Source: Deltaproteobacteria bacterium
GTDB lineage: Bacteria; Myxococcota_A; UBA9160; UBA4427
Reading direction: 5' to 3'
NCBI GenBank assembly: GCA_029261855.1
Contig: JAJDAN010000066.1
Span: 62,001-126,000, forward strand
DNA length: 64,000 nucleotides
Below the pieces are notes generated by a model. It searched no databases and was not told where the DNA came from. It was given only the letters and a program-made list of their open reading frames with translations. Made by a program: the position numbers and the translations under genes. Positions 1 through 64,000 of the stretch are shown here, in pieces (the first letter of the stretch is position 1; the number at the start of each line of letters is the position of its first letter).

Positions 1-449
1 GACGCTCCCGCCTTCTTGGCCGCCGTGACCGTCTCCAGCAGGGTCTCGCGCCAGCTTGGCGTGGCGATCGACTTGACCCAGGCGATCGTTTGGCCCCACA
101 CGAGCTGGGTCTGCTTGACCTTTCGTCGAGACTCAGTCGACGTGTCCACCTGGCCCAGTTCAGCCGCGGCCATGCGGTGGGCCTGGTCTTGCGCGCCAAT
201 CTCCACCTCGTCTGCAAATCGAAACGCTCTCGGCAACTCCTCGAGGAGTTGGCCGAAGTTCACGTAGAGCTGACCGCCGGGCACCAGGACACGTTGCGCA
301 AATCGCCCCAGTCCCTGTCCGAGTCGGAGTTCGTACCCGTCACTCCTCTTGTAGGGGGGTGACGTGAAGATCAGGTCCACGGTGGGCCTGATCTGCTCGT
401 TGACTGCGGCGAGTGGGCCGTGGAGGAACTGGGCTTTGGGAGTGATCAT
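1..449 (-). CDS. DNA adenine-N6/cytosine-N4 methyltransferase, 3' end cut by window edge
   Basis: The first 149 residues read open off the left edge. They contain the catalytic motif TSPPY at residues 29-33 directly after the hydrophobic strand VDLIF, as in motif IV of beta-class amino methyltransferases. A glycine turn and hydrophobic strand (VPGGQLYVNFG) follow, as in the next core strands. The AdoMet-binding FxGxG motif would lie beyond the edge in this class. The ATG overlaps the TGA of the upstream gene (ATGA), so the two are translationally coupled. The target base (A-N6 or C-N4) cannot be decided. No restriction enzyme is adjacent, so genome self-protection or marking is the likelier role (inference). 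Confidence 0.8.
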   Translation of the reverse strand, partial: MITPKAQFLHGPLAAVNEQIRPTVDLIFTSPPYKRSDGYELRLGQGLGRFAQRVLVPGGQLYVNFGQLLEELPRAFRFADEVEIGAQDQAHRMAAAELGQVDTSTESRRKVKQTQLVWGQTIAWVKSIATPSWRETLLETVTAAKKAGA

Positions 450-799
450 GGGACGGCAGTTCTCGCGACCCAGCGGTCGCGGTCGGGGCACCAGTGCACG
501 AGAGCCTTGCGACGCAGGCTCCAGATTGTCTTCATGACGCCCTTGGCAGACCGTCCGTCCAGGCTGTAGAAGGCCGTGGCCACAGCCTGGACGCCGGGGT
601 CGTCGTGGTGTACCGGGCGGCCCTCCCGCACCCAGTGCAGAACGGCCTCCTGCCGAGGCGAGAGGCGTTGGCGAAGGGTCACCCTGTATCCGCTCAGGAG
701 GTACTTCCCGCACAGACCTTGCTCGGTGGCCGCCTCTCGGGAGGGCCACGACCCAGGCAGCGGCTTATCGTCCCAATCGAGCACCACCCACCTGCTCAC
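446..799 (-). CDS. Hypothetical protein, 117 aa
   Basis: The protein is not recognised. It starts VSRWVVLDWDDKPLPGSW from a GTG that overlaps the upstream stop as GTGA. A longer reading frame upstream would overlap the previous gene deeply and was not used. The C-terminal half is basic and Trp-rich (TIWSLRRKALVHWCP). It lies directly before the methyltransferase and is coupled to it, so it may be co-expressed with DNA modification, but no function is inferred. Confidence 0.6.
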   Translation of the reverse strand: MSRWVVLDWDDKPLPGSWPSREAATEQGLCGKYLLSGYRVTLRQRLSPRQEAVLHWVREGRPVHHDDPGVQAVATAFYSLDGRSAKGVMKTIWSLRRKALVHWCPDRDRWVARTAVP

Positions 800-1386
800 G
801 CCTCTTCCTCGCGCTCCGTGGTCTCGGTCCAGCGGACGCGCAGGGTGCCCTGCCCGGTGACCTCGAACTGGCACTTGGGGTCGAGGTTCAAGCCGGCCTT
901 CTGCAGGACCTTGCGGAGCGTTGGTTCGTAGATCACCAGCCTCAGGTTGATCGGATCGTCGTGCGCTTCGATCTCGGCCTCGACCACCGCGGGTCTGGGG
1001 TCCTCAAGAATGGCCGCGCAGAGCATGCCCTTGTCGATCTCTACCGTGCGCGTCACCTCCTCCATGACCACACGGCGCACGACCTCGGGTTTGAGCCTGG
1101 CCAAGCACCCTGGCCGCTCCTCCTCTTCCTCCACGTCGTCCACCAACCCCTCCGAACTCTCAGTGTTCTTCAAGCGCTTCAACTTCCGCACGAAGTGCGA
1201 CAGGCCGCGGCTGGCGTCCTTGCGGCGGGTGTAGTGCTGGATCAGGATTCGCCCCAGCTCGGGGTGGTCTGGGTGCCAGACCTCGATCTCCCCCGTGGCG
1301 GGCTTCTGCGCCCACTCGCCGCCTAGGCTTTTGACGGCCTGGAGCGCCTTGCGTGCGTCCAGACCGTTCAGCGCGTCGCCACTCAC
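796..1386 (-). CDS. Hypothetical protein, 196 aa, possible HicA-like fold at N-terminus
   Basis: The N-terminal 70 residues (ARKALQAVKSLGGEW, then hydrophobic strands and a basic helix VRKLKRLK) resemble the alpha-beta-beta-alpha plan of small HicA/dsRBD-like folds, but no catalytic histidine pattern can be confirmed. A Glu-rich linker (EEEEERPG) separates a second half rich in beta-like segments. The GTG start overlaps the upstream TGA as GTGA. The HicA suggestion is weak. Confidence 0.6.
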   Translation of the reverse strand: MSGDALNGLDARKALQAVKSLGGEWAQKPATGEIEVWHPDHPELGRILIQHYTRRKDASRGLSHFVRKLKRLKNTESSEGLVDDVEEEEERPGCLARLKPEVVRRVVMEEVTRTVEIDKGMLCAAILEDPRPAVVEAEIEAHDDPINLRLVIYEPTLRKVLQKAGLNLDPKCQFEVTGQGTLRVRWTETTEREEEA

Positions 1387-1778
1387 AGGGCGGCCTTCTT
1401 GGCCTTCGCGACGCGGAGGCACTTCTGGCAGTTGTAGGTGTAGTCAGCGGTGACCTTGTTCTTGGCATTGATCATGACCTGTAGGCCGCACGCGGAGCGC
1501 CCACGGTTGGGATCAAAGAGGTGCCCAGTCCCACTCTCTGCGCAGTACCACTCCATGGGATCCGCTGCGGGCTCGGAATCCTTCTGGCTCAACTCCACCA
1601 ACAGCGCACCGACCGCTCGAGCCTCGTCCGGCGTCATGGACACCGCGAGGTAGCGCCCGTCGTCGAGGGTCAGCGTGAAGTGCACCCCGGAGTCGCCACA
1701 CTCCACCACGCGGCGCTCGGTGACCTGCCGCGATTTCACGAACCGCGGCGAGCCGCCCTCTCGCATAAGGAAGTGCAC
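1383..1778 (-). CDS. Hypothetical protein with C-terminal Cys motif, 131 aa
   Basis: The family is not recognised. The N-terminal two thirds look like a small beta-rich domain. The C-terminal third carries Cys residues (WYCAES, SACGL, NCQKCL) that could hold one zinc ion. The C-terminus is lysine-rich (AKAKKAAL). The GTG at 1778 is used; an in-frame ATG four codons later is an alternative. The gene sits in the middle of the leftward operon, four bases after the upstream stop. Confidence 0.6.
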   Translation of the reverse strand: MHFLMREGGSPRFVKSRQVTERRVVECGDSGVHFTLTLDDGRYLAVSMTPDEARAVGALLVELSQKDSEPAADPMEWYCAESGTGHLFDPNRGRSACGLQVMINAKNKVTADYTYNCQKCLRVAKAKKAAL

Positions 1779-1781
1779 CGC

Positions 1782-2240
1782 CTAGATCCCGTGTCGCATG
1801 TGCAGCGCTTGGGAGGTCTCGTAGTCGAGGTCCCCCCACTCCTTGGCCAGGGCCATGATCTGCCCAGGGGCAATCATGCGACTGTCGAGTGCCATGGCGA
1901 GCAGCACCTCAGCCGACGGGGGGTCACTGCACTGGTTCCTGACCGTGCCCAGGTCTGTCACCGGTTGGCTCCAGGGCGCACGGCCCGCGGCTACCACCAT
2001 GGGCCCCGCCCAAGGGCAGGCCGGGCAGCCCATGTAGCGACCTGACCCGGTCTCAGCCGTCATGAGCTTGAGGTCCTTTAGGCGCACTTCGATCTCCATG
2101 AGCTGGCGGCAGCCGCAGCCAGGGCAGGCTGCGGTCTCGCGTTCGATTGCGTCGATTAGGTTGAGGGGTGCGGCGACGGGCGCACCAGTGGGCTCGCCTA
2201 ACAGGTCGCCCAGGCCATGTTCACGTAGACGGTGGGTCAC
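1782..2240 (-). CDS. Zinc-ribbon protein, 152 aa
   Basis: A CPGCGC knuckle near residue 38 and a CPACPW knuckle near residue 73 form a likely zinc ribbon. A helical C-terminal half follows (AEVLLAMALDSRM...). The GTG start has a good Shine-Dalgarno (AGGAG, about 6 bases upstream) that overlaps the end of the preceding gene. Function is unknown; zinc ribbons in phage operons often bind nucleic acid or partner proteins (general knowledge). Confidence 0.65.
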   Translation of the reverse strand: MTHRLREHGLGDLLGEPTGAPVAAPLNLIDAIERETAACPGCGCRQLMEIEVRLKDLKLMTAETGSGRYMGCPACPWAGPMVVAAGRAPWSQPVTDLGTVRNQCSDPPSAEVLLAMALDSRMIAPGQIMALAKEWGDLDYETSQALHMRHGI

Positions 2241-2249
2241 GGGGATCTC

Positions 2250-2927
2250 CTACTTGATCTTCCAGGTGTAGAGGCGCTCGGCGAGCCACTCGATCAGTTC
2301 GGGTAGCGCGTCGAATGCCAGTGAGCGGTCGTTGGTCCAGAAGCACTGCCCGCGATCCGTGGTGGGGCAGAGGTAGTAGCGGCCTGGGGTGCCCATGTTG
2401 CGGACGCGGGTTCCCTGACCAGTTCCCTTGCAGCGAGGACAGTCTGGTCTGGTGGTGACGATCCGGGCTGTGGTGCAGATCGCGCACTCGCAATCCTGGC
2501 TCAACTTGCCGTCGCCCTTGCAGTGCGAACAGGGCCGCTGGATATCCACGGCGCGGCACGGCGTCCACCAGGTCCCCAGGCGCACGTAGGACGGGCGTCG
2601 CGTGGGCAACTTCTTCCGCTGCTGCGTGCGCCACGGGTGCACGCGCAGGCTGACCTCACCAGGCACCTCGCCGGTACCGTTGCAGTCTTCGCAGGGGCGC
2701 GGAAAGACTAGGGTGCGCCCGCGGCCCGTGCAGGTCGAGCACGGCACCAGGTCGATCTCGTCGGACTTGGGTTGGGCTCGCAGGGTCACCATGACCGCGG
2801 GCTGGCTGTCGCCTGGCTGAGGCAGCACGCAAGCGCGGTCCAACTCGACGAGGAAGTCCAGAACGGCGCCGCGGTCACCTAGAACCGCGGCTTGCCGAAC
2901 TTGAAGACGGCGGGTGTCGCGGCTCAC
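2250..2927 (-). CDS. DnaJ-type cysteine-rich zinc protein, 225 aa
   Basis: The protein has four CxxCxGxG-like knuckles (CSTCTGRG, CEDCNGTG, CSHCKGDG, CPRCKGTG), the spacing pattern of the DnaJ central zinc domain, but no J-domain HPD motif. In DnaJ this region binds unfolded protein. Here it may be a stand-alone zinc scaffold. A further C-rich loop (CECAIC) lies between knuckles three and four. The start was set to the GTG overlapping the upstream TGA (GTGA). A longer frame exists upstream but would overlap the previous gene by over 130 bases. Confidence 0.7.
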   Translation of the reverse strand: MSRDTRRLQVRQAAVLGDRGAVLDFLVELDRACVLPQPGDSQPAVMVTLRAQPKSDEIDLVPCSTCTGRGRTLVFPRPCEDCNGTGEVPGEVSLRVHPWRTQQRKKLPTRRPSYVRLGTWWTPCRAVDIQRPCSHCKGDGKLSQDCECAICTTARIVTTRPDCPRCKGTGQGTRVRNMGTPGRYYLCPTTDRGQCFWTNDRSLAFDALPELIEWLAERLYTWKIK

Positions 2928-3256
2928 GGCTTGATCCGCTTGAGCGTCAAGCGCTCGCACTCGTCGTTCTCGTCTCGGCAACCGCTGCAGGGGCGTTTCA
3001 CCTCTCGGTCGGTGCAGGTCGAGGCCTCCCAGGACTCGACGACCGTCGTCTTGGCGCACCAGTTCCAGCCGTTCAGGAGGTTGGCCACCATGCGGCGGGT
3101 CATGTCTCCGGTCACATGCCGCTCGATCTCAACGGGGGACCCCGGCGCACACCGAGCCACTTCCTTGGCGGCCTCGCGGGCCTCGTCCAAGGTGCTGGCA
3201 TAGGAGGACCCGGTGCCGTTGCCGCTGTCGTCGTCAGGCCAGGAGTAGACGATCAC
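2924..3256 (-). CDS. Hypothetical protein, 110 aa, Cys-rich C-terminus
   Basis: The protein begins VIVYSWPDDDSGNG and has an amphipathic helix (STLDEAREAAKEVARC), a layout seen in small alpha/beta proteins. The C-terminus carries Cys residues (WCAKTT, CSGCRDENDEC). The GTG at 3256 overlaps the upstream TGA; a GTG at 3265 three codons upstream is also possible. No function is inferred. Confidence 0.55.
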   Translation of the reverse strand: MIVYSWPDDDSGNGTGSSYASTLDEAREAAKEVARCAPGSPVEIERHVTGDMTRRMVANLLNGWNWCAKTTVVESWEASTCTDREVKRPCSGCRDENDECERLTLKRIKP

Positions 3257-3627
3257 CTTGACCACAGCAACCCGTAGAGCCTAGAGGCCAGCACGTAGCC
3301 CCAGCAGGATTCGCAGTAGTCCTGGCGGGAGCCGTGCGCTGGGCTCGAGCGGCGCGCCACGCACCCGCCACCTCTTGGCAGCGCACACTTGCCCAGCGGG
3401 CCCTCGTTGCCCCCTAAGGCCTCTTGTAGTTGGCGGGCCAGGTCCCGCGCCGTGGGTTCGAGGTCCCACGTGGTCACCTTGAGCGGGTCGGCGTGCTGCA
3501 CCGGCCCGCCGGCATGTTCGGACAAGCGCGCCAACAGCGTTGGCAGCACCTCCAAGGCAGCCTCTGTTGCCTGCTGGGTGGTGAGCGAGTGTGCGGTGAA
3601 CCCGCACTTGATCCAGACCGTGTCCAT
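3253..3627 (-). CDS. Hypothetical protein, first gene of leftward operon, 124 aa
   Basis: The ATG is preceded by a strong Shine-Dalgarno (AAGGAGG, 8 bases upstream), and a promoter lies just outside it, so this is the lead gene of the leftward operon. The protein opens MDTVWIKCGFTAHSLTTQQA and has a C-terminal CxxC (CESCWGY) that could bind zinc with other Cys residues. The family is not recognised. Confidence 0.65.
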   Translation of the reverse strand: MDTVWIKCGFTAHSLTTQQATEAALEVLPTLLARLSEHAGGPVQHADPLKVTTWDLEPTARDLARQLQEALGGNEGPLGKCALPRGGGCVARRSSPAHGSRQDYCESCWGYVLASRLYGLLWSR

Positions 3628-3653
3628 GGCTACGCCTCCTTGTGGCTGGCGCC

Positions 3654-3681
3654 ATTCTAGTAGCACTGTGCTACTACGCAA
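3654..3681 (-). promoter_or_regulatory. Leftward promoter with palindromic operator in the spacer
   Basis: On the minus strand, TTGCGT (3681-3676) and TAGAAT (3659-3654) are separated by 16 bases, a sigma70-like layout. The spacer is almost exactly a perfect inverted repeat, TAGTAGCAC-T-GTGCTACTA (3658-3676, 9-base arms). A protein bound there would cover the promoter, so this is a likely repressor operator. Partial AGTAGC/GCTAC copies lie at 3681-3686 and 3968-3990. Confidence 0.55.
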
Positions 3682-3716
3682 GTAGCGACTTGATACTGAC
3701 TCTTACCCCAGCAGGA

Positions 3717-3884
3717 TCAGTCGCTTGTGACACCCGCCTCTTCGCAGTCCGCGAGGAGTTCGTCGAGACCGCAGGTGCAGCCACGGGGGCGCACGGTGAG
3801 GCCGGCTGGACACCCCCCGTCGTGCGTGCGCGGCACGCGCTCCAGCAAACGCATTGCGAGCGCGTGGTAGTCAGTCTGCTGCAT
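3717..3884 (-). CDS. Small protein, 55 aa, with Cys motif
   Basis: The reading frame starts MQQTDYHALAMRLLERVP and ends ADCEEAGVTSD. It contains CPAGL and CTCG, a possible partial zinc site. A GGAG motif lies 7 bases before the ATG. Codon use matches neighbouring genes. It lies between the operator at 3658-3676 and the divergent region, so it may be a small regulator or early protein (inference). Confidence 0.6.
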   Translation of the reverse strand: MQQTDYHALAMRLLERVPRTHDGGCPAGLTVRPRGCTCGLDELLADCEEAGVTSD

Positions 3885-4080
3885 TGTGGTCTCCTAGCTG
3901 ACTTCGTCGTGTTCCCGCGGATCAGACTAGCACCTGCGCTCGGCGTGCGGTATCTTGCGCTCCTAGTTGAGTAGTACCTCGCTACCTAAACGCTACCTGG
4001 CCGCCTTACCCCAGGAGTGGCAACACGATCCGGGGTTGACGGAGGCAGGTGATAACTTGACGAACTCAGAGGAGAGCGAC
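3885..4080. promoter_or_regulatory. Divergent intergenic region
   Basis: This 196-base gap separates the leftward operon from the rightward recombination block. It holds AGTAG-TACCT-CGCTACC (3968-3984), similar to half-sites of the 3658 palindrome, a minus-strand TAGTCT (3929-3924) and a plus-strand TATCTT (3951-3956), both possible -10 boxes. A GGAGAG ribosome site precedes the GTG at 4081. Any frame through it lacks good codon use. Confidence 0.35.
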
Positions 4081-4407
4081 GTGCCCAAGGCGACGAAGTC
4101 CAAGACCCGAGCGCGCAAGAAGAAGCCAGCTCCCGCGCCGAGCCGGGACGGTCGTGCCCAGATCCATATCTACACGTCGCCTCGCCTGAAGAAGGCGATC
4201 ACCGCCAGCAGGTTCCGCGAGGAGTTTCAACCCCTCGGCGAGGAGTTGTCGGTGAGCAAGTACATTCAGGCGATCTGCGGCAAGTTGCTCGAGGCCGAGC
4301 GCGCCAACCCCACCTCCACATGGGACGAGATCTGGGCTCGTGTGATCGGTGATTCGCCGACCGAGCCGACTCGTCGCCCCGCGCAGAAGAAGAGAGTGAA
4401 GAAGTGA
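4081..4407 (+). CDS. Small basic protein with possible ribbon-helix-helix core, 108 aa
   Basis: A GTG with GGAGAG upstream gives VPKATKSKTRARKKKPAP, a lysine-rich tail. The core has a strand-like QIHIYTS followed by helices (LKKAITAS, SVSKYIQAICGKLLEAE), which resembles ribbon-helix-helix DNA-binding folds. The C-terminus is again basic (AQKKRVKK). As lead gene of the recombination block it may be an autoregulator or DNA-binding partner. The fold assignment is tentative. Confidence 0.6.
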   Translation: MPKATKSKTRARKKKPAPAPSRDGRAQIHIYTSPRLKKAITASRFREEFQPLGEELSVSKYIQAICGKLLEAERANPTSTWDEIWARVIGDSPTEPTRRPAQKKRVKK

Positions 4408-5849
4408 CCCAGCTCGTAGACCCACAGATCGTGTCCGTGCCCTGGCCAGGCCCCCCTCCTGGGGCTGAGTGGTGCGAGGCCCTCCTGAAGGCGCAGACCG
4501 AGGCCGCGACCTTGGAGGCCGTGAACGAGGGGCCGCCCAACAAGAAGGCCCGCCCCTACCAGGTCGAGGTCAAGCACCCGGTCACCGGGGAGGTTGAAAT
4601 CAACCCCCGGAGCAACCTTCCGATCACGGTGCAGAAGTTCCCGCCCATGTGGATGTACGTGAGCAAGGAGCAGTATGTCGGCGAGTGTCGGCGTCTCACG
4701 ATTCCCGGCGGCTTGATCGTGATCCAGTGGGGTGTTCCTCAGGCCTCTGGCCCCCACCGCCTGCTTCACACTGGGTTCTGGGTGGTCCACGTGGCGACCC
4801 AGCAGGGGGCTTCGATCCCCTTCGGCGTGTTCGCGTCTGCGGATCGCGGTGACCCGACCAAGGTGGCCTACTCCAATTCGCTGAGCCAGTTCATTCGAGG
4901 TCTACTGCAGATCAACACGCAGGACCAGCAGGACGAGGCCGCGCGCGACGAGTTCGGCGGCGAGCCACCCTTCCAGGGTGGGCCTCCTCAGCACCAAGGT
5001 CCCCCGCAAGGCCAGAACCAGCAGCAGTTCCGCGGCGCACCTCCGCAGAACTTCGGTCCCGGCCCGTTGCCCCAGCACCACCAGGGCCCTCCTCCCGGCG
5101 CTCCTCAGCAGGCCCCCCGCCAGCCTCAGCAGGGCGGCTACCCCCAGCACCAGCCCCAGCAGGGCGCGCCTCAGCAGGGCGGCTACCCCCAGCAGGGCGG
5201 CGGTTACCCCGCTCAGGGCCAGCCCCAGCAGGGCGCGCCTCAGCAGGGCGGCTACCCCCAGCACCAGTCTCAGCAGGGCGGGGCGCCCCACCAGGGTCCT
5301 CCCCCCGGCGCCCCCCAGCAGCACCACCAGGGCCCCCCACAGGGCCAGGCCCCGGGTCGCGTCTTCCCGCCCGTCCACCAAGAGCCTGTTGTGCAGGCGG
5401 CGCACCAGGCATTCGGGGCCCAGTCCCCGCCACCGCAGGCGCGCCACGTTCCGGTGCAGTCCGACGCCGCGCTGCAGTCCCTCCCCACCGACCTCGCACC
5501 GTCGACTCAGCCAGTGGGCGGGAATGGCAACGGAGATCCGCAGACGCCCGATCAGTGGCGCGCAGCCTTGATCCAGGCCGGTTGGAACGCGGAGATCGCA
5601 ACCGACCTCAGCAGCCTTCCGCCAGAGCAACCGATCCCCGAGGCCCTGCGGGACAAGATCGCCGGCGTGGCCATGGCCCACTTCGAGGGCAACGTGGAGC
5701 GCGTGGTTCAGGGCTGGAAGCACACTGGGTTCGAGCCCAACCCCGCGTTGCCGGCGGCTGTGAGGCCGCGCCCCACAGGACTTCACTTGCTGCGTTTTGC
5801 TGTCAGAATTCGCCCGTCCGAGGCGGCGCAGAGCGCCGCGGCGAACTAA
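4404..5849 (+). CDS. Recombination-block protein with long Gln/Pro/Gly low-complexity domain, 481 aa
   Basis: The N-terminal globular part (1-170) ends with a segment (ADRGDPTKVAYSNSLSQFI, then RGLLQI) that faintly resembles the end of ERF-type single-strand annealing proteins. That is a weak inference based on this segment and on downstream nuclease, helicase and resolvase genes. Residues about 175-335 are a disordered tract with repeated PQQGGYPQ, QGAPQQGG and HQGPP units. A C-terminal helical domain follows (PDQWRAALIQAGWNAEIA). The GTG start overlaps the previous stop as GTGA. The low-complexity tract resembles prion-like domains that drive phase separation. Function is otherwise unknown. 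Confidence 0.7.
   Translation: MTQLVDPQIVSVPWPGPPPGAEWCEALLKAQTEAATLEAVNEGPPNKKARPYQVEVKHPVTGEVEINPRSNLPITVQKFPPMWMYVSKEQYVGECRRLTIPGGLIVIQWGVPQASGPHRLLHTGFWVVHVATQQGASIPFGVFASADRGDPTKVAYSNSLSQFIRGLLQINTQDQQDEAARDEFGGEPPFQGGPPQHQGPPQGQNQQQFRGAPPQNFGPGPLPQHHQGPPPGAPQQAPRQPQQGGYPQHQPQQGAPQQGGYPQQGGGYPAQGQPQQGAPQQGGYPQHQSQQGGAPHQGPPPGAPQQHHQGPPQGQAPGRVFPPVHQEPVVQAAHQAFGAQSPPPQARHVPVQSDAALQSLPTDLAPSTQPVGGNGNGDPQTPDQWRAALIQAGWNAEIATDLSSLPPEQPIPEALRDKIAGVAMAHFEGNVERVVQGWKHTGFEPNPALPAAVRPRPTGLHLLRFAVRIRPSEAAQSAAAN
5100..5345 (+). repeat. Coding low-complexity repeat tract shared with next gene
   Basis: Short units encoding PQQGGYPQ recur with near-identical DNA. A 30-base block at 5120-5149 is identical to 6554-6583 in the next gene. 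Such repeats can expand, contract or recombine by slippage or homologous exchange. Confidence 0.75.
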
Positions 5850-5882
5850 CCCCCTACCCCTCACGTGAACGGAGAAGACGAC

Positions 5883-6701
5883 ATGACCAACGGATATGGC
5901 TACCAGCATGGTGGCCAGCAGGCTGGCCCTGGCCAGCCTCAACAGCAGGGCGGTGGCCAGAACCACGCCAACTACGGCCAGGGCGGCTACGGCGGCCAGG
6001 GCGGCTACGGCGGCCAGCAGGCCGGCTACGGACAGCAGAGTGATCAGCCGGCCCCTACGGACGGTTGGGACTCGGCGCCGGCTCCCACGGCGCCGCCGGC
6101 ACCCAACCGCGTCGAGGTGAACAGGGAGTACTGGGATCAGATCACGTACTCCAAGGGGATCATGACGGATCAGTATCCGCTCATGGCCGGCACGTTCCAG
6201 GCGACCGTGCTCTACAGCGGCGTGAAGAACGACACCGATCGGGACGGCCAGATCAGGGGCGACGGCAAGTTGCTCAACCTGCTGCTGGGTGTCGAGACAC
6301 CCAATGGTCCCCGGAAGGTCTACGTTGACCTCTCCAAGACGCGCATGCCCGACAGGTGGAACGCCTTTCAGGCCGCGGCACTGCCGGAAATGGTCAACAG
6401 CCAGGTCCAGTTCCGCTCGATCCACGCCAAGGGTCGCGTCCTCATGGTCGAGATCGACTACGGCAAGGGCAAGTACGGCCAGACCGGCGAGGACCCACGT
6501 CTCGGAGTCACTAGGTTCCACGCGCTCGGCGCTCAGCCTCAGCAGCCCCAGCACCAGCCTCAGCAGGGCGGCTACCCCCAGCAGGGCGCGCACCAGCCTG
6601 GGGCCTACGTCCCGGGCCACGGGCAGACCTACGGCGCCCCCGACTCCAGCACGCCCACCATGCAGGCCATGGGCGTTCAACCGGGCCAGGTCCCCTTCTA
6701 A
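5883..6701 (+). CDS. Possible ssDNA-binding-like protein with FUS-like Gly/Tyr/Gln tails, 272 aa
   Basis: The start is the ATG after CGGAGAAG. Residues 1-55 are a Gly-Gln-Tyr tract with GGYGGQ units, very like the low-complexity region of eukaryotic FUS-type proteins. The core (about 75-220) has alternating strand-like segments (FQATVLYSG, LLNLLLGVET, KVYVDLSK, RVLMVEIDYG), compatible with an OB-type fold. The C-terminal 50 residues return to PQQGGYPQ repeats. Position between the possible annealing protein and the nuclease suggests a single-strand-binding role, but no family match can be confirmed. A hairpin terminator follows. Confidence 0.65.
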   Translation: MTNGYGYQHGGQQAGPGQPQQQGGGQNHANYGQGGYGGQGGYGGQQAGYGQQSDQPAPTDGWDSAPAPTAPPAPNRVEVNREYWDQITYSKGIMTDQYPLMAGTFQATVLYSGVKNDTDRDGQIRGDGKLLNLLLGVETPNGPRKVYVDLSKTRMPDRWNAFQAAALPEMVNSQVQFRSIHAKGRVLMVEIDYGKGKYGQTGEDPRLGVTRFHALGAQPQQPQHQPQQGGYPQQGAHQPGAYVPGHGQTYGAPDSSTPTMQAMGVQPGQVPF

Positions 6702-6757
6702 GGGGATCGGTTCACGATCTCAGGAGGTCGGCGGTGGCGCTGGCCCTCTACTGCGCA

Positions 6758-6794
6758 GCGCCCCCGGAAGGTCCACCTGGCCTTCCGGGGGCGC
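6758..6794 (+). terminator. GC-rich hairpin terminator
   Basis: A perfect 14-base stem (6758-6771 with 6781-6794) and a 9-base loop lie in the gap after the low-complexity protein. No T-run follows, so termination efficiency is uncertain. It could alternatively be a processing or attenuation hairpin before the nuclease gene. Confidence 0.5.
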
Positions 6795-6821
6795 CTTACC
6801 GCCCTCTTGTTGTGAGGTCTT

Positions 6822-8234
6822 GTGGAAGCGTTCGACGCACCTGTGGAAGAAATGGACGCGCCGACCGACGCCGAGACCTTCGCGCTCGGCGTCCAGGGGC
6901 ACCTCCCAGAACCACCGGTGCAGGCGCCTTGGCTGAGCAAGCGCCCGCCCAAGAAGCGACCATTCGTCTGGCCCAAGGGAGCCAAGAGCCCTTCTTGGGT
7001 AGCTCGCATGGCCCGCTGCCCCAAGCAGCACGCCGAGCGCTATCGCAACCGACGCGAGGACCCGACCGGCTTCGACGGCGTGGTCGGAAACGTGATCCAC
7101 GGCGCGCTGGAAGACGCCGTGAACATACGTCTCTCGCGGATCACCAAGAACAACCCAATCCCTTCGTCCGTCTCCCCACCCGAACTGCTCTACCTGATTG
7201 AGTTGCAAGCCGGCGCCATTCGGCAGGACACCTCGATCGTCGAGGGGGATCCGGCTTGGTCGATCGTAACCATGGAGGTGTTGGCCCGAGCCCGCGAGAT
7301 CGTGTCCGCTCTGCCAACGATCTCGCTCGACAACGCTTGGGTGGACCGGAACGGGCGCGCTGGCGCGGAGTATATCTGGAACTTCTACGCCACCCCGCAA
7401 CTCCAACTCGCGGGGATCGCGGATCTCATTCAGGCTCGCTATCACCCAGGCGCGGACCTCTACAACCCGTACGAGGTGGTGATCACTGACTGGAAGACTG
7501 GTTCAGAGCAACTCCCCACCGAGGCCGAGTTGAGGCTCGACGCTCAAGCCCAGTTCCAGCTCGCCTGGGCGCGGCGCGCATTCCCCAACACGCCGCGCCT
7601 AGCATTTCGGATCTGGAACCTCTCCCACGACAAGCGGATTGAGGTGACCTGGTCGCCTGGCCTGGACGACCTGGCCATGAGTTTCGCGCGGGGGTGCTGG
7701 AACCTCTGGCAGTCTCGAAACGAGACTGCGATCACAGGCGAGCACTGCGCCTATTGCCCCTACCGTGCGGACTGCAACCAGTACCGTGGCTACCTAGAGA
7801 AGCAGGGCTTCAAGCCCCCGCACCACCTTGCCAACCTGTCGGTCGCAGAGGCCATGCGCCTCAACTTTGACGCCACCAAGCTGAAGAAGTTGGCCGAGGC
7901 GCAGAAGAAAGACACGGGCAAGTTGATCAAGCGCGCGATCGGGTTCCGCCGTGAGCACGCAGCGGGCTTGTTCGTGGCGCGCAAGCGGACGCGCAAGACC
8001 GAGCGGTTCCGTGACGAGTCAGGTCTCCTGCAGCAGCTCTCTGACCGGGCCGGCGTGCCGTTGGCCTCCTTGATCAACACCATGTGCTCGATCAAGGAGC
8101 AGGAGTTGGCAGGTTGGGTGAGGACGCTGCCGCTGGCCAAGCAGGCCGACGTCAAGGCCTCGATCGAGGCACACAAGCTGGTGGGCGAGACAGCCCCTTG
8201 GATCGAAGTCAAGCAGAAGGACCCGGTGTTCTAG
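6822..8234 (+). CDS. PD-(D/E)XK nuclease, RecB/Cas4-like with Fe-S cysteines, 470 aa
   Basis: The residues fit RecB-family exonucleases: His93 in GNVIHGALED, Asp201 in LAGIADLI, and Asp223/Lys225 in ITDWKTG, followed by a Gln-rich helix (AQAQFQLAW). Cys66 with Cys309, Cys312 and Cys318 (HCAYCPYRADC) match the four-cysteine 4Fe-4S arrangement of Cas4/AddB proteins. Such enzymes degrade DNA ends to single strands for recombination. A C-terminal 130-residue helical region is extra. The GTG start has a GAGG motif upstream. It is followed immediately by the RecD2-like pair, with the stop TAG and the next GTG sharing one base. Confidence 0.85.
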   Translation: MEAFDAPVEEMDAPTDAETFALGVQGHLPEPPVQAPWLSKRPPKKRPFVWPKGAKSPSWVARMARCPKQHAERYRNRREDPTGFDGVVGNVIHGALEDAVNIRLSRITKNNPIPSSVSPPELLYLIELQAGAIRQDTSIVEGDPAWSIVTMEVLARAREIVSALPTISLDNAWVDRNGRAGAEYIWNFYATPQLQLAGIADLIQARYHPGADLYNPYEVVITDWKTGSEQLPTEAELRLDAQAQFQLAWARRAFPNTPRLAFRIWNLSHDKRIEVTWSPGLDDLAMSFARGCWNLWQSRNETAITGEHCAYCPYRADCNQYRGYLEKQGFKPPHHLANLSVAEAMRLNFDATKLKKLAEAQKKDTGKLIKRAIGFRREHAAGLFVARKRTRKTERFRDESGLLQQLSDRAGVPLASLINTMCSIKEQELAGWVRTLPLAKQADVKASIEAHKLVGETAPWIEVKQKDPVF

Positions 8235-9247
8235 TGGGGCTCAAGAAGGACGCGCCGCCCGGTCACCGACTCGCGGTGCGCGGCATGCTGGTCGAGTTGA
8301 AGTATCCTCGTGACCTTTCTCCCGAGCCCGAGACTGCGTTCGGGTGGGGGTTCTTCCTCCTCGACGAGGGCCAGGAACTCCCAGTGTGGCTCTCTGGCGC
8401 CACGCTTCGCGTTGCGGGCCGGGGCGTGCCTGGGATCCCTTTGGAACTCCCGGGTGTGCTTCACCTAGTCGTTGAGGATCACCACCAGCACGGACTCGGC
8501 CTCAAGGTTGTCCCCCCCGGCTTTCGCCCCGAGGACGTTCAGCGTCCTGACGGAGCCTTCCGGTTTCTGGAGCGCCTCCCCAACGTCGGCCCCGCACGGG
8601 CCAAGAAGATCTACGACTACTTCGGCGAAGACGCGATCCTCGACGTGTTGGAGGGCGGGATCGTTGAAGACCTGTTCGGAGGCCCGGTGCGCGACCTCCT
8701 TGAGGAGGTGCCTGGGATCAGCACTGGGATCGCGCAAGGTATTCGCGCGGCCTGGGAACAGGTCAAGGAGTTCGGCAGCCCCGAGGACTTGAAGTTCCTG
8801 GCCAGCAAAGGCCTCTCTCCAAACGAGGTTGATCTGCTCATGAACGCCTTTCGGCGAGACGCCAAGGACTCGTCTGTGCGAGAGGTCGTGCCCGAGTTGT
8901 TGTGGAGGTTGTATCCCAACAAGGGGTTCGCCCAGGTGGATTCAATCAGGCGTAAGCTAGACCTAGACCAGTACTCCGAGGGGCGTGTTCATGCTGCTGT
9001 CCGCGAGGCCATGAAGCGGGTCAGCGACGACAAGGGGAGCACCCTCCTGTCGCTTGCTCAGGTCACCCGTGAGGCCCGCTGTGTGTCTGGCCTTGAGCGG
9101 TCAGTCGTGGTGGCCGGGCTTGAAGGACTGGCCGCCGAGGAGGTGGTCGTGTTCGTCGCCGGCGCCGGCGACGACCGAAGCGTCATGCTGAGCGCTCACC
9201 ACGAGGCCGAGGTGGACTTGTTTCGGTGGGCACGAGGAGTCCTGTGA
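8234..9247 (+). CDS. RecD2-like N-terminal half (OB and helix-hairpin-helix domains), 337 aa
   Basis: The start has a small beta domain (HRLAVRGMLVELKY...), as at the N-terminus of RecD2. Tandem helix-hairpin-helix motifs follow: FLERLPNVGPARAKKIYDYF and LLEEVPGISTGIAQGIRAAW. This is the order found upstream of the helicase core in single-chain RecD2 proteins. The reading frame ends in GTGA where the helicase gene starts, so the two halves are separate but coupled polypeptides. The HhH motifs should bind DNA backbone. The C-terminal 100 residues look like winged-helix segments. Confidence 0.75.
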   Translation: MGLKKDAPPGHRLAVRGMLVELKYPRDLSPEPETAFGWGFFLLDEGQELPVWLSGATLRVAGRGVPGIPLELPGVLHLVVEDHHQHGLGLKVVPPGFRPEDVQRPDGAFRFLERLPNVGPARAKKIYDYFGEDAILDVLEGGIVEDLFGGPVRDLLEEVPGISTGIAQGIRAAWEQVKEFGSPEDLKFLASKGLSPNEVDLLMNAFRRDAKDSSVREVVPELLWRLYPNKGFAQVDSIRRKLDLDQYSEGRVHAAVREAMKRVSDDKGSTLLSLAQVTREARCVSGLERSVVVAGLEGLAAEEVVVFVAGAGDDRSVMLSAHHEAEVDLFRWARGVL

Positions 9248-10557
9248 TCGAACTCACGGCAGAGCAGCAGTCGGCGGTGGACATGGCGTGCAAGAGCGAC
9301 GTCAGCCTCTGCTGCTTGACTGGCGGCCCCGGAACCGGAAAGAGCACTACGATCCAGGCGATCGTGGAGGCTCTGAACAAGGACGGCCACAGCGTCAGCC
9401 TCTGCGCTCCAAGTGGAAAGGCAGCCAAGCGGATCCAAGAGGCCTCAGGCTTTGACGCCTCTACGATTCACAGTCTGATCAAGGCGGCGCCGGGCGGGAA
9501 GTTCAATCAACCGGTGGAGACCTCCGTCCTGATCATGGACGAGGCTTCTATGACCGACCTGCCAACCATGGGCATGTTGCTTCAGGCGTGCCAAGACTCC
9601 GTGAGCACGATCCTCCTGGTCGGTGACCCCAACCAACTGCCGCCAGTCGGTCCAGGCAAGCCCTTCCACGACGTGGTCGACCGCGTGCCCACCGTGCGGT
9701 TGACGGAGATTCACCGCCAGGCCCAGGAGAGTGGGATCATTCGAGCTGCCTACGCGATTCGTGAAGGGCACTCCGTAGAGTGGGCGCACGACATACGCAT
9801 GGTCCACGAGCCCCGCGGTGAGCAGCTCTTCGACCTGGTTGAGAATCTGATTCTCCAAGAGGGGCTTCAGAACGCGCAGGTTCTGATCCCAGCTCGCAGC
9901 AGCTCGCCCTGGGGCACGACGAAGTACAACGAGCACGTGGAGTCCAAGCGCGAGGGGGTGTCGGTGGTTCGCGAGAGGGCGCACGGGCGCCTCGTGAGCC
10001 GCCTGGTGTTCCGCGAAGGCAGCAGGGTGATCTGCACCAAGAACGACTACCAGAACGGCGTGTTCAACGGGGAGTCTGGCGAGGTGGTCGAGGTCTCCCC
10101 CGGCAACGTGTCAGGGAAGGACCAGATCACCGTTCTCTACGAGGGCCACGACAATCCGATCACCTACGGTGGCGAGGGCCTGGATCGTGGGATCGACTCC
10201 GCTTGGGCCTTGACCACCCACAAGAGCCAGGGGTCCGAGTGGGACGACGTGATCTTCCTCGCACACCCCAGCTACAGCCGCCTGCTCAACCGGAACCTGC
10301 TCTACGTCGCCATGACCCGTGCCAAGAAGAGGTTGTGGGTAGTGGGCGACGAGCAGTGCGTCCAGACCGCCGTGCGCCAGCCCTGGGCCGAGATCGAACG
10401 CAAGACGTTGCTGCCGACCCTCCTGGCACCAGGGGTTGACTGGTGGGCCGAGGCGGAGGGCGAAGAGGTGGAAGACAGCGTGTTGTTCTTCGCCGACGAG
10501 GCCCGGTCCGCGGAGGGGGTAGAGGACGACGTTCTGTTCTTGAGCGACCCCTCATGA
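9244..10557 (+). CDS. RecD2-like superfamily 1B helicase core, 437 aa
   Basis: All SF1 motifs are visible: Walker A GGPGTGKST (27-35), Ia APSGKAAKR, DEAS (99-102), III VGDPNQLPPVG, IV TEIHRQ, V THKSQGSEWD, and VI LLYVAMTRAKKRL. RecD-type helicases move 5' to 3' on DNA in recombination and repair. Compared with usual RecD2 (over 700 residues) it lacks the N-terminal HhH part, which is encoded by the preceding gene. The acidic C-terminus (EGEEVEDSVLFF) is unusual. The ATG of the resolvase gene overlaps its stop. Confidence 0.9.
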   Translation: MIELTAEQQSAVDMACKSDVSLCCLTGGPGTGKSTTIQAIVEALNKDGHSVSLCAPSGKAAKRIQEASGFDASTIHSLIKAAPGGKFNQPVETSVLIMDEASMTDLPTMGMLLQACQDSVSTILLVGDPNQLPPVGPGKPFHDVVDRVPTVRLTEIHRQAQESGIIRAAYAIREGHSVEWAHDIRMVHEPRGEQLFDLVENLILQEGLQNAQVLIPARSSSPWGTTKYNEHVESKREGVSVVRERAHGRLVSRLVFREGSRVICTKNDYQNGVFNGESGEVVEVSPGNVSGKDQITVLYEGHDNPITYGGEGLDRGIDSAWALTTHKSQGSEWDDVIFLAHPSYSRLLNRNLLYVAMTRAKKRLWVVGDEQCVQTAVRQPWAEIERKTLLPTLLAPGVDWWAEAEGEEVEDSVLFFADEARSAEGVEDDVLFLSDPS

Positions 10558-11123
10558 GCGACTTGCAACCGGTCTCCTTTGACCTGCTCACGACCTTGAT
10601 CCCCAAGGCCAACAAGCACAAGGTCGCCCAGCGGGGCGGCGGCAAGAACGCGCGACGCATGGTGGTCGGCGACCTCACTGGCGTCCTCAAGCAGAGCGAG
10701 GCGTCGTTCGCCGATCGTGCCATGGCCCAGATTCAACCAGAGTTGCGCGGCCAGCTCCCCTGGTCGTGTCCGTTGGAGGCCCACGTCACGATCTGTTATC
10801 CACTACCCAAGTCTACCCCGCAGTGGAAGCGGGACGCCGCCCTCGCCGAGGGGCCAGACGGGCGCTTCCACATGATCAAGACGCCGGACCTAGAGAACGT
10901 ACTCAAGTTCGTCTGGGACGCACTGGAACACCACCTCTACACCAATGACAAGTTGATCTGGCGGCAGGTTCTGGAGAAGCGCTACGGACCAGACGACCAG
11001 GAACACGTTTTCATATCCCTGATCCCGCGTGAGCAAGCTACGGCGAACACGCACTCCCCTTCCGTGGACGGCCCTGGGTTGACCTCTCGTCTACGACGTA
11101 TATTCCACGCGCTTCGCGCTTAG
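10554..11123 (+). CDS. RusA-like Holliday junction resolvase, 189 aa
   Basis: The segment TPDLENVLKFVWDAL followed by YTNDKLIW (110-136) matches the RusA catalytic region, with Asp112, Asp122 and Asp132 as metal-binding acids. The usual PDxDN reads PDLEN here, a conservative Asp to Glu change. RusA dimers cut four-way junctions. ATGA overlap with the helicase puts it in the same recombination operon. The basic N-terminus (RGGGKNARRMV) and a C-terminal tail extend the family core. Confidence 0.85.
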   Translation: MSDLQPVSFDLLTTLIPKANKHKVAQRGGGKNARRMVVGDLTGVLKQSEASFADRAMAQIQPELRGQLPWSCPLEAHVTICYPLPKSTPQWKRDAALAEGPDGRFHMIKTPDLENVLKFVWDALEHHLYTNDKLIWRQVLEKRYGPDDQEHVFISLIPREQATANTHSPSVDGPGLTSRLRRIFHALRA

Positions 11124-11142
11124 CTTGACTTGCGAGACCCGT

Positions 11143-11736
11143 ATGAATCCACTGACCCCGCTCGTCCTCAAGCCGCTCCCCTACGCCCCCAGCGCACTAG
11201 AGCCAGTGCTCTCGTCGGATCAGGTGCGCACGCACCACGAGCAGTTCGGGACTGGGTACATCAAGCGGGCCAACGCCCTGCTCGCTCGTGGCGGGCCGCA
11301 AGGTGTAGACGCCCTACCGGAGGACGAGCGACTGCGGTTCCAGTTCGAGTGGAACGGCGCCGTGCTCCATGAGTTGTTCTGGGCGAGCCTGACGCCAGGC
11401 GGCGCCGAGCCCACGCCTGAGTTCACCCAGCGAGTCCTCGGCGGTCCTGCGGGAGCTGCTGAGATTCGCAGCGACTTGATCACTGCTGGCGTGGGGATTA
11501 TGGGGTCTGGTTGGGCCGCGATCAGCGTTCGCCCGCGCGAGGGGGTGTTTGTGCACGCCGTCAGCAGTCACAACTACCCCTGGGGTTCCGGGTGCCGGCC
11601 TCTGATCTTGATCGACTGCTGGGAGCACTCCTACGTCTTCGACTACCTCGCGCAGCGGCGTGTCTACCTCGATCGCCTCACGGCGCTTATCGACTGGCGG
11701 GTTGCGGAGCAGCGCCTACGCGAAGCCGGACGGTGA
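11143..11736 (+). CDS. Fe/Mn superoxide dismutase-like protein, 197 aa
   Basis: The family layout is clear: LPYAPSALEPVLS at the N-terminus, HHEQFGTGY, LHELFWASLTPGG, GSGWAA and IDCWEHSYVFDY. The four metal ligands are conserved: His31, His76, Asp158 and His162. The active-site Tyr39 is kept, but the histidine usually found four residues after the first ligand is Phe35. An Asn-Tyr-Pro preceded by His sits where Mn enzymes have Gln. It would disproportionate superoxide in the host cytoplasm if active. An in-frame TTG or GTG upstream start is less likely than the ATG used. Confidence 0.8.
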   Translation: MNPLTPLVLKPLPYAPSALEPVLSSDQVRTHHEQFGTGYIKRANALLARGGPQGVDALPEDERLRFQFEWNGAVLHELFWASLTPGGAEPTPEFTQRVLGGPAGAAEIRSDLITAGVGIMGSGWAAISVRPREGVFVHAVSSHNYPWGSGCRPLILIDCWEHSYVFDYLAQRRVYLDRLTALIDWRVAEQRLREAGR

Positions 11737-12107
11737 TCGTGGCGCAGTGTCCTCACTGCAAGGCGGTGGTTCCGGTTGGCAGGATCTGCAACGTGTCGAA
11801 CAACGGGCCAGCCGGCGAGCGCCTGGTGTTCTCCGGGTGCATGGACTGTTTGGTGGTTCGGCTTGACAGGGGCAACTTGGCCACCGCGACTGACGCCGCG
11901 GTGAACTGTGAACTGTGCGGAGCCGCGAAGCAGGACGTGGTGTTCCAGGGGCACAAGCCTCAACCCGCCTGTCCTGTGCATGCCCATGCACGACACCTGC
12001 TGTCGAGGGCCATGCTCGCTTTGCGTCAGCTCGAGACCCACGAGTCGTCGGCCCTGCGTGGTGAAATAGCAGGCGTTCTTGAAGTTCAGACCGAGGAGAA
12101 GACGTGA
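11733..12107 (+). CDS. Zinc-finger protein, 124 aa
   Basis: The frame starts [16 protein letters not shown] from a GTG overlapping the dismutase stop. Cys pairs CPHC (6-9), CMDC and CELC suggest two zinc sites, with a further Cys/His set (CPVHAHARH). The C-terminus is a helix ending TEEKT. The next gene overlaps its stop. No specific function is seen; it may bind RNA given the RRM neighbour (inference). Confidence 0.65.
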
Positions 12108-12421
12108 AGAGTCTGTTTGTTGGAAACCTCAGCTTCGACGCTACGCAAGACGAGTTGCGGATCTTGTTCGAGGAGTTCGGTGAAGTGACACGGGTGCACA
12201 TTCCGGCCAGCGCCGAGCACCCAGGCCAGGGTCGCGGGTTCGCCTTCGTTGAAATGCCGAACGACGAGGCCGCCGCCGCGGCGACTCAGGCGCTCGACGA
12301 GAGCGAGTTCATGGGCCGCAACCTGCGGATCAACGAGGCCAAACCCCGTGAGGAGCGAGGGGGGCGCGGGGCTCCTCGTGGTGGCCGGGGTCGCGGAGGC
12401 CGTGGCCGTGGAGGTCGCTGA
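12104..12421 (+). CDS. RRM RNA-binding protein with RGG tail, 105 aa
   Basis: Residues 1-80 are a complete RNA recognition motif with RNP2 LFVGNL (4-9) and RNP1 GRGFAFVE (43-50). The last 20 residues are Arg-Gly-Gly repeats. This is the layout of cyanobacterial/bacterial Rbp proteins and eukaryotic hnRNP-like proteins. It should bind single-stranded RNA or DNA. RGG tails bind nucleic acid loosely and favour condensates, notably with Tyr/Gly-rich partners such as the protein at 5883-6701. The GTG start overlaps the upstream TGA. Confidence 0.9.
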
Positions 12422-12965
12422 TCTTCACGAGGCCCCCTTGCCTCCAGGCCGTGACGAGTCCTGGGTCGCGTTGATCGACCTGGGGATCGCCAGGCCCCAG
12501 CCGCACTGGACCCTTGAGGAGTTGCGGTTCTACCTCGAGCGCAAGAAAGACGAGGGGTCTTTCTGCCCGTGCTGCGACCAGTACGCCAAGCGCTACACCA
12601 GGAAGCTCAACTCGGGCATGGCGCGGGTGTTGAGCTACTTGGTGAAGGCGGGCCAGCCTCCCCTGGCTGAGCCTTGGGTGCACCGCAAGCGCTTCGACCG
12701 CCACAGCAGGGAGGTCTGCCAGCTCGTGTGGTGGGGGCTCGCTGAAGACCGCGGGAATATCAACCCCGCCAAGCGTGACTCTGGGTACTGGCGCGCGACC
12801 GAGAGGGGTGTGGACTTCGCCTACAACAGGTTCACCCTCCCCCGCGCCGCGGTGATCTACAACAACGCGGTCGAGCGGTTCACCGACGACGATATGATCT
12901 CGATCCAAGACGCCTTGGGCGACAAGTTCGACTACCAGGAACTCATGGACCGCCAGGAGCCGTAG
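12408..12965 (+). CDS. Hypothetical protein, 185 aa
   Basis: The GTG at 12408 overlaps the end of the RRM gene by 14 bases. The body is helix-rich with a CPCC motif near residue 45. The sequence [11 protein letters not shown]...[19 protein letters not shown] looks like a winged-helix plus zinc-knuckle protein of the kind common in large phages, ending in an acidic segment. The family is not identified. Confidence 0.6.
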
Positions 12966-13754
12966 GTGGCCGACGTTGTCAGGCGAGCACGCGCTCGGGA
13001 TCCGTCGTTCAGTGACAAGCGGCGCTTGTTGCTCGACCGGGTCAGATCCGGCCTTGCGTCGTCGTGGCGCATGGAGTTCGCGGATCGCCTGGAGGCGTAC
13101 GGTCGCGGTGAGCTTGAGATCCCAGAGGAACTGCGTGCCCTCACGCCGTACACAGCGGACCTTGAGACTGGCGAGGTGTCTGGGAACTATGCCCCGCATG
13201 AGATCGAGGAAATGCGCCTTGAGGAACCGCCTGAGATCGTGGAGGAGTACATACAGGAACTCACCGCTCGAGTGCGCTCTTGGGCGCCCGACGTCATGTG
13301 GAACCGCTTGGTGGACGAGGCCCTAGAGGGGGACCCAGTCTCGTGCCGAAGGTGGCTTGCCTTGTGGTTTCGGCGAGTGGTAGAACTCCCGCTCCTCACT
13401 GAGTCTGACCGCGTTGCCTTTGGTAGGTGGATCGACGAGTTCGAGTCCGGGAACACGATCCCTTTCATGGAGTGGCGCGAGGAAACCGGCCTCTGCCTCC
13501 CGTGGGTTGATCATGGAGAGGAGTATTTCCGGCTTGTCGTCCAGAGTCGACTTGGCGAGTTCATGCAGACAGCCAGTCAATCGTCACCCGGGCCATTCCT
13601 CCCGCAGTATCCCAAGTATGGGGAGATCTCCGCTCGCCTCTTCGCCTTCGCCAACTCCCAGGGTTGGGCGTCTTGGCGCTACGTCCCACCCGACAAGCAA
13701 CTAGAACTCGCGTCTTCACTGGCCGACGAGGTCCGAAACGGAGGGCTCGCATGA
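12966..13754 (+). CDS. Hypothetical protein, 262 aa
   Basis: A GTG directly after the previous stop begins VADVVRRARARDPSFSDKR. The protein is mostly helical and acidic in the middle, with paired Trp-rich segments (WRMEFADRLEAYG, WLALWFRRVVELP). No motif is recognised. It sits in a run of coupled genes (ATGA with the next), so it is likely translated together with them. Confidence 0.6.
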   Translation: MADVVRRARARDPSFSDKRRLLLDRVRSGLASSWRMEFADRLEAYGRGELEIPEELRALTPYTADLETGEVSGNYAPHEIEEMRLEEPPEIVEEYIQELTARVRSWAPDVMWNRLVDEALEGDPVSCRRWLALWFRRVVELPLLTESDRVAFGRWIDEFESGNTIPFMEWREETGLCLPWVDHGEEYFRLVVQSRLGEFMQTASQSSPGPFLPQYPKYGEISARLFAFANSQGWASWRYVPPDKQLELASSLADEVRNGGLA

Positions 13755-14176
13755 CCATTCACATAACCGCGGCAGATCACGCATTCGACGAGTGGATCAA
13801 GAAGAACCGCCACCTGCACGACGGGGACGACGTGGTCCGTGCGGCCTACCTAGCGGGCGTTGAGCGTGCGATCACGGTCATGTCCCAGTCCGAGCGCAAA
13901 GGGAGCGACCTGCGAGGCCGCGCGATCTGCCTGTTCCGTACGTTGTTCTTCAACGAGGTCCAGCGCGAGAACCCGAGCCTGGGGACAGATACCAACTGGC
14001 CCTGCATGGAACTGGACGACGGGACCTTGGTCTACGCGGGCCGACACACTCCAGGCGACCCGGAGGGCAACTTCATGCCGGCCTCGTTGATCGGCTTCCG
14101 CCCGAGCGACCAGAAACGGGTCACCTTCCACGCCTCGCACCGCGTTTTGCAGCACCCACCGAAGGACGAGTCATGA
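13751..14176 (+). CDS. Hypothetical protein, 141 aa
   Basis: Starts MTIHITAADHAFDEWIKKN at an ATGA overlap. The first half is an amphipathic helix (DDVVRAAYLAGVERAITVM), as found at the N-terminus of many small phage proteins. The second half is beta-like with ELDDGTLVYAG. The family is not recognised. Confidence 0.6.
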   Translation: MTIHITAADHAFDEWIKKNRHLHDGDDVVRAAYLAGVERAITVMSQSERKGSDLRGRAICLFRTLFFNEVQRENPSLGTDTNWPCMELDDGTLVYAGRHTPGDPEGNFMPASLIGFRPSDQKRVTFHASHRVLQHPPKDES

Positions 14177-14559
14177 CCTTAGAAGAGTACGGCAAGCTGT
14201 TGGACGTCATGCTGAAGGAGGAGAACACGGTTCGCCACCAGGGGAACGCCGAGTATGCGCACTCGGAAGACACCCTGGCCAACTTCAAGCGAGTCGCCGA
14301 GCGGCTCTCGTTGGAGTGCCCGTGCTGCAAGTCGACCGTGCAGATCACCCCTGAGATCGTCCTCATGGTCTACATGGAGAAGCACCTCGACGGCGTCCAC
14401 TCCTTCAACGCAGGGCACCGCTCCCAGCGCGAAGACGTGCGCGGTCGGATCAAGGACATTCGCGTCTACCTCACGCTCCTGCGTGGACTGATCGAGGAGC
14501 GAGAGGCCAAGGGATCCCTGGCCAGCCAGGCGCTGATCCCAGTCGGCGAGGGGAAGTAG
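14173..14559 (+). CDS. Conserved phage-type protein, possible all-alpha NTP pyrophosphatase relative, 128 aa
   Basis: The pattern DTLANFKRVAERL, VYMEKHLDGVHSF and GRIKDIRVYLTLLRGLIEE resembles a helical family common in phages with conserved Asn-Phe, Lys-His and Arg-x-x-Asp residues, loosely like DUF1599/MazG-type folds. A CPCC pair in the middle is an insertion. If related to MazG it would hydrolyse nucleotides, but the metal-binding glutamates are not clear. ATGA overlap with the previous gene. Confidence 0.55.
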   Translation: MTLEEYGKLLDVMLKEENTVRHQGNAEYAHSEDTLANFKRVAERLSLECPCCKSTVQITPEIVLMVYMEKHLDGVHSFNAGHRSQREDVRGRIKDIRVYLTLLRGLIEEREAKGSLASQALIPVGEGK

Positions 14560-14565
14560 CGCGCT

Positions 14566-16809
14566 ATGGCCGCTGCCGTTGCTTCTATTCACCCACCCGG
14601 AGTACGTACCAACCGCTGGCCTGGGCTGTGCATGCGTTGCACCATAGACCTAGAGCCAGGCGAAGGGGTCGTCTACTACAACCCGCTGCGCGTCGTGTGC
14701 CCTGCTTGCCTGCTGCGTGAGGACGTTCGCGACGACAACGGGTTTCTAGAGCGGATCCAATTCCCGGCGGAGATCGACGGCAGAAAGTTAGATCTGCTCG
14801 ACTTCCAGAAGGCGGACGGAAGGCGGATCAGCACGACCCGCGCGCTGCTGGTTGGCTCAGCTTGCGGCACAGGAAAGACGCCGCTGTCCGCCATGGCTGC
14901 CCTTCGTGCGGACTGCGGGAATGTGATTTTCTGCCCGGCGAGCGTTCGGGAGAACTGGGTTGCTGAGATCAAGAAGTGGCGGCCTGATCTAGCGGCTGCG
15001 TCAGCGCTCAGCCAAAGTGACTTCAACCACTCGGTGCGTGAGGTCATTCGCACGCGCGGGCGAGTGATCGTGGGGAGTTTCGGTGTCCTCCCCGGCGCCC
15101 CTTGCGCTGGGTGCGTGTCCCTCAAGGCGCGGCTCAAGGCCCTGAAGAAGTGGAAGACGATCGTCTGCATGGCCTGCGACAGGCTGGATCGACCGCCCAC
15201 CGCGAAGAGTGACAACGGGAAGAAGTGCCTGCAGTGCCAGGGCGACACCTTGGCCCTCCCCGCTCCTCGGTACCACTCTAACTGGTACCCGCAGTGCAAC
15301 CACTACCCAGATCTCAACGGGGCCGCAACGCAGCACCCCCCCTACGTGGACGTGACGCTGGAGGGAATGCGCCTTCGACTCCCCTACCACCCCGCTGGAC
15401 CGGACGTGGACGACTGGCTTCGGGGGGCGGTGCGCTTGCCGCCTCGTGGGAGGGTCCCTGATTTCGAGAAGCTAGCCCCTGACAACCACCACATTCACTG
15501 CTTCGGCTGCGAGCAGGTCAATCCGCTCCCAGACGTTGGGACGAAGATCGTCCTTCTGGCCGACGAGTGCCACGCCTTCAAGAACCCCAAGAACATACGA
15601 ACCAAGTGCTGGCGCCAGTTTCGCCAGCGCGTGTGGGACGCCGGCGGCAACGTGTTCGGGCTCTCGGGCACCCCTTGCGAGGGAAAGCCCATGGAGTTCT
15701 GGGAGGTGCTCACGTCCCTTGGCCTAGAGAAGGCCGCGTTCATGCACTGGGACAACTTCAAGCGGATCTTCAACCATTGGTTCGAGAACCCTCGCGGTGA
15801 GCGCATGCCGCCGCAGGGGGCCCTCCGCGACGAGCTTCACAACCGACTCCGCCGGGTCCAGATCAACAGAACAAGAAAGGAGGTGCTCTCACAGCTCCCC
15901 CCGCGCCAAGAGCTGCGGATACCAGTCGAGATCAACCAGAAGACGATCAGCGAGGTCAACGAGGCCGTCCACCGCATGCTCGCGATCAAGCGGGCCTACG
16001 AGGACGTGCAGGCCGGCACGGTGATCCACCAGGGCACCAGGCTCTTGGACCCCTTCGATCCGCACACTGACCCTGAGGAGCGTGGCCGGCGCCGTGGAAT
16101 CTACGAGAACCGCGTCGCCTACTACTTCAAGGAGCGCCCCTGGAACGAGGACGAGGAGATCCAAGAGGCCGTTGAGCAGGCGCTGACCTCCAAAGGTCAA
16201 ATGCCCACGATCGACCAACTCTCACGGATCCGCTCCATGCTGGCGCAAGCCAAGATAAGTGCTGTTCAGCAATGGATCTCCGACCGTGAGCAGGAGGAGG
16301 AGCCGGTGATCGTGTTCAGCCAGCACGTCTCGATCCTCAAGAAGATCGCCAACTCGCGGCCTGGCTGGGCCTGCTTCTGGGGCGGCCTGACTGCTGTGAA
16401 GCGCGCGGAAATGGTGGCCGACTTCCAGTCAGGGAAGATCAAGAACGGCCTCTGTATCTCGATCGGCGCTGGCGGTGAAGGGATCACGTTGACCAGGGCC
16501 GCGGTCTGCGCGTTCGTGGACCTGTCGTTCAACCCAGCGAAGAACCACCAGGCCGAAAGTCGGTTGATCCGAATCGGCGCCGAGCAGCACGACCGAGCCG
16601 CCGCAGAGAAGGCGATCGCTGAGCTGGGCTGTACGGTGTGTTCGGTGAGCGAGGAAGGGAACGCTGTCCCCTGCTTGGAGCACAAGACGTCGATCTTGGT
16701 CGTGCGGTTCGTCGCCAAGCACGTCGTGGATCGACTGGTGCTCGACGTGTTGGAAGAGAAGGAACGGTTGTTGGAGGCGCTGGACTGGGAGGAGTTGGAG
16801 TGTGAGTAG
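14566..16809 (+). CDS. SNF2-family DNA helicase/translocase with zinc insertions, 747 aa
   Basis: Motif I is GSACGTGKT (97-105), motif II LADECHAF (DECH 333-336), then LSGTP, VFSQH, GGEGITLTRA and QAESRLIRIG, the set of SNF2/SMARCAL1-like translocases. Four CxxC pairs (CAGC 180, CMAC 201, CLQC 221, CFGC 312) lie between motifs Ia and II and would fold as two zinc knuckles, an unusual insertion. Another CxxC pair set (22-25, 45-48) precedes motif I. Likely roles are fork remodelling, annealing or displacing proteins from DNA. The ATG is six bases after the previous stop. Confidence 0.85.
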   Translation: MAAAVASIHPPGVRTNRWPGLCMRCTIDLEPGEGVVYYNPLRVVCPACLLREDVRDDNGFLERIQFPAEIDGRKLDLLDFQKADGRRISTTRALLVGSACGTGKTPLSAMAALRADCGNVIFCPASVRENWVAEIKKWRPDLAAASALSQSDFNHSVREVIRTRGRVIVGSFGVLPGAPCAGCVSLKARLKALKKWKTIVCMACDRLDRPPTAKSDNGKKCLQCQGDTLALPAPRYHSNWYPQCNHYPDLNGAATQHPPYVDVTLEGMRLRLPYHPAGPDVDDWLRGAVRLPPRGRVPDFEKLAPDNHHIHCFGCEQVNPLPDVGTKIVLLADECHAFKNPKNIRTKCWRQFRQRVWDAGGNVFGLSGTPCEGKPMEFWEVLTSLGLEKAAFMHWDNFKRIFNHWFENPRGERMPPQGALRDELHNRLRRVQINRTRKEVLSQLPPRQELRIPVEINQKTISEVNEAVHRMLAIKRAYEDVQAGTVIHQGTRLLDPFDPHTDPEERGRRRGIYENRVAYYFKERPWNEDEEIQEAVEQALTSKGQMPTIDQLSRIRSMLAQAKISAVQQWISDREQEEEPVIVFSQHVSILKKIANSRPGWACFWGGLTAVKRAEMVADFQSGKIKNGLCISIGAGGEGITLTRAAVCAFVDLSFNPAKNHQAESRLIRIGAEQHDRAAAEKAIAELGCTVCSVSEEGNAVPCLEHKTSILVVRFVAKHVVDRLVLDVLEEKERLLEALDWEELECE

Positions 16810-16999
16810 ACCCAAGGTGACCTGCCCGCCGCCAGTCCCCTCGCGGACATGCGGGCCGCGGTCCACAGGACCAGCGGAACGAGTCCAGCACGCTTGCGGG
16901 TGCTGGGAGGAGCGACAGGAGTTTGTGACCTACGCCTTCGGGGTGTGTGACGGCCACACCCAAGACCGCCATGACCCGCCCTTGGCCCCGGCCCCATGA
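16802..16999 (+). CDS. Small Cys/His protein, 65 aa
   Basis: Starts VSRPKVTCPPPVPSRTCG from a GTG that overlaps the helicase end by 8 bases. Contains HACGCWEE and a second Cys/His set (VCDGHTQDRH), suggesting one zinc site. It ends in an ATGA overlap with the regulator gene, which supports it as real. Function unknown. Confidence 0.5.
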   Translation: MSRPKVTCPPPVPSRTCGPRSTGPAERVQHACGCWEERQEFVTYAFGVCDGHTQDRHDPPLAPAP

Positions 17000-17265
17000 C
17001 GCCCAAGGAGATCCTCAGGATTCGCAGGCACCTAGGGCTGACCCAGGCTCAGCTATCCCACCTCCTAGACGTCCACGCGCTCACGGTCAGCAAGTGGGAG
17101 TGCGACCGGCTGAATCCGTCTGCTTATCAATGCGCGTTGCTACGCGCATTCGACCAGGCAGAGACCAAGCGTCCAGGCGCTGGCTGCGTGGCGGACCGAG
17201 GCTGCGTCGATCGGGGAGCGCCATACGCGATCTACATACTGCTCCGCGCGGCCTATGAAGAGTGA
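16996..17265 (+). CDS. Cro/CI-type helix-turn-helix regulator, 89 aa
   Basis: Residues 4-45 form a classic Xre/Cro HTH: ILRIRRHLGLTQAQLSHLL, then a recognition helix around HALTVSKWECDRLNPS. The C-terminal half is short with Cys residues and may help dimerise. It is a candidate binder of the palindrome at 3658-3676 or other operators (inference only). The ATG overlaps the upstream stop. Confidence 0.8.
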   Translation: MTPKEILRIRRHLGLTQAQLSHLLDVHALTVSKWECDRLNPSAYQCALLRAFDQAETKRPGAGCVADRGCVDRGAPYAIYILLRAAYEE

Positions 17266-17291
17266 GCAGGGTCTCGTGCGTTGTGTAGGCT
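17263..17291 (+). promoter_or_regulatory. Leaderless-type promoter
   Basis: TAGGCT (17286-17291) lies exactly six bases before the ATG at 17298, so the transcript should start at or next to the start codon. TGAGCA (17263-17268) at 17-base spacing is a weak -35. No Shine-Dalgarno is present. Confidence 0.45.
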
Positions 17292-17297
17292 GGGGTC

Positions 17298-17567
17298 ATG
17301 ACACTCCTCGAGACTCTGCGCACCCCGAAGATCGGCCCCTTCGCCGTGTTCGACACAGCTACGGCCCTGGCCGGCATGTGGATCGCAGCCCCTTACCTAG
17401 GGATCTCCAGGCGCCGCGCGCTGTGGGCGACCATTCCGATCGGCGTCGTGACGCACGCCGTGCTTGGGATCGACACGCCACTAAACCGCCGCGTGCTCGG
17501 ACCTGGGAACACGGGGATCAAACTGGCTGTGGGCGCGCTCACGCTCAAGGCGGTCTCGACCGACTGA
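17298..17567 (+). CDS. Small membrane protein, 89 aa
   Basis: Two or three hydrophobic helices are visible: DTATALAGMWIAAPYLGI (about 20-37), RALWATIPIGVVTHAVLGI (about 41-59) and a weaker one near the C-terminus. Positive residues between them (ISRRRAL) suggest cytoplasmic loops. This resembles small phage membrane proteins of unknown role. It appears to be transcribed from its own leaderless promoter. Confidence 0.65.
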   Translation: MTLLETLRTPKIGPFAVFDTATALAGMWIAAPYLGISRRRALWATIPIGVVTHAVLGIDTPLNRRVLGPGNTGIKLAVGALTLKAVSTD

Positions 17568-17583
17568 CCAGGCGAGGAGGGGC

Positions 17584-18054
17584 GTGACCCTCTGCACCGT
17601 GGTCAATATCACCCTCGGCCACGACTTCGACGTCTACGCCGGGCGCGCCAGGGACGGTTGGGCCGGTCTACTGGGAAACCCGTTCTTCCTCCAGTACGGT
17701 GGGACGCGCGGGGAGACCCTAGAGCGGTTCAAGCCCTACTTCTACGATCGCGTGTCCAAGGACCCTGAGTTTCGCCAGCGCGTGCTCGACTGCCGCGGCA
17801 AGCGCCTGGGCTGCTACTGCGCGCCGCTCCCCTGCCACGCCACCACGATCGCGGACTGGGTCAACGAGCAGTTCAGCGGCATGACGTTCACCGAGCGTCC
17901 CTACCGCAAGTGGACGCTGCGCGAGTGGCGCTGCTGCGGACACCTCTGGCAGCTTTTACTGACCCGCGCGTTCCCAGATCGAGTCGCGTGGGCAGGTCCC
18001 GTGTGCCCCACATGCAAGACGGACGCGGCGTGGGTGCGATCTGGGTTCGCGTAG
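17584..18054 (+). CDS. DUF4326 protein with C-terminal zinc motif, 156 aa
   Basis: The N-terminal 90 residues match the DUF4326 pattern: YAGRARDGWAGLLGNPF, GTRGETLERFKPY and GKRLGCYCAPLPCHATTIADW. The family is common in phages and its biochemical role is unknown. The C-terminus adds a Cys/His cluster (RCCGHLW, CPTCK). A GTG with GAGGAGG upstream is the start. Confidence 0.8.
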   Translation: MTLCTVVNITLGHDFDVYAGRARDGWAGLLGNPFFLQYGGTRGETLERFKPYFYDRVSKDPEFRQRVLDCRGKRLGCYCAPLPCHATTIADWVNEQFSGMTFTERPYRKWTLREWRCCGHLWQLLLTRAFPDRVAWAGPVCPTCKTDAAWVRSGFA

Positions 18055-18066
18055 AGGAGGTTTGCG

Positions 18067-18261
18067 GTGGAATACGAAATCACGTGCCGGTGCACCTGGG
18101 ACTTGCCTGACGGCGCAGAGGTCGTTCCCTATATGAGCCCAGTTGCACCAGCGTTCAAGGACGCGGACGGCAAGTACCACCCAGGACTGCCAACGCTACC
18201 GTGCCCAGCGTGCGGCAAGGTGGACCCGTTCAAGATCTCAAGCGGGTGGCACCCAGGCTAG
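18067..18261 (+). CDS. Small zinc-ribbon protein, 64 aa
   Basis: Starts VEYEITCRCTWDLPDGAE from a GTG with AGGAGG eight bases upstream. CxC near residue 7 and CPAC near residue 46 make a likely zinc ribbon. Its stop codon overlaps the stop of the convergent gene on the other strand in the sequence CTAG. Confidence 0.6.
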   Translation: MEYEITCRCTWDLPDGAEVVPYMSPVAPAFKDADGKYHPGLPTLPCPACGKVDPFKISSGWHPG

Positions 18262-19232
18262 CCGTAGACCGTTATCTGGCGCGCGATTTCCAGGAGGGCG
18301 GGCTCGAGTTGGGCGGCCTTGATCACGCGGTTAGCGACCGTCATGCAGCCTCGACTGGGCTTGGCGCCCCCTTGATCCGCCCAGCCACCTCGCTTGCGGA
18401 ATACAGTCCAGCCATGAGGGGAGCGGTAGTCCTTGACGCCAAGCCCTTTGGAGGCGTCGCACGCGAACCCCACCGCGTAGGTGGCGTCGAAGATCGAGTC
18501 TGCCAGTCGGTCAGGTGCGTCAGACCTGTGGATCAGGTCTGCGCCGAGCAGTTCACGAACCGCCGTCAAGGCGTGCACTTGGGCCCACGCTTGGGGGGCT
18601 CGTGTGTGGCGTGGATCCTCCCCCAACCCAGTTTCATGCTGCACCTTGCGCAAGTAGGCCTCAATGGGCCTAGCCTTCGCCTGATAGGCCAAATACGCCG
18701 CACCGCCGCGGGCGTTGTCGTCGTGGTAAGCAGCCAGCAACCGCCGCAGTTCCAGGTTCGCCTGCAGCGGTTTCTCAAGGTGCTCCACCGTGTCGCGTTC
18801 GGTGAGTTGGAAGGACGCGCGCACCGCGGCCTCGGCCAGCATGCGCATGACGTCCATGCCGATTGCGTCTGCGATCTTGGGCCCGATCCGGTTGAACGGT
18901 CTGATCGTGGCCAGTTCGTGCATGGGTTGGATTTCGAGGACGTCTGCGTAGGCGACCGCGGGGGGCGGGGCCTGGGTGGCGACTGTGGCCTGCAACGTGG
19001 CGGCCTGGTCCCACCCGAGGTATCCCAGCAACCTGGCCCAGTAGGCGCGCTGGGAGTTGACGTGGCTGGCGTAGGGGAACCCGTCACCAGGGGCCCGCCA
19101 CCCTTGAGGCAAGAACCAGCGGCCCTGTCGCGCCACCTCGAACAGGAGGGCCTGGGCAGCGCCAACGTCGCCCTGCTCCACGGCGCGTTGCAGGCGTCGG
19201 AATCGAGTGTCTGCGTTGCGCCTAAGCCTCAC
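18258..19232 (-). CDS. LERR-module protein, 324 aa
   Basis: The N-terminus VRLRRNADTRFRRLQRA, then VEQGDVGAAQALL, is the recurring module seen in at least six other proteins here. The rest is helical; an RTRAP/GMD-like segment has Phe-Asn-Arg-Ile-Gly (RPFNRIGPKIADAIG) and a final part with conserved Trp, Lys and Cys (HGWTVFRKRGGW, SRGCMTVANRV). No enzyme family is recognised. It is transcribed alone leftward from a leaderless-type promoter (TAGGCT six bases before GTG), divergent from the next large protein. Confidence 0.65.
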   Translation of the reverse strand: MRLRRNADTRFRRLQRAVEQGDVGAAQALLFEVARQGRWFLPQGWRAPGDGFPYASHVNSQRAYWARLLGYLGWDQAATLQATVATQAPPPAVAYADVLEIQPMHELATIRPFNRIGPKIADAIGMDVMRMLAEAAVRASFQLTERDTVEHLEKPLQANLELRRLLAAYHDDNARGGAAYLAYQAKARPIEAYLRKVQHETGLGEDPRHTRAPQAWAQVHALTAVRELLGADLIHRSDAPDRLADSIFDATYAVGFACDASKGLGVKDYRSPHGWTVFRKRGGWADQGGAKPSRGCMTVANRVIKAAQLEPALLEIARQITVYG

Positions 19233-19238
19233 CCCCCG

Positions 19239-19292
19239 AGCCTACCAACACCCCCGATCCCCGGTAGCAGGGTTCGGTGATCGCGCTAGGAT
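19239..19292. promoter_or_regulatory. Divergent pair of leaderless-type promoters
   Basis: On the minus strand TAGGCT (19244-19239) is six bases before the GTG at 19232. On the plus strand TAGGAT (19287-19292) is six bases before the ATG at 19299, with GTAGCA (19264-19269) 17 bases upstream as a possible -35. Both transcripts would lack 5' leaders. Confidence 0.5.
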
Positions 19293-19298
19293 CGCAGC

Positions 19299-21203
19299 AT
19301 GGGACGTCGTCGCCGCTCGCCGTGCGCGAGCCACTCTCACCCGCAATTGAAGCGACCTGTCTCGCGCGAGCAGGTGAGGCAGGAACTCGAGCGGTTGCAT
19401 GTCCAGGCTGGCGGCAAGTTGCCGCTGCAGTTGGACTGGACCACGGCGCTGGCCAAGACGCACCAGCGGAACCACCGGCGCTACGCGCAGGTCTGGTCGT
19501 CTTCACACCCACCGCGCTACGAGCTGGCGCCTCAGACGGTCTACTTGCCAGCGCGGCACCGCCTGGCGCTGCTGGCTCATGAGGTGGGCCACGTGCTGAA
19601 GCCGCGTGGCAGCGAGGACGACGCCGATCGCGCTGCGCGTGAAGTGCTCGGGGTCAAGATCGGCTACGACCACCGGTTTCCGGGGAAGGGCCTACAGGTG
19701 GCGCGGAACCCTCCTTCATTTCATTTTGCCAACTGGCACCTCGGCGGCCATGGCGTGCAAGACGACTACGTTCTCTACGCGCTCAAGCCAGGAACCAGCG
19801 AGCCGTCGCGCGAGAACCTCCTGGGCATGATCACCTACTCTGTGATCCGTGTGCCTTGGGAAGAAGACGACCAGGTTCATATCAGCATGATTGCGGTCCC
19901 TGAACCGCTGCGTCGCCAGGGATTGGGCACGGCGTTGTGGCGCGAGCTTGAGAGGCTTTGGCCTGGATACAGCTTTCCGCGAGGCCTGGCTACTCCAGAA
20001 GGCGCCGCGTTGCGCAGGTCGGTGGGGCGGAACCCACCCAAGCACTTCGCCGTCCGCTCCCCCGCTCAGGGCCTGGCCACGATCCGCCACCCCGCGATCA
20101 CCAAGAACTGGAAGCGGGCGCTCAAGTGGCGCCCGCGTCACCGCAAGGCTGTCCTGGTCCCCTGCGCAGGCACCAAGCCCTTTCCCGACGCCCCCAGTCA
20201 CCGCAGTGGTTACCTCCCGGCCCTGGCCGGTAAGGACGTCGATCTCTGGGTGGTGAGCGAGCCCCTAGGGATCGTGCCTTACGCCTGGAGTCGAGACTAC
20301 CCGAACGCCCACTACGACTTCCCACCAGTCCACCTGCGCGGCGCAGCTCGCGCGGAGTTGGTGAAGCGCATGGCGGTTTGGTGGACCCAGGTGGCCCCGA
20401 AGTACGACACCGTCTTCCTGGCGCTGCCCGGCCACCACCACCGCCTGATCCATGAGGTCTTGGCCAGGGTCGGCCAGCCGCGGGTTCGGGTGGTCGACGC
20501 GGGGCACAGGGCATGCCTGGACAGCGGGCGGTGCCCGCCTGGGCATGGACGCTCGACTACTCACGGCTACCGGAAGTTCCTGAGGCAGCGGGTGAACCCG
20601 GTGCGCCGCAACCCAGACCCTAGGGTCCGAGGACTCGAGCGTCGCGCCCACGCCAGCGACCCTGAAGCCCAGCGGCGTCTACAGGCCGAGTTGGTGCGCG
20701 CACAGGGCCTGACGCCCACCACGCGGCAACTTGAAGACCCGCGCACCGCAGACCGCCGCCGTGCGATCCGAGACGCGGTCGAGACCAGCCTGCACGCCCA
20801 GTTCGACAACTGGCACGACATGGACCTTCAGATCACGGAAGACATGAGCGACGAGGAGGCGTTGGCCTTCGCTGCTCAGCAACTGGCCGACGTGTTGGGA
20901 GCCACGATTCGCGCACCGGGGGGAACCTTCGAGGAGTTCGCGGGAGACTACGGGTACGGTTTCTCATTAGAAGAGCTTGCCGACTGGCCCAACCCACCCA
21001 CCTTGGTCGAGGTTGCTCAGGTCCTGGAGTCGATCATGCCCCAGCAGCGGCGGTGGCGTTTGCTCGCGCAGGTGGGCGACTTCTATGACGAGGACAACGA
21101 GGTCTGGGAGGCGCTCGAGGGTGAGTTGGGGATTGGCCGGGGTTACTTCACGGACACGCACTTGATCTCGCCTGTCATGCCGAACCGCCGGGGGCGCCGG
21201 TGA
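19299..21203 (+). CDS. Modular protein: HExxH protease-like, GNAT, DUF5591-like and LERR module, 634 aa
   Basis: Four unlike segments are separated by Arg-Asn-Pro junctions at about 136, 244 and 437. Segment 1 has HEVGH (94-98) followed by EDDADRAA, a zinc metallopeptidase-type site. Segment 2 has a GNAT acetyltransferase core with acetyl-CoA loop RRQGLG (205-210). Segment 3 (284-400) resembles the DUF5591 domain of archaeosine synthase: VLVPCAGTKPFPDAPSHR and VVSEPLGIVPYAWSRDYP. Segment 4 begins RRNPDPRVRGLERRA and is acidic and helical. The combination is not known to me. It could be a polyprotein, a multifunctional virion-injected protein or a fusion by gene loss of stops. Confidence 0.7.
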   Translation: MGRRRRSPCASHSHPQLKRPVSREQVRQELERLHVQAGGKLPLQLDWTTALAKTHQRNHRRYAQVWSSSHPPRYELAPQTVYLPARHRLALLAHEVGHVLKPRGSEDDADRAAREVLGVKIGYDHRFPGKGLQVARNPPSFHFANWHLGGHGVQDDYVLYALKPGTSEPSRENLLGMITYSVIRVPWEEDDQVHISMIAVPEPLRRQGLGTALWRELERLWPGYSFPRGLATPEGAALRRSVGRNPPKHFAVRSPAQGLATIRHPAITKNWKRALKWRPRHRKAVLVPCAGTKPFPDAPSHRSGYLPALAGKDVDLWVVSEPLGIVPYAWSRDYPNAHYDFPPVHLRGAARAELVKRMAVWWTQVAPKYDTVFLALPGHHHRLIHEVLARVGQPRVRVVDAGHRACLDSGRCPPGHGRSTTHGYRKFLRQRVNPVRRNPDPRVRGLERRAHASDPEAQRRLQAELVRAQGLTPTTRQLEDPRTADRRRAIRDAVETSLHAQFDNWHDMDLQITEDMSDEEALAFAAQQLADVLGATIRAPGGTFEEFAGDYGYGFSLEELADWPNPPTLVEVAQVLESIMPQQRRWRLLAQVGDFYDEDNEVWEALEGELGIGRGYFTDTHLISPVMPNRRGRR

Positions 21204-24118
21204 GAGTCCGTCGAAACGCCGATACACGTTTGCGGGATCTCGAGCGGCGCTGGGAGCAGACGCGGTCTCCCGGGGACGCCGCGGCCTACCTCAACGCCGT
21301 GAAGCGCGCTGGAGATCAGGCCGCTGTGTTCCGTGCCGGTATGCACGTGGGAGTACTGCACCCCGCGAAGTTGTGGGTGCTGGCGCGTATGGGCGCCAAG
21401 GAGCGGGCAGCGATCGAAGCTGCCTTTGGGGAGTCCATACACCTTGTGCCGTGGCGCGGACTGAAGAAGTCCGTGAAGCACGGCGTGGATCCTACCGGCC
21501 CCCCCCAGGCGCTAGACCGCGGCGGGTTCACCAGGCTGCTTGTGCAAGATATTGCGCGGGAGTCGCGCGTTCGCCTGAGCGTTCCTCGTGAACGGATCAT
21601 TCAGCGCTGGCTCATGGTCGAAGCGCTGTTCAAGGCCTTGATCGCCGCCATGGAAGCCCAGGGCGTAGGGGCAGCCGAAGCGCAGGTGAGGCTGATCCAG
21701 GCTCAGAACCGATTGATCTGGATTGCTGGCATTGAGTTGGCCGACGGGAGCGTTCAGGAACCGGATAACTATCAGGTCGCGTCAGACTTTGTGGCTAGGG
21801 CTACGCTGTTTTTGGATCAACTCCCAGAGGCTGGCTGGGCCCTATTCGAGGCCGGCGCGTTTCCTGAAGTTCATGAACTTCCACGCCGGTGGCTGGAAGA
21901 GGCCCGTCCCGACGAGTGGGACGACGTAGACGAGGACGAACTTGAGGAGATTGTCAGAGATCGCGCCAGACCCGGGGAGTGGTGGTCTTGGCGGCCTGAG
22001 CAGGTGGATATCGTCTGGGGGGACGGGGCTTGCTACGGACGTGGCTACCCAGACGAGCAGACCACCTACCGAATTCTCAGCGAATACCTGACCCAGGCTC
22101 TCTTGGCCTACCTCCGCGACGAACCGCCGCCAGCGCCTCCCCAGCGCGCTACGGTCCCAGACGAGCGGCCAGGCCACCCTAGCCACCGGCACCGCAACCC
22201 CCGGCACAATCCGCTCGACCCTCGCCTCCGCGATCTAGAGCGGCGAGCTGCCGCAGGCGACCCCGAGGCCCTCGCGCGCCTCGCCAGCGTCCAGGCCCGC
22301 GCGGCGCCGATCGAGACTGCGTTGACCCGCTACGTGGCGTCACGGGCCCAGTTCGCGCCAGACAACGTGGCCTGGGTGTCGGCCTACCGCGACAGTTGGG
22401 GCGAGGTGCCGTTCAGCGAACTCGCCATGCACACCCAGGACGCCGGGCGGAAGGTGAAGCAGTACGCCTTGTTCCCGTTCTTCTATGGCGCACAAGTGCC
22501 ACCTCACGTGTCCGGCGCCGCCGTTCTGGTCGAGTACACCGAACCCCTGGGCAAACCGCCGCGTCAAGGCGTGCTCGCAGGGCTCGCCCGCGAGGTGCTT
22601 CCCCAGGAGGTCCAGCACGGGTTGCGGAACACCACCCCTGGTGTTGGATATGGCGCGTTGTGCATGCCAGTGACCGAGAACCCGCCTCGCGGCGACGAAC
22701 AACTCCGCAGGCTGGAAAGGAAGGTGTTGGCTGGTGATCTGGAGGCTCATGCGCCGTACCGCATAGCCCGACTCAGGGCGGGGCTTAGCCAATGGTACGA
22801 CCAATATGAGGTTGGTGGTCCTGGCGTTCCTTGCAGATTGCTTGACACAGAACACAACCTGGACTTCTACCACTGCCCAGGCTCCTTGGGCGGCAGCCTT
22901 ATCGCGCGGCGTGGTCATGGCGGCCCGCAGTACTGGTCCTCGCCTGTAGGCATGTTGCCAGCGCTGTCCACGTCCAGTTCTAAGACCGCACTCGCCGCAC
23001 TGCGGATCGCCAGACGTCACGGCCTGCTTCCACCTGACCAGGACCAGAACCCCCGCCCCACCGGTGACGCACGCCTGGTCCAGGCGCACCGCGAGTTCTT
23101 GCTCGCACCGTCACCGGACACGCTTCGCAGGTATCAGGAAGAGCGTCGGCGCGAGGGACTGCCCTGGTCCGTCATGAGCGGCCCGGCGGTTGCCAGGGCT
23201 GTGGTCGCTGCTTGGCCGAAGACCAAGCAAGGTAGGCCGAAGGTGCTGGTCTCCCGCGCCGAAGCATGGGAGGTCGAGAAGGCCTACTGGCGCGCGTTGG
23301 CAGAGCAGAACCAGGAAGAGGTGATCCTAGAAGCACCGCGCCTGCTGATCTGGAAAACCGGGCCCGTTCCCGCCAGCTACGAGGGCCGCGAGGCCACGTC
23401 TGTTGAGTGGCATGGCTCGACCCCCAACCGGGCGCTACATGGGCGACTCGACGACCCCAAAGACAACTGGCACTTCAGTCCCGGGCGGCAAAGGGTGACC
23501 GCGAGCGCTAATGAACTGTACCGGCTCGCTCGCCGAGCGCTCGATCCTCGCCAGCGCAACAACCCCCGGGTCCAACACAACGGCCCAGGCCGCACACCAC
23601 CGCCCTGCGACCCAGCCAACACCACCCACGGCCCAGTGGACACGCGCGGCCTGCGCGGCGAGCCAGTCCGCGTGCACGTCAACCTCCACAACGGGTGCTT
23701 CGTGGTCAGCCACCGCGGCCACGTCGCGGGATACGCCAAGACCCTCGCGCTCAAGAACGTGATTCCCAAGGTCAGCCTGGCCGGTTGGGAGCGCTGCAAC
23801 ACCAGCAAGGTGCGCAACGTCCACGCCTACCTCACTGGAGACCTGTCCGTGGGTGCCAAGAAGGGCCGTGGCTGGCGACAGATCACCTACAACTGCAAGA
23901 TCGCAGGCCCCAGCTTCCACCACGACGACGGTACGCCGTTCGAGGGGGCTGCTGAGGCAGTGTTCACTCGCCGCGGAGCCAAGGGTGAGGTCTGGGTGCG
24001 TGGCGCGCCGCCGCCGAAGCGCAACCCGGACTGTGGGTGTCGGCTTCCTGGCGGCGGGTGCAGGTGTGGCGCGGTTCAGGCGTGGTGGCGTGAGGTTCCG
24101 CCAGGGTGTGGCCAGTGA
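21200..24118 (+). CDS. Giant modular LERR-repeat protein, 972 aa
   Basis: The protein opens VRVRRNADTRLRDLERRW, and related segments recur near residues 335 (NPLDPRLRDLERRAAAGDPEA), 493 (NPPRGDEQLRRLERK) and 615 (NPRPTGDARL). Asn-Pro junctions also occur near 789 and 940. The segment near 825-885 (VRVHVNLHNGCFVVSHRGH, then VIPKVSLAGWERC and NVHAYLTGDL) resembles a small stand-alone phage protein family with the same order of motifs. The Cys-rich end (CGCRLPGGGCRCG) may bind zinc. The layout suggests several small genes joined in one frame. GTGA overlap links it to the previous gene. Confidence 0.65.
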   Translation: MRVRRNADTRLRDLERRWEQTRSPGDAAAYLNAVKRAGDQAAVFRAGMHVGVLHPAKLWVLARMGAKERAAIEAAFGESIHLVPWRGLKKSVKHGVDPTGPPQALDRGGFTRLLVQDIARESRVRLSVPRERIIQRWLMVEALFKALIAAMEAQGVGAAEAQVRLIQAQNRLIWIAGIELADGSVQEPDNYQVASDFVARATLFLDQLPEAGWALFEAGAFPEVHELPRRWLEEARPDEWDDVDEDELEEIVRDRARPGEWWSWRPEQVDIVWGDGACYGRGYPDEQTTYRILSEYLTQALLAYLRDEPPPAPPQRATVPDERPGHPSHRHRNPRHNPLDPRLRDLERRAAAGDPEALARLASVQARAAPIETALTRYVASRAQFAPDNVAWVSAYRDSWGEVPFSELAMHTQDAGRKVKQYALFPFFYGAQVPPHVSGAAVLVEYTEPLGKPPRQGVLAGLAREVLPQEVQHGLRNTTPGVGYGALCMPVTENPPRGDEQLRRLERKVLAGDLEAHAPYRIARLRAGLSQWYDQYEVGGPGVPCRLLDTEHNLDFYHCPGSLGGSLIARRGHGGPQYWSSPVGMLPALSTSSSKTALAALRIARRHGLLPPDQDQNPRPTGDARLVQAHREFLLAPSPDTLRRYQEERRREGLPWSVMSGPAVARAVVAAWPKTKQGRPKVLVSRAEAWEVEKAYWRALAEQNQEEVILEAPRLLIWKTGPVPASYEGREATSVEWHGSTPNRALHGRLDDPKDNWHFSPGRQRVTASANELYRLARRALDPRQRNNPRVQHNGPGRTPPPCDPANTTHGPVDTRGLRGEPVRVHVNLHNGCFVVSHRGHVAGYAKTLALKNVIPKVSLAGWERCNTSKVRNVHAYLTGDLSVGAKKGRGWRQITYNCKIAGPSFHHDDGTPFEGAAEAVFTRRGAKGEVWVRGAPPPKRNPDCGCRLPGGGCRCGAVQAWWREVPPGCGQ

Positions 24119-26118
24119 GGCGCCGCGTCGCGAAGAACATGGACGCGAAACTGCGGGAACTCGAGCGCCGCGCCCAGGGCGACCCGTCGGCGATCGCGCA
24201 GTTCGTGCGGGCCGTGATTCGCACTGGCGACTTTGAGTCCGCAGCGCCCGCCCTGACCAAGTTGATCTCACCGCTTTCCCTGGGGTCACCTAGGGACGAC
24301 ATGGTGCTGGTCCTGGGCCGTGAGTTGGTGCGACGTGGGTGGGCGCCTGATCTCCCGTTGGGCTACGAGGCCTATCGAGAGTTTGGGCTGGAGGCCATTC
24401 GTCCAGAAACGCAGGTCGGAGATCGGCACGGTCAAAGGGTCCTAGTGCGCACTGGTCCCGAGGTCAGGCTCAAGGGTCAGTTCAGTGCAGCGACCGCCAA
24501 GCGACAGGTGAGGAGTTGGCGCTTCGTGGCACGGTGTGGGTTCTCTACCTCTACCTTCAACCAAATCCCAACCAGAGAACCCGCGAATCAGCCGCCATAT
24601 TTTTTCTTTGAGATCAGTCCCATAGGAAGGCGCCACCAGGCCGACGCGCTTGCGCGCAAGGTTCTAGAAGGCCCGTTGAACTCGAAGACGCTGCGTAAGA
24701 TCGCGCCTGACACGTGGTTCTTGTTGCGGTGGAAAGACTCTGTAGCGACCACGTCGCCTGGCGCTCGGGGCGGGGCCGGGACCTGGGCTGGGCTGCCTTG
24801 GCACTACATAGAGAACTCGGTCTTCTTTGCCTCACCAGCAGAACAAGCTCGAGGAATGTGGCCCGCGTTCCTCAAGAATGCCCGTGCGGGCTACCTGCCT
24901 AGTGAGTCTGTTCCTGACCAGAGCGTGACGCAAGACCAGATCCGCGCCTGGCTCCAGAACCCCCAGCGGATCGCTGACCTCGGCGCGCTGTTCTACGGCG
25001 ACCTTTACCTCGGCGGTCTCTTGCTTCCACCCGAGCAGCTCCATTACGACCCTGCGACTCTCATGGCCCCGCAGGTCCAGACCAACCCCCGCGCCAGCAT
25101 GGCCGAGGGCCCAGCCGACGACTTCGAGGCCTGGGTCAGCTTCGCACCACACCGCAAGGTCCAGGTGCGCGCGACCAGCCCCCAGCAGGCGCGTCTTCAC
25201 GCCGCCGAGATCCTCCACGTGAGACCGTTCGACATAGTGGCGCGCTACATAACCGATCGCAGCAACGTGCAGCACCCGTGGGTGGACCCGCCGTGGTGGA
25301 GGCCGAACCCAGGCCGGGCGCGCAGGAACCCAGACGAGCGCTTGCAAGGGTTGCGGCGACGTTTGGAGGCCGGGGATCCTGAGGCCTTCACTCCCTACGT
25401 CAACGCCGCCGCGCGGACTGGAGACCACCAGGCTGTCTACTGGGCCATGGGCTTCGCGCCGAACCGAGACCTGTTGCGGTGGGCTAGCAACAGGTACTGG
25501 CATGCGCGCTGGGCAGACAAGCCGCCGCAACTGAACCCAGGCGGTGACCCCCGTCTTCGCGATCTCGAACGGCGAGCCGCCGCCGGCGACCCCGAGGCCC
25601 AGGCGCGCCTCGCGCACCACCGGGCCCGTGCAGGTGATCCGTTCGACCTACAGCTCGTGCAGGCCCGCGAGGAGATCGCGTTCGCCAACGGACCTGACGG
25701 GTACCACCGCGTCTTGTTGCCCGACGTCACGCGCTGGCGTGAACTATTCAAGGCCGAGGGCAAGCGCGATTCGTTGATCGAGGAGCAGCGGCGCGGGCAC
25801 CACCCATGGGCGGCTCAGTGGACCTTCGACGACTACGAAGAAGGGGAGTGCACGGTGCCCATTGGGCCCGCGTGCCAGATCAATGGCCAGGACGTGTCCT
25901 ACCGGTGGCTCAACGTGAAGCCCACACAACCCGTGGCTCAGGCGATCATGGACACCATGATCCCGCAGTGCTACCACAGCGTCGGGTTCGAGGTCGTGAT
26001 CCGTACTGCTGAAGACAAGCAACCCACCGCCCTGGTGATCGCTCGGTGGAGCAGCGCCATAGGCGCGCGGTGGCTGGCGATTATTCCCGCAGTCGAAGTC
26101 CCCGGAGTCGGCCTGTGA
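24115..26118 (+). CDS. Modular LERR-repeat protein, 667 aa
   Basis: The GTG start overlaps the upstream TGA and gives VRRRVAKNMDAKLRELERRA. Further LERR-type modules start near 403 (RRNPDERLQGLRRRLEAGD) and 473 (NPGGDPRLRDLERRAAAGD). Between them, residues about 330-385 form a compact domain (FEAWVSFAPHRKVQVRATS, then PQQARLHAAEIL) that looks like a small independent fold. The rest is helical. No catalytic motif is recognised. Confidence 0.65.
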   Translation: MRRRVAKNMDAKLRELERRAQGDPSAIAQFVRAVIRTGDFESAAPALTKLISPLSLGSPRDDMVLVLGRELVRRGWAPDLPLGYEAYREFGLEAIRPETQVGDRHGQRVLVRTGPEVRLKGQFSAATAKRQVRSWRFVARCGFSTSTFNQIPTREPANQPPYFFFEISPIGRRHQADALARKVLEGPLNSKTLRKIAPDTWFLLRWKDSVATTSPGARGGAGTWAGLPWHYIENSVFFASPAEQARGMWPAFLKNARAGYLPSESVPDQSVTQDQIRAWLQNPQRIADLGALFYGDLYLGGLLLPPEQLHYDPATLMAPQVQTNPRASMAEGPADDFEAWVSFAPHRKVQVRATSPQQARLHAAEILHVRPFDIVARYITDRSNVQHPWVDPPWWRPNPGRARRNPDERLQGLRRRLEAGDPEAFTPYVNAAARTGDHQAVYWAMGFAPNRDLLRWASNRYWHARWADKPPQLNPGGDPRLRDLERRAAAGDPEAQARLAHHRARAGDPFDLQLVQAREEIAFANGPDGYHRVLLPDVTRWRELFKAEGKRDSLIEEQRRGHHPWAAQWTFDDYEEGECTVPIGPACQINGQDVSYRWLNVKPTQPVAQAIMDTMIPQCYHSVGFEVVIRTAEDKQPTALVIARWSSAIGARWLAIIPAVEVPGVGL

Positions 26119-27248
26119 AGACGAGGAAGAACGCCGACAAGGGACTACGCGACCTCGAAGCCCGAACACTCCAGGGCGATCTCGACGCGGCTTGGCAGCT
26201 CTACATGGCCCGCCGCCGCGTCCACGGGTTCCGCGAGCATGACGTGAGTCCGTTCGCGCCGGCGGCCAGCAGTGGTCGGCGTGTGGTGGTCGAGACCAAG
26301 CACGGGAAGTTGGTGATCCAGACCGTGAGTGAGACCGCGCTCTACGTAACCGCGGATCACACCAACGTCGCTCACGGCTTGATTGACGGCCCTTGGGTCG
26401 TCAATCGGGTCCCCGTGTTCTGGACGTTGCACTACTTCTTCAACCCGGCTGGATACGACGCGGGTTGGGTCCCCTTCAACAACGATTGGGGCCGCGGCGA
26501 CTACTTCCACAATAAGAACTTCGACGCGCAACGAGAAGACCACGTGGCGCGGTTGAGGCGCCTTGAGTCTCCGGCGCACTCAACGCTTCATTCCTATCGC
26601 GCGGACGATTACCGGGCGACAGTCTCCAGTTCAGCCGACAGGAAGATCCTCCAGTGGGTCACGCCGGTTGTTCAGGCATGGGCAGCCAGCAACCAGGGCG
26701 CGGTGGGATCCGGGGCGTTGATCGACGTCAACAACCAGATTCGGGACGCTGAGGACCAGCTCCAGACCCTCCAGGCGCACGTCACCGAGGCCCAGCGCAG
26801 GATCGCGGCCTTGATCGTGGACGAGACCAGGCTCGACCGCGGCCCCAAGGCCAACCCTCCCACCCTCCGCCCCTGCGGGTCCACCCCGGACGAGGTGGAC
26901 CTCCACACCGTGGACCGCCCTGGCCTGCGTGCTTGCTTGGCTCTCGACGTCCACAACGTCCGGCTCTACACGCCGTCCCAGTGGGCTGCGGGTCGCTGCC
27001 CGTTGCTGGCCGGGTTCCAGCTTGAGCACGTCCAGGGGCCCATGCTGCAGATCGCACGCCGGGGTGTCTCACTCGAGCCGGTCACCTGGGCACAGAGTCA
27101 TGACCTCCGCGAAATGGCTCAACGACTTGGCATGCCGCTCGAGTTGTGTGAGGACGCCTTGATCCAAGAGGGGTTGGCCTGGCATGCAGCCCAGGCGAAG
27201 CCGCGCCCGAACAGTAGACCCACTCGCAGGGGACGAAAATCTCGGTAG
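26115..27248 (+). CDS. LERR-module protein, 377 aa
   Basis: Starts VKTRKNADKGLRDLEARTL, then QGDLDAAWQL, the same N-terminal module as its neighbours. A beta-rich middle (VVVETKHGKLVIQTVSETAL) and a coiled-coil-like stretch (NQIRDAEDQLQTLQAHVTEA) follow. After an Asn-Pro junction near 246 there is a Cys-containing segment and a C-terminal basic tail (RRGRKSR). Last member of the coupled 19.3-27.2 kb operon. Confidence 0.65.
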   Translation: MKTRKNADKGLRDLEARTLQGDLDAAWQLYMARRRVHGFREHDVSPFAPAASSGRRVVVETKHGKLVIQTVSETALYVTADHTNVAHGLIDGPWVVNRVPVFWTLHYFFNPAGYDAGWVPFNNDWGRGDYFHNKNFDAQREDHVARLRRLESPAHSTLHSYRADDYRATVSSSADRKILQWVTPVVQAWAASNQGAVGSGALIDVNNQIRDAEDQLQTLQAHVTEAQRRIAALIVDETRLDRGPKANPPTLRPCGSTPDEVDLHTVDRPGLRACLALDVHNVRLYTPSQWAAGRCPLLAGFQLEHVQGPMLQIARRGVSLEPVTWAQSHDLREMAQRLGMPLELCEDALIQEGLAWHAAQAKPRPNSRPTRRGRKSR

Positions 27249-27282
27249 CCTCAAGGCAGAACTCAATTCTCAGGAGACCGCT

Positions 27283-27672
27283 GTGGCCTACCCATACCAG
27301 CAGCTCGATCGCCCCCACCTCCACTACCCTGGCAACGTGAGCCTGGTCCCGGAGTTGTTCCCCAACCAGCCCTACGGCGGCATGTCGGGCGCCGGCCAGG
27401 TCAGCTTCCCGCACGGAGGCCACTACCCTGGTCAGTACGGGCCAGACTACGGTCGGCTCCCCTTGTTCAAGGGTCTGGGCGGAACTGGCCAGGTCAGCTT
27501 CCCGCACGGAGGCCACTACCCCGGCCAGTACGGCCCCGACTACGGTCGGCTACCCCTGTTCAAGGGCCTGGGCGGCATGGGCATGTCCGCCGACAACGCC
27601 AAGACGCTCAAGTACGTCGCTGGTGCTGTGGTGGCGTGGCTGGGGTACAAGGCCTGGAAGAAGCGCAAGTAA
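27283..27672 (+). CDS. Tandem-repeat protein with C-terminal hydrophobic helix, 129 aa
   Basis: Two exact or nearly exact 31-residue repeats (about 38-68 and 69-99) begin GQVSFPHGGHYPGQYGPDYG. Near the C-terminus, YVAGAVVAWLGYKAW followed by KKRK is a single membrane-like helix with a positive end. The GTG has CAGGAGA upstream. Similar small repeat-plus-helix proteins can be virion or membrane proteins, but no family match is known. Confidence 0.65.
   Translation: MAYPYQQLDRPHLHYPGNVSLVPELFPNQPYGGMSGAGQVSFPHGGHYPGQYGPDYGRLPLFKGLGGTGQVSFPHGGHYPGQYGPDYGRLPLFKGLGGMGMSADNAKTLKYVAGAVVAWLGYKAWKKRK
27394..27579 (+). repeat. Two tandem 93-base coding repeats
   Basis: Copies at 27394-27486 and 27487-27579 differ at only a few, mostly silent, positions. 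This implies a recent duplication or active homogenisation, in frame, adding 31 residues. Confidence 0.85.
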
Positions 27673-27693
27673 CCAGGCCGAGAGGTTGATCCC

Positions 27694-29802
27694 GTGAGCC
27701 GCCAGGAGCAATTGGCCCAGGTCCAGGCGGCTCGCAAGGCAGCCAGTCTCTGGCTGGACCTCGAGGAGATCGAGCGGCTTGTGTGCTTTCGCGAGGCAGA
27801 TCTGTGCCTCGGAAGCACTGTCTTCTTCAGCCTCGATCACTGGAGATCCGCTCTTGGCAAGACCTCCCCCTCAGAGGAGAGCCTTCAAAGAGCGTTCGAG
27901 CGCTGGAAGGTTGAGGTTCGTGACCTCCCGTTCGAGTTCTCTGCCCCAGAGGCCGAAGGGCTGCCGTCTGGTTTCTACGGCATTCCACGCGGCGCGCCCA
28001 GCCAGCATGTCGACGCCAGCGCGGACCACGCGGCTCGCTTGGTGCAGGCTTACGCCCAAATGCACGGCAAGGTCCCAGGCCGGCGGGCCGGGAGGAAGCC
28101 GCAGGACAGCGAGCCAGCCCAGTCCTTTGGCCCGCGCGACCTCAGCGGAAACAAGTTGTCCAAGGCGTTTGGCGTAGCGTGCACCACGATCACGAAATGG
28201 GTCCGGCAAGGTCTGCCGCATGACGTGGCCGGCGGGAAGCAGAAGCCCCAGCGGAAGTTCAACCTCGAAGAGTCTGAGGCGTGGGTCCTGGGCGCGGTTC
28301 GCGCTGGTCTAATCAGAGACCCTCGTAGGCCCATGATCTCCAAGGAGGAGGCTGCCGACCGCGTTCGGAGTGTGATCGACGATCTCAACTTGTCGATTGG
28401 CAAGGCCGCGGAAATGGCCAGTGTCCCCGACGGCACGCTGGCGGTGCTGTATCACGGGAAGACCAAGGGCAATCGGGTCTCCCTCGAATTGGTGCAATCC
28501 ATTGAGGCGCTGCGCGACGTGTTGCCGCGCCCGCTTACAGCAGCCGAGAAACAACGCAAGCACCGCAGTCTTCCCCCGATAGAGGTCATGCGTCGCGCCT
28601 TGAAGAAGGCGGGCGGCCAGGCTGCCCAGGCAGCGCGCGAACTCGGCATGGACCCTTCTACGCTGACCCAAGCTGCCACGCGGTTGGGGATCCCATACCA
28701 GAAGAAGCCAGCGCCGATCAGTTCGATCGTGTCTCGCCAGGACTTGGTAGACGCCATGGAAGGATCGGGTCACCGAATCGCCGGTGCCTCACGAACGCTC
28801 GGCGTCAGCACGAGCACGGTCAATCGGTTGATCAAGCACTATGGCCTCACCGACGAGTTCGAGATTCGGCACTCAGGCACTCCGCGGGGTGGCAAGTTCT
28901 CTCGCGCGGAGATTGTGGAGGCCATGGACGCTTTCGGGCCGCGAATCCAAGACGTTGCCCAAGGCCTCGGCGTTGGCGCGGGCATGATCTCGCACCTCTA
29001 TTCTGAGTATGGGCTTGGGCCTGTGGCTCGTGCGCAGCGGGCTGAGACCGAGCGCGCTGCCGCTGCTACGCGCCTTGAGAGCGCGCTGAAGAAAGGCATT
29101 CGGAACAAGTGGACCGTGGGCCGCGTAGCGCAGGAACTGGGCGTCTCTCCGACCCACGCCCATAGAATGATCAAGGATCTTGGAATGCAGGGACTGAGGC
29201 GTAGGTTGAAGAAATCCAGGTCAGCCAAGAACCCGGAGGGCGACCCCACCCCCCACCTCCCCGCTCGTCGCCCTGAGCGGCTTCTCCCCGCGCCCGTGTC
29301 CTCCCCGGCGCCTTACTCCATGGCCAGGCCCCCGATCGGATCCTCCCTCTCCGACTACACCTCGGGCAACGCCCCTCTGATCTTCGTGCCCGAGGGGGCA
29401 CGTGAGTGGCCTGAGGTCACTCAGGCTATGGCTGACCTCGGCGGCTACAGCGGGCCTATGCCCAACGCCCTCTCCCCCCAGGCCTGGGAGACCTTGCTGT
29501 CTGTGACGGGGTCTGGCGAGACCTCGGCGATCGCAAACGTCTACCTCGTGGACGAGTTCGGGCGCCAGTTGCTGGTCATGAAAATGTTGCCGGATCCAGG
29601 CCACTTCACAGGACGTTTGAAGGTTGTCCCCATGGACGAGCGCGCTCGCACGACCCCCTACATGCTGATCGACTTGCGGCAGTTGCCTGGGAACGCGATT
29701 CCAGTCGTGGTCTACAAGAGCCACTGGCGTCACGGGCCGCCCCCTGGTGTGACTCCGCAGATCCAAGGGAACCCATGCCGTCGACTGGGCTGCCGGCGGT
29801 AG
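27694..29802 (+). CDS. Protein with tandem helix-turn-helix array, 702 aa
   Basis: Several HTH units are visible in a row: LSKAFGVACTTITKWVRQGL, AARELGMDPSTLTQAATRLG, ASRTLGVSTSTVNRLIKHYG, VAQGLGVGAGMISHLYSEYG and VAQELGVSPTHAHRMIKDLG. The last four follow the Fis/NtrC-type pattern (A-x-x-LG-S-x-x-T-h). A basic stretch (RRRLKKSRSAKNP) then leads to a distinct C-terminal beta-rich domain (about 540-702). Such a bead-string could bind DNA at multiple sites as architectural protein or recognise a repeated site. GTG start, SD GAGAGG. Confidence 0.75.
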   Translation: MSRQEQLAQVQAARKAASLWLDLEEIERLVCFREADLCLGSTVFFSLDHWRSALGKTSPSEESLQRAFERWKVEVRDLPFEFSAPEAEGLPSGFYGIPRGAPSQHVDASADHAARLVQAYAQMHGKVPGRRAGRKPQDSEPAQSFGPRDLSGNKLSKAFGVACTTITKWVRQGLPHDVAGGKQKPQRKFNLEESEAWVLGAVRAGLIRDPRRPMISKEEAADRVRSVIDDLNLSIGKAAEMASVPDGTLAVLYHGKTKGNRVSLELVQSIEALRDVLPRPLTAAEKQRKHRSLPPIEVMRRALKKAGGQAAQAARELGMDPSTLTQAATRLGIPYQKKPAPISSIVSRQDLVDAMEGSGHRIAGASRTLGVSTSTVNRLIKHYGLTDEFEIRHSGTPRGGKFSRAEIVEAMDAFGPRIQDVAQGLGVGAGMISHLYSEYGLGPVARAQRAETERAAAATRLESALKKGIRNKWTVGRVAQELGVSPTHAHRMIKDLGMQGLRRRLKKSRSAKNPEGDPTPHLPARRPERLLPAPVSSPAPYSMARPPIGSSLSDYTSGNAPLIFVPEGAREWPEVTQAMADLGGYSGPMPNALSPQAWETLLSVTGSGETSAIANVYLVDEFGRQLLVMKMLPDPGHFTGRLKVVPMDERARTTPYMLIDLRQLPGNAIPVVVYKSHWRHGPPPGVTPQIQGNPCRRLGCRR

Positions 29803-29870
29803 GTGCGCAACTGGCTTCACTCACGTGCGCCAGTACGCGATCATGGGCGCCTCACGAGGAGAGGTAATCC

Positions 29871-30968
29871 ATGGAAGGCTTCATGACCCCCGAGCAGGCA
29901 GAGCGCGCCGTGTGGGCGTACTTCTATCAGCTCGACCACCAGCAAGATCGCCGCTCCTCTCCGATCTCCGTTGAGCCGACGGACAGGATCGGCCTGGAGG
30001 AGGCCAAGCGACTCAAGGACCAAGAGTCTGGTGGCCTATTCCGAGGGGTCGCGTTGCGGGCTCTCGAGTCCCTGTCCAAGCGCGAGGGTCGCGTGGGTTT
30101 TGTAGCCCGTGGCGTCCGCGGGCTCACCGAGGCAGCCAAGCGCAAGTTCTTCGAGGAGGCCTTGACCGATATGGCCCAGGAGGCGGCGGAGGATCGGGAC
30201 CTCACGGGCCAACTCGACCCGAATACTGGGCTCCCTATGAGCGCGAGCGACCTCCAGTCAGGTCGCGGCGTAGTGACCGGTGTCGACCTCTGCATGGAGG
30301 CGATCATTCCGCCGTTCGATCTGGCCGCTGCCGCAATCGAGGACGACCTCGGTCCGTGCCCAGACGGCGAGGACCCGATTACCTGGGGGACCAAGCCCGA
30401 GCACTTTCAAGTCCTCGCCTTCAAGCCGAAGGAGATCCAGTGCACTGGGTGTGGAGGACGTGGGTTTTCCGACCACACCGAATCCACAGCGCGCACCGGC
30501 ATGTTGTTCTTGATCCGCGGAGACGATCGGCGCACCGTGCGCGCTCGGTGCAGTGAGTGCGAGGGAAAGGGCACTCTGCAGGGCTGGACGCCGGAGAACG
30601 TCGCCGCCGTCAAGCACAGCGCGCGTGAGATCGGCGACGCGGTTGGTCGCCTGGCGCACGAGGGCTACTTCGACCAGCGCCCGATCGACAGCAGGGACGT
30701 CGAAATGGGCGACCTGGTCTGGGAGACGAAGGGCGACGGCCACTCCCTCGGGTTCCGCCTCACCTGGAAGGGCTACCAGCGCATGAAGGAGTACTGCGCC
30801 TTGGACCCCGAGATCCAGAGCGTCCCCCACCTCCTGGCCATGGCTGGGCATGAGGTGCGCGCCCGCGCCCCCAAGTGGGCGCTCAGGGGCCTGAACGAAG
30901 CCCGCCCAGCAGCGAGCATTTCAACCGGAGGGCCGCAGTTGTCCTCTGGCGGCAAGATCAACCTGTAG
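29871..30968 (+). CDS. Hypothetical protein with DnaJ-like zinc knuckles, 365 aa
   Basis: The ATG follows GAGGAGAGG. The N-terminal third is helical and acidic. Two knuckles CTGCGGRG and CSECEGKG, about 35 residues apart, resemble half of the DnaJ zinc domain. The C-terminal domain (EMGDLVWETKGDGHSLGFRL) looks globular. It heads a run of likely co-transcribed proteins up to 32.2 kb. Function unknown. Confidence 0.65.
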   Translation: MEGFMTPEQAERAVWAYFYQLDHQQDRRSSPISVEPTDRIGLEEAKRLKDQESGGLFRGVALRALESLSKREGRVGFVARGVRGLTEAAKRKFFEEALTDMAQEAAEDRDLTGQLDPNTGLPMSASDLQSGRGVVTGVDLCMEAIIPPFDLAAAAIEDDLGPCPDGEDPITWGTKPEHFQVLAFKPKEIQCTGCGGRGFSDHTESTARTGMLFLIRGDDRRTVRARCSECEGKGTLQGWTPENVAAVKHSAREIGDAVGRLAHEGYFDQRPIDSRDVEMGDLVWETKGDGHSLGFRLTWKGYQRMKEYCALDPEIQSVPHLLAMAGHEVRARAPKWALRGLNEARPAASISTGGPQLSSGGKINL

Positions 30969-30982
30969 GAGAGAAGAGACCC

Positions 30983-31630
30983 ATGACAGGATCGAAGCAA
31001 CTGGAGGCCGTGGCGCCTCCTGAGGTGAACAACGCCATGCCAACCCCAGCGCCCGAGTTCGACGACGGGGGGACTGACGACGAGGACACCGACGACGAGG
31101 GCGGCGGCGACGGGGACATGGACCAGCCTGGGTGGTTGGTCCGCTACCGTGACGGCAAGCAGCCTGAGGTGATCCACCTTGAGGACACCGACGACGACGC
31201 CCTCCCGCCCGAGGAGGTGTTGGCGAACTGGGAATCCGCGATCAAGAACGGGCGCCCCTTCTTCAAGCTCGGCACCCAGTACATTCGCGTCGAAGACGTC
31301 CGCGCCTTCGGTTGGTCCGAGCACGTTGACCTCCCCGAGTCCGACCGGTTCGACAGCCTGCAGGACCGGATCGAGGCCCTCATGGACGCCGTCGAGGACG
31401 TCACGCGGTCCCAGCAGGCCATGACGGAGCGGCAGGCCGCCCTGCAGGACAGCTACGTCGAGGCCTACCAGGCGGAGATCGGCCTCATGCGCCGTGAGGC
31501 CGCCCAGGTCGACGAGGAGACTCCTCTGCGCCCCACGCTTCAGGTCTCGCCCCCGACCTCGACCGGGGCGCCGGTGATCCCGCCGCAGCCTGGCGGTGGT
31601 AAGGGCGCGCTCAAACTCCCTGGCATGTAG
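30983..31630 (+). CDS. Acidic hypothetical protein, 215 aa
   Basis: Residues 25-50 are strongly acidic and Gly-rich (DDGGTDDEDTDDEGGGDGD). A small domain (GWLVRYRDGKQPEVIHLED) and a long helix with coiled-coil character (DRIEALMDAVEDVTRSQQ) follow. The C-terminus is Pro-rich. Start chosen at the ATG after GGAGAGAAG. Possible scaffold or structural accessory, not shown. Confidence 0.6.
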   Translation: MTGSKQLEAVAPPEVNNAMPTPAPEFDDGGTDDEDTDDEGGGDGDMDQPGWLVRYRDGKQPEVIHLEDTDDDALPPEEVLANWESAIKNGRPFFKLGTQYIRVEDVRAFGWSEHVDLPESDRFDSLQDRIEALMDAVEDVTRSQQAMTERQAALQDSYVEAYQAEIGLMRREAAQVDEETPLRPTLQVSPPTSTGAPVIPPQPGGGKGALKLPGM

Positions 31631-31692
31631 AAGGGGCGGCAGGGGCCTAAAATATCGGTAGGGTGGTACCAGACCTGTCTAGGAGATCACCC

Positions 31693-32229
31693 ATGCCGTC
31701 GCTCCAAATGTCGCAGATCCACGATCTCCACCCCCGCGGCCACCAGGGCCACCGGCGCCTCCACACAGGCGCCGTGAGTGGCCTGGGCGCCAACGGGGTG
31801 GCGAGTGCGTTCTCCAGTTTCGCGTCGAGCGCCCAGGGCCTGGTGTCGAGTTCGGTGCGGGGGGTGACCATTCGGTCGAACCTTTCACCGGATATCACGC
31901 TCACGCCCCAGGAGGCCGCCGGCCCCTCAGGTACGATCCCTGGGGTTCCCGGCGCAGCTCCCAGCGGCGGGGCGGGCGGGGGCGTCAGCACCGGGCCTGG
32001 CCGCAGCGGTGGTGTGCCCGCTGGCTACGGCGTCCGCCGCCGGGGCGCCTTCTCCGAGGCGCTGCTTGCCTTCGCCAAGCCCGAGATCGAACTGGACACG
32101 ATCGCGGGCCGGATCAGGGTCGCCCCTTGGGGCCAGCCCACGACCAACCTCTTCTGGCCGGTCCTGATCGTGGGGACCGCTTCGATCGTGGCCCTGGGAA
32201 TCTTGGCCGTGAAGGGCCTGCGAAGCTAG
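31693..32229 (+). CDS. Single-pass membrane protein, 178 aa
   Basis: Ser/Gly-rich N-terminal region with low-complexity Gly/Ala/Pro, then a C-terminal membrane helix (LFWPVLIVGTASIVALGIL) ending AVKGLRS. The ATG has TAGGAGATC upstream. AAAATATCGGTAG about 44 bases before the start resembles AAAATCTCGGTAG at a similar distance before the gene at 27283, a possible shared promoter element. A hairpin terminator follows. Confidence 0.6.
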   Translation: MPSLQMSQIHDLHPRGHQGHRRLHTGAVSGLGANGVASAFSSFASSAQGLVSSSVRGVTIRSNLSPDITLTPQEAAGPSGTIPGVPGAAPSGGAGGGVSTGPGRSGGVPAGYGVRRRGAFSEALLAFAKPEIELDTIAGRIRVAPWGQPTTNLFWPVLIVGTASIVALGILAVKGLRS

Positions 32230-32261
32230 AAGTTCGGCGAACACGACGAACGCCTAGGGCG

Positions 32262-32284
32262 GTTCAAGAATGCGGTTCTTGAAC
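32262..32284 (+). terminator. Rho-independent-type terminator
   Basis: Perfect 9-base stem GTTCAAGAA / TTCTTGAAC with a 5-base loop, followed by TTTCTAG. It lies 32 bases after the membrane protein gene. Confidence 0.6.
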
Positions 32285-32294
32285 TTTCTAGCTA

Positions 32295-32318
32295 CTTGTC
32301 GGTGCCTTGGTATAGTCT
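32295..32318 (+). promoter_or_regulatory. Candidate promoter
   Basis: ACTTGTC, 12 bases, then TAGTCTCC (TATAGT/TAGTCT -10 region at 32311-32318). The same ACTTGTC-N12-TAGaCTCC arrangement precedes the operon at 62196, so this may be a shared phage promoter type. An inverted repeat GTTCTC/GAGAAC near 32357-32373 lies in the leader. Confidence 0.4.
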
Positions 32319-32408
32319 CCCTCTCGCGCCGGAACCCGACGAACTCACCCCCTCAGTTCTCGTGGTGAGAACGCGGTTCTTCGGGCCGGGCGCGTAGAGG
32401 AGAGCCTT

Positions 32409-32789
32409 ATGGCGAAGCGGTCAGCCGCCGAGAACGCGGCCAAGTCATTCGAGAAGCAGATCAAGGACGTCGAGGCCAGCAACCTCCCGGACGCGCTCAA
32501 GGAGCACTGGCTCAACGTCTTCACTGGCCTGCACGTGATCACCAGCAGGCTGTCTGGGTTCGGGACTCCTGAGTCCCCAGTCCGCGAGGGAGCCTTCGGG
32601 GCAATCCTGGCCGAGGGCGCGGCCCAGCGGCAGGTGGTCGACGCGCTTCGCCCGGTGGAGGACGCGCCGGCACCCGCCGCAGGGACAGAGGCGCCCGCCC
32701 AGGCCCCGGCTCAAACGCCCGCCGCAGGGACACCCGCCCAGGCCCCGGCTCCTGCCGGGGCCCCGGTCGGCGCCAACTCCCCCTTCTAG
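32409..32789 (+). CDS. Hypothetical protein with Ala/Pro repeat tail, 126 aa
   Basis: Helical N-terminal 75 residues (AAENAAKSFEKQIKDVEAS; EHWLNVFTGLHVITSRL) are followed by an Ala-Pro-Gln tail with APAQAP repeats. The ATG follows AGGAGAG. The region around it has other possible structural or early accessory proteins. No family recognised. Confidence 0.6.
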   Translation: MAKRSAAENAAKSFEKQIKDVEASNLPDALKEHWLNVFTGLHVITSRLSGFGTPESPVREGAFGAILAEGAAQRQVVDALRPVEDAPAPAAGTEAPAQAPAQTPAAGTPAQAPAPAGAPVGANSPF

Positions 32790-32790
32790 G

Positions 32791-33150
32791 GTGTCCGCGA
32801 ACTCGGTTGTAGTTCCCATGCACACAGTGCGCGCAACGGTGAATGCCTTGCGCGTGCTGAGTGTGTCCATTGGCGCCCGTGCGGACTTGAAGAAGATCAC
32901 GCAGGAGGCCAGGGCGCTTGTGTTGGGTCTTGAGCGGTTGGCTGACGACCAGCGGTTCCCTCGTGGTGAGGAGATCGTGGCGAAGTCACAGCTCACCAAA
33001 TCCCCATTGCATTCGTGCCAAACGTCAGTTCGTAAGAAGCAACTCCGAGATCTGTTCGAGACTGAGATCCTGCCAGTCTTCGTGGCGCAGGACTCGGCAG
33101 GGAAGGGTCAGGGGCGGTTCCACTTACTCCTGACCCATGTAGAGGCGTGA
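32791..33150 (+). CDS. Hypothetical protein, 119 aa
   Basis: A GTG two bases after the previous stop is used; an internal ATG at 32818 is an alternative. Helical segment ATVNALRVLSVSIGARADLK and a basic patch (SVRKKQLRDLF). Unknown family. It immediately precedes and overlaps the ParB-like gene. Confidence 0.55.
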   Translation: MSANSVVVPMHTVRATVNALRVLSVSIGARADLKKITQEARALVLGLERLADDQRFPRGEEIVAKSQLTKSPLHSCQTSVRKKQLRDLFETEILPVFVAQDSAGKGQGRFHLLLTHVEA

Positions 33151-33152
33151 CC

Positions 33153-34436
33153 ATGGCCAAGACGACGACTGGAAAGAAGTCTCGAGCGCTCCCGTTCAAG
33201 CGCAGGGACGGCCACCTCGCCTTCCCGGAGGACCTCTACCTCGAGAAGGTTGAGGGCCAGCAGCACTACGACCCCCGTGTCCACCTCCCCTACGTCGAGC
33301 GTGACGTGCAAGGGATCCTCAAGCACGGCGTGCTTGAGGACGTGCTGGTCGAACGCCAAGGCGATCGTGTGGTTGTGGTCGACGGTCGCCAGCGTGTGAT
33401 CAACGCGCTGGAGGCCAACCGGCGCCTGGTCAAGAAGGGACTGCCCAAGATCATGGTCCCCGTCTCGCCCAAGCGAGGCACGGTCGACGCGCTGTTCGAG
33501 ATCTCCGTGATCTGCAACGAGCACCGTCGGCCCGACGACCCGGTGACCCAGGCCTTCAAGATCCAGCAGTACCTCAACCTGGGGCGCAACGAGGACGACT
33601 GCGCTGTCCTTTGGGGTTGCACCAAGAAGACGGTGCAGAACCGTCTCAAGCTGCTGGCGCTGTGCGCTCCGGTGCGCGAGGCGGTCACCGCGGGCACCCT
33701 CAAGGTCAGCAAGGCCCTGCGCATGGTCAACCTCTCGTTCGCTGACCAGAAGCGGGCTCTGGCCCCGCGACCGCCTGCGCCCAAGGCCCCTCGGCGACCT
33801 TCAGCGAAGAAGGTCAACCTCGTGCTGAGCGCCAACGGCGCCCTCCCTGCCCCGGCCCGCGCGGCGATCCGGTGGGTGCGTGGTGAGATCACTGACCAGG
33901 AGGCAGTGGCCTTGATCAAGGGCCTCGGGTCAGTGCTGACCCAGCCCGCCAAGAAGAAGGTCGCCAAGAAGAAGGTCCTCAAGAAGAAGGCCAAGAAGAA
34001 GGTCGTCAAGAAGAAGGTCCTCAAGAAGAAGGTTCTCAAGAAGAAGGCCAAGAAGAAGGTCGTCAAGAAGAAGGTCGTCAAGAAGAAGGCCGTCAGGCCT
34101 TCTGCCAAGAAGGCCGAGCCCAAGACGCGCAACGAGTTCGGCGTGACCGCCGGCCAGGTCTGGGAGGACAACGATCCGCGCACTATGGACGAGGCCGGCA
34201 AGCGCACCTTCAAGGTGCTCAGCGTCGACCCTCACCACTACGGAGGTGGCCAGGCGCGGTGCGAGTTGGAGGGAGACAAGACCGCGGGGCGTGGCCACCG
34301 CGTGTTCAGCGCCAGGCTGACCAGGTTCAACGGGACCAAGCGCGGCTACACCCTCTTGCACGAGGCCGGGCCGGGTGACTCAGTCACCTCGCCAGCGCCC
34401 GCCTCTGATCCCAATCCGGCTCTCAACTCCTGGTGA
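33153..34436 (+). CDS. ParB-like protein with histone-H1-like lysine block, 427 aa
   Basis: Residues 45-95 match the ParB/sulfiredoxin-like domain: RDVQGILKHGVLEDVLV and VVDGRQRVINAL (the usual GERR box reads DGRQR, 77-81). An HTH-like segment (AVLWGCTKKTVQNRLKLL) follows near 150. Residues about 266-316 are KKKV/KKKA repeats like bacterial H1-type histones. A small C-terminal beta domain (FGVTAGQVWEDNDPRTM) follows. Likely roles are segregation, CTP-dependent DNA clamping, or DNA compaction. No ParA is in the window. A GTG at 33147 is an alternative start. Confidence 0.8.
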   Translation: MAKTTTGKKSRALPFKRRDGHLAFPEDLYLEKVEGQQHYDPRVHLPYVERDVQGILKHGVLEDVLVERQGDRVVVVDGRQRVINALEANRRLVKKGLPKIMVPVSPKRGTVDALFEISVICNEHRRPDDPVTQAFKIQQYLNLGRNEDDCAVLWGCTKKTVQNRLKLLALCAPVREAVTAGTLKVSKALRMVNLSFADQKRALAPRPPAPKAPRRPSAKKVNLVLSANGALPAPARAAIRWVRGEITDQEAVALIKGLGSVLTQPAKKKVAKKKVLKKKAKKKVVKKKVLKKKVLKKKAKKKVVKKKVVKKKAVRPSAKKAEPKTRNEFGVTAGQVWEDNDPRTMDEAGKRTFKVLSVDPHHYGGGQARCELEGDKTAGRGHRVFSARLTRFNGTKRGYTLLHEAGPGDSVTSPAPASDPNPALNSW

Positions 34437-34441
34437 TCTAG

Positions 34442-34741
34442 GTGGATCAGCACATGCAGGCGCTGGCCCGGCGAGTTGCTGAACTCACCCCCGCTGATCT
34501 GCCAGGCGCTCCTTGGGTGTTTCGGGAGGCTCCGTTCCAGTACATAGGCCACAGTTACACACTAGGTGGACCCTACACCCGTGTGATCGACAACGAGAAG
34601 TTCCTCGCTGCGCTTCGGATCGACATTGCTCAAGGCGCTCGGTCCCCGCGAGCGAAAACCGGAGCGCTGCAAGCTGACCTGGTGTTGCTCTGCTGGATTC
34701 TGGACCAGAGGGTTGCTTCGGGCCCGGACACCGGCGGGTAG
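34442..34741 (+). CDS. Hypothetical protein, 99 aa
   Basis: Starts VDQHMQALARRVAELTPAD; an ATG at 34454 is an alternative. Contains WVFREAPFQYIGHSYTLGG and a C-terminal helix. The family is not recognised. A TAGAAT -10-like box (34739-34744) overlaps its end and may serve the next gene. Confidence 0.5.
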   Translation: MDQHMQALARRVAELTPADLPGAPWVFREAPFQYIGHSYTLGGPYTRVIDNEKFLAALRIDIAQGARSPRAKTGALQADLVLLCWILDQRVASGPDTGG

Positions 34742-34762
34742 AATCCGCCAACGGAGAAGATC

Positions 34763-35845
34763 ATGGAACAGAACGACGTGACCCCTGAGAGCGGTCCGGC
34801 TGTGGCCGAGGCGCCAGCGCTCTTCAACTACACCTTCAACAACGCCCACGAGTTCAAGCGCGACGACCCTGGGTTCCGCGAGATCGTAGTGGAGGCCACG
34901 GGACTCGCTGACGCGGTCCGCAAGTCCCGCGCTCAAGGCGGGACGGTCCTGCCCTTCCCTGGAGCCCGGTGCGTCAAGTTCGGCGAGGGGTCACCGGAGC
35001 AGGTGGCCATGCAGACCAGGCATGACTCGCTGGCCGAGTGGGCTGAGAAGCGGGCCGAGCGACTCAAGGGCGAGGCCGAGCGGCGCGACCGGGCCCGGCA
35101 GATCGTCGACAACATTGGGGACGAGGAACTGGCAGACCAGGTCCTGATCGAGCTGGAGAGCCGGCGTCCGAACGGAGGGTTCGCCCCCGAGAGCTGGGTG
35201 AGTGCGCTCGGTGGCGCTGTCGGAGTCGATCTCAACGACTGGGCCGAGTTCACCCCCGACCAGGCCATGGCATGGCAAGTACCGCCTGGACCCAGCGCTA
35301 CCGTCGCCCAACTCCTACTCCAGGGGGTCCTGGGCCAGCCGCACGTGGTGGACGCCTCCACCTTCGCAGCAAATCCGCGCGAGACTTTCCAGCTCGGCGA
35401 CGGCCCAGACGCCCAAGCCGCGGCCTACGACAGCGTCCTGCTGCAGGCCCAGCTTGACCACCAGCAGGCGCAGGTCGAAGCGGAGCAGGCTCGTAAGGCC
35501 GAGAAGAAGCAAGCCTTCCGCGACATGGCGCTCGGGGCGCTCTACACCGCGACCGACTGGCTCGAGCGGAAGCTGACCTCTCCGCGCCCCGCGCCCCGCG
35601 CCCTTCAGGCATTCTCCGGCCTGACCCCTCCATTCGGCGCGCCTCCCTTCGCTTCCGTGACTCCCCCCTTCGGCGCCGTGGCTGGGACGCCACCGTCCGC
35701 TGCGGGCATGGGCTCCTGGTCGCCGCCTGTCGCTCCAGGCACCGAGGTGCGCGACGTCCACCCTCAGCAACCACCCGCTGAGACCCTCGCTCCCGGCGGC
35801 GCCGAGGTGCCCGATCGGCCTGTCATGCCCGGGGAGCCGTTCTAG
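34763..35845 (+). CDS. Hypothetical protein, possible structural component, 360 aa
   Basis: The ATG follows CGGAGAAG. A small N-terminal domain (FNYTFNNAHEFKRDDPGFRE) is followed by a long charged coiled-coil-like stretch (AEWAEKRAERLKGEAERRDR), a helical middle, another Gln/Lys helix (QAQVEAEQARKAEKKQAF) and a Pro/Phe-Gly tail with TPPFGAPPF repeats. No known family. Confidence 0.6.
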   Translation: MEQNDVTPESGPAVAEAPALFNYTFNNAHEFKRDDPGFREIVVEATGLADAVRKSRAQGGTVLPFPGARCVKFGEGSPEQVAMQTRHDSLAEWAEKRAERLKGEAERRDRARQIVDNIGDEELADQVLIELESRRPNGGFAPESWVSALGGAVGVDLNDWAEFTPDQAMAWQVPPGPSATVAQLLLQGVLGQPHVVDASTFAANPRETFQLGDGPDAQAAAYDSVLLQAQLDHQQAQVEAEQARKAEKKQAFRDMALGALYTATDWLERKLTSPRPAPRALQAFSGLTPPFGAPPFASVTPPFGAVAGTPPSAAGMGSWSPPVAPGTEVRDVHPQQPPAETLAPGGAEVPDRPVMPGEPF

Positions 35846-35847
35846 CC

Positions 35848-36258
35848 ATGGCGGACGGCCAGGGCTTCTGCCCCTTCCTGAGTAAGACCTTCATTCTCCC
35901 GCGGCGGATCCGCTTGGACCCTCGGGAGAAGGAGGCTAAGGGCGGCGTGACCATGCATACGGTTGGCGTGCAGCACAACATTTCCGCCAAGGAAATGCTC
36001 GCCAACCCAAACCTGAACCTCCCCACGACCACCCAGATCCCGGTCCCGATTCCCATGGTCCCCTACACGGGGTATGTCGAGTACCAGACCAAGGACGGCA
36101 AGGTCACCGCCGAGGCGGACGACGACGACTTCCATGTCGTACCCGTCTTCCCCCCCTGCCAGAGATCCGACTGCGAGGCGTGGCTCCCCAACGCCCAGCG
36201 CTGTGGCGCGATCCAGGCCGACACCCCCAACCCCCACCCAGGAGATTCCAGTGAGTGA
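35848..36258 (+). CDS. Hypothetical protein, 136 aa
   Basis: Starts MADGQGFCPFLSKTFILP, two bases after the previous stop. The middle (LPTTTQIPVPIPMVPYTGYV) is Pro-rich, then an acidic part and a CQRSDCEAW motif that could bind a metal. It overlaps the next start by 8 bases. Unknown role. Confidence 0.55.
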   Translation: MADGQGFCPFLSKTFILPRRIRLDPREKEAKGGVTMHTVGVQHNISAKEMLANPNLNLPTTTQIPVPIPMVPYTGYVEYQTKDGKVTAEADDDDFHVVPVFPPCQRSDCEAWLPNAQRCGAIQADTPNPHPGDSSE

Positions 36259-36814
36259 GTTCAACGAGAACGTCGACCTCGACGACCTTCCCGAGGCCCA
36301 GTCCCCCGAGATCGTGACCGCCGCGGAGCACCCCGAGGCCGCCCTGGCGCCCCCGGCGGCCACCACCCCAAGCGAACCCGTCCCCGGCGTGGACCACGTG
36401 CCTGGACTCCCCGGTACCCCGATCACGACGCACGCCCCCAAGAAGCCCAAGGCGGCCCCGCCCCGGCGCCCCGCGGCGGGGCAGTCCCCTGACGCCTTCC
36501 TCGACCCGTTGAAGGCGGGAGAGCCCGCGGTGTCCGTGAACTACCTCTACCGTGAGGGCGATCGCCTCTGGTTCGACGGCCCGACCGGCGTCTACAGCTT
36601 CGAGGTGACGCACTGCTACCCCAACCTCGAGACCGCGGTGGCCCAGCACCCGGGATCCTTCCGCCAACTCCTCACCCTGAGCGGAAACAAGGCCAACCCC
36701 AGCCAGCCCTACTACGCCGGCTGCACCCCGGGCGCTACGGCCAACCCCAACGTCAAGGGCAAGCAACTCGGTGCGGCGCAGAGCAACCTGCGGACGACCA
36801 AGGCGAAGAAGTAG
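36251..36814 (+). CDS. Hypothetical protein, 187 aa
   Basis: Starts VSEFNENVDLDDLPEA from a GTG preceded by GGAGATTCC. The first half is acidic then Pro/Ala-rich; the second half looks globular (SVNYLYREGDRLWFDGPTG, then YSFEVTHCYPNLETA). C-terminus basic (RTTKAKK). Function unknown. Confidence 0.55.
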   Translation: MSEFNENVDLDDLPEAQSPEIVTAAEHPEAALAPPAATTPSEPVPGVDHVPGLPGTPITTHAPKKPKAAPPRRPAAGQSPDAFLDPLKAGEPAVSVNYLYREGDRLWFDGPTGVYSFEVTHCYPNLETAVAQHPGSFRQLLTLSGNKANPSQPYYAGCTPGATANPNVKGKQLGAAQSNLRTTKAKK

Positions 36815-36874
36815 AAGGGGGCGACAGCACGGCACCCAGCGCTCGGGCTGGGCGAATGGGTGGAAGGCCCTGCG

Positions 36875-36994
36875 TCGTCTGTAGCTCAGCGGTAGAGCGA
36901 CTCGCTCAGGGCTTTCGTTTCTCCACGTTTGTCGCGTGGAGGCTCCTTTCACCTGGACGCGAGTAGGTCGTGGGTTCGACTCCCACTAGACGGC
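36875..36994 (+). tRNA. tRNA-like gene with 48-base insertion in the anticodon loop
   Basis: All standard arms are present: acceptor TCGTCTG / TAGACGG (two G-U pairs), D arm GCTC-AGCGGTA-GAGC, anticodon stem ACTCG / CGAGT, variable AGGTC, T arm GTGGG-TTCGACT-CCCAC, discriminator C. G at 36874 could pair with C at 36994 as in tRNA-His. The anticodon loop is 55 bases (36905-36959) instead of 7, with an internal 7-base hairpin CTCCACG / CGTGGAG. No CCA is encoded. The anticodon depends on how 48 bases are removed. It could be an intron-containing tRNA, a disrupted tRNA or a tRNA mimic. It is too small for a group I intron. Confidence 0.7.
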
Positions 36995-37012
36995 ATTGCC
37001 AGAGGAGAGTCC

Positions 37013-37675
37013 ATGACCCGTCGCATGGTGTTCGACGTGGAGTCTGTCGGCCTGCACGGTGAGGGCTGGGCCGTGGGCTACATGGTCCTGATCGACGAGA
37101 AGACGGTCGACGAGTCCTGGGCCTACTGCAACCCCGGACAGGCTTCAGGCGCACAGGCCGGGCGCGACTGGGTCGCTGAGCACTGCCCCTGGGGCGCGGT
37201 CGGTATGCACCCTGCCGTGCGGTCTGAGCACGGCCTGCCTGCAGGCCGTAGATTCCTTAACCCAGTTGAGGTCAGGCGCTGGTTCTGGGAGCGGTGGCTG
37301 GAGCAGCGAGCCGCAGGCGCCGAGTTGTGGGCGGACGTTCCGTGGCCAGTGGAGGCCAGGTTCCTGGCGGCGTGCGTGGAGGACGGTTTGGATTGGAGCG
37401 CGCATGGCCCCTCCGCGCTTGTTGCAGCGGAGGGAGGCGACGTCAACCTACCTGCCGTGACTCGTGAGGCAGAGGCCCCCTACCCCTTGCTCGACGTGCG
37501 GTCTCTTGTGGAGGCCGTTGCGATCATGGACCGCGGACGCCCTGTTCAGCTCGAGGACGAGCCCACGGAAGACGACGCCCCCACCCTGGTTCACCACCCG
37601 CTGTCCGACGCGCGGCAGTCGGCGAAGAAGTTGCTGCAGGTGGAGCGGTTGCTGAAGTGGCTGAGGCAGGCGTGA
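37013..37675 (+). CDS. DEDDh-type 3'-5' exonuclease-like protein, 220 aa
   Basis: MTRRMVFDVESVGLHGEGW carries the DxE pair (Asp8, Glu10) and the C-terminal HHPLSDARQSAKKLL has the spaced His and Asp of DEDDh exonucleases. A further acidic residue is likely in the middle (DVPWPVEARFLAACVED). It should hydrolyse 3' ends of DNA or RNA with two metals. ATG with AGAGGAGAG upstream. It follows the tRNA-like gene and could trim its 3' end (inference). Confidence 0.7.
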   Translation: MTRRMVFDVESVGLHGEGWAVGYMVLIDEKTVDESWAYCNPGQASGAQAGRDWVAEHCPWGAVGMHPAVRSEHGLPAGRRFLNPVEVRRWFWERWLEQRAAGAELWADVPWPVEARFLAACVEDGLDWSAHGPSALVAAEGGDVNLPAVTREAEAPYPLLDVRSLVEAVAIMDRGRPVQLEDEPTEDDAPTLVHHPLSDARQSAKKLLQVERLLKWLRQA

Positions 37676-37941
37676 AGGTGGCGGGGCGGCCCGTGTTGGC
37701 GATACCCAGCGCCGGGCCGGTTGGTGGGCGCCCCCGGTCTGAGTCGCTGTACGACACCAGGGCCTTCGTGCCCCCTTCACCGCAACCCGGCACCTACGAG
37801 TGGATTAAAGGCCACGCCCGGTTGATCTGCCACTGGTCTGAGGCTGCGACGCCTGGTACCTGGTGGCCGGTTTCGCCCACCGTGTTCACCGCCTTCACGC
37901 CGTTTGCCATGCCGGCCTTCAAGAAGAGGCGGGTCGCGTGA
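37672..37941 (+). CDS. Hypothetical protein, 89 aa
   Basis: Starts VKVAGRPVLAIPSAGPVGG at a GTGA overlap. Aromatic C-terminal half (GTYEWIKGHARLICHW; TWWPVSPTVFTAFTPFAMP) with a basic end (FKKRRVA). Unknown family. Coupled to both neighbours. Confidence 0.5.
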   Translation: MKVAGRPVLAIPSAGPVGGRPRSESLYDTRAFVPPSPQPGTYEWIKGHARLICHWSEAATPGTWWPVSPTVFTAFTPFAMPAFKKRRVA

Positions 37942-38129
37942 GCAGTCTAGACGTAGCAACGGGCTACGGACTGCCCGCGGCCCACCACCACTACTGGTAC
38001 GGGCTCCGCGCGAAACTCAAGGCCCTGACCGACAGGGCGATTGAGGAAGCTGAGCACGCTGTCATTCCCCGCCCCCTCAGCCCATTTGAATTGCTCAAGC
38101 AGCAGGCCCGCGCGATCTGTCCTTGGTAA
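37938..38129 (+). CDS. Small hypothetical protein, 63 aa
   Basis: Starts VSSLDVATGYGLPAAHHH at a GTGA overlap. A helix (YGLRAKLKALTDRAIEEAE) dominates. No motif recognised; accepted because of coupling and codon use. Confidence 0.45.
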   Translation: MSSLDVATGYGLPAAHHHYWYGLRAKLKALTDRAIEEAEHAVIPRPLSPFELLKQQARAICPW

Positions 38130-38276
38130 GAGAAGCACGTGCCCGTAGGACCACTCACAACCGTATTGGCGTGCGGCTGCCAACTGCACTTTGACTCCGG
38201 GTTGAGAACGACTTGCCCGAGCCACAGGGACCGCCCTAGGCGGATCGAATCAACTTCAAGAGAAGAGAGAAAGCAC

Positions 38277-39152
38277 ATGTTCGACCGATTCACTGACCGC
38301 GCGCGGAGGGTCATGGGCCTCGCTCGCCAAGAAGCCAACACCCTAGAGTCCTCCTATATCGGCAGTGAGCACGTGTTCCTGGGCCTGATCGGCGAGGGGG
38401 GTGGGGTGGCGGCCTCCGTGCTGGAGGGGGTGGGGTTCTGCGGGGACCCGACGCTGGACATGGTGCGGGTGCTTGCCGCCAAGAAAGCGATTCCCGGCGC
38501 CGTGACCGAGGGCCAGCTTCCGTTCACGCCCCGCGCCAAGAAGCTCTTGGAGTTGGCCTCCGCGACCGCCCATGACCTAGGGCATAACTACATTGGCACC
38601 GAGCACCTCTTACTCGGTGCCCTGGGGGACGCCGGGGGGTTTGCTCGCCAGGCGCTCCGTGACGCCGACCCGCTCAACTCGGTCACCGTCGAGCAGGTCC
38701 GAGACTCCGTGTTGCGACGCCTGGGCCAGAAGCCTGCCCCCAGGCCCGCCCTGACCGCGACCGACTACACGGCCCTCGCGATCCGCACGGAGTCACCCCC
38801 CGCGGGCGCGGCCAAGCGCTTTCAGGACCAGCGCTACGTGCGCTTGCTCCACGCCGGCCTGGGCATGGCCACTGAAGTCGGTGAGTTCCTCGACCCGATC
38901 AAGAAGTGGGCCTTCTACGGCAAGGAGATCGACGGCGTGAACCTCCAGGAGGAGATCGGCGACCTGTGCTGGTACCTGGCCATAGGAATCGACTCGATCA
39001 ACGAGATCCTCCCCGCGGACCAGCGCAAGAACTTCGGTGAGATCCTCGCCCAGAACATTCAGAAGCTGCAGGCCCGGTTCCCCGACCGGTTCACCGAGGA
39101 GCACGCCCTGAACCGCGACCTCGACGAGGAGCGGAAGATACTGGAAGGGTGA
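38277..39152 (+). CDS. Clp N-domain fused to MazG-like NTP pyrophosphohydrolase, 291 aa
   Basis: Residues 1-148 form a double Clp N-terminal repeat (FTDRARRVMGLARQEA; SSYIGSEHVFLGLIGEG; then TPRAKKLLELASATA and YIGTEHLLLGAL), the substrate- and adaptor-binding part of ClpA/ClpC. No AAA+ module follows. Residues about 185-245 are MazG-like: E200xxE203 in GMATEVGEFLDPIKKW and E225/E226, D229 in LQEEIGDLCWYLAIG. MazG enzymes hydrolyse NTPs or ppGpp-like substrates. The open frame extends 46 codons upstream to a GTG at 38139 and includes CGCQ...CPSH, so a longer zinc-containing form is possible. The ATG used follows AGAGAGAAAG. Confidence 0.85.
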   Translation: MFDRFTDRARRVMGLARQEANTLESSYIGSEHVFLGLIGEGGGVAASVLEGVGFCGDPTLDMVRVLAAKKAIPGAVTEGQLPFTPRAKKLLELASATAHDLGHNYIGTEHLLLGALGDAGGFARQALRDADPLNSVTVEQVRDSVLRRLGQKPAPRPALTATDYTALAIRTESPPAGAAKRFQDQRYVRLLHAGLGMATEVGEFLDPIKKWAFYGKEIDGVNLQEEIGDLCWYLAIGIDSINEILPADQRKNFGEILAQNIQKLQARFPDRFTEEHALNRDLDEERKILEG

Positions 39153-39454
39153 GCGAGGGCTCCGAGAACCCGATTCCGGCTCAGGACCCCAACTGGCCCG
39201 AGGGTTGGTGGGTGGTGGTCTGCAAGGGCTGCAACGCTGCCTGGTTCCACAAAGGTGCTGACCCAGGCACCTGCGACGAGTGCAAGTCGGACAAGAGGAT
39301 CTGGGGCAGGGAGGCACGTACTATGTGCTGTTCGTCGTGCCGGCGCCTGAGGAGTGACTGTCTCTGCGGGCCCACGGAAAAGGTAGGGCGCAACGTGCGC
39401 TGCCCTTGTGGGTCTGGCTTGAAGTTCAAGCGCTGCTGCTTGACCAAGAACTAG
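39149..39454 (+). CDS. SEC-C motif zinc protein, 101 aa
   Basis: The C-terminus CPCGSGLKFKRCC is a SEC-C zinc motif as at the SecA C-terminus, which binds SecB or ribosomes. Two further zinc sites are likely (CKGC...CDEC and CCSSC...CLC). GTGA overlap with the ClpN-MazG gene. A second SEC-C protein lies at 41031-41564. SEC-C motifs also occur in many unrelated proteins, so function is open. Confidence 0.75.
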   Translation: MSEGSENPIPAQDPNWPEGWWVVVCKGCNAAWFHKGADPGTCDECKSDKRIWGREARTMCCSSCRRLRSDCLCGPTEKVGRNVRCPCGSGLKFKRCCLTKN

Positions 39455-39464
39455 AGGCGAACTC

Positions 39465-39695
39465 ATGTTCCATGACGCAGAAGTCAACGAGTCCGGCGGG
39501 GTGCGCGAGTGGCGCCGCATTGAGCGGAAGATCCACAACCCATTCTGGCGCGCGATCCACAACGTCGTAGCCCACCCTCTGCTGTTCTTCCACCGACCGA
39601 CCGGGGAGTGGTTGCACGACTACACCGCTCGCCGCATGTACGAGCAGGACGGCATTCTGGCTCGCAAGCAACCCGACGTCTCGGACAAGGACTAG
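39465..39695 (+). CDS. Small hypothetical protein, 76 aa
   Basis: Starts MFHDAEVNESGGVREWRR. Central segment NPFWRAIHNVVAHPLLFF is moderately hydrophobic, followed by HRPTGEWLHDYTA. This resembles small phage proteins with an HPLL.. membrane-near segment. Role unknown. Confidence 0.55.
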   Translation: MFHDAEVNESGGVREWRRIERKIHNPFWRAIHNVVAHPLLFFHRPTGEWLHDYTARRMYEQDGILARKQPDVSDKD

Positions 39696-39697
39696 GC

Positions 39698-40051
39698 ATG
39701 AGCGTTGATCTTTGGCTGGTGCCACCAGCCAGACCGGACGACAAGATCCTCCCGGAGGACGCCCCTATTCCAGAGGGGTCCTTTGAGGTCAACTTCACCT
39801 ACAACTACGGCCCCATGTGGCACAAGGCCACCGGCAGGAATCAGACAGCGGACCTCGACGGACTCACCGGAACCCAGAGCCTGCCCATTCTCGACGCGGC
39901 CATTGCCGCGGTGGAGTCCGATAGTGCTGGGTTCAGGGCGCTCAATCCGTCGAACGGTTGGGGCAACTCGGTGTGGTTCCACGAGAAACTCCTGGCCTGC
40001 CGAGAGGCGGCCAGGTCCAACCCGGACCACGTCTGGGGTGCCTGGCGTTAG
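39698..40051 (+). CDS. Hypothetical protein, 117 aa
   Basis: Starts MSVDLWLVPPARPDDKIL; features FTYNYGPMWHKATG and NGWGNSVWFHEKLLACREAA. This pattern (two-strand, NYxxMW, GLTG, final GxWxxFxxxL) matches a common phage family of unknown function. It follows the previous stop by two bases. Confidence 0.6.
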   Translation: MSVDLWLVPPARPDDKILPEDAPIPEGSFEVNFTYNYGPMWHKATGRNQTADLDGLTGTQSLPILDAAIAAVESDSAGFRALNPSNGWGNSVWFHEKLLACREAARSNPDHVWGAWR

Positions 40052-40059
40052 GGGGCGGC

Positions 40060-40089
40060 GTAGCACGTGTCCCTGGATCGTAGTACGTT
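40060..40089 (+). promoter_or_regulatory. Leaderless-type promoter
   Basis: TACGTT (40084-40089) lies exactly six bases before the ATG at 40096; GTAGCA (40060-40065) is 18 bases upstream, the same hexamer as before the gene at 19299. No Shine-Dalgarno. Confidence 0.45.
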
Positions 40090-40095
40090 GAGTTC

Positions 40096-40707
40096 ATGGA
40101 TCAGCGCATGCGCGACCTCGAGCGACGAGCCGAGCAGGGAGACACGGACGCAGCCGAGGAGTTGTACTGGAAGGGCCTGCGCAGCGGTCTGTCCATGAAG
40201 TTGCTGGACAAGTTGGTTGAAGCCGTGTTGACGCTGGACAACGGTGTATCCCCCACGGTGTGGCAGAAACTCTCCTTCACGCGAGACCAGCCCCTAGAGG
40301 TGCTGCCGCCCGCAGAGGCCGCAGCCGAGCGTGAGCGGTGGCGCCTAGTGCAGTCGGCCAGCCAGTTGCACCAGATCCCTCGCAGCGTGCGGGCGCCTGG
40401 GTTCACGACCTACGTGGTCAGCGACTGGTCTGTCTACCAGGTCCAGGCCGACGGGAATTGGCTGCGCCTTGTCACGCTGAGCGCACCTCCACCGTGCCAC
40501 CCGTTCCATATCGTCCAGCAACTTTCGGATCGGGACGCGCTGCAGATCACAAGCCGGGCCTCCTGCTTTGTCTTGCAGAACGGCGGGGTCTACATTGGGG
40601 AAAGGCCGTCGCACGGATCGGTGAACCAGACGGACCCGAACGTCCGGGTGCGGTGGGTGGACGTTCGGTTCGAGAAGCGGCGCGCCGCCAGGCCGCAGGA
40701 GGTCTAA
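40096..40707 (+). CDS. LERR-module protein, 203 aa
   Basis: Starts MDQRMRDLERRAEQGDTDAA, the shared helical module, from an apparently leaderless ATG. A helical middle and a beta-rich end follow (TYVVSDWSVYQVQADGNWLR). The family is not recognised beyond the module. Confidence 0.65.
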   Translation: MDQRMRDLERRAEQGDTDAAEELYWKGLRSGLSMKLLDKLVEAVLTLDNGVSPTVWQKLSFTRDQPLEVLPPAEAAAERERWRLVQSASQLHQIPRSVRAPGFTTYVVSDWSVYQVQADGNWLRLVTLSAPPPCHPFHIVQQLSDRDALQITSRASCFVLQNGGVYIGERPSHGSVNQTDPNVRVRWVDVRFEKRRAARPQEV

Positions 40708-41034
40708 GTGGGCAAGAAGTCAGACAAGCGGAAGAAGAAGATCAAGAAACTGCAGGAGGAACTGGCGTGCTTGGAGCAAGACGAAGCCGACGAGGAGCGC
40801 AGTAACAACCCACTCGCCACTCTCCTCGGCGGCCTCATGGGCACCACCACCCGCGGCGGTCAGATCATGACCAGGGACAAGACGCCCCCCGACCGCAACG
40901 GGGAGAGCATTTCCTTCGATCGCCCAGCCGGCACCGTGAAGCGTGTGAGGCTGGGCCCTGACGGGAACCCCTTGGACGTTGAGATCGACTTCGAGGAGTG
41001 GCCGCCGAGGCGGCAGCCGGGAGAGACGTATTGA
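40708..41034 (+). CDS. Hypothetical protein with basic coiled-coil start, 108 aa
   Basis: Starts [20 protein letters not shown], a very basic coiled-coil-like helix, then an acidic hinge and a beta-type C-terminal part ([20 protein letters not shown]). Directly follows the previous stop and overlaps the next start. Unknown function. Confidence 0.6.
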
Positions 41035-41564
41035 CGACCCGTGAGACCTCCAGGCTCCAGGTGGACCAGGCGATTGGTGCCTATCGGGCCGACAAGACGC
41101 CCGCCGGTCTGGCCCTCGCTCTGAGGTCACTCCGCACCTTCTTCGGCGCCTTCGACCCGCCCGACAGCGACGCGCCGGACGAAGAAGGCGATCACTTCAT
41201 TCTCTGCCGCAGGCTCTGTGGAGCGCTCGAGCCCGTCGGGTTCAAGGAGGGCACCCCTGAAGCTGACGAGTTGCTCGACGCCGCAGCCGACGAACTCTAC
41301 CAGAGCATGACGGAGTCTCAGTTCTCCTCGGAGCCTTACCCCTCTGGCGTTCTGGGTCAAGGCCGGGACTCCTCGCTCGAGGGGGGCGGGTTCCTGGCGG
41401 TGGACCTGGTCAAGCAGCAGGTTCTCTACCACCCCACCGAGCCCGTGGTGGCCGAGTGGTCGCAGCCGATTCGTCGGGAGGCGCCGAAGGTGGGTCGCAA
41501 TGACCCGTGCCCCTGTGGGTCGAGCAAGAAGTTCAAGCGGTGTTGCCTAGGAGTGTCAGCGTGA
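41031..41564 (+). CDS. SEC-C motif protein, 177 aa
   Basis: The C-terminus [19 protein letters not shown] is a canonical SEC-C zinc motif. The N-terminal part is helical and acidic. A TTG start overlapping the upstream TGA is the only initiator that fits the operon spacing. Same motif as the 39149-39454 protein, so two paralogous-type zinc tails lie within 2 kb. Confidence 0.7.
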
Positions 41565-42031
41565 TCACAGGCCCTATGCACGAAACGCCGAAGGGACCGG
41601 ACGAGTGGTACTGCCCGGCCTGCAACGCCGATCTCCGAATGGCGATTGGCCAGCGCGGACCAGCCAAGGAGCGTCCACCGCTGAAGGGTGATCTCTCGGT
41701 GTGCCACGCCTGCTTCGCCTTCCTGGAGTATGTGCAGCCAGAGTTATGTGGAGCGCTTCGCCTAGATCAGATCTCCGACGCGAAGTTCGAGTCCATGCCT
41801 GAGAAGTTCCAGGCCCACCTCATGCAGGTCAAGGGGCAACTCCAGGCTGTAGCTGAGGCCAGGGGTTCTGCCCAGCCCACGATCTACGAACGAGCGCTGA
41901 ACCATGCTCTCCAGGGCATGCAGCGTCAGGTCTCGCGTCTGGCGGCTGTAGCATGCCCGTGCAGTCAGTGTCGGCATGGTGAGCCTGCGAGTTGCTACTA
42001 CGCCCAGGTGAGGAGGTCCATGTGGGATTGA
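41561..42031 (+). CDS. Zinc-ribbon protein, 156 aa
   Basis: Starts [24 protein letters not shown] near residue 18 pairs with CHAC near 48 as a ribbon. A second cluster ([14 protein letters not shown]) lies near the C-terminus. The middle is a long helix. GTGA overlap with the previous gene. Confidence 0.6.
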
Positions 42032-42396
42032 TCGAGCAGTTGCTCCAGAAGAACAAGGGAGACGAAGAGGAGGACGATCCGCTCGTGGAGTTGATCGAGC
42101 TGGTTCTGGACGATCTTCACGAGATCGAATCCAGTGAGGACGAGGACGAGGACGAAGACGAGGAAGACGAGGACGAGGACGAGGAAGACCCGCGTGCTCA
42201 GGTCCTCCTCAAGTTCGCCGAGGAGGTTGCTGCGCTTGTGGTCCACTCCTGTCCTGGGTGTAACCGAGAAGAGGCTCTGTGCTTTGGGTGCCATATCAAA
42301 AGCACTCTCGGTGAGCGTGCCATGCTCGCGATCCCTGAGGTCCTCCCCCAGCTCGGCGGCGCGATCAAGGCGTGGCGTGAGGGGAAGAAGGAGTGA
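42022..42396 (+). CDS. Acidic protein with Cys motif, 124 aa
   Basis: GTG with AGGAGG upstream. Residues about 40-57 are almost pure Glu/Asp. CPGC...CFGC in the second half suggests zinc binding. An acidic tract next to many basic tails encoded in this genome could mimic DNA or bind basic proteins (inference). Confidence 0.6.
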   Translation: MGLIEQLLQKNKGDEEEDDPLVELIELVLDDLHEIESSEDEDEDEDEEDEDEDEEDPRAQVLLKFAEEVAALVVHSCPGCNREEALCFGCHIKSTLGERAMLAIPEVLPQLGGAIKAWREGKKE

Positions 42397-42623
42397 GCGA
42401 GAACCCCCTAGGGAACCTAGGCGCCGTACTGGCTGTGGGCTTTGCCCTGTGGCTGAAACGAGGCGCCAAGCCCTGGCCTAGTCAGCCCGAGTCCGAGTTC
42501 GAGCACCCCGCCCCCAAGGTGACCGCCTCCCACGGGCGGCGGTCATACGAGGTCTCCAGTGGCCTGAAGTTCCGCACTGTGGGACAGCGCACGGGGTTGG
42601 GTAAGATCGCTTCAGAAGAGTAG
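42393..42623 (+). CDS. Small protein with N-terminal membrane helix, 76 aa
   Basis: Starts VSENPLGNLGAVLAVGFALW, a likely single membrane helix or signal anchor, followed by LKRGAKPW and a soluble Ser/Arg-rich end. GTGA overlap. No family recognised. Confidence 0.55.
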   Translation: MSENPLGNLGAVLAVGFALWLKRGAKPWPSQPESEFEHPAPKVTASHGRRSYEVSSGLKFRTVGQRTGLGKIASEE

Positions 42624-42631
42624 AGGCCCAC

Positions 42632-43312
42632 ATGGCAAAGCACAGTGAGATCGCGGTCGGGTCCGTCGGGTGGGTGATCCGCGAGGGTGGGCAAGACGTC
42701 CCCGTCAAGGTGACCTCCAAGGAGCGGAAGGCCTCTGGCCGAGGGTTCGAGTTCCGCGTGCGCCGGATTGGGCCAGACGGAAACGCCACGGGCCGGTCCT
42801 TGGTGCGTGGTGCCGGCGCCCTGCGCAAGCCCGGTTCGCCAGTCAGGGAGTTCGGCGGTAGACGGGCCGCGCCGCCCAGGCGTGTGGTCAAGAACCCGCC
42901 GGCCAAGGCGCCGGCGCCCCCCCGGCGAGCCGCGCCGTCGACCGTGATCTCCAGGCCGCCCCCGGCCAAGCGCTCGGCACCCAAGCGGCCCTCCACTCCT
43001 GCGACTCCAGCACCCCGCGCGCTGGAGAGCCTCCGGGGACAACGGAAGGCGGCGCCGGTGCCCAGGAAGGCACCCACACGCCGAGCTGCCACGCCGCTGG
43101 TAGACGTGGTCTGCCGAGAGATCCGCGCCTTTACCGACGGGATCGAGAAGGCCATTCGGCGTACGGACGGAAGCGAGGGGCAGATCCGCAACGCCTTGGC
43201 GATCGCCATGTCCCAGACGGCTCAGGGGGGCGGGGTGCGTGGCGTGGTGGCCGCTGTGTTCGTCCGTGAGCGTGATCGGGCCCGCGATCGACCCCAGTCC
43301 TACGCGTACTAG
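42632..43312 (+). CDS. Hypothetical protein with Pro/Ala/Arg linker, 226 aa
   Basis: N-terminal beta domain (EIAVGSVGWVIREGGQDVPV), then a 90-residue basic Pro/Ala/Arg linker with KNPPAKAPAPPRR, then a helical C-terminal domain. TAAGAT (42602-42607) with TGGGAC 16 bases upstream may be its promoter. Function unknown. Confidence 0.6.
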   Translation: MAKHSEIAVGSVGWVIREGGQDVPVKVTSKERKASGRGFEFRVRRIGPDGNATGRSLVRGAGALRKPGSPVREFGGRRAAPPRRVVKNPPAKAPAPPRRAAPSTVISRPPPAKRSAPKRPSTPATPAPRALESLRGQRKAAPVPRKAPTRRAATPLVDVVCREIRAFTDGIEKAIRRTDGSEGQIRNALAIAMSQTAQGGGVRGVVAAVFVRERDRARDRPQSYAY

Positions 43313-43315
43313 GTC

Positions 43316-44026
43316 ATGAAGTTAGACGTCACGTGGGTCGCGCCCAAACTGTGGATCGGGAGCCAGGCCCAGCCTGGGCCTCACCTGCGCGAGGCTGGGT
43401 TCCAGGTGCTCGTCCTGTGCGCTCAGGAGTGGCAGCCTCCCGAGGAGGAGTTCCCAGGCGTCCGTGTGCACCATGCGCCATTCGACGACTCAGCGAAGGG
43501 CCTGACCGAGCGGGAGGCCAAGATCGCCCACCGAGCTGCGCAGAAGACGATAGGACACCTGCTCTACGGCCAGCGGTGCTTGGTGACCTGCATGGCTGGG
43601 CGCAATCGCTCCGGGTTGGTCCTGGCCCTTGCCCTGGCCGGGGTCTCTGGGCTCACCCCGAAGAAGGCTGGGGAGCAAGTGCGGGCGGTGCGCCCAAACG
43701 CGCTGACCAACACCACCTTCTGCGACCACCTCGCCCAGACGAAGGTGGTGCGCGCCAACGTCGGGTGCGAGTTGTGCGACGCCAAGATACTGACCAGGCG
43801 TCACCATGAAGACCTTGAGTTCTGGGTCGCCGACTGCAAGCAGTGCCGGGTCCCCATGGCGGTCTACAGGCCGCACGGCCTGAGGCCCTCCCACCGCACA
43901 CACGAGCGTATGGCCTTGTCCCTCCTCGAGGTCTCGGACCGCCTGCGCCCAGGGCAGAAGGTGAAGCTCACGGACGACATGAAGACCGAGCCTCGCCACT
44001 TCCACATGCACGCCCGGCCTGCGTAA
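43316..44026 (+). CDS. Dual-specificity phosphatase fused to zinc/HIT-like domain, 236 aa
   Basis: Residues 1-145 are a DSP-type phosphatase: the P-loop CMAGRNRSG has catalytic Cys92 and Arg98 and the general acid is Asp57 or Asp58. Residues 150-236 form a second conserved domain with CELC (151-154), CKQC (174-177), VPMAVYRPHG and HFHMHARP, a zinc/histidine pattern found as a stand-alone phage/plasmid protein resembling HIT-like folds. The substrate could be a phosphoprotein, RNA cap or nucleotide. No kinase is in the window. Confidence 0.75.
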   Translation: MKLDVTWVAPKLWIGSQAQPGPHLREAGFQVLVLCAQEWQPPEEEFPGVRVHHAPFDDSAKGLTEREAKIAHRAAQKTIGHLLYGQRCLVTCMAGRNRSGLVLALALAGVSGLTPKKAGEQVRAVRPNALTNTTFCDHLAQTKVVRANVGCELCDAKILTRRHHEDLEFWVADCKQCRVPMAVYRPHGLRPSHRTHERMALSLLEVSDRLRPGQKVKLTDDMKTEPRHFHMHARPA

Positions 44027-44031
44027 CTCGC

Positions 44032-44059
44032 TTGCGGGGGAACCGGTCTCCCTTAGGCT
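44032..44059 (+). promoter_or_regulatory. Sigma70-like promoter
   Basis: TTGCGG (44032-44037), 16 bases, TAGGCT (44054-44059). Same -35 core and spacing as the leftward promoter at 3681-3654. A ribosome site AGAGG follows before the ATG at 44076. Confidence 0.5.
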
Positions 44060-44075
44060 AAGTGCAGAGGACTGC

Positions 44076-44657
44076 ATGCTTCCAGAGCCCTTGGATCCAT
44101 ATCTATACCGAGCCAGGTTTCGCCGGGCGGTCGACGGTGACACCGCTGTCCTGTCGATCGACCAGGGGTTTGGGGTCTGGCAACTGGCGAGCAAGTTCCC
44201 GGGTGGGCCTGACGCTCGTTACCCGCAAGGGCGCTATCGCCTCAACGGGATCAACACCCCCGAGTTGAACCAGCCTGGCGGTCGTGACGCTCATGAGCGC
44301 GTCAAGGAGTTGATCTCCCTGTCCGATAAGGCCGACGAGTTGCTGGTGCGCACGGTCAAGCACGGCAAGTTCAGGTTCTTGGTCGACCTCTTCGTGCGGA
44401 CCGTGTCCAAGATCACCGACCCCTTCACCGACGGGACGCTCGACGTAGAGGACGAGGACGATCACTGGCTGGGTGACGAGGACCTCATGAATCTCGTGCA
44501 GCAGACGCAGCCTGGGTCCGAGTCCACCATTCGAGCCCTCGCGACCGAGGTGCTCTGGCGCCGGCGCCAACTCAACGGCGGCGGCAACGTGATCCACGTG
44601 AACCAGCAACTCCTCGACGAGGGGCTGGCCAAGCCATACGCAGGAGGGTCCAAGTGA
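44076..44657 (+). CDS. Staphylococcal-nuclease-like protein, 193 aa
   Basis: ARFRRAVDGDTAVLSIDQGF and YRLNGINTPELNQPGGRDAH match the SNase fold, and LLDEGLAKPYAGG matches its C-terminal strand-helix (LVxxGLAxxY). A 45-residue acidic insertion (DEDDHWLGDEDLMN) is extra. SNase hydrolyses DNA and RNA with calcium. The catalytic Arg/Glu set is only partly clear (Arg and Glu after TPE), so activity is uncertain. Confidence 0.75.
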   Translation: MLPEPLDPYLYRARFRRAVDGDTAVLSIDQGFGVWQLASKFPGGPDARYPQGRYRLNGINTPELNQPGGRDAHERVKELISLSDKADELLVRTVKHGKFRFLVDLFVRTVSKITDPFTDGTLDVEDEDDHWLGDEDLMNLVQQTQPGSESTIRALATEVLWRRRQLNGGGNVIHVNQQLLDEGLAKPYAGGSK

Positions 44658-44923
44658 ACCCGTTTGAAGCCCAGGTCCGCGCGTCCTTCTTCTACGGTCT
44701 GGGCTCAGCGGCGGCCCTGTTCGGGATCGGCCTGGGCGGTCGGCCCAACAAACTGGCGCTCCTGACCGCGATCGGAAGCCTGGCCTACGCCAACTCAATC
44801 AGCCCGGTGGTGGACGTGGCGCCGCGGCCAGAGCTGCAGCAGTCGTTCCAGCAGACGCAGCAGCGGTTCACGCCGTCGGCGCTCCCATTACCCCAACAGG
44901 GCACCTTTCAGTTCAGTTACTGA
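44654..44923 (+). CDS. Small membrane-associated protein, 89 aa
   Basis: Two hydrophobic segments (FFYGLGSAAALFGIGLGG; LALLTAIGSLAYANSIS) then a Gln/Pro tail (QQSFQQTQQRF). GTGA overlap with the nuclease gene. Possible virion or membrane role. Confidence 0.55.
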   Translation: MNPFEAQVRASFFYGLGSAAALFGIGLGGRPNKLALLTAIGSLAYANSISPVVDVAPRPELQQSFQQTQQRFTPSALPLPQQGTFQFSY

Positions 44924-44927
44924 GCCT

Positions 44928-45275
44928 GTGCACAACACGGACTACAACACAAACTACCTAAACTCAACCACAGCGACGACCGGAGCCGTGTTCACGTTCA
45001 CGGTCAGGGTGCGCAGGAGTGCCCTGACCAGGTCCCAGGCTGAACGCGCACGTTCAACCTGGGATTCTGCGATCAACCGCACTGCGCCGGCCCCCGCCGA
45101 GGACGACGAGTTGTCCGAGGAGGAACTGTGGGCCGCGCGCCGTCGCAGGCAGTTGGCCGGCGAGTCCTACCGGCGGCCACCCAGACGCCTTGGCCGTGGC
45201 CAAGCCCCTGCGGGGAAGTGGAGCCCGGAGCCTGGTGCTCGCCTGCGGCGAGAGAAGCGGCGGGGACGGCGGTAG
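44928..45275 (+). CDS. Basic hypothetical protein overlapping an antisense gene, 115 aa
   Basis: The GTG start lacks a Shine-Dalgarno, but codons are third-position GC-rich throughout. Acidic helix (AEDDELSEEELWAARRRRQL) and an Arg/Pro/Gly C-terminus. The last 109 bases are antisense to the end of the leftward gene. One of the two ends may be mis-called. Confidence 0.45.
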   Translation: MHNTDYNTNYLNSTTATTGAVFTFTVRVRRSALTRSQAERARSTWDSAINRTAPAPAEDDELSEEELWAARRRRQLAGESYRRPPRRLGRGQAPAGKWSPEPGARLRREKRRGRR

Positions 45276-46891
45276 GGCGGGTTGGCCTGGGGGTCTCCCA
45301 CTACGTCCAGGCCTCCGTGATCGTCTAGTCGCCAGACGTTGCCCCACCAACCGGCCTGCTGTTGGTGGGCGCGGATCGCGTCCCAGGCAGCCTCGTCGGT
45401 GTTGAACGTCCCGAGGTGGGGGCCCTCGACCACGTCCACTGCAGTGCGCGACCCCAGCGGTGGGGCGTCCGAGATCACTATGTCGTCCGGGGCAGGTTGG
45501 TCTGCCTCGTCTTCGCCCTGTTCGTCCTCCCATTCGTTCACGAAGTAGTCAGCGTCTCCCCAGTCACGGTCGAACCGCTCTAGTTCCGTTGGCCGGTAGT
45601 AGCGGATCTCTCTGTTGTCGTCGGAGTCGAACTCGACTATGGCCCTGGCGTGGTCGCGGATCCAACGGAAGGCGTTTACGGCGTCGTCGTCTTCTCCGTC
45701 GCCGTCACCTTCCTCGGCGAAGTATCTGCGCGCTGCCTCTGGGCCCAGGGCGATCGAACCGAACCAGCGTCCGCCTGGCACATTGGAATCACCGACCGCT
45801 GCTAGGGTGCCACCGGTTTTGCCGCTCAGATCGCCCACCCAGTCGTCAGACAGTTCTCCTGGCTCGTTGCCGTATTGGCCAGGGTAGGCGTGGTCGTAGG
45901 CCGCGAGTGCCCGAAGCCACGAGTTTCGGTCCCGAGGACCGCGGTAGTGGTGGGCCCAGGCGAGGTCGGCCTCGACTTCCCGCGCGTCCTGCTCGCGACC
46001 CACGCGGTGTAGGAGGGTGGCGTATTCAGCCCCCGCGTTCCAGTCGTCCGCGTCGAACCAGGCGCGCTCGAGTTGGCGGAGGCGCGCGTCGCCGCGTGGA
46101 GGGTTGAACCGCAGGCGCCCAGTCACGTCGCGCGTTGTGTTCACAATGGGGCCCTGTGACCCGTCGGTGGCGATCAGGTCGCCGCCGTCCGTTTCCCAGA
46201 AGACCCATGACCCCCTGGGCCCGCCTCCCCCATAGCGGTAACCGACCCCGAACATGGGACCGAAGTCGCGTGACTCAACTAGACGCTGGCGCGCCCTGCG
46301 GAGTTGCGCACGGGCCTCAGGGTCACCAGTGGCAGCCCTGCGTTCCAGATCACGGATATTGGAGTCTGGGTTCACCCGTGGAAGCGTGTTCTCCTTTCCC
46401 CGCGCGAAGGCCACGCCGATCGCGTCAGGGCGTCCCAGCACACGCCGCGCACCCTCGAACGTGGCGCCGGACACCACCACGTTGTCCACCATGACGATTG
46501 GGACGTCCGCTGGCGGCATGGGATATGGAGTGCGGCCCATGGTCATGGCGTGGGTCTCTGGCGCCAGTCCGCGCCCCCCAGAGCGACGCAGTTCTCGGCT
46601 CGAGCGCACTCCCCGCCGTCGCTGCACGAGCACCATGCGGCGCCCCCCAGTCAGATCAGCCAGGGCGTCGGCCAGGAGCAGCGACCCTTTGAACCCAGCA
46701 GGCTCTGAGCTGGGCATCGGGACTAGGACGGCGCCCTCGGGAATCAGGTTCTTCATGGCCCAGGCTGCGGCTTGGATCGCCCCGTAGTTGCCGTCCTTGA
46801 TCAGGATCGCGGTCATGCGAACCCACCCCTCGTAGGGGGTCAGTTCTCGCTCGCGCGGGCTGACGTAGACCTCAGCGGCGTAGTTGGTCAC
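45167..46891 (-). CDS. Phosphoribosyltransferase-like domain with LERR modules, 574 aa
   Basis: Residues 1-165 resemble a type I PRTase/ComF domain: LVPMPSSEPAGFKGSLLLAD and the PRPP loop VMVDNVVVSGATFEGARRVL. An Asn-Pro junction near 172 leads to NPDSNIRDLERRAATGD, another near 261 to NPPRGDARLRQLERAW, and a third near 534 to an Arg-rich tail. The middle-late part is acidic (EDEQGEDEADQPAPDD). Start set at GTG overlapping the upstream TGA. The PRTase may act on nucleobases or be a binding module; not shown. Confidence 0.7.
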   Translation of the reverse strand: MTNYAAEVYVSPRERELTPYEGWVRMTAILIKDGNYGAIQAAAWAMKNLIPEGAVLVPMPSSEPAGFKGSLLLADALADLTGGRRMVLVQRRRGVRSSRELRRSGGRGLAPETHAMTMGRTPYPMPPADVPIVMVDNVVVSGATFEGARRVLGRPDAIGVAFARGKENTLPRVNPDSNIRDLERRAATGDPEARAQLRRARQRLVESRDFGPMFGVGYRYGGGGPRGSWVFWETDGGDLIATDGSQGPIVNTTRDVTGRLRFNPPRGDARLRQLERAWFDADDWNAGAEYATLLHRVGREQDAREVEADLAWAHHYRGPRDRNSWLRALAAYDHAYPGQYGNEPGELSDDWVGDLSGKTGGTLAAVGDSNVPGGRWFGSIALGPEAARRYFAEEGDGDGEDDDAVNAFRWIRDHARAIVEFDSDDNREIRYYRPTELERFDRDWGDADYFVNEWEDEQGEDEADQPAPDDIVISDAPPLGSRTAVDVVEGPHLGTFNTDEAAWDAIRAHQQQAGWWGNVWRLDDHGGLDVVGDPQANPPYRRPRRFSRRRRAPGSGLHFPAGAWPRPRRLGGRR

Positions 46892-48159
46892 CGGGGAGGC
46901 CACGCAGACGTGAACTGGCCCAGAACCGACACCACCGCGGCGAGGTTCTCTAGGGTCGGTGTGAAGGCGAGTTTGGAGTTGTGGAACCGGGCCATGTTCA
47001 AGGCGTCGTAGGCCCCCAGCAGCTTCTTGTCCGCGTAGTCGCCGGATTGGGAGCCGACCAGGCCGTTCAGCATGGTCTCGGCCTGGTTGATCAACGCGCC
47101 AGCCTGAGCATGGCGCCCGTACTGAACGGCGTCACCGGCCTCGATCGCTTTGCGCGACACTTGGTTTGCCAGGAACACCTGGTAGTCGCTCTTGGCTGGG
47201 TTCTTCTTCCTCCGCTTTCGCCGCTTCTTTGGCTTCTCGCTTGGGTGGACGCGGTACTCTTTCTTGATCTCGCCTTCCTCTTGCTGCCCTACAACCGTCG
47301 GACTACGCCACATGCTCCCCACGAACCCGCTGACGTGAGGCTTCTCGGGCTTGTAGACGGCGAACCCGCCGCGCCGCAGGTGCATGCGGAGGGCACGCTG
47401 ACTCCCCTGGCCCGCCTCTTTGGCCTGGGCCAGAGACTGACGAGCTGGGAGGCCTACGTCGAGGACCTTGAACTTGATCTTGGGCCCTGCGTCCCCGCGG
47501 CGCTCTCGCTTCTGGCGCACCTTCTTTGAGACACCAGGCTGGTCGCGTAGCGTAGTGCCCTTGGCGTGCATGAAGTAGACGGTCAGCATGGCCACGCGCA
47601 CGGCCTGCAAGAACGACCTGGACAGCTCTTGCAACTGCTCTTGCGGCACGGTGTAGGTGAGGCCCTTGGCCACGCCTGCTGGGAAGGAAATGAAGGCGTT
47701 TCGATCCAAGCGCCCGCCTGGTTCTACGCCGTAGAAGAAGGTCCAGGCGAGTGCGGAGTCACCTTGGCTGTCCAGGGTGAACACGTCGGCCTGCATGATC
47801 CACCTAGAGTCCGGGAAGGTCTCCTGCAGCCTGCCTGGCATGACGGACCGCGGCTGTGCCGTGAGCAAGACGCCGGCGCGTTGCCAGACGTCTGGGTTCC
47901 ACGGCATGACCCCGTGTTCCTCAGATCGAATGAACTGAGGCGCACCGAACTCGATCCACAGTAGGTCGTGCGGCGGGGCGACGTTCTGGAACTCGTCGCG
48001 CTCGTTCCAGTACTCCTTCTCCGACTCCTCGAAGAACCAGCGCATGGGCTCGTCGGCCAGGACATGCACCGCGTGACGCAATCCGTCCTTGTGGCCAGAC
48101 TCAAGCCCCAAGCCTTCCTCGATCAGCGTCTCAACGAGTTTCTGACGCCGCCGGGCCAC
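46888..48159 (-). CDS. Hypothetical modular protein, 423 aa
   Basis: N-terminal 230 residues look globular (DLLWIEFGAPQFIRSEE; WIMQADVFTLDSQGDSALAW). A very basic stretch (KKRRKRRKKNPAKSDYQVF, near 312-330) contains the same Lys/Arg-Asn-Pro junction and separates a helical C-terminal domain that resembles a TPR-type bundle. No family recognised. It is coupled to the PRTase-like gene. Confidence 0.6.
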   Translation of the reverse strand: MARRRQKLVETLIEEGLGLESGHKDGLRHAVHVLADEPMRWFFEESEKEYWNERDEFQNVAPPHDLLWIEFGAPQFIRSEEHGVMPWNPDVWQRAGVLLTAQPRSVMPGRLQETFPDSRWIMQADVFTLDSQGDSALAWTFFYGVEPGGRLDRNAFISFPAGVAKGLTYTVPQEQLQELSRSFLQAVRVAMLTVYFMHAKGTTLRDQPGVSKKVRQKRERRGDAGPKIKFKVLDVGLPARQSLAQAKEAGQGSQRALRMHLRRGGFAVYKPEKPHVSGFVGSMWRSPTVVGQQEEGEIKKEYRVHPSEKPKKRRKRRKKNPAKSDYQVFLANQVSRKAIEAGDAVQYGRHAQAGALINQAETMLNGLVGSQSGDYADKKLLGAYDALNMARFHNSKLAFTPTLENLAAVVSVLGQFTSAWPPR

Positions 48160-48162
48160 GCC

Positions 48163-48681
48163 TCAGATCGCTCCGCGGGAGCGCATGGCGATCCACCACA
48201 CCGCGGCCATGGCAGATCCGCCAAGTACCAATCCCACGGTCAGGCCCTTGCGCCAGGCCCAGTAGTTCGCGTTGGGGTCAGGGGGAAGGTCCAGCGCTGC
48301 GGTGCGGCGCGACTCGCCCAAGCCACCGTCCAGCTCGGCGATCGCCTGGCGGTAGCGCAGGGCCTCGAGGTTCTGGTTGTGCTGGGCGCGCTGTTGAGCG
48401 AGGTGCTGCTGTGTCTGCCATTGGGCGTAGGCCGCCGCTTGCTGGGCAGCCATGGGATCGAAGGCCTGCTGCTGGGGTTGCTGCTGCTGCTGGGGCGCGT
48501 GCTGTTGCTCCCAGGGCGCAGACTGCTCCCAGGCAGTCTGCTGGGCCTGGGACTGTTGTGCACCGAGGTCCCCGTACTGAGCCTCGCCGGGATAGGGGTT
48601 GCCCGCGTCGGTCTCGTAGCCTGGGTTGGGTGCGGCTGGGCCGTTGTAGAGAGCGGCCAGCTCGTCTGGGCTCATGTCCAT
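48163..48681 (-). CDS. Gln-rich protein with C-terminal membrane helix, 172 aa
   Basis: Gln-rich residues 40-110 (QQQQQPQQQAFDPMAAQQ) followed by a helix and a C-terminal membrane segment (LTVGLVLGGSAMAAVWWIAM) ending RSRGAI. Another low-complexity protein. TAAGAT six bases before the ATG suggests a leaderless transcript. Confidence 0.6.
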   Translation of the reverse strand: MDMSPDELAALYNGPAAPNPGYETDAGNPYPGEAQYGDLGAQQSQAQQTAWEQSAPWEQQHAPQQQQQPQQQAFDPMAAQQAAAYAQWQTQQHLAQQRAQHNQNLEALRYRQAIAELDGGLGESRRTAALDLPPDPNANYWAWRKGLTVGLVLGGSAMAAVWWIAMRSRGAI

Positions 48682-48687
48682 GCCCTG

Positions 48688-48716
48688 ATCTTAGCGCGGG
48701 AGTCGAACCCTTCTAC
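48688..48716 (-). promoter_or_regulatory. Leaderless-type promoter
   Basis: On the minus strand TAAGAT (48693-48688) is exactly six bases before the ATG at 48681; GTAGAA (48716-48711) lies 17 bases upstream. It is inside the end of the preceding gene. Confidence 0.4.
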
Positions 48717-49027
48717 CCGGAAGCAGAGGGCCCCAGTTCACCGTCTAGAGTGAAAATGTACTCGAAGGCGCTCCAGACCAAGAACACCGCAGGGACTCCT
48801 CGGTAGCGCCCCTTGAAGTAAGGGATTTGCCAATCAGCCTGACTGATTGGGAGGTTCTTGTCGTAGCCCAGGTGCCGTTGGATCCAGCCCCACTGATCAG
48901 GGCCTAACTTGCGAGCGAACGTCTTGCGTGTGATCTGGCGCTCGGTATCCCGGAGGGCGTGTATGTCTTCAGCCGTAGACCCAGGGCAGGCGTGCACGAA
49001 AATATAGCGCCCGTCGTCCTGTGCCAC
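48713..49027 (-). CDS. Hypothetical protein, 104 aa
   Basis: Starts VAQDDGRYIFVHACPGSTAE, then helices with WGWIQRHLGYDKNLPIS and a hydrophobic VPAVFLVWSAFEYIFTL near the end. Two bases after the methyltransferase stop. The family is not recognised. Confidence 0.55.
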   Translation of the reverse strand: MAQDDGRYIFVHACPGSTAEDIHALRDTERQITRKTFARKLGPDQWGWIQRHLGYDKNLPISQADWQIPYFKGRYRGVPAVFLVWSAFEYIFTLDGELGPSASG

Positions 49028-49029
49028 GC

Positions 49030-50031
49030 CTACCCCCTCTTCATGATCTGGCGCACGATCGCCCGCGCCATGGGCGGACACACCGCGTTGCCCATGAGTT
49101 TGCAGGTCAGCGTCACGCTGTTGGGAACCGCGTAGTCGGCTGGGAAGCCCATGGCGCAGCGGTACTCGTCCGCGGTCAACATGCGGTACTCGTCACCACG
49201 CCGGCCAGGCCGCACCAGGCCCCACTGGTGCTTGGTGGTGATCGTGCCGATCGGACGCTTGAGATCGCGTCCTGTGTGGTCTGTGCTGTCGTGGGTCACG
49301 AACGCGCCGCGGGGGAAGTTCTTGCGGGCGCGCTCGTAGCGCTCCCACTTGCCCCCCTTCTTGGATCCGCCAGGGCGCCCCTTGGGCATATTCGAGACGG
49401 GTGACCACACACCCGCCGACCAATCCACGCAGTCAGCGAAAGGAACCTCTGGCCCACGGGGTGGCTTGATCTTTGGGAATGCGGTCTTGGAGTGCCGTTT
49501 GTGGACAGCGACTATGAACAGTCGTTCGCGATCCTGCGGCACGCCGAAGTGTTTGGCGTTGAGCACGTTCTCGGTGAGTTTGTAGCCGAGGTGGCCTAGG
49601 ACGGACTTCCACTCCTTGTAGAGGGCGCCGTCGCCCTTGGTGCCCCAGGTCTTGAAGTCGGTCACGTTCTCGACGACCAGGAACTTGGGGCGGACGAACT
49701 CCGCGCAGTCGACCACGACCCAGGGCGTGGCACGGAGGCGGTCGTGGCGGGGGTTGGCGTAGCGCTTGCCACCCTTCAGGCCAGCGGTCGCAGCGCGGCT
49801 GAAGCCCTGGCAGGCCGGCGACGCGAGCACGAGATCCGTCTGTGGAACCTCTCCTTGCCAGTTCACTCGCGTGAGGTCGAGCAGAAGGTTCAGCATGTCC
49901 GGGTGGTTCTCGTGGTGCGTCTTCACGGCCTCGAGCCAGTGGTTTGCAGCCCACAGGACTCGGGCTCCGGCCTGGGTCGCGCCCGTGGTGAACCCGCCGG
50001 CACCGGCGAAGAGGTCGATCGCTGTGGTCAC
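49030..50031 (-). CDS. DNA cytosine-C5 methyltransferase, 333 aa
   Basis: Motif I DLFAGAGGFTTG (6-17), motif IV SPACQGFS with catalytic Cys74 (the usual PPCQ reads PACQ), motif VI ENV (121-123), motif VIII QDRERLF (166-172), and the C-terminal motifs LTADEYRCAMGFP and MGNAVCPP. The order and length fit single-chain C5 enzymes. The target-recognition region is short and lies about 200-265. No nuclease partner follows, so protection from host restriction is the likeliest role. GTGA overlap with the upstream small gene. Confidence 0.9.
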   Translation of the reverse strand: MTTAIDLFAGAGGFTTGATQAGARVLWAANHWLEAVKTHHENHPDMLNLLLDLTRVNWQGEVPQTDLVLASPACQGFSRAATAGLKGGKRYANPRHDRLRATPWVVVDCAEFVRPKFLVVENVTDFKTWGTKGDGALYKEWKSVLGHLGYKLTENVLNAKHFGVPQDRERLFIVAVHKRHSKTAFPKIKPPRGPEVPFADCVDWSAGVWSPVSNMPKGRPGGSKKGGKWERYERARKNFPRGAFVTHDSTDHTGRDLKRPIGTITTKHQWGLVRPGRRGDEYRMLTADEYRCAMGFPADYAVPNSVTLTCKLMGNAVCPPMARAIVRQIMKRG

Positions 50032-50225
50032 GAGGGCACCTCGCGAACAAGGATCGCGCGGAGAGCGGTTCGCAGTTCCAGCGGGATCCTACCGAGGAAC
50101 TTAGGGCTGGATTGCGCGGCAGCTACGAAAGCGACCAGGGGCAGTTCTTGGACCGCTCTGGGGCTTGCTTGAGGCCCTAGTCTCCGGCGTCGCGACAGGC
50201 GCCCCTTAGGGTGTGGATACCTCAC
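50028..50225 (-). CDS. Small basic hypothetical protein, 65 aa
   Basis: Starts VRYPHPKGRLSRRRRLGPQA; a helix (AVQELPLVAFVAAAQ) and RIPLELRTALRAILVREVP follow. Both ends are GTGA overlaps, which supports it as a real gene. Function unknown. Confidence 0.5.
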   Translation of the reverse strand: MRYPHPKGRLSRRRRLGPQASPRAVQELPLVAFVAAAQSSPKFLGRIPLELRTALRAILVREVPS

Positions 50226-50773
50226 GGACAACCCCGCCAGGGATCGACGCTGCGCGCTGCTAGCGCCGCGCGCACTTCCACCCCCGGCACCACGACTGCC
50301 CAGTCCGGCGAGATCGCGCCCGGTCCTGCCTCACGGATCATGCGGTTGGCAGCGCTGAGCACCTGGCTCAGGGCCCAGTTCGACACGTTGAGCCGTCCGT
50401 CGTCGTAGGCCGCGTCCAGCAAGCGCAGGGCGGCGTGAGCCTGGCGGTCCGCCTCCGACCCTCCCAGCCAGCCACCGAGGTCCATAGGTCCCTTGGTCAC
50501 CCCCACGCCGCCCGCGCGGTTCATGGGGGTGATCAGCACGGCGTCCTCTTGGCAGGGGTCGAACAGGAAACCGCCCTGGAGGAAAGACCTGCTCCCCTGG
50601 ACGAGGTGGTAGACGAACTCGCGACCTACGATCCCGTCCGGGGTGACCGAGGGAGATTGTTGCCCCGTGGACATTTCGTGGGCCAGGGCTCGATCGTTCA
50701 TGAGCGCGACACGGCGGTCTGCGGTGGCCGCTGTGGCGCGGGGCGCGGTTCGGTTGCGGTGAACGGTCCTCAC
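50222..50773 (-). CDS. Hypothetical protein, 183 aa
   Basis: Starts VRTVHRNRTAPRATAATADR at a GTGA overlap. Globular middle (GREFVYHLVQGSRSFLQGG) and a helical end. A longer frame upstream was rejected because of overlap with the preceding gene. No family recognised. Confidence 0.55.
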   Translation of the reverse strand: MRTVHRNRTAPRATAATADRRVALMNDRALAHEMSTGQQSPSVTPDGIVGREFVYHLVQGSRSFLQGGFLFDPCQEDAVLITPMNRAGGVGVTKGPMDLGGWLGGSEADRQAHAALRLLDAAYDDGRLNVSNWALSQVLSAANRMIREAGPGAISPDWAVVVPGVEVRAALAARSVDPWRGCP

Positions 50774-51486
50774 GGGCACCTCGGGTGGTTCAACGGCACA
50801 AAGATAGCCTCTGGGCCGAGAACATGATCCTTGCCCTTGAACTTCACGACCAGGCCCTCGTAGCCCCCTTCGAGCATGGTGCGCTTTGCGCGTGGAAGGT
50901 CGAGGTAGTGGCGGTAGACAGGCCCGCGCCACGCCTTCAGCGGCAGGAGTTCATGGGCCTTGGCCCAGAGCACGTAGGGCGCGGCGCCGTAGGACAGCGT
51001 GCCCACGTGGACCCACAGCTTGCCGTCGTGGGTGAAGGGCTCGACGTCCACCACTCGAGGCTTGGGGTCCGTGGTTGACCGGGGCCCCCCAGTCTCGCTG
51101 AGGCGCTGGCCGGCGTAGTCGCGGGAGATCGCGCCGCGAGCGCTCGAGTAGGGCACCAAGCGCGCAGGGTCGACACAGTGTGGCTTGGCGCGGATCGTCA
51201 CGGCAGACCTGAGTTCAGGGGGTATCTTGGAAGGGTAAGACCCAGGAGTGCCCGTGAAGCCCCTCTTTGACTTCTTGACCTTGCTGGTCTTGGTCGTGGC
51301 GCAGCTCGTGGGAACCGTTTTCTTGCTGGCCTTCTTCTTGGCGGCCATGGTCTTGGCCGTGGTCCTCTTGCCGGCCTTCTTGGGCGCGGTCTTCTTGGCC
51401 TTGGCCCTGGTCTGGGTCTTCCTCTTCTTCTTCGAGGGCTTCTTCTTTGGGGTTCCGAAGACGTCTGGGAGGTCGAAGAAGGACAC
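50770..51486 (-). CDS. Protein with H1-like lysine tail, 238 aa
   Basis: Residues about 14-80 are Lys/Ala/Thr-rich in the style of H1-type bacterial histones (KKTAPKKAGKRTTAK, AAKKKASKK). The C-terminal 150 residues look globular (KLWVHVGTLSYGAAPYVLWA; EGLVVKFKGKDHVLGPEAIF), and the final part resembles the small beta domain of ATP-dependent ligases or LigD/KU-like proteins, but no catalytic motif is seen. The GTG overlaps the upstream TAG by one base. Confidence 0.6.
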   Translation of the reverse strand: MSFFDLPDVFGTPKKKPSKKKRKTQTRAKAKKTAPKKAGKRTTAKTMAAKKKASKKTVPTSCATTKTSKVKKSKRGFTGTPGSYPSKIPPELRSAVTIRAKPHCVDPARLVPYSSARGAISRDYAGQRLSETGGPRSTTDPKPRVVDVEPFTHDGKLWVHVGTLSYGAAPYVLWAKAHELLPLKAWRGPVYRHYLDLPRAKRTMLEGGYEGLVVKFKGKDHVLGPEAIFVPLNHPRCP

Positions 51487-51959
51487 TAGAAGTCCTCCAG
51501 TTGGCTCTTGAGCCATGCCTTCTGCTGGCCAATCCCAAGGCCTGCCAGCGGCGCCTCGAAGTAGTAGCCTCCAGGCTCGAAGACATGCTTGCGGTAGTCC
51601 GCGCCGGCGAGCACGACGTAGTGCGTGAACGCTGGGTCGAACATGGAGTCGAGCGACTCCCGGACCCCCTTGGCCCAGGCGCGGTCCCCGCCACGAGGCA
51701 GGCGCTTCTCGTAGGCCGGCAACTCGTCGTCTGGGTGCACGACGCCGTACTTGGCCGAGAGGATCACCCAGTCGTCGGTGTTGGCTTCAGCGAAGGCCGC
51801 GGCCTTGGTGAAGAGGTCCGACTTGCTGTAGAGCTGGCGCGCGGGAAGCGTGTTCTTGCCGAAGTCGGCAGGGTCGAACTTGCTCGCACTACATGCGACG
51901 ACGCCCACGACGGAAGGCCGTCGTGGGCGTTGAGTCTGACGCCGGCGGGTGCCGGCCAT
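51486..51959 (-). CDS. DUF6884 protein, 157 aa
   Basis: VVACSASKFDPADF, ARQLYSKSDLFTKAAAFAE, WVILSAKYGVVHPDDELPAY and AYEKRL match the DUF6884 pattern found in phages and plasmids; the biochemical role is not known to me. A 13-base hairpin covers codons 11-20, so the GTG at residue 18 (GVVACSASKF) could be the true start, leaving the hairpin as a terminator of the upstream gene. Confidence 0.7.
   Translation of the reverse strand: MAGTRRRQTQRPRRPSVVGVVACSASKFDPADFGKNTLPARQLYSKSDLFTKAAAFAEANTDDWVILSAKYGVVHPDDELPAYEKRLPRGGDRAWAKGVRESLDSMFDPAFTHYVVLAGADYRKHVFEPGGYYFEAPLAGLGIGQQKAWLKSQLEDF
51901..51930 (-). terminator. Strong hairpin at DUF6884 start
   Basis: ACGCCCACGACGG / CCGTCGTGGGCGT, a perfect 13-base stem with a 4-base loop, 32 bases after the stop of the upstream gene. 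No T-run follows on the minus strand. It could terminate transcription or hide the DUF6884 ribosome site. Confidence 0.4.
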
Positions 51960-51961
51960 GC

Positions 51962-53353
51962 TTAGAAGCGCTCGACGGCGGTCCCCGCCACTGGGTAAGC
52001 CTGGGTGTAGGCGTTGTAGGCGGCTGGCTGGGCCACAGTCGACGGCCCCAGGGGCGCCGTGGCCTCCGCGGTCAGTCCAGGAGAGCCCCAGATCGAGAGG
52101 GGGTTGAGCTGGCCAGCGTACTCGATCGACTGGTCCCCACGACCGCCCTGGACCTGCAAGGGGCTCAGGTAGGGAGCGGCCTCGGAGATCGCTTGCTGTG
52201 CCGACCAGTACTGGTAGGCCTGCTGCGGGTCCACGCCCCAGGGGCCCAGGGTGGGGTGGCTGTAGAAGGCGGGCAGCTCGTAGACGCCCGTGCCCACCGC
52301 GGACTTCCCCTCGATCTTGCGCGAGATCGCCTCTTCGACCTCGCCGGGGTCAGCGTAGCCAATGCAGGCTCCGGTCACGGGGTCGCAGATCGGCTCGAGC
52401 TTGATCTCGCGATCGACGTAGCTGGTCTCCAGCGCCCTGGTCGGATCGACGTAGAGCCGGGCCCCGCCCTCGTAGGCGCCCCCCTTGGCCGTGGAGTAGA
52501 CCTGGCCGGGAGCGGTGAGCCTGGCGTACTGCGAGGCAATCGCCGCGGCCTGCTGCTGCAGGTTGTAGAGCTGCGCCGCGCGCTGGGCGCTCATGGGCGT
52601 CTGCCCCAGGCCGCTGAACTGCTGGCGCTGTGCCAGGATCTTGCTCATGCGCTCGCGCTCCCAGGCCGGCACCTGGCTCGGCGAGAGCCAGGGGCTCATG
52701 GGTGACGCGCCGAGGGCCTGCGGGGGCGTCTTGTTGAGCAGGAGGTAGGGGCTCTGGTCCTTCAGCAGCCAGGGCTTCTGGTCAGCGCCCCGCATGGGGT
52801 TGCCGCCGAACTGCTGGCGCTGGGCCAGGGTCTTGGCCATGTTTCCGCGCTCCCAGGCCGGCACCTGGCTGGGCGACAGCCACGGGCTCAGGGTGTCCCG
52901 AGGAGGCGTGGCGCCGGCGAGGTCGAAGCTCTCGTTCTTGGCCAGCATGCGCTGCGTGCTCTCGCGCTCCCACTTGGGGACCTGGCTCGGCGAGAGCCAA
53001 GGGCTCATGGACTGCGCGGAGGAGGCGTGGGCGCCCATGCCTGAGAGGTTGAACCGCTGACGCGAGGCCAGCATGCGGCGCGCGCTCTCCTGCTCCCAGG
53101 CCGGCACCTGGCTCGGCGAGAGCCAGGGGCTCATGGAGACCGCGGGCTGTGACGTCTTCCCACGGTGACCCGGCTTGTGGTCTCCCATGTCCCCGAGCGT
53201 GAACCGCTCGTTCTTCATGAGCGCGGCGTCCGTCATGCGCTCGCGCGCCGGCACCTGGCTCGGCGAGAGCCAGGGGCTCAGCGACCGCTGGGCGCGCTGA
53301 CGGGCCGTGAGCCTACGGGACTTCTTGGCGGGGGGCGCTGCGAGGTAAGACAT
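51962..53353 (-). CDS. Protein with five SPWLSPSQVP repeats, 463 aa
   Basis: The ATG follows AGGAGTAA and starts MSYLAAPPAKKSRRL. The motif SPWLSPSQVPxWER recurs at residues 26, 75, 117, 156 and 220, each followed by a helix-like unit (RMLASRQRF, KILAQRQQF). A degenerate copy (KPWLLKDQSPYLLL) lies near 193. The C-terminal 200 residues look globular and Tyr/Ala-rich (YSTAKGGAYEGGARLYVDPT). The conserved short motif suggests five copies of a docking peptide. It is probably structural, but no family is known. Confidence 0.7.
   Translation of the reverse strand: MSYLAAPPAKKSRRLTARQRAQRSLSPWLSPSQVPARERMTDAALMKNERFTLGDMGDHKPGHRGKTSQPAVSMSPWLSPSQVPAWEQESARRMLASRQRFNLSGMGAHASSAQSMSPWLSPSQVPKWERESTQRMLAKNESFDLAGATPPRDTLSPWLSPSQVPAWERGNMAKTLAQRQQFGGNPMRGADQKPWLLKDQSPYLLLNKTPPQALGASPMSPWLSPSQVPAWERERMSKILAQRQQFSGLGQTPMSAQRAAQLYNLQQQAAAIASQYARLTAPGQVYSTAKGGAYEGGARLYVDPTRALETSYVDREIKLEPICDPVTGACIGYADPGEVEEAISRKIEGKSAVGTGVYELPAFYSHPTLGPWGVDPQQAYQYWSAQQAISEAAPYLSPLQVQGGRGDQSIEYAGQLNPLSIWGSPGLTAEATAPLGPSTVAQPAAYNAYTQAYPVAGTAVERF
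52660..53278 (-). repeat. Five coding repeats of SPWLSPSQVP unit
   Basis: Copies start near 53278, 53131, 53005, 52888 and 52696 on the minus strand. The DNA for CTCGGCGAGAGCCA is nearly identical in most copies, while the sequences between differ. This is strong conservation of a short motif, or recent exchange between copies. Confidence 0.75.
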
Positions 53354-53357
53354 GGAG

Positions 53358-54098
53358 TTACTCCTGGCTGCTGTCTCCACTATCCCCCAAAACCTCCCCC
53401 CTGCCACTGCCTTGTGGTCCCGAGGTGGGATCTGGGAGGGGAGGTTTGGGCAGCTTGTCAGTAGCTGGCGATCCGCGCTTGGCCGCCTTGAGGTCCTCTC
53501 GGTTCCATTCGGTTCGGGCGTAGTCCAGAAGGTGGGTGAGGTCCTCCGGGTCAAGGTAGATCGCCTCGACCGACCCCAGTTGGATCTCCTGGCCGGTCGA
53601 TAGGTGGAGCCCTCCACCTTCGCCGGTTCCCGGCGCCGGAATCCACCCCCCGGCGGTCTGGACTCGGGTCCCATTGGTCGAGGAGGCGTCCACGAGCCTC
53701 CACCCGCCTTCTGTGGTCATGGGCCACGCCGGTGGGAGGAAAATGTACGCGTGGACCTTGCTCACCGAGGGATCCGACAGGCGTATGTCGTTGTTCCGGG
53801 CCCGACCGATCGTGACCTGCTGGGACCAGACGTTGCGTGTCGACTTGCGGATCGGAACCAGCACCGCCAGCGGTGCCAGGAAGGCGGATCCTCCACCACC
53901 CAGGCGTCCGAGTGTGTTCGTGGAGTGGAGCGACGTGCGGGACCCGTCCGGCGGGGTCGTGAAGTGGTATGGGGCCGCTGAGTTCGGTGTGGGGGCCTTG
54001 ATCAGCAACAGGGGGCCTGGACCCCATGTGCGGACCGGGTCGAACCCGGGGGTTTCTGCGATTGCACGGAGCGGAACTCCGTCTGGTCCGGTTGTCAC
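53358..54098 (-). CDS. FHA domain protein, 246 aa
   Basis: Residues 85-165 form an FHA domain: VTIGRARNNDIRL (Gly-Arg 98-99), SVSKVHAYI (Ser/His 111-116) and DASSTNGTRV (Asn-Gly 142-143), then LSTGQEIQLGSVEA. FHA domains bind phosphothreonine peptides. The N-terminal 80 residues are of unknown fold and the C-terminus is Pro/Gly-rich. TAGGCT six bases before the GTG suggests leaderless transcription. No Ser/Thr kinase is in the window, so it would read host phosphorylation (inference). Confidence 0.85.
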   Translation of the reverse strand: MTTGPDGVPLRAIAETPGFDPVRTWGPGPLLLIKAPTPNSAAPYHFTTPPDGSRTSLHSTNTLGRLGGGGSAFLAPLAVLVPIRKSTRNVWSQQVTIGRARNNDIRLSDPSVSKVHAYIFLPPAWPMTTEGGWRLVDASSTNGTRVQTAGGWIPAPGTGEGGGLHLSTGQEIQLGSVEAIYLDPEDLTHLLDYARTEWNREDLKAAKRGSPATDKLPKPPLPDPTSGPQGSGRGEVLGDSGDSSQE

Positions 54099-54104
54099 AA
54101 GTTC

Positions 54105-54146
54105 AGCCTATCAGTCGTTTTCTCACCTGCCATGAGGTTGTAGGCT
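54105..54146. promoter_or_regulatory. Divergent promoters for FHA and groES
   Basis: Minus strand: TAGGCT (54110-54105) six bases before GTG 54098. Plus strand: TAGGCT (54141-54146) upstream of groES with a leader containing GGAGAAGAGAG. The -35 boxes are weak. Confidence 0.45.
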
Positions 54147-54187
54147 ATGGCTCTTCACATTCACCACCCAGGAGAAGAGAGAGCTGA

Positions 54188-54514
54188 ATGTCCACAGACA
54201 CCCAGAAGAAGACGCGCGTCAGGCCCTACGCCGATCAGGTCTTGGTCCGCCCGATCCAAGAGGCCGACGTCACCGACGGCGGGATCGTCCTCGCGCCGAC
54301 TCGCAACAAGGAGAAGCCGACCCAGGGCGAGGTGGTCGAGATCGGGCCTGGGCGCCTGGTGGACGGCGTGCGCGTTCCGGTCGACCTCAAGCGAGGTGAG
54401 ATCGTCGTGTTCTCGAAGTATGCGGGCACCGAGATCTCGGTCGACGGCGTTGACCACCGCCTGATCCGCGCTGAGACCGACGTGCTCGCCGCGCTCGAGG
54501 TGATCGGCGAGTAG
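54188..54514 (+). CDS. groES: GroES-like co-chaperonin, 108 aa
   Basis: VRPYADQVLVRPIQEADVTD, GGIVLAPT, QGEVVEIGPG, VPVDLKRGEIVVFSKYAGTE and HRLIRAETDVLAAL follow the GroES plan, with the mobile loop (EADVTDGGIVLAP) near 25-38. Length is near normal (about 97). GroES caps the GroEL ring. No GroEL is present here, so it would pair with a host or distant phage GroEL, as phage T4 gp31 does. Confidence 0.9.
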   Translation: MSTDTQKKTRVRPYADQVLVRPIQEADVTDGGIVLAPTRNKEKPTQGEVVEIGPGRLVDGVRVPVDLKRGEIVVFSKYAGTEISVDGVDHRLIRAETDVLAALEVIGE

Positions 54515-54541
54515 AATCCAACCCGTAGCATGGTTAGGCGC

Positions 54542-54568
54542 AGCCCTGGCGAGTGGTTCGCCGGGGCT
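54542..54568 (+). terminator. Hairpin terminator after groES
   Basis: An 11-pair stem with one G-U pair (54542-54552 with 54558-54568), 5-base loop, followed by GTTCCTTTGGTT. Confidence 0.6.
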
Positions 54569-54665
54569 GTTCCTTTGGTTCTGCGTGCCTGCCGTGTTGA
54601 CAGAAGGCTAGTTCGTTTGGTTCCCTGTAGGTCTCAAGCCAAGCTACGCAGAAGAGGAACTACCT

Positions 54666-54968
54666 ATGCCAGCCCTGGTCACTGAGACCGAGATCAAGAA
54701 GGTCACTCGCCTCGTCGAGCGCAAGACGGGCGTCACCCGCCAGCAGGTCGTTGACAAGCTGAAGGTCACCCCCAGCCGGGCCAAGTCGATCTTGGAGAAG
54801 ATCAGCGCAGTCCAGACGCCGCTCGGTAAGGGCCGCAACTGCCGCACGCTGATCTACAGCGCAGCGCCGCTGGCCGCGACGAAGGCCAAGGCGGCGGCTC
54901 GGCAGAAGACGCTCAAGAAGGCCCAGGCCGCCAAGAAGAAGTCCTCCAAGAAGCGCAAGGGCAAGTAA
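54666..54968 (+). CDS. Winged-helix-like protein with lysine tail, 100 aa
   Basis: Residues 5-65 look like a winged helix (IKKVTRLVERKTGVTRQQVV; VTPSRAKSILEKI). The last 30 residues are Lys/Ala-rich (KKAQAAKKKSSKKRKGK), as in H1-type tails. TTGACA at 54597-54602 may be part of its promoter, but the matching -10 is poor. Likely DNA-binding. Confidence 0.65.
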   Translation: MPALVTETEIKKVTRLVERKTGVTRQQVVDKLKVTPSRAKSILEKISAVQTPLGKGRNCRTLIYSAAPLAATKAKAAARQKTLKKAQAAKKKSSKKRKGK

Positions 54969-54997
54969 GGGAGGCAGAGCTGCCAGGTGGGGCTCCG

Positions 54998-55030
54998 GGC
55001 ACAGGCACCGCGAGGGGCGGTGCCTGTGCC
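54998..55030. terminator. Bidirectional hairpin terminator
   Basis: A perfect 14-base stem GGCACAGGCACCGC / GCGGTGCCTGTGCC with a 5-base loop lies between convergent genes ending at 54968 and 55044. Confidence 0.65.
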
Positions 55031-55043
55031 TGTGTACGGTCGT

Positions 55044-55271
55044 CTAGGTGCCGGGCTTCTGGTCGTCGGGGCTGGGAAGCGTGAAGGCAGGGCACTGCAT
55101 TAGCTCAGCCATGAGCGGGTGGACGTCCTCCCAGGACTGGCTGCCTACCACCTTCGTCACTGACTTGAAGAGGACGATCGGCACAGCGAAGTGAGTAGGC
55201 AGCCCAGAGCCCCCGTTCTGTGGGAGGCGGTTGGCCGCAGTGGGGGCCGGGGTGGCGTCCTTGTCTTCCAT
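55044..55271 (-). CDS. Small hypothetical protein, 75 aa
   Basis: Starts MEDKDATPAPTAANRLP, with PTHFAVPIVLFKSVTKVV as a conserved-looking core. It lacks a clear Shine-Dalgarno. This type of short protein is common near phage fibre genes. Function unknown. Confidence 0.55.
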   Translation of the reverse strand: MEDKDATPAPTAANRLPQNGGSGLPTHFAVPIVLFKSVTKVVGSQSWEDVHPLMAELMQCPAFTLPSPDDQKPGT

Positions 55272-55312
55272 GGCACACAGCGCTTTCTGAGTAGAGGATC
55301 TCGGTCGAGATC

Positions 55313-55717
55313 CTACTCTACGTACTGCGGGGTGCCTTGGTAGTGGCCTCGACTGAGAATGTGCAGGTAGAGGCTGTTGGCCACGACCCCGTAAAGCGGA
55401 AGGCCTACGTGGGCCTGATCCACCAACGTCGTCCCAACCAACACGTTGAAGGCAGGGTCCTCAGGCACGCCTTGGCCTGGATCCGAGGGGTCGATCTGGG
55501 CTGGGAGGTTCTCGATCACCACCCGGTCGTCTGGCGCGTTGCCCGCTACCCAGTTTCCGTTGACCACGTTTCCGTACTGGAACATGAGGGTCATGCGGCG
55601 CCCCGTGGAATCCGACTCGAACTCGCGCAGGAAGACGTGATTGTGAACCTCTGCGGGCTTCGAGTGGCCCGGGTCGTAGGCGTGGGGGGTGTCGAGGACG
55701 ATCACGGTGAGGCCCAT
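55313..55717 (-). CDS. Hypothetical beta-rich protein, 134 aa
   Basis: Starts MGLTVIVLDTPHAYDPGHSK with AGGAG upstream. Beta-rich with NHVFLREFESDSTGRRMTLM and YGNVVNGNWVAG. Sits directly after the fibre-like gene, so it may be a virion accessory or fibre partner. Confidence 0.55.
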   Translation of the reverse strand: MGLTVIVLDTPHAYDPGHSKPAEVHNHVFLREFESDSTGRRMTLMFQYGNVVNGNWVAGNAPDDRVVIENLPAQIDPSDPGQGVPEDPAFNVLVGTTLVDQAHVGLPLYGVVANSLYLHILSRGHYQGTPQYVE

Positions 55718-55726
55718 AGAGTTCTC

Positions 55727-57544
55727 CTAGGTCCCCGTGTGTTCGAGGATTCGCCAACGGGTTGCCGCCGAGTCGTACCACAGTTTGGCCATTTGGTTCG
55801 CGGCCAGGGTGAGGCTCGCGCCAGTCGGACTGATTATCCGGTTTGCCGCTGCGGCACCTGCGTCCTGGTGGCCGAGCAAGAAACTGTTCGCCCCCGTGTT
55901 CACGATATAGAGACTGTCTCCGACCTGCACGTTGACGATCCCCTGGATCGTCCACGGTCCCAGCGCGTCTGCGGTCTCGAAGAGGACGAAGCGCCCGAGG
56001 TTGTTGGCCGGGAGCGCCAGCGCGGCGACGTTTGCCGTGAGCTGTGCCAGCGTGGCCTGGTTGTGGGTCATGAGCCCGTCGAGGCGCGAGCGGCCCAGGA
56101 CGCGCAGCGCCTGCATGCGCGTGGCGCCGAAGCTGGGCATGGCGTTGACGAACAGGTTTGAGAGATCGCTGATCGTGCCGCCGCTGAGGATCACCGCTGG
56201 TGAGTTGATTGCGAAGGCGCTGACGTTCGTCATGGCCAGCCCGTTGATATCGAGCGTCCCTCCTGCGGTCCACAGGACGTCTGCGTACTCGCCGGCCACG
56301 CTCGGCGTGCGTAGGTTTGGAGCCGCGAACTGAACGAAGTTGTTGAGACTCCCTGGGTTTGCGGCGGTGGTGCCGAAGGTGATCGCCTCAAGGTCGAACT
56401 GGATTCCTTGAGCCGCGACGTTGGAGTCAATCGCCCAGTAGTTGAGCGCCGTGAAGTTCTGCCAGCGGAGCTGATCGCCGCCAACCCACGTCCACAAGAA
56501 CCGCGTCCCGTCGTAGCGCAGTCCGACCGTATCCGCGGTCCCCAGGCGCAACCCGACTGTGTTCGAGCGGAGTTGCACCTCGCCTACGAATCGAGATTGC
56601 GCGGCCCCGGTCTGGAGCAAGAAGAAGGCGTTGGTAGCCGCGGCTTGAGCAGACCTCACCGCGGCCTTGGTGACGTTTCCGCCAAAGGCCACGTTGTCCA
56701 TGTCGACCGCGACATAGGCGGTCATGGTTTCCGTGCCGGCTGACGGTTGGAACAGAGCCGCAGACGGCTCTTGCGCCCAAACGGCGCGGATCGTGCCGAG
56801 GTTCACCACGGTGCCCAGGACGGTCGAGAATACGGGCCTGCACTGGAGCCCGGTGGCCGTGCTCCAATTTGCAGTCCCTCCAGCCGTCGTCGCGCGGAGT
56901 TGCGGCGCCCAGTTGATCGCGGCGGTGGTCGCTGTAGTCGAACCCGCGGCACCTGTGAACTCGGTCACAACGCCAGCGTTGAGGACCAGCGCGTTGAGCT
57001 GGTTGAATGCGCTTGAGGCCGACGTCAGGATCGGGAGGGCTTGGAACAACGTGAAGGCAGCGAACCCAGGAGCGACCAGGGACTCGATCGTAGGGGCTGC
57101 CCGCAGGCCCTCCCAAATGAAGAACGCACTGCTGAAGGTGATCGAGGGTGAGATATTCACCCCGCCGCCAACGAACCCAGCCGTCATGGCCTGGGTAGGA
57201 GTGGCTGCTATGAAGTAGGTCGACAGTGTGGCTGCCGCCAACGTGTTGTCGAACACGATCGGCGACTGGGCTCGGATAAGACCTAGGTTAGCCGCGGCGC
57301 TTCCACGAATGGCCCACTCCTCGCCGGCTGCAGTTCCACCGACGCCGGACTGGCCTCCCGCTCGGCCAGTCAGCAGCATGTACTGCGTGTGGGCGTCGTT
57401 GGGGGCGGTGAGGTTCGCCAGTGAGTTGTGATCGCCGCCAGCGATCGTCCCACTAGGACCCGTGGGCCCCGTTGGCCCAGGGCCGCCAGGGCCAGTAGGG
57501 CCCGTCGGCCCAGGCAGACCGCTTGGGACAGTGAAGACGCTCAT
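55727..57544 (-). CDS. Fibre-like protein with collagen-type N-terminal repeats, 605 aa
   Basis: Residues 9-33 are Gly-Pro-Thr collagen-type triplets, then GDHNSLANLTAPNDAHTQYM, a motif common in phage fibre and collar proteins. The rest is Ala/Thr/Gly-rich beta-repeat sequence with no Lys/Glu helices, typical of trimeric fibre shafts, and the C-terminus ends AKLWYDSAATRWRILEHTG, a frequent fibre end. It should be a virion surface fibre or decoration. TATCCT six bases before the ATG indicates possible leaderless transcription. Confidence 0.8.
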   Translation of the reverse strand: MSVFTVPSGLPGPTGPTGPGGPGPTGPTGPSGTIAGGDHNSLANLTAPNDAHTQYMLLTGRAGGQSGVGGTAAGEEWAIRGSAAANLGLIRAQSPIVFDNTLAAATLSTYFIAATPTQAMTAGFVGGGVNISPSITFSSAFFIWEGLRAAPTIESLVAPGFAAFTLFQALPILTSASSAFNQLNALVLNAGVVTEFTGAAGSTTATTAAINWAPQLRATTAGGTANWSTATGLQCRPVFSTVLGTVVNLGTIRAVWAQEPSAALFQPSAGTETMTAYVAVDMDNVAFGGNVTKAAVRSAQAAATNAFFLLQTGAAQSRFVGEVQLRSNTVGLRLGTADTVGLRYDGTRFLWTWVGGDQLRWQNFTALNYWAIDSNVAAQGIQFDLEAITFGTTAANPGSLNNFVQFAAPNLRTPSVAGEYADVLWTAGGTLDINGLAMTNVSAFAINSPAVILSGGTISDLSNLFVNAMPSFGATRMQALRVLGRSRLDGLMTHNQATLAQLTANVAALALPANNLGRFVLFETADALGPWTIQGIVNVQVGDSLYIVNTGANSFLLGHQDAGAAAANRIISPTGASLTLAANQMAKLWYDSAATRWRILEHTGT

Positions 57545-57550
57545 GACCTC

Positions 57551-57556
57551 AGGATA
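57551..57556 (-). promoter_or_regulatory. Candidate -10 box for fibre gene
   Basis: Minus-strand TATCCT exactly six bases before the ATG at 57544. The intervening GAGGTC could alternatively serve as a Shine-Dalgarno. Confidence 0.35.
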
Positions 57557-57585
57557 CGACGATCACAGGCGCCTGCCACCAGTTC

Positions 57586-58287
57586 TCACCAGGGGCCTGA
57601 GCGACCTGCTCCATGCACCCACATGCCGCCACCTCCAGTTCGTGCGATCTCCAAGAGTTGGGCCGAGGCGCGGCCCTCCCCCACCCCCCAGACCATGATC
57701 GGGGCCTGTGGCAGGCCGTTTTCGGCGCGCCAGGCCTGGCCGCGCTCGATCCCCAAGGAGGCGCGCTCACGGTTGTCAGGGAAGACGCCGTCCGTCACCA
57801 GGACCAGCGTCAGGCGCGCCTCGGGGTCGTGCAAGGCGGCCTCGAGCGCGGGGGAGGCGCAGGTGTCACCCGAGGCGGCAAGGCTCCCCGTCCAAGCCGA
57901 TAGGGCTTCGTAGGCGCCTGGCATGCCGGCCCACCCCGCTGGGATACAGCGCGAGGTGCAGGGCTCCAGGGCCTCGTGGCACCAGCACTCCGGCTCACCC
58001 TCCCAGCGCACCGTGTCCCCAGTGAACGCCAGCGCCCCGACCCGGAATTCGTCGACCCCCTGGCCAGCGATTAGGTCCACCGACGCCAGGGCCTGCTGGA
58101 TCTTGTCTCCACGCATGGACCCCGAGACGTCGATTACGAACAGGACGCGATCCGACATGCGGAAATCGCGGGCTGCGGGAACGATCTCCTCGGGGGAGAC
58201 CTCAAAGGAGTGACGGTCCTGGGCCGCGGCCAAGGTGACCAGGCAGCCTAGCAGAGCGCAGAGGACGATCGGGATCGAGCGGTTCAT
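57586..58287 (-). CDS. Secreted vWA-domain protein, 233 aa
   Basis: Residues 1-22 are a signal peptide (hydrophobic core VLCALLGCLVTLAAA, AxA cleavage site). The vWA MIDAS is clear: DVSGS (53-57), LAFTGDT with the second Thr, and LVTDG. Cys pairs (ECWCHEALEPC...C) may form disulfides. MIDAS-type vWA domains bind protein partners through a metal ion. An exported vWA protein is unusual for a phage and could act at the cell envelope or be a virion protein. ATG with GGAGG upstream. Confidence 0.8.
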   Translation of the reverse strand: MNRSIPIVLCALLGCLVTLAAAQDRHSFEVSPEEIVPAARDFRMSDRVLFVIDVSGSMRGDKIQQALASVDLIAGQGVDEFRVGALAFTGDTVRWEGEPECWCHEALEPCTSRCIPAGWAGMPGAYEALSAWTGSLAASGDTCASPALEAALHDPEARLTLVLVTDGVFPDNRERASLGIERGQAWRAENGLPQAPIMVWGVGEGRASAQLLEIARTGGGGMWVHGAGRSGPW

Positions 58288-58312
58288 GTGGGACACCTCC
58301 CACCTGTCGACT

Positions 58313-59095
58313 CTAGCGGGGCTCGGCGCTCTCTGCAGGAGTCCTCTTGAGGAAGGCGTCTACAAAGGCCAGCGCTTGAGCCGCAGCGAGGTGCTCAGCC
58401 AGCTTCTTGGTGCGCCCTTGACCACTCCCTTGGCCTCGCAAACCGCCGAGGCCGTAGTGAACTGTGGCCAGAGCGGTGAACATGGGATCATGGGCTGGAC
58501 CGCGAGAGGCCGTGATCGCGAATTGAGGAGGGGGCCACCCTTCGGCCTGGCAGCGCTCGAAGAGACGCCCCTTGAAGTTCCCGTCAGAAGCGGGGTTTGG
58601 CGGGGCCTTGGGCACAGGCGCTTCGCCTTGTGGCTCAGACCCGCCCCACCCAAGCTCCCCGTTGTAGCCTAAGGCTGCAGCCAGCAAGTGGGCGCAGCAA
58701 CGACTGCGCAGATTCTTGAGCGTGGTACCGACTCGCTGGGCAACCACAGTACACCCGGTCAAAGGCACCACCGGGTCGTCTCCGACGCGCAGCGCCCCAG
58801 TGACCTCCATGACCACCTGCGGTTGGTGCCTGATCACACGTGCGGATACTGCCCAGTTCCCGATATCCCCGTCGTTCACGGCCTGGTTCAGGATCTCGGC
58901 GGCGGCGCCTGGCGTGCGGTCTACCCACTGCATGACCTCCAGGGTGAGGTCGGGGGTCACGCCCCAGAACAGCAGCGGAAAGGCCTCGCAGGCCTTCAGA
59001 CCCCCGCTCTGAGCGCGGGCTCGGACGGCTACAGCGAGGTCGAAATCCAACTCGCCCTCGCTGCAGGCGTCCATGAGATCGTCGCGGAAGGTCAC
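58313..59095 (-). CDS. Protein with C-terminal double-stranded-RNA-binding domain, 260 aa
   Basis: Residues about 173-247 follow the dsRBD pattern: NFKGRLFERCQAEGWPPPQF, a central GPAHDPMFTALATV, and TKKLAEHLAAAQAL with the KKxAExxAA signature. The N-terminal 170 residues are not recognised but include an AHLLAAALG-type helical end. RNase III has a similar C-terminal domain, but its catalytic motif is absent. It may shield or bind dsRNA (inference). The start overlaps the upstream TGA. Confidence 0.8.
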   Translation of the reverse strand: MTFRDDLMDACSEGELDFDLAVAVRARAQSGGLKACEAFPLLFWGVTPDLTLEVMQWVDRTPGAAAEILNQAVNDGDIGNWAVSARVIRHQPQVVMEVTGALRVGDDPVVPLTGCTVVAQRVGTTLKNLRSRCCAHLLAAALGYNGELGWGGSEPQGEAPVPKAPPNPASDGNFKGRLFERCQAEGWPPPQFAITASRGPAHDPMFTALATVHYGLGGLRGQGSGQGRTKKLAEHLAAAQALAFVDAFLKRTPAESAEPR

Positions 59096-59268
59096 GCGCC
59101 ACACTCACAGAACCACGACAGGGCTCTGGCCAAATCGAATGGCATACGCTTGGTGACCCAGTGCTGGTAGCAGTCGCCGCATAGAACGCGGTTCTGGTCG
59201 CCTATTTGAAGGTGCGTCGAGATCACGCCAGGCGCGATCTCGACCTTGCAACGGTCGCACCGTGGCAC
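59092..59268 (-). CDS. Small zinc-finger protein, 58 aa
   Basis: VPRCDRCKVEIAPGVIS, CGDCYQHW and CEC provide four to six cysteines for one zinc ion. GTG start, GTGA overlap with the dsRBD gene. Reads like many short phage zinc ribbons. Accepted on codon use and coupling. Confidence 0.6.
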   Translation of the reverse strand: MPRCDRCKVEIAPGVISTHLQIGDQNRVLCGDCYQHWVTKRMPFDLARALSWFCECGA

Positions 59269-59271
59269 TGG

Positions 59272-59700
59272 TTAGCCGCCCGTAGCCTGGCGCACCGCGC
59301 GCACCAGTCTGGGCAACTCCTCGCAGTTCACCGTCTTCCCGTTGACGCCGAGGTAGGCCGTCACGATCTCGGCGGTGGCGCGCACGCCGGCCTCGTTCGA
59401 CGCATGGCCGTTGCCGTTGTGGTTGACCTTGGCCGGGTCGCCCTTGTCGATCGTCTCGCGCACCTTCTTCTGGGTGTTCGTGTTCGGGATCGCGATCCCG
59501 CGCGCCCAGTTGTGGTAGGTGCTGTTGGTCACGCCGAGGTGCTCCGCGGCTCGCTTCTTGGGCAGTCCGCTTGCCTCGCGCCAGACCTCAAGGTCTGCGA
59601 ACGTCACGAGCGTCCAGGCCCGAGGGCGCTTCTTGGCCGCGACCCCCGAAGGGACCTTCTTGGTCGCCTTCTTCTTGGTCGGTGTCTTCTTCTTCGCCAT
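59272..59700 (-). CDS. HTH protein with lysine tail, 142 aa
   Basis: The N-terminal 28 residues are Lys-rich (AKKKTPTKKKATKKVPSG), then an HTH (WREASGLPKKRAAEHLGVTN, STYHNWARG) near 41-70. The C-terminal part is helical (EELPRLVRAVRQATG). It resembles small regulators with a histone-like extension. ATG preceded by GAAGAGAAGAG. Confidence 0.7.
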   Translation of the reverse strand: MAKKKTPTKKKATKKVPSGVAAKKRPRAWTLVTFADLEVWREASGLPKKRAAEHLGVTNSTYHNWARGIAIPNTNTQKKVRETIDKGDPAKVNHNGNGHASNEAGVRATAEIVTAYLGVNGKTVNCEELPRLVRAVRQATGG

Positions 59701-59728
59701 GTCTCTTCTCTTCTCTGGTTGACCGCGG

Positions 59729-59923
59729 TTACTTGCGGTGTGGGTTGGTTTGCGCGCGACGGCGCCCGATCTTTGCCACCTGGAAGCACTGGTAGCACTT
59801 GGACGGCGGCTTGGGGTGAATGCGGACCAGTCGTGCCTTGATCCCCTTACCGCAGTCCTTGCAGCGGTGGGTGGGACTCAACTGGTCGTAAGGCTCCTTG
59901 GCGGGGCGTCCCTTCTTGCTCAT
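59729..59923 (-). CDS. Small zinc-ribbon protein, 64 aa
   Basis: Starts MSKKGRPAKEPYDQLSP at an ATGA overlap. CKDC and CYQC make a zinc ribbon, with a basic end (RRRAQTNPHRK). Likely nucleic-acid-binding, not shown. Confidence 0.6.
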   Translation of the reverse strand: MSKKGRPAKEPYDQLSPTHRCKDCGKGIKARLVRIHPKPPSKCYQCFQVAKIGRRRAQTNPHRK

Positions 59924-60267
59924 GAGACCTTCTCCTTCTCGAGCCACGCCTCAACGCGGTCGAGGATTGACTCGTAGCCACACCTGAGAGATCCGCTCTT
60001 GCGGTTGAAGGTCATTGAGAACACGACTTTCTTGTTTGGCCTCCGGCCCTCGATCGTGCCAGCGTAGGCCACCCAGTCGAGCAACCCGTCGACAAGGATC
60101 TGGGCCTTCTTGCGCCGCGAGGTGAGGGCAACCTTCTTGGCCTTCTTCTTGACCGTCTTCTTGACCGGTGACTTCTTCTTCCTGGCGACGGTCTTCTTCT
60201 TGGCGGTTTTCTTGAACCGTGCTGGGAGCGGTTTCTTGCTGGCCCTGGCCTTCTTGGTGGCAGCCAC
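59920..60267 (-). CDS. Protein with H1-like lysine tail, 115 aa
   Basis: The first 55 residues are Lys/Ala-rich (KKTVKKKAKK). The C-terminal half is a compact alpha/beta unit (VDGLLDWVAYAGTIEGRR, then VVFSMTFNRKSGSLRCGY). Probably DNA-binding. Coupled to the zinc-ribbon gene. Confidence 0.65.
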   Translation of the reverse strand: MAATKKARASKKPLPARFKKTAKKKTVARKKKSPVKKTVKKKAKKVALTSRRKKAQILVDGLLDWVAYAGTIEGRRPNKKVVFSMTFNRKSGSLRCGYESILDRVEAWLEKEKVS

Positions 60268-60269
60268 GG

Positions 60270-60413
60270 CTACTCGCCCTTAGCCGCGGCCTGGTCGTCT
60301 TGAAGGCGCTGGATCACCACGTCCAGACCCTCGACGTACTCCTCCGCGGAACACTTGATCTTCGAGGCCGCGTCGCTCGTCGTGTCGGCCAACTTCTCGA
60401 ACTCATTGGGCAT
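60270..60413 (-). CDS. Small hypothetical protein, 47 aa
   Basis: MPNEFEKLADTTSDAASKIK begins an acidic helical protein ending QAAAKGE. Three bases after the previous stop. Codon use fits coding sequence. Confidence 0.5.
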   Translation of the reverse strand: MPNEFEKLADTTSDAASKIKCSAEEYVEGLDVVIQRLQDDQAAAKGE

Positions 60414-60416
60414 GGT

Positions 60417-61166
60417 CTATTCCTTCGGCTTGGGGTTCATGATCAGCGCCACCTCGCGGCGTCGGTGCATGCGTTGGAGCTGCCGGCTGTCTGGCCTGCG
60501 GCAGGGTTGGTAGGGCACGGCGTCACAGGTAGGGCACGCGACGTGGACGTGGGGTAGCAGGGCAGCCACAGTACTCGTGCGTGATTGGTGCAGGGCGGAT
60601 TTGGGTTGCCTGGACGTCAACTGAACGCATGGTTCGCTTGGGCCAGCCTGACAGGTGGGGCACGTGGTCGCGAGGGCCTTGGCGTGGCTCAGCGTGGCAG
60701 CGGTCGCGGTTTTGGCCTGGGCAGCCTTGACGCTGGCCTCTTGTTCTACCCAGGCCTGCTGCCGCTGCTTAGCGCTGGTCTTCCAGGTCTCGCGGGCCAG
60801 GGCCTCGAGCGCGATCCTGTCCGGTGGTTCAAGGAAGGGATCGAAGGGCACGTTGTGCTTGTACCCACCGATCGGGTCCCCAGGCCGGTGGGTGCGGATC
60901 TGTTTCTCCTGGCAGTGGGGGTGGCGCCAGGCCCCTGGCCGTTCGGGGGGACCTAGGTCTACGAACGCGAACGACCACTGGTGCTTCGGGTAGTAGCCGA
61001 GGACAGACCCTCCCTGCTGGTGTGGTTCATGATCCAGGCGGGTCAAGATCCTCAGCACAGCGTCACACCCCTCCCGGGGGCAGTGGAGTCGGTCGTCGTC
61101 ACCATGGAGCGATCCCTCGCGTGGCCCAAGTTCTCCGCAAGCTGGGCAGGTCGCGCCACGGTTCAC
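60417..61166 (-). CDS. Multi-zinc-finger protein, 249 aa
   Basis: The N-terminus has a CPAC zinc pair (CPACGEL...CPREGC). The C-terminal third has two CPTCxAxPxxPCxxxxxR motifs (CPTCQAGPSEPC, CPTCDAVPYQPC) followed by His-rich basic helices, the pattern seen in actinophage zinc-finger proteins. The middle is a linker and a helix. Possible DNA or RNA binding. Confidence 0.65.
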   Translation of the reverse strand: MNRGATCPACGELGPREGSLHGDDDRLHCPREGCDAVLRILTRLDHEPHQQGGSVLGYYPKHQWSFAFVDLGPPERPGAWRHPHCQEKQIRTHRPGDPIGGYKHNVPFDPFLEPPDRIALEALARETWKTSAKQRQQAWVEQEASVKAAQAKTATAATLSHAKALATTCPTCQAGPSEPCVQLTSRQPKSALHQSRTSTVAALLPHVHVACPTCDAVPYQPCRRPDSRQLQRMHRRREVALIMNPKPKE

Positions 61167-61520
61167 TCAGGTGACTCGCTCGTAGTCGTCTTGGTGCGGG
61201 ATTGCGACGCACTTGTAGCAGAGCCCCAGCTTGAACTCGCCTGCGTAGCTGGCGTCGGCATGCTCGATTGTGATCGTCGCCGAGTGGAAGTGGCCGTGCT
61301 TTGGATCCGGGTCCAGTGGTGTCTGGCAGCGGAAGCAGAGGTCGCCTGCGTGGTTCGCGCCACAGGCCCAGCGCGAGCACGGGCTGTGTGGCCCATGCCA
61401 GTACCCCCCGCAGTCCACGCACGGCTGCTGCTCTGGGAACGCCTTGCAGAGCACGCACCAGCCGTTCTCGTGGACGCGGCTTCGGCAGCAGGGGCACGGG
61501 CCTTTGGCAAAACCGCTCAC
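61167..61520 (-). CDS. Cys-rich protein, 117 aa
   Basis: Contains CPCC, CVLC, CVDC, CGAN, CFRC and CYKC, enough for three zinc sites. GTG start overlapping the upstream TGA. The pattern suggests a string of zinc ribbons. Function unknown. Confidence 0.6.
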   Translation of the reverse strand: MSGFAKGPCPCCRSRVHENGWCVLCKAFPEQQPCVDCGGYWHGPHSPCSRWACGANHAGDLCFRCQTPLDPDPKHGHFHSATITIEHADASYAGEFKLGLCYKCVAIPHQDDYERVT

Positions 61521-61771
61521 GTGAGGAACTCCCTGAACCCCGACCGTGACACGTCAGCCAGCTTCTTTTCGTTGGCCTGGAACTGAGGGCAGCGGCCAGC
61601 TCGGTGCACGGACAGGTCACGCAACCCGTGCTTGGCATGGGTGTAGACGTGGGCTCTGCAAGATCCGAAACTTGCGCCAGGAACGAACCTGCCAGACGCA
61701 CATTCGCCGCAACCCAGAGCGAGGGTGTAGCCAGCCTCGCGGAGGACCTGCAGCTTATTCGGATCGGGCAC
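61517..61771 (-). CDS. Cys-containing protein, 84 aa
   Basis: Starts VPDPNKLQVLREAGYTLA from GTG preceded by GAGAGGAGC. CGECASGRF...CRAHVYTHAKHG looks like one zinc site with His. Function unknown. A 59-base gap before it holds no gene. Confidence 0.5.
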   Translation of the reverse strand: MPDPNKLQVLREAGYTLALGCGECASGRFVPGASFGSCRAHVYTHAKHGLRDLSVHRAGRCPQFQANEKKLADVSRSGFREFLT

Positions 61772-61830
61772 GCCTGCTCCTCTCGTAGTAGCGCCGTGAT
61801 ACTGGCAAGTTCGTCGGGTTCAGTCAAGCG

Positions 61831-62058
61831 CTAACCAAGGCTTACGAATTGCCTCAGCGCTATGGCCTCTACGGCCACCTTGCCCAGCGCCTGAGCCAGA
61901 CCAGGCCACGCAGGGTGCACTTCAAGCAGCGCACGCACTTGGGCTCGCAGGCGGTCCTCCGCGTCCAGAATGTGGACCAACTCAGCCATGCTGACCTCCT
62001 CTAGGTCCTCGTCGCAGCCCAGTTCCCGGACCGCCGTTACCAGTAGCCAGTGGTTCAT
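61831..62058 (-). CDS. Small helical protein, 75 aa
   Basis: The ATG (MNHWLLVTAVRELGCDEDLE) has AAGGAGG eight bases upstream and begins the leftward operon of 55-62 kb. Acidic helices follow (ELVHILDAEDRLRAQVRALL). Unknown role. Confidence 0.55.
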   Translation of the reverse strand: MNHWLLVTAVRELGCDEDLEEVSMAELVHILDAEDRLRAQVRALLEVHPAWPGLAQALGKVAVEAIALRQFVSLG

Positions 62059-62149
62059 ATCTACCTCCTTCAAACTCCTATCGGCGCGCCGCCTCGCTGA
62101 CTGAGCAGGATTTTCTCAAGCGGACGAACTCGATCGGGAAGTGCTCGAA

Positions 62150-62173
62150 CTTGTCTGCGAGTGCTGCTAGACT
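62150..62173 (+). promoter_or_regulatory. Candidate promoter
   Basis: ACTTGTC, 12 bases, TAGACTCC: the -10 box TAGACT is 62168-62173. The layout matches the element at 32295-32318. It lies in the 122-base divergent gap with the leftward operon start. Confidence 0.4.
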
Positions 62174-62195
62174 CCGGCCCTAGAGGAGAGTTGCC

Positions 62196-62327
62196 GTGTT
62201 CCAGACTGACCCGATCTACGGTCATGTGCTCAATTCCCACCACCCAGTAGTGCGTGAGTGGCGTCTGGTCCAGACAGCGGTCTTGCTACTGCTGGTCGCG
62301 CTGGCGGCCTTGGCTCTGTGGCCGTGA
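62196..62327 (+). CDS. Small membrane protein, 43 aa
   Basis: VFQTDPIYGHVLNSHHPVVR is followed by a membrane helix (TAVLLLLVALAALALWP). GTG start with AGGAGAG upstream. GTGA overlap with the next gene. Too short to assign. Confidence 0.5.
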   Translation: MFQTDPIYGHVLNSHHPVVREWRLVQTAVLLLLVALAALALWP

Positions 62328-62572
62328 AGAGCCCCGGCCCGCGCCCCAGCACGGACTACTCGGGCCCCGTGGCCTGTCCCCAGTGCGGCCAGCGACGGCC
62401 ACCTGGCTGGAGCGAGCGGCACTGCGTCCCGTGCGCGAGGACTGGGTCTATCTACCGACTCATGGGCGCCAGCGAACTCCGGTGGCGCGCCCAGCGTGAC
62501 GCCGCTGCGGGATACCCTGAGGTGGCATGCCGTCGCGAGGGGATCGCAGAGACCCTGGAGACCCAGTCATGA
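62324..62572 (+). CDS. Zinc-ribbon protein, 82 aa
   Basis: CPQCGQR...CVPC (about 18-36) forms a zinc ribbon, followed by a helix (RLMGASELRWRAQRDAA). GTG start at a GTGA overlap and ATGA to the next gene. Function unknown. Confidence 0.6.
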   Translation: MKSPGPRPSTDYSGPVACPQCGQRRPPGWSERHCVPCARTGSIYRLMGASELRWRAQRDAAAGYPEVACRREGIAETLETQS

Positions 62573-63057
62573 AGCTGATTTCGGGAGGCCAAACCGGCGC
62601 CGACCGTGGCGCGATCCTAGCCGCGCACGCCCTGGGCCTGCCCTACGGCGGCTGGGTCCCCAAGGGCCGGCTTGCTGAGGACCGCCAGGTGCCAGACTTC
62701 CTTGACCAGCTCCAAGAGCACCCCAGCGCAGACTACCAGCACCGCACCTGGCGCAACGTACACGACGCCGACGCGACGGTGATCATTGCCAGGCAACCGC
62801 TGCAGCAGGGATCCCACCTGACCTTTCGGATCGTTCGGGAGTCTGAGAAGCCACTGATCAACCTCAGCGCGGCCCACCTGCTCACGGAACCTGACGTGGT
62901 TCATGTCTCACTCATGGCGTGGTTGCGCGAGGCTCAGCCTGGCGTCCTCAACGTGGCCGGGTCACGCGAAAGTAGTGTCCCAGGCCTGCAGATCGCAGTG
63001 CAGAATCTGTTTCTCCGCGTGCTCAAATCAGTGGAACAAGGGGGACTCGGTGGCTGA
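62569..63057 (+). CDS. YpsA/SLOG-like protein (putative molybdenum carrier family), 162 aa
   Basis: MKLISGGQTGADRGAILAAH, LPYGGWVPKGRLAED, HRTWRNVHDADATVIIA and a later FxxxLNVAGSR... segment match the YpsA-type Rossmann fold, annotated as putative molybdenum carriers and related to SLOG/LOG nucleotide-binding proteins. Gly-rich ISGGQTGADRG should bind a nucleotide or phosphate. The link with molybdenum is unproven. ATGA overlap. Confidence 0.75.
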   Translation: MKLISGGQTGADRGAILAAHALGLPYGGWVPKGRLAEDRQVPDFLDQLQEHPSADYQHRTWRNVHDADATVIIARQPLQQGSHLTFRIVRESEKPLINLSAAHLLTEPDVVHVSLMAWLREAQPGVLNVAGSRESSVPGLQIAVQNLFLRVLKSVEQGGLGG

Positions 63058-63205
63058 GCAGTTGACTGGATTCAAGGTGAAGGTGGAGGTCACCACCAAC
63101 AAGCAGACCTACCGTGAGACCTTCACGCTCGAGGGTGAGGACACGGTCGAAGACGTCCTCAACGAGGCCGAGGACTTCGCCACGGAGGTCTTGCGCAACC
63201 TATGA
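63050..63205 (+). CDS. Small hypothetical protein, 51 aa
   Basis: Starts VAEQLTGFKVKVEVTTNK; a short alpha/beta protein (TLEGEDTVEDVLNEAED). GTG overlaps the previous gene by 8 bases and ATGA links it to the next. Accepted on codon use. Confidence 0.5.
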   Translation: MAEQLTGFKVKVEVTTNKQTYRETFTLEGEDTVEDVLNEAEDFATEVLRNL

Positions 63206-63639
63206 CCCCAGAGGAGGAGTTGATCCAGGGCCTGCAGTGCGACGGGTCCGTGGGCGGCAAGCTGGTTGAGATCACAGCCAAGCCCGTCAAGATAACGGAA
63301 GGCCGGTTCTCCGTGGACGCGGCGATCCCACCGCTCCACCGGCCTCAGATCGAGGTTCTCTTGGAGCACCTAAGGTGTCGCGGTGAGACCGACCTAGAGG
63401 CCTGGCGCGCGTCGCTAGCGGACAAGGAGGTCCAGATCGGCCCCTACGTGAAGATCCGACTGGAGTCGTTGGTCACGTTGGGCGAGACGCGCGAGGAGGC
63501 GTCCGGCAAGTTAGGGCGACTCGCCGGCCACGCTGTGGCGCAGGTCTACCTCAAGTTCCTGCTCAGTGAGGACCCGGCACAGATCGAGGCCGCGCGGTCC
63601 ATGGAGATCGGCCAAGGGTCGACAGAGCAAGCCTGGTGA
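63202..63639 (+). CDS. Hypothetical protein, 145 aa
   Basis: Starts MTPEEELIQGLQCDGSVGG, ATGA overlap. Mixed alpha/beta with DLEAWRASLADKEVQIG. Family not recognised. Confidence 0.55.
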   Translation: MTPEEELIQGLQCDGSVGGKLVEITAKPVKITEGRFSVDAAIPPLHRPQIEVLLEHLRCRGETDLEAWRASLADKEVQIGPYVKIRLESLVTLGETREEASGKLGRLAGHAVAQVYLKFLLSEDPAQIEAARSMEIGQGSTEQAW

Positions 63640-63833
63640 GCGGGCCGGTCCCGCTGAAGAAGACGCGCTGCGCCAAGTGCGGGGTGACACTCCCCAGGCC
63701 AGTCGCGGCTGAGACTCCGTTGTGTCAGGGTTGCGAAGACGGCCAGACGCACTTCTTCGGCGAGCACTACTTGGCTCCGCCGGGGTTCGTGCCCGTGGGC
63801 CACAAGAAGAACCGAGGGCGCCCGTCCTCCTGA
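63636..63833 (+). CDS. Small zinc-ribbon protein, 65 aa
   Basis: CAKC...CQGC (about 12-33) and a basic end (KKNRGRPSS). GTGA overlap. Another CxxC protein of unknown role. Confidence 0.55.
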   Translation: MSGPVPLKKTRCAKCGVTLPRPVAAETPLCQGCEDGQTHFFGEHYLAPPGFVPVGHKKNRGRPSS

Positions 63834-63938
63834 GGAGATTGCCGTCAGGCGCGTCGTCTGGTGGTAGGAGAGTTTGCGATTCCTTGGAAGCCTCCTTCCG
63901 GGAGGGCGGGCGTCCTGTTTCTTAGTTATGGGATCAGC

Positions 63939-64000
63939 ATGACCGAACGCGAGGCTGCTGAGATTCGGCGTGACGCCACCATGCTGAGGTCTGCCTGGGG
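63939..64000 (+). CDS. Partial gene at right edge
   Basis: MTEREAAEIRRDATMLRSAW is open at the window edge. A hairpin GCCTCC...GGGAGG with a T-rich tail (63891-63924) precedes it. No identity can be given. Confidence 0.35.
   Translation, partial: MTEREAAEIRRDATMLRSAW

Follow-up and report, generated by a model that had tools for sequence, protein, structure and literature searches.

What is the short motif, centred on Leu-Glu-Arg-Arg (LERR), that recurs at the start of or inside many proteins encoded at this locus, and what could it be doing there? The window, by which we mean the whole stretch of 64,000 nucleotides analysed here, comprises bases 62001–126000 of contig C66 (190,544 bp), part of a metagenome-assembled genome (MAG) of 6.96 Mb in 91 contigs. 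The ends of C66 overlap by 71 bp, and the contig is therefore probably circular. Genes were called with a simple script.

A recurrent module of about 33 residues

A profile built from nine seed copies was iterated over six-frame translations, with its own matches included in the profile. It retrieves 12 copies of the LERR module from the window and 18 from the whole of C66, with the caveat that profiles of short amphipathic helices can draw in unrelated helices, and amphipathic hairpins of another kind may be among the weak members; reversed decoy proteins gave no match at E 0.05. The recurrence put forward in the original prediction is thus real, and its count of about 11 came close. N-terminal copies lie where they had been placed, in the genes at 18258 (minus strand), 21200, 24106 (given earlier as 24115), 26115 and 40096, as do the internal ones in the genes at 19299 (one), 21200 (two), 24106 (two) and 45167 (minus strand, two). 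The module spans about 33 residues with the consensus (R-R-N-[A/P])-D-x-x-L-R-x-L-E-R-R-x-x-x-G-D-P-E-A-x-x-x-L-x-x-x-x-x-R-x-G, in which GD-x-x-A follows LERR after 3–4 residues and not after about 8, as first read.

Table 1. Positions of LERR modules and associated units in the window.
Feature	Position	Strand	Evidence and remarks
LERR module, N-terminal copy of gene 18258–19232	19125..19217	-	RRNADTRFRRLQRAVEQGDVGAAQALLFEVARQ; profile E 7e-10; the G98 homologue b062 also carries the module
Polyvalent-type protein: HEXXH metallopeptidase-like unit, GNAT, DUF5591/archaeosine-synthase-like unit, LERR unit	19299..21203	+	Pfam DUF5591 E 8.7e-12, Acetyltransf_1 E 1.5e-5; NCBIfam ArcS E 2.7e-11
HEVGH zincin-type motif, LALLAHEVGHVLKP	19578..19592	+	same motif in G98 b238, 53% identity over 117 aa
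LERR module, internal, after RRNP (19299 protein)	20610..20702	+	profile E 3e-10
Polyvalent-type protein: three LERR units and C-terminal Mycobacterium phage L5 gp82-like unit	21200..24118	+	Pfam PF25735 E 9.6e-15; modules by profile
LERR module, N-terminal (21200 protein), MRVRRNADTRLRDLERR	21215..21310	+	profile E 5e-8
LERR module, internal, after RHNP (21200 protein); heads unit 22217–22624	22208..22303	+	profile E 1e-10
LERR module, internal, after ENPPRGD (21200 protein)	22679..22780	+	profile E 5e-9
L5 gp82-like unit (21200 protein)	23657..23977	+	PF25735; 46% over 104 aa to separate G98 gene b236
Multi-unit protein, three LERR modules	24106..26118	+	profile
LERR module, N-terminal (24106 protein)	24136..24225	+	profile E 8e-11
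LERR module, internal, after RRNP (24106 protein)	25327..25419	+	profile E 3e-10
LERR module, internal, after LNPGGD (24106 protein); heads unit 25543–26103	25534..25632	+	profile E 9e-13
Gene with N-terminal LERR module (26130–26219), RKNADKGLRDLEARTLQGDLDAA	26115..27248	+	profile E 4e-8
203-aa protein, LERR module from residue 1 (40096–40182)	40096..40707	+	profile E 1e-10; G98 orthologue b218 keeps the module
Phosphoribosyltransferase-like unit (46382–46753), then two LERR units	45167..46903	-	PADLOC ShosT E 2.3e-6
LERR module, internal, after FNPPRGD (45167 protein)	46004..46105	-	profile E 4e-8
LERR module, internal, after VNPD (45167 protein)	46283..46372	-	profile E 9e-11

Across the whole MAG, a single-sequence search gives confident matches on C66 only (next best E 0.09), and all 16 matches of a profile search fall on C66. 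We rejected a gene family of the host MAG's chromosome as the source, given the lack of copies off C66 and a search of 97 relatives that was negative save for one weak match (6e-4). Nucleotide identity between copies is 0.56, 0.55 and 0.35 at codon positions 1, 2 and 3; conservation is therefore at the protein level, and recent DNA duplication as the origin of the copies is ruled out by the value at the third position. In the orthologues a117 and b218 (the latter from the related element G98, below), identity is 61% within the module against 36% elsewhere (Fisher p = 0.02).

The module is predicted to fold into a helical hairpin (AlphaFold2, 15-row alignment), with helices at residues 9–19 and 23–35 and a pLDDT of about 90. 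When the 203-aa protein at 40096 is folded from its single sequence, the hairpin region is the one part to gain any confidence (pLDDT 63–80). A Foldseek search with a 52-residue model retrieved no PDB chain. No family in Pfam, NCBIfam or PHROGs matches the module, nor does any PDB sequence significantly; these scans exclude a curated domain, and the module is undescribed and unnamed in those collections, in keeping with the original prediction, which knew of no described system with such a tag. The same prediction likened it to half of a TPR or Sel1 repeat. The predicted hairpin, with its A-x-x-G-D-x-x-A turn, is shared with those repeats, but a significant match is lacking (best TPR_14, E 0.4; no match to Sel1), and LERR hairpins are single where TPR and Sel1 repeats come in arrays. 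NCBIfam scans of the LERR proteins gave no match to the repeat-companion N-terminal domain TIGR02996.

Related virus-like elements

A degenerate DNA pattern run against IMG/VR picked up a sister element, G98 (contig 3300017971_000001, 245,276 bp), and a second scan yielded G258 (3300019458_000005, 81,790 bp) and G259 (3300038829_000263); G98 and G258 each have ends that overlap by 123 bp. For about 100 proteins of C66, G98 encodes a relative; a run of putative structural genes is among them in co-linear order, and G258 shares part of this run. Judged by their sequences, C66, G98 and G258 appear to form a group of large circular virus-like elements. The terminase family PF03237 matches another contig of the MAG and none of C66, and we found no close relative of these elements in a collection of 50,697 phage records. 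Scans of viral contigs with whole LERR proteins or with a strict Asn-Pro (NP) pattern retrieved nothing useful, nor did tblastn searches of named phages with the 24106 protein or with the conserved protein of the structural cluster. The LERR profile gives 36 matches in G98 at a permissive E of 0.1 (about 30 at E 0.01 with the final profile), 10 in G258 and 7 in G259.

Internal copies as the N-termini of fused units

The sister element encodes separately several of the units that C66 encodes together. The second unit of the 21200 protein (22217–22624) corresponds to a free-standing 161-aa protein of G98, b030 (35% over 142 aa, E 1.9e-8), and the third unit of the 24106 protein (25543–26103) aligns end to end with free-standing b184, starting at residue 4 of the latter (BLAST E 4e-7 over the C-terminal 100 aa). 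The L5 gp82-like C-terminus of the 21200 protein is likewise a gene of its own in G98, b236; the metallopeptidase-like N-terminus of the 19299 protein is b238, which adjoins b237, the carrier of the ArcS-like unit. Asn-Pro stands just ahead of 18 of the 19 internal copies but of only 4 of 35 N-terminal copies in five elements (Fisher p = 1.3e-9). By the b030 and b184 alignments and this junction rule, the internal copies are no separate use of the tag inside proteins but the former N-termini of whole fused units. Overlapping genes in place of fusions were considered and set aside, since the internal copies at 22208, 25327 and 25534 lack an in-frame start codon within 14 residues. In C66, genes with the module are longer than the rest (median 377 vs 150 aa). 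An unnamed but easily recognised module thus marks unit boundaries in large, unannotated phage-type proteins, which become divisible into testable units.

Attached domains and likeness to polyvalent proteins

The domains attached to the module are unrelated to one another, as had been claimed, and the module is mostly N-terminal: its partners include HEXXH, GNAT, ArcS-like, phosphoribosyltransferase (PRTase) and L5 gp82-like units. Two or more disparate activities share one polypeptide in the 19299 protein (HEXXH, GNAT and ArcS-like DUF5591 with LERR) and in the 45167 protein (PRTase-like with LERR units). From their sequences, these multi-unit proteins look like the polyvalent proteins of phages and conjugative elements, whose disparate domains are joined in some elements and encoded singly in others (Iyer et al., 2017; PMC5512222). 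The HEXXH peptidase, GNAT, PRTase and nucleic-acid-related enzymes of polyvalent proteins on large mobile elements have counterparts here. For the zincin-like metallopeptidase, present in many polyvalent proteins, the counterpart is a HEVGH/HEIGH motif kept in a094 and b238, without a Pfam peptidase match. The encoding contig also fits a phage, plasmid or conjugative element: it closes on itself and shares about 100 proteins, a co-linear putative structural cluster among them, with G98. Unlike polyvalent proteins, the C66 proteins have no curated LPD domain: among signature domains of that kind, no LPD model in Pfam reached E 1, and the only link is a distant tblastn match of the GNAT part (35% over 99 aa) to a plasmid protein of 2.8 kaa annotated with LPD23. 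A repeated LERR header and Asn-Pro junctions also set the element proteins apart from polyvalent proteins as the consulted parts of that paper describe them.

The same authors predict that polyvalent proteins are injected with the DNA and processed by zincin-like peptidases (PMC5512222). By analogy, the C66 proteins might be polyproteins cut next to Asn-Pro, possibly by the HEXXH metallopeptidase of the gene cluster, which would restore LERR-headed units. The junction rule is in line with such cutting, as are the 1.8-fold excess of NP over expectation in C66 and G98 (PN about 1.0), its greater density in LERR genes and a HEXXH unit kept beside the fused genes in both elements. Few proteases, however, cut bonds adjacent to proline; NP is also found away from junctions; a proline-containing hinge between folded units would give the same pattern; and, since the sister elements encode several units separately, cutting is not needed for function. 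We consider processing at these sites improbable.

Copies on Planctomycetota chromosomes

A degenerate pattern run over GTDB genomes gave 27 loci. The four best (profile E < 1e-10) are all in Planctomycetota MAGs, where a fifth locus is weaker (E 1e-6); most of the other loci look like chance or Sel1-type matches. At least 26–39 copies apiece occur in three Planctomycetota MAGs, over many contigs and near housekeeping genes, and one chromosomal stretch of 400 kb holds five, which extrapolates to an estimated 100 or so per genome. Any match at all was found in 10 of 149 sampled Planctomycetota genomes. Because dozens of copies adjoin housekeeping genes on some Planctomycetota chromosomes, the module is not exclusive to phages. 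The host MAG itself has a 16S rRNA sequence 77.6% identical to that of a Planctomycetota MAG and lacks Planctomycetota marker families.

The chromosomal copies are N-terminal; behind them there is often another hairpin, LRAGxLSxERLxLAAYLGHxGA, together with an Imm5-like domain (PF14423, E 1.4e-6 in one Planctomycetota LERR protein). A profile made from the chromosomal proteins alone retrieves element proteins, down to E 3e-22; since it was the element profile that first brought up the chromosomal set, the independence of the two sets extends to their sequences and not to how they were discovered. By sequence, the LERR module is a homologue of the hairpin that opens a family of Planctomycetota proteins, and it links that family to large virus-like elements. 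Full-length relatives of the family exist in the elements themselves (a219, b287, a254 and b327), and these resemble the chromosomal proteins in which LERR and a second hairpin precede Imm5. The closest named family is that of Imm5 and Imm5-like immunity proteins (PF14423, PF21805). Most element LERR proteins, though, carry different domains and do not match Imm5, whose Pfam model does not take in the hairpin, and Pfam finds no Imm5 in the window proteins.

This continuity into a second hairpin and Imm5, together with the full-length relatives in the elements, would be expected if the hairpin had no tag function and were a first repeat, now eroded, from a family of helical, Imm5-like domains, inherited or shuffled with gene 5′ ends and serving at most as a folding cap. 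Its retention ahead of unrelated domains under protein-level selection, and its better conservation than the attached part in orthologues, speak against such a relic, to which we give little credence.

A proposed docking role for the hairpin

Because a small N-terminal hairpin is kept ahead of many different activities, docking is the role most simply inferred, and in our analysis it is the most economical one. We put at about one in two the probability that LERR is a docking hairpin placed at the N-terminus of each unit in the polyvalent-type proteins of large circular virus-like elements. The hairpin would act as an adaptor, recruiting a wide range of effector domains to a single shared partner or to one another, and fusion would join units otherwise recruited separately; the pair a176 (C66) and d109 (G258) might supply that partner. 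Against docking, a hairpin of 33 residues could be a stabilising N-cap without any partner, and delivery of LERR proteins with the DNA is assumed from the analogy with polyvalent proteins. Moreover, the nearest neighbour of a copy lies in its own element in 33 of 48 cases (25 expected, p = 0.02), a slight excess that gives weak grounds for homotypic pairing.

Small domains have been proposed as docking pieces before, namely the effector-associated domains of bacterial conflict systems (2021, PMC8195603). Like those, the LERR module is small, helical, non-catalytic and usually terminal, occurs in many copies per genome and is joined to very different effectors. It differs in being a two-helix hairpin only, with no core NTPase or ternary system seen. 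No effector-associated or Death-like family is among the Pfam matches of the module consensus or of the proteins, and, except for the ShosT-like PRTase unit, PADLOC finds no defence family in LERR proteins.

Another proposal, which we regard as unlikely, is that the LERR hairpins are virion cargo tags, loading effectors into the particle by docking on a LERR-bearing, capsid-associated protein (a176, d109). These two proteins, each the other's nearest match, start with a LERR module and have a stretch like a zinc finger as well as a domain related by homology to the best-conserved protein of the structural cluster, which is 89% identical between C66 and G98. The LERR genes d060–d063 of G258 also lie on the same strand inside a run of putative structural genes, as in a late operon; one of them, d060, joins a LERR unit with a homologue of a025, which belongs to the structural cluster of C66. 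Yet nearly all conserved structural-cluster proteins of C66 and G98 lack the module, the housekeeping surroundings of the dozens of Planctomycetota copies do not suit a virion tag, and it is only from position and conservation that the conserved protein is taken to be structural, with no match in PHROGs or the PDB. Known cargo signals offer a partial parallel: the T4 capsid-targeting sequence and those of phiKZ/SPN3US-type ejection proteins are short peptides removed by the prohead protease. The LERR module resembles them as a short N-terminal segment common to unrelated proteins, which in those phages are packaged ones; unlike them, it is a predicted folded hairpin and is found in bacterial chromosomes too.

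The most elaborate version, and more doubtful still than any reading above, would be a cargo-docking code, in which a capsid-associated LERR protein of the a176/d109 type recruits dozens of LERR-headed effectors or polyproteins into the particle by hairpin–hairpin pairing, Asn-Pro cutting frees the units, and the code is exchanged with Planctomycetota hosts. If docking or packaging proved true, LERR would amount to a cargo tag both small and portable.

Other recurrent features of the contig

A second N-terminal tag, M-x-(x)-FFDLPDVFG with a Lys/Ala-rich stretch resembling histone H1 behind it, recurs on at least six different C66 proteins (contig positions -2 to 909, 918–2591, 53463, 112770 (window 50770), 187106 and 188867), among them HEXXH/SprT-like, PAPS-reductase-like, kinase-like and methyltransferase-like proteins. 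The G98 orthologue of the kinase-like protein is without the tag, and a related FDLPDLG motif ends the protein at 4319–6091.

Small proteins encoded at 33.5–40.4 kb of C66 (L002) and 213–220 kb of G98 begin with an M-x-x-L-x-M-x-x-L-x-x-LG-like motif; at the C-terminus they carry a transmembrane helix whose last residues are a few Lys/Arg. The run is conserved between the elements and suggests a membrane-associated structure. A 210-aa structural-cluster protein (L002:4454–5086, that is C66 24454–25086; L050:8133–8771; L158:15109–15801) is 89% identical between C66 and G98, where most shared proteins are 25–60% identical. It is a possible major capsid protein; PHROGs and the PDB give no match. 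Partial or diverged paralogues on C66 are a111, a112, a176 and a213.

In the window, a 702-aa protein (27694–29802) has several helix-turn-helix segments, and its C-terminal domain is fused ahead of the DUF5591 unit in G98 (b237), making it another shuffled unit. The gene at C66 40398–42224 (L003:398–2224) has a Hint/intein-like insertion with LAGLIDADG similarity, and its G98 homologue, of 258 aa, is without the insert. A Cas12f/TnpB-like protein of 747 aa (C66 155636–157879, L006:10636–12879; PF07282, E 1e-10) has a relative in G98. Window 55727–57544 (minus strand) and C66 11409–15113 encode proteins with collagen-like (GPTGPTGP) and Gly-rich repeats, of a kind usual in appendages.
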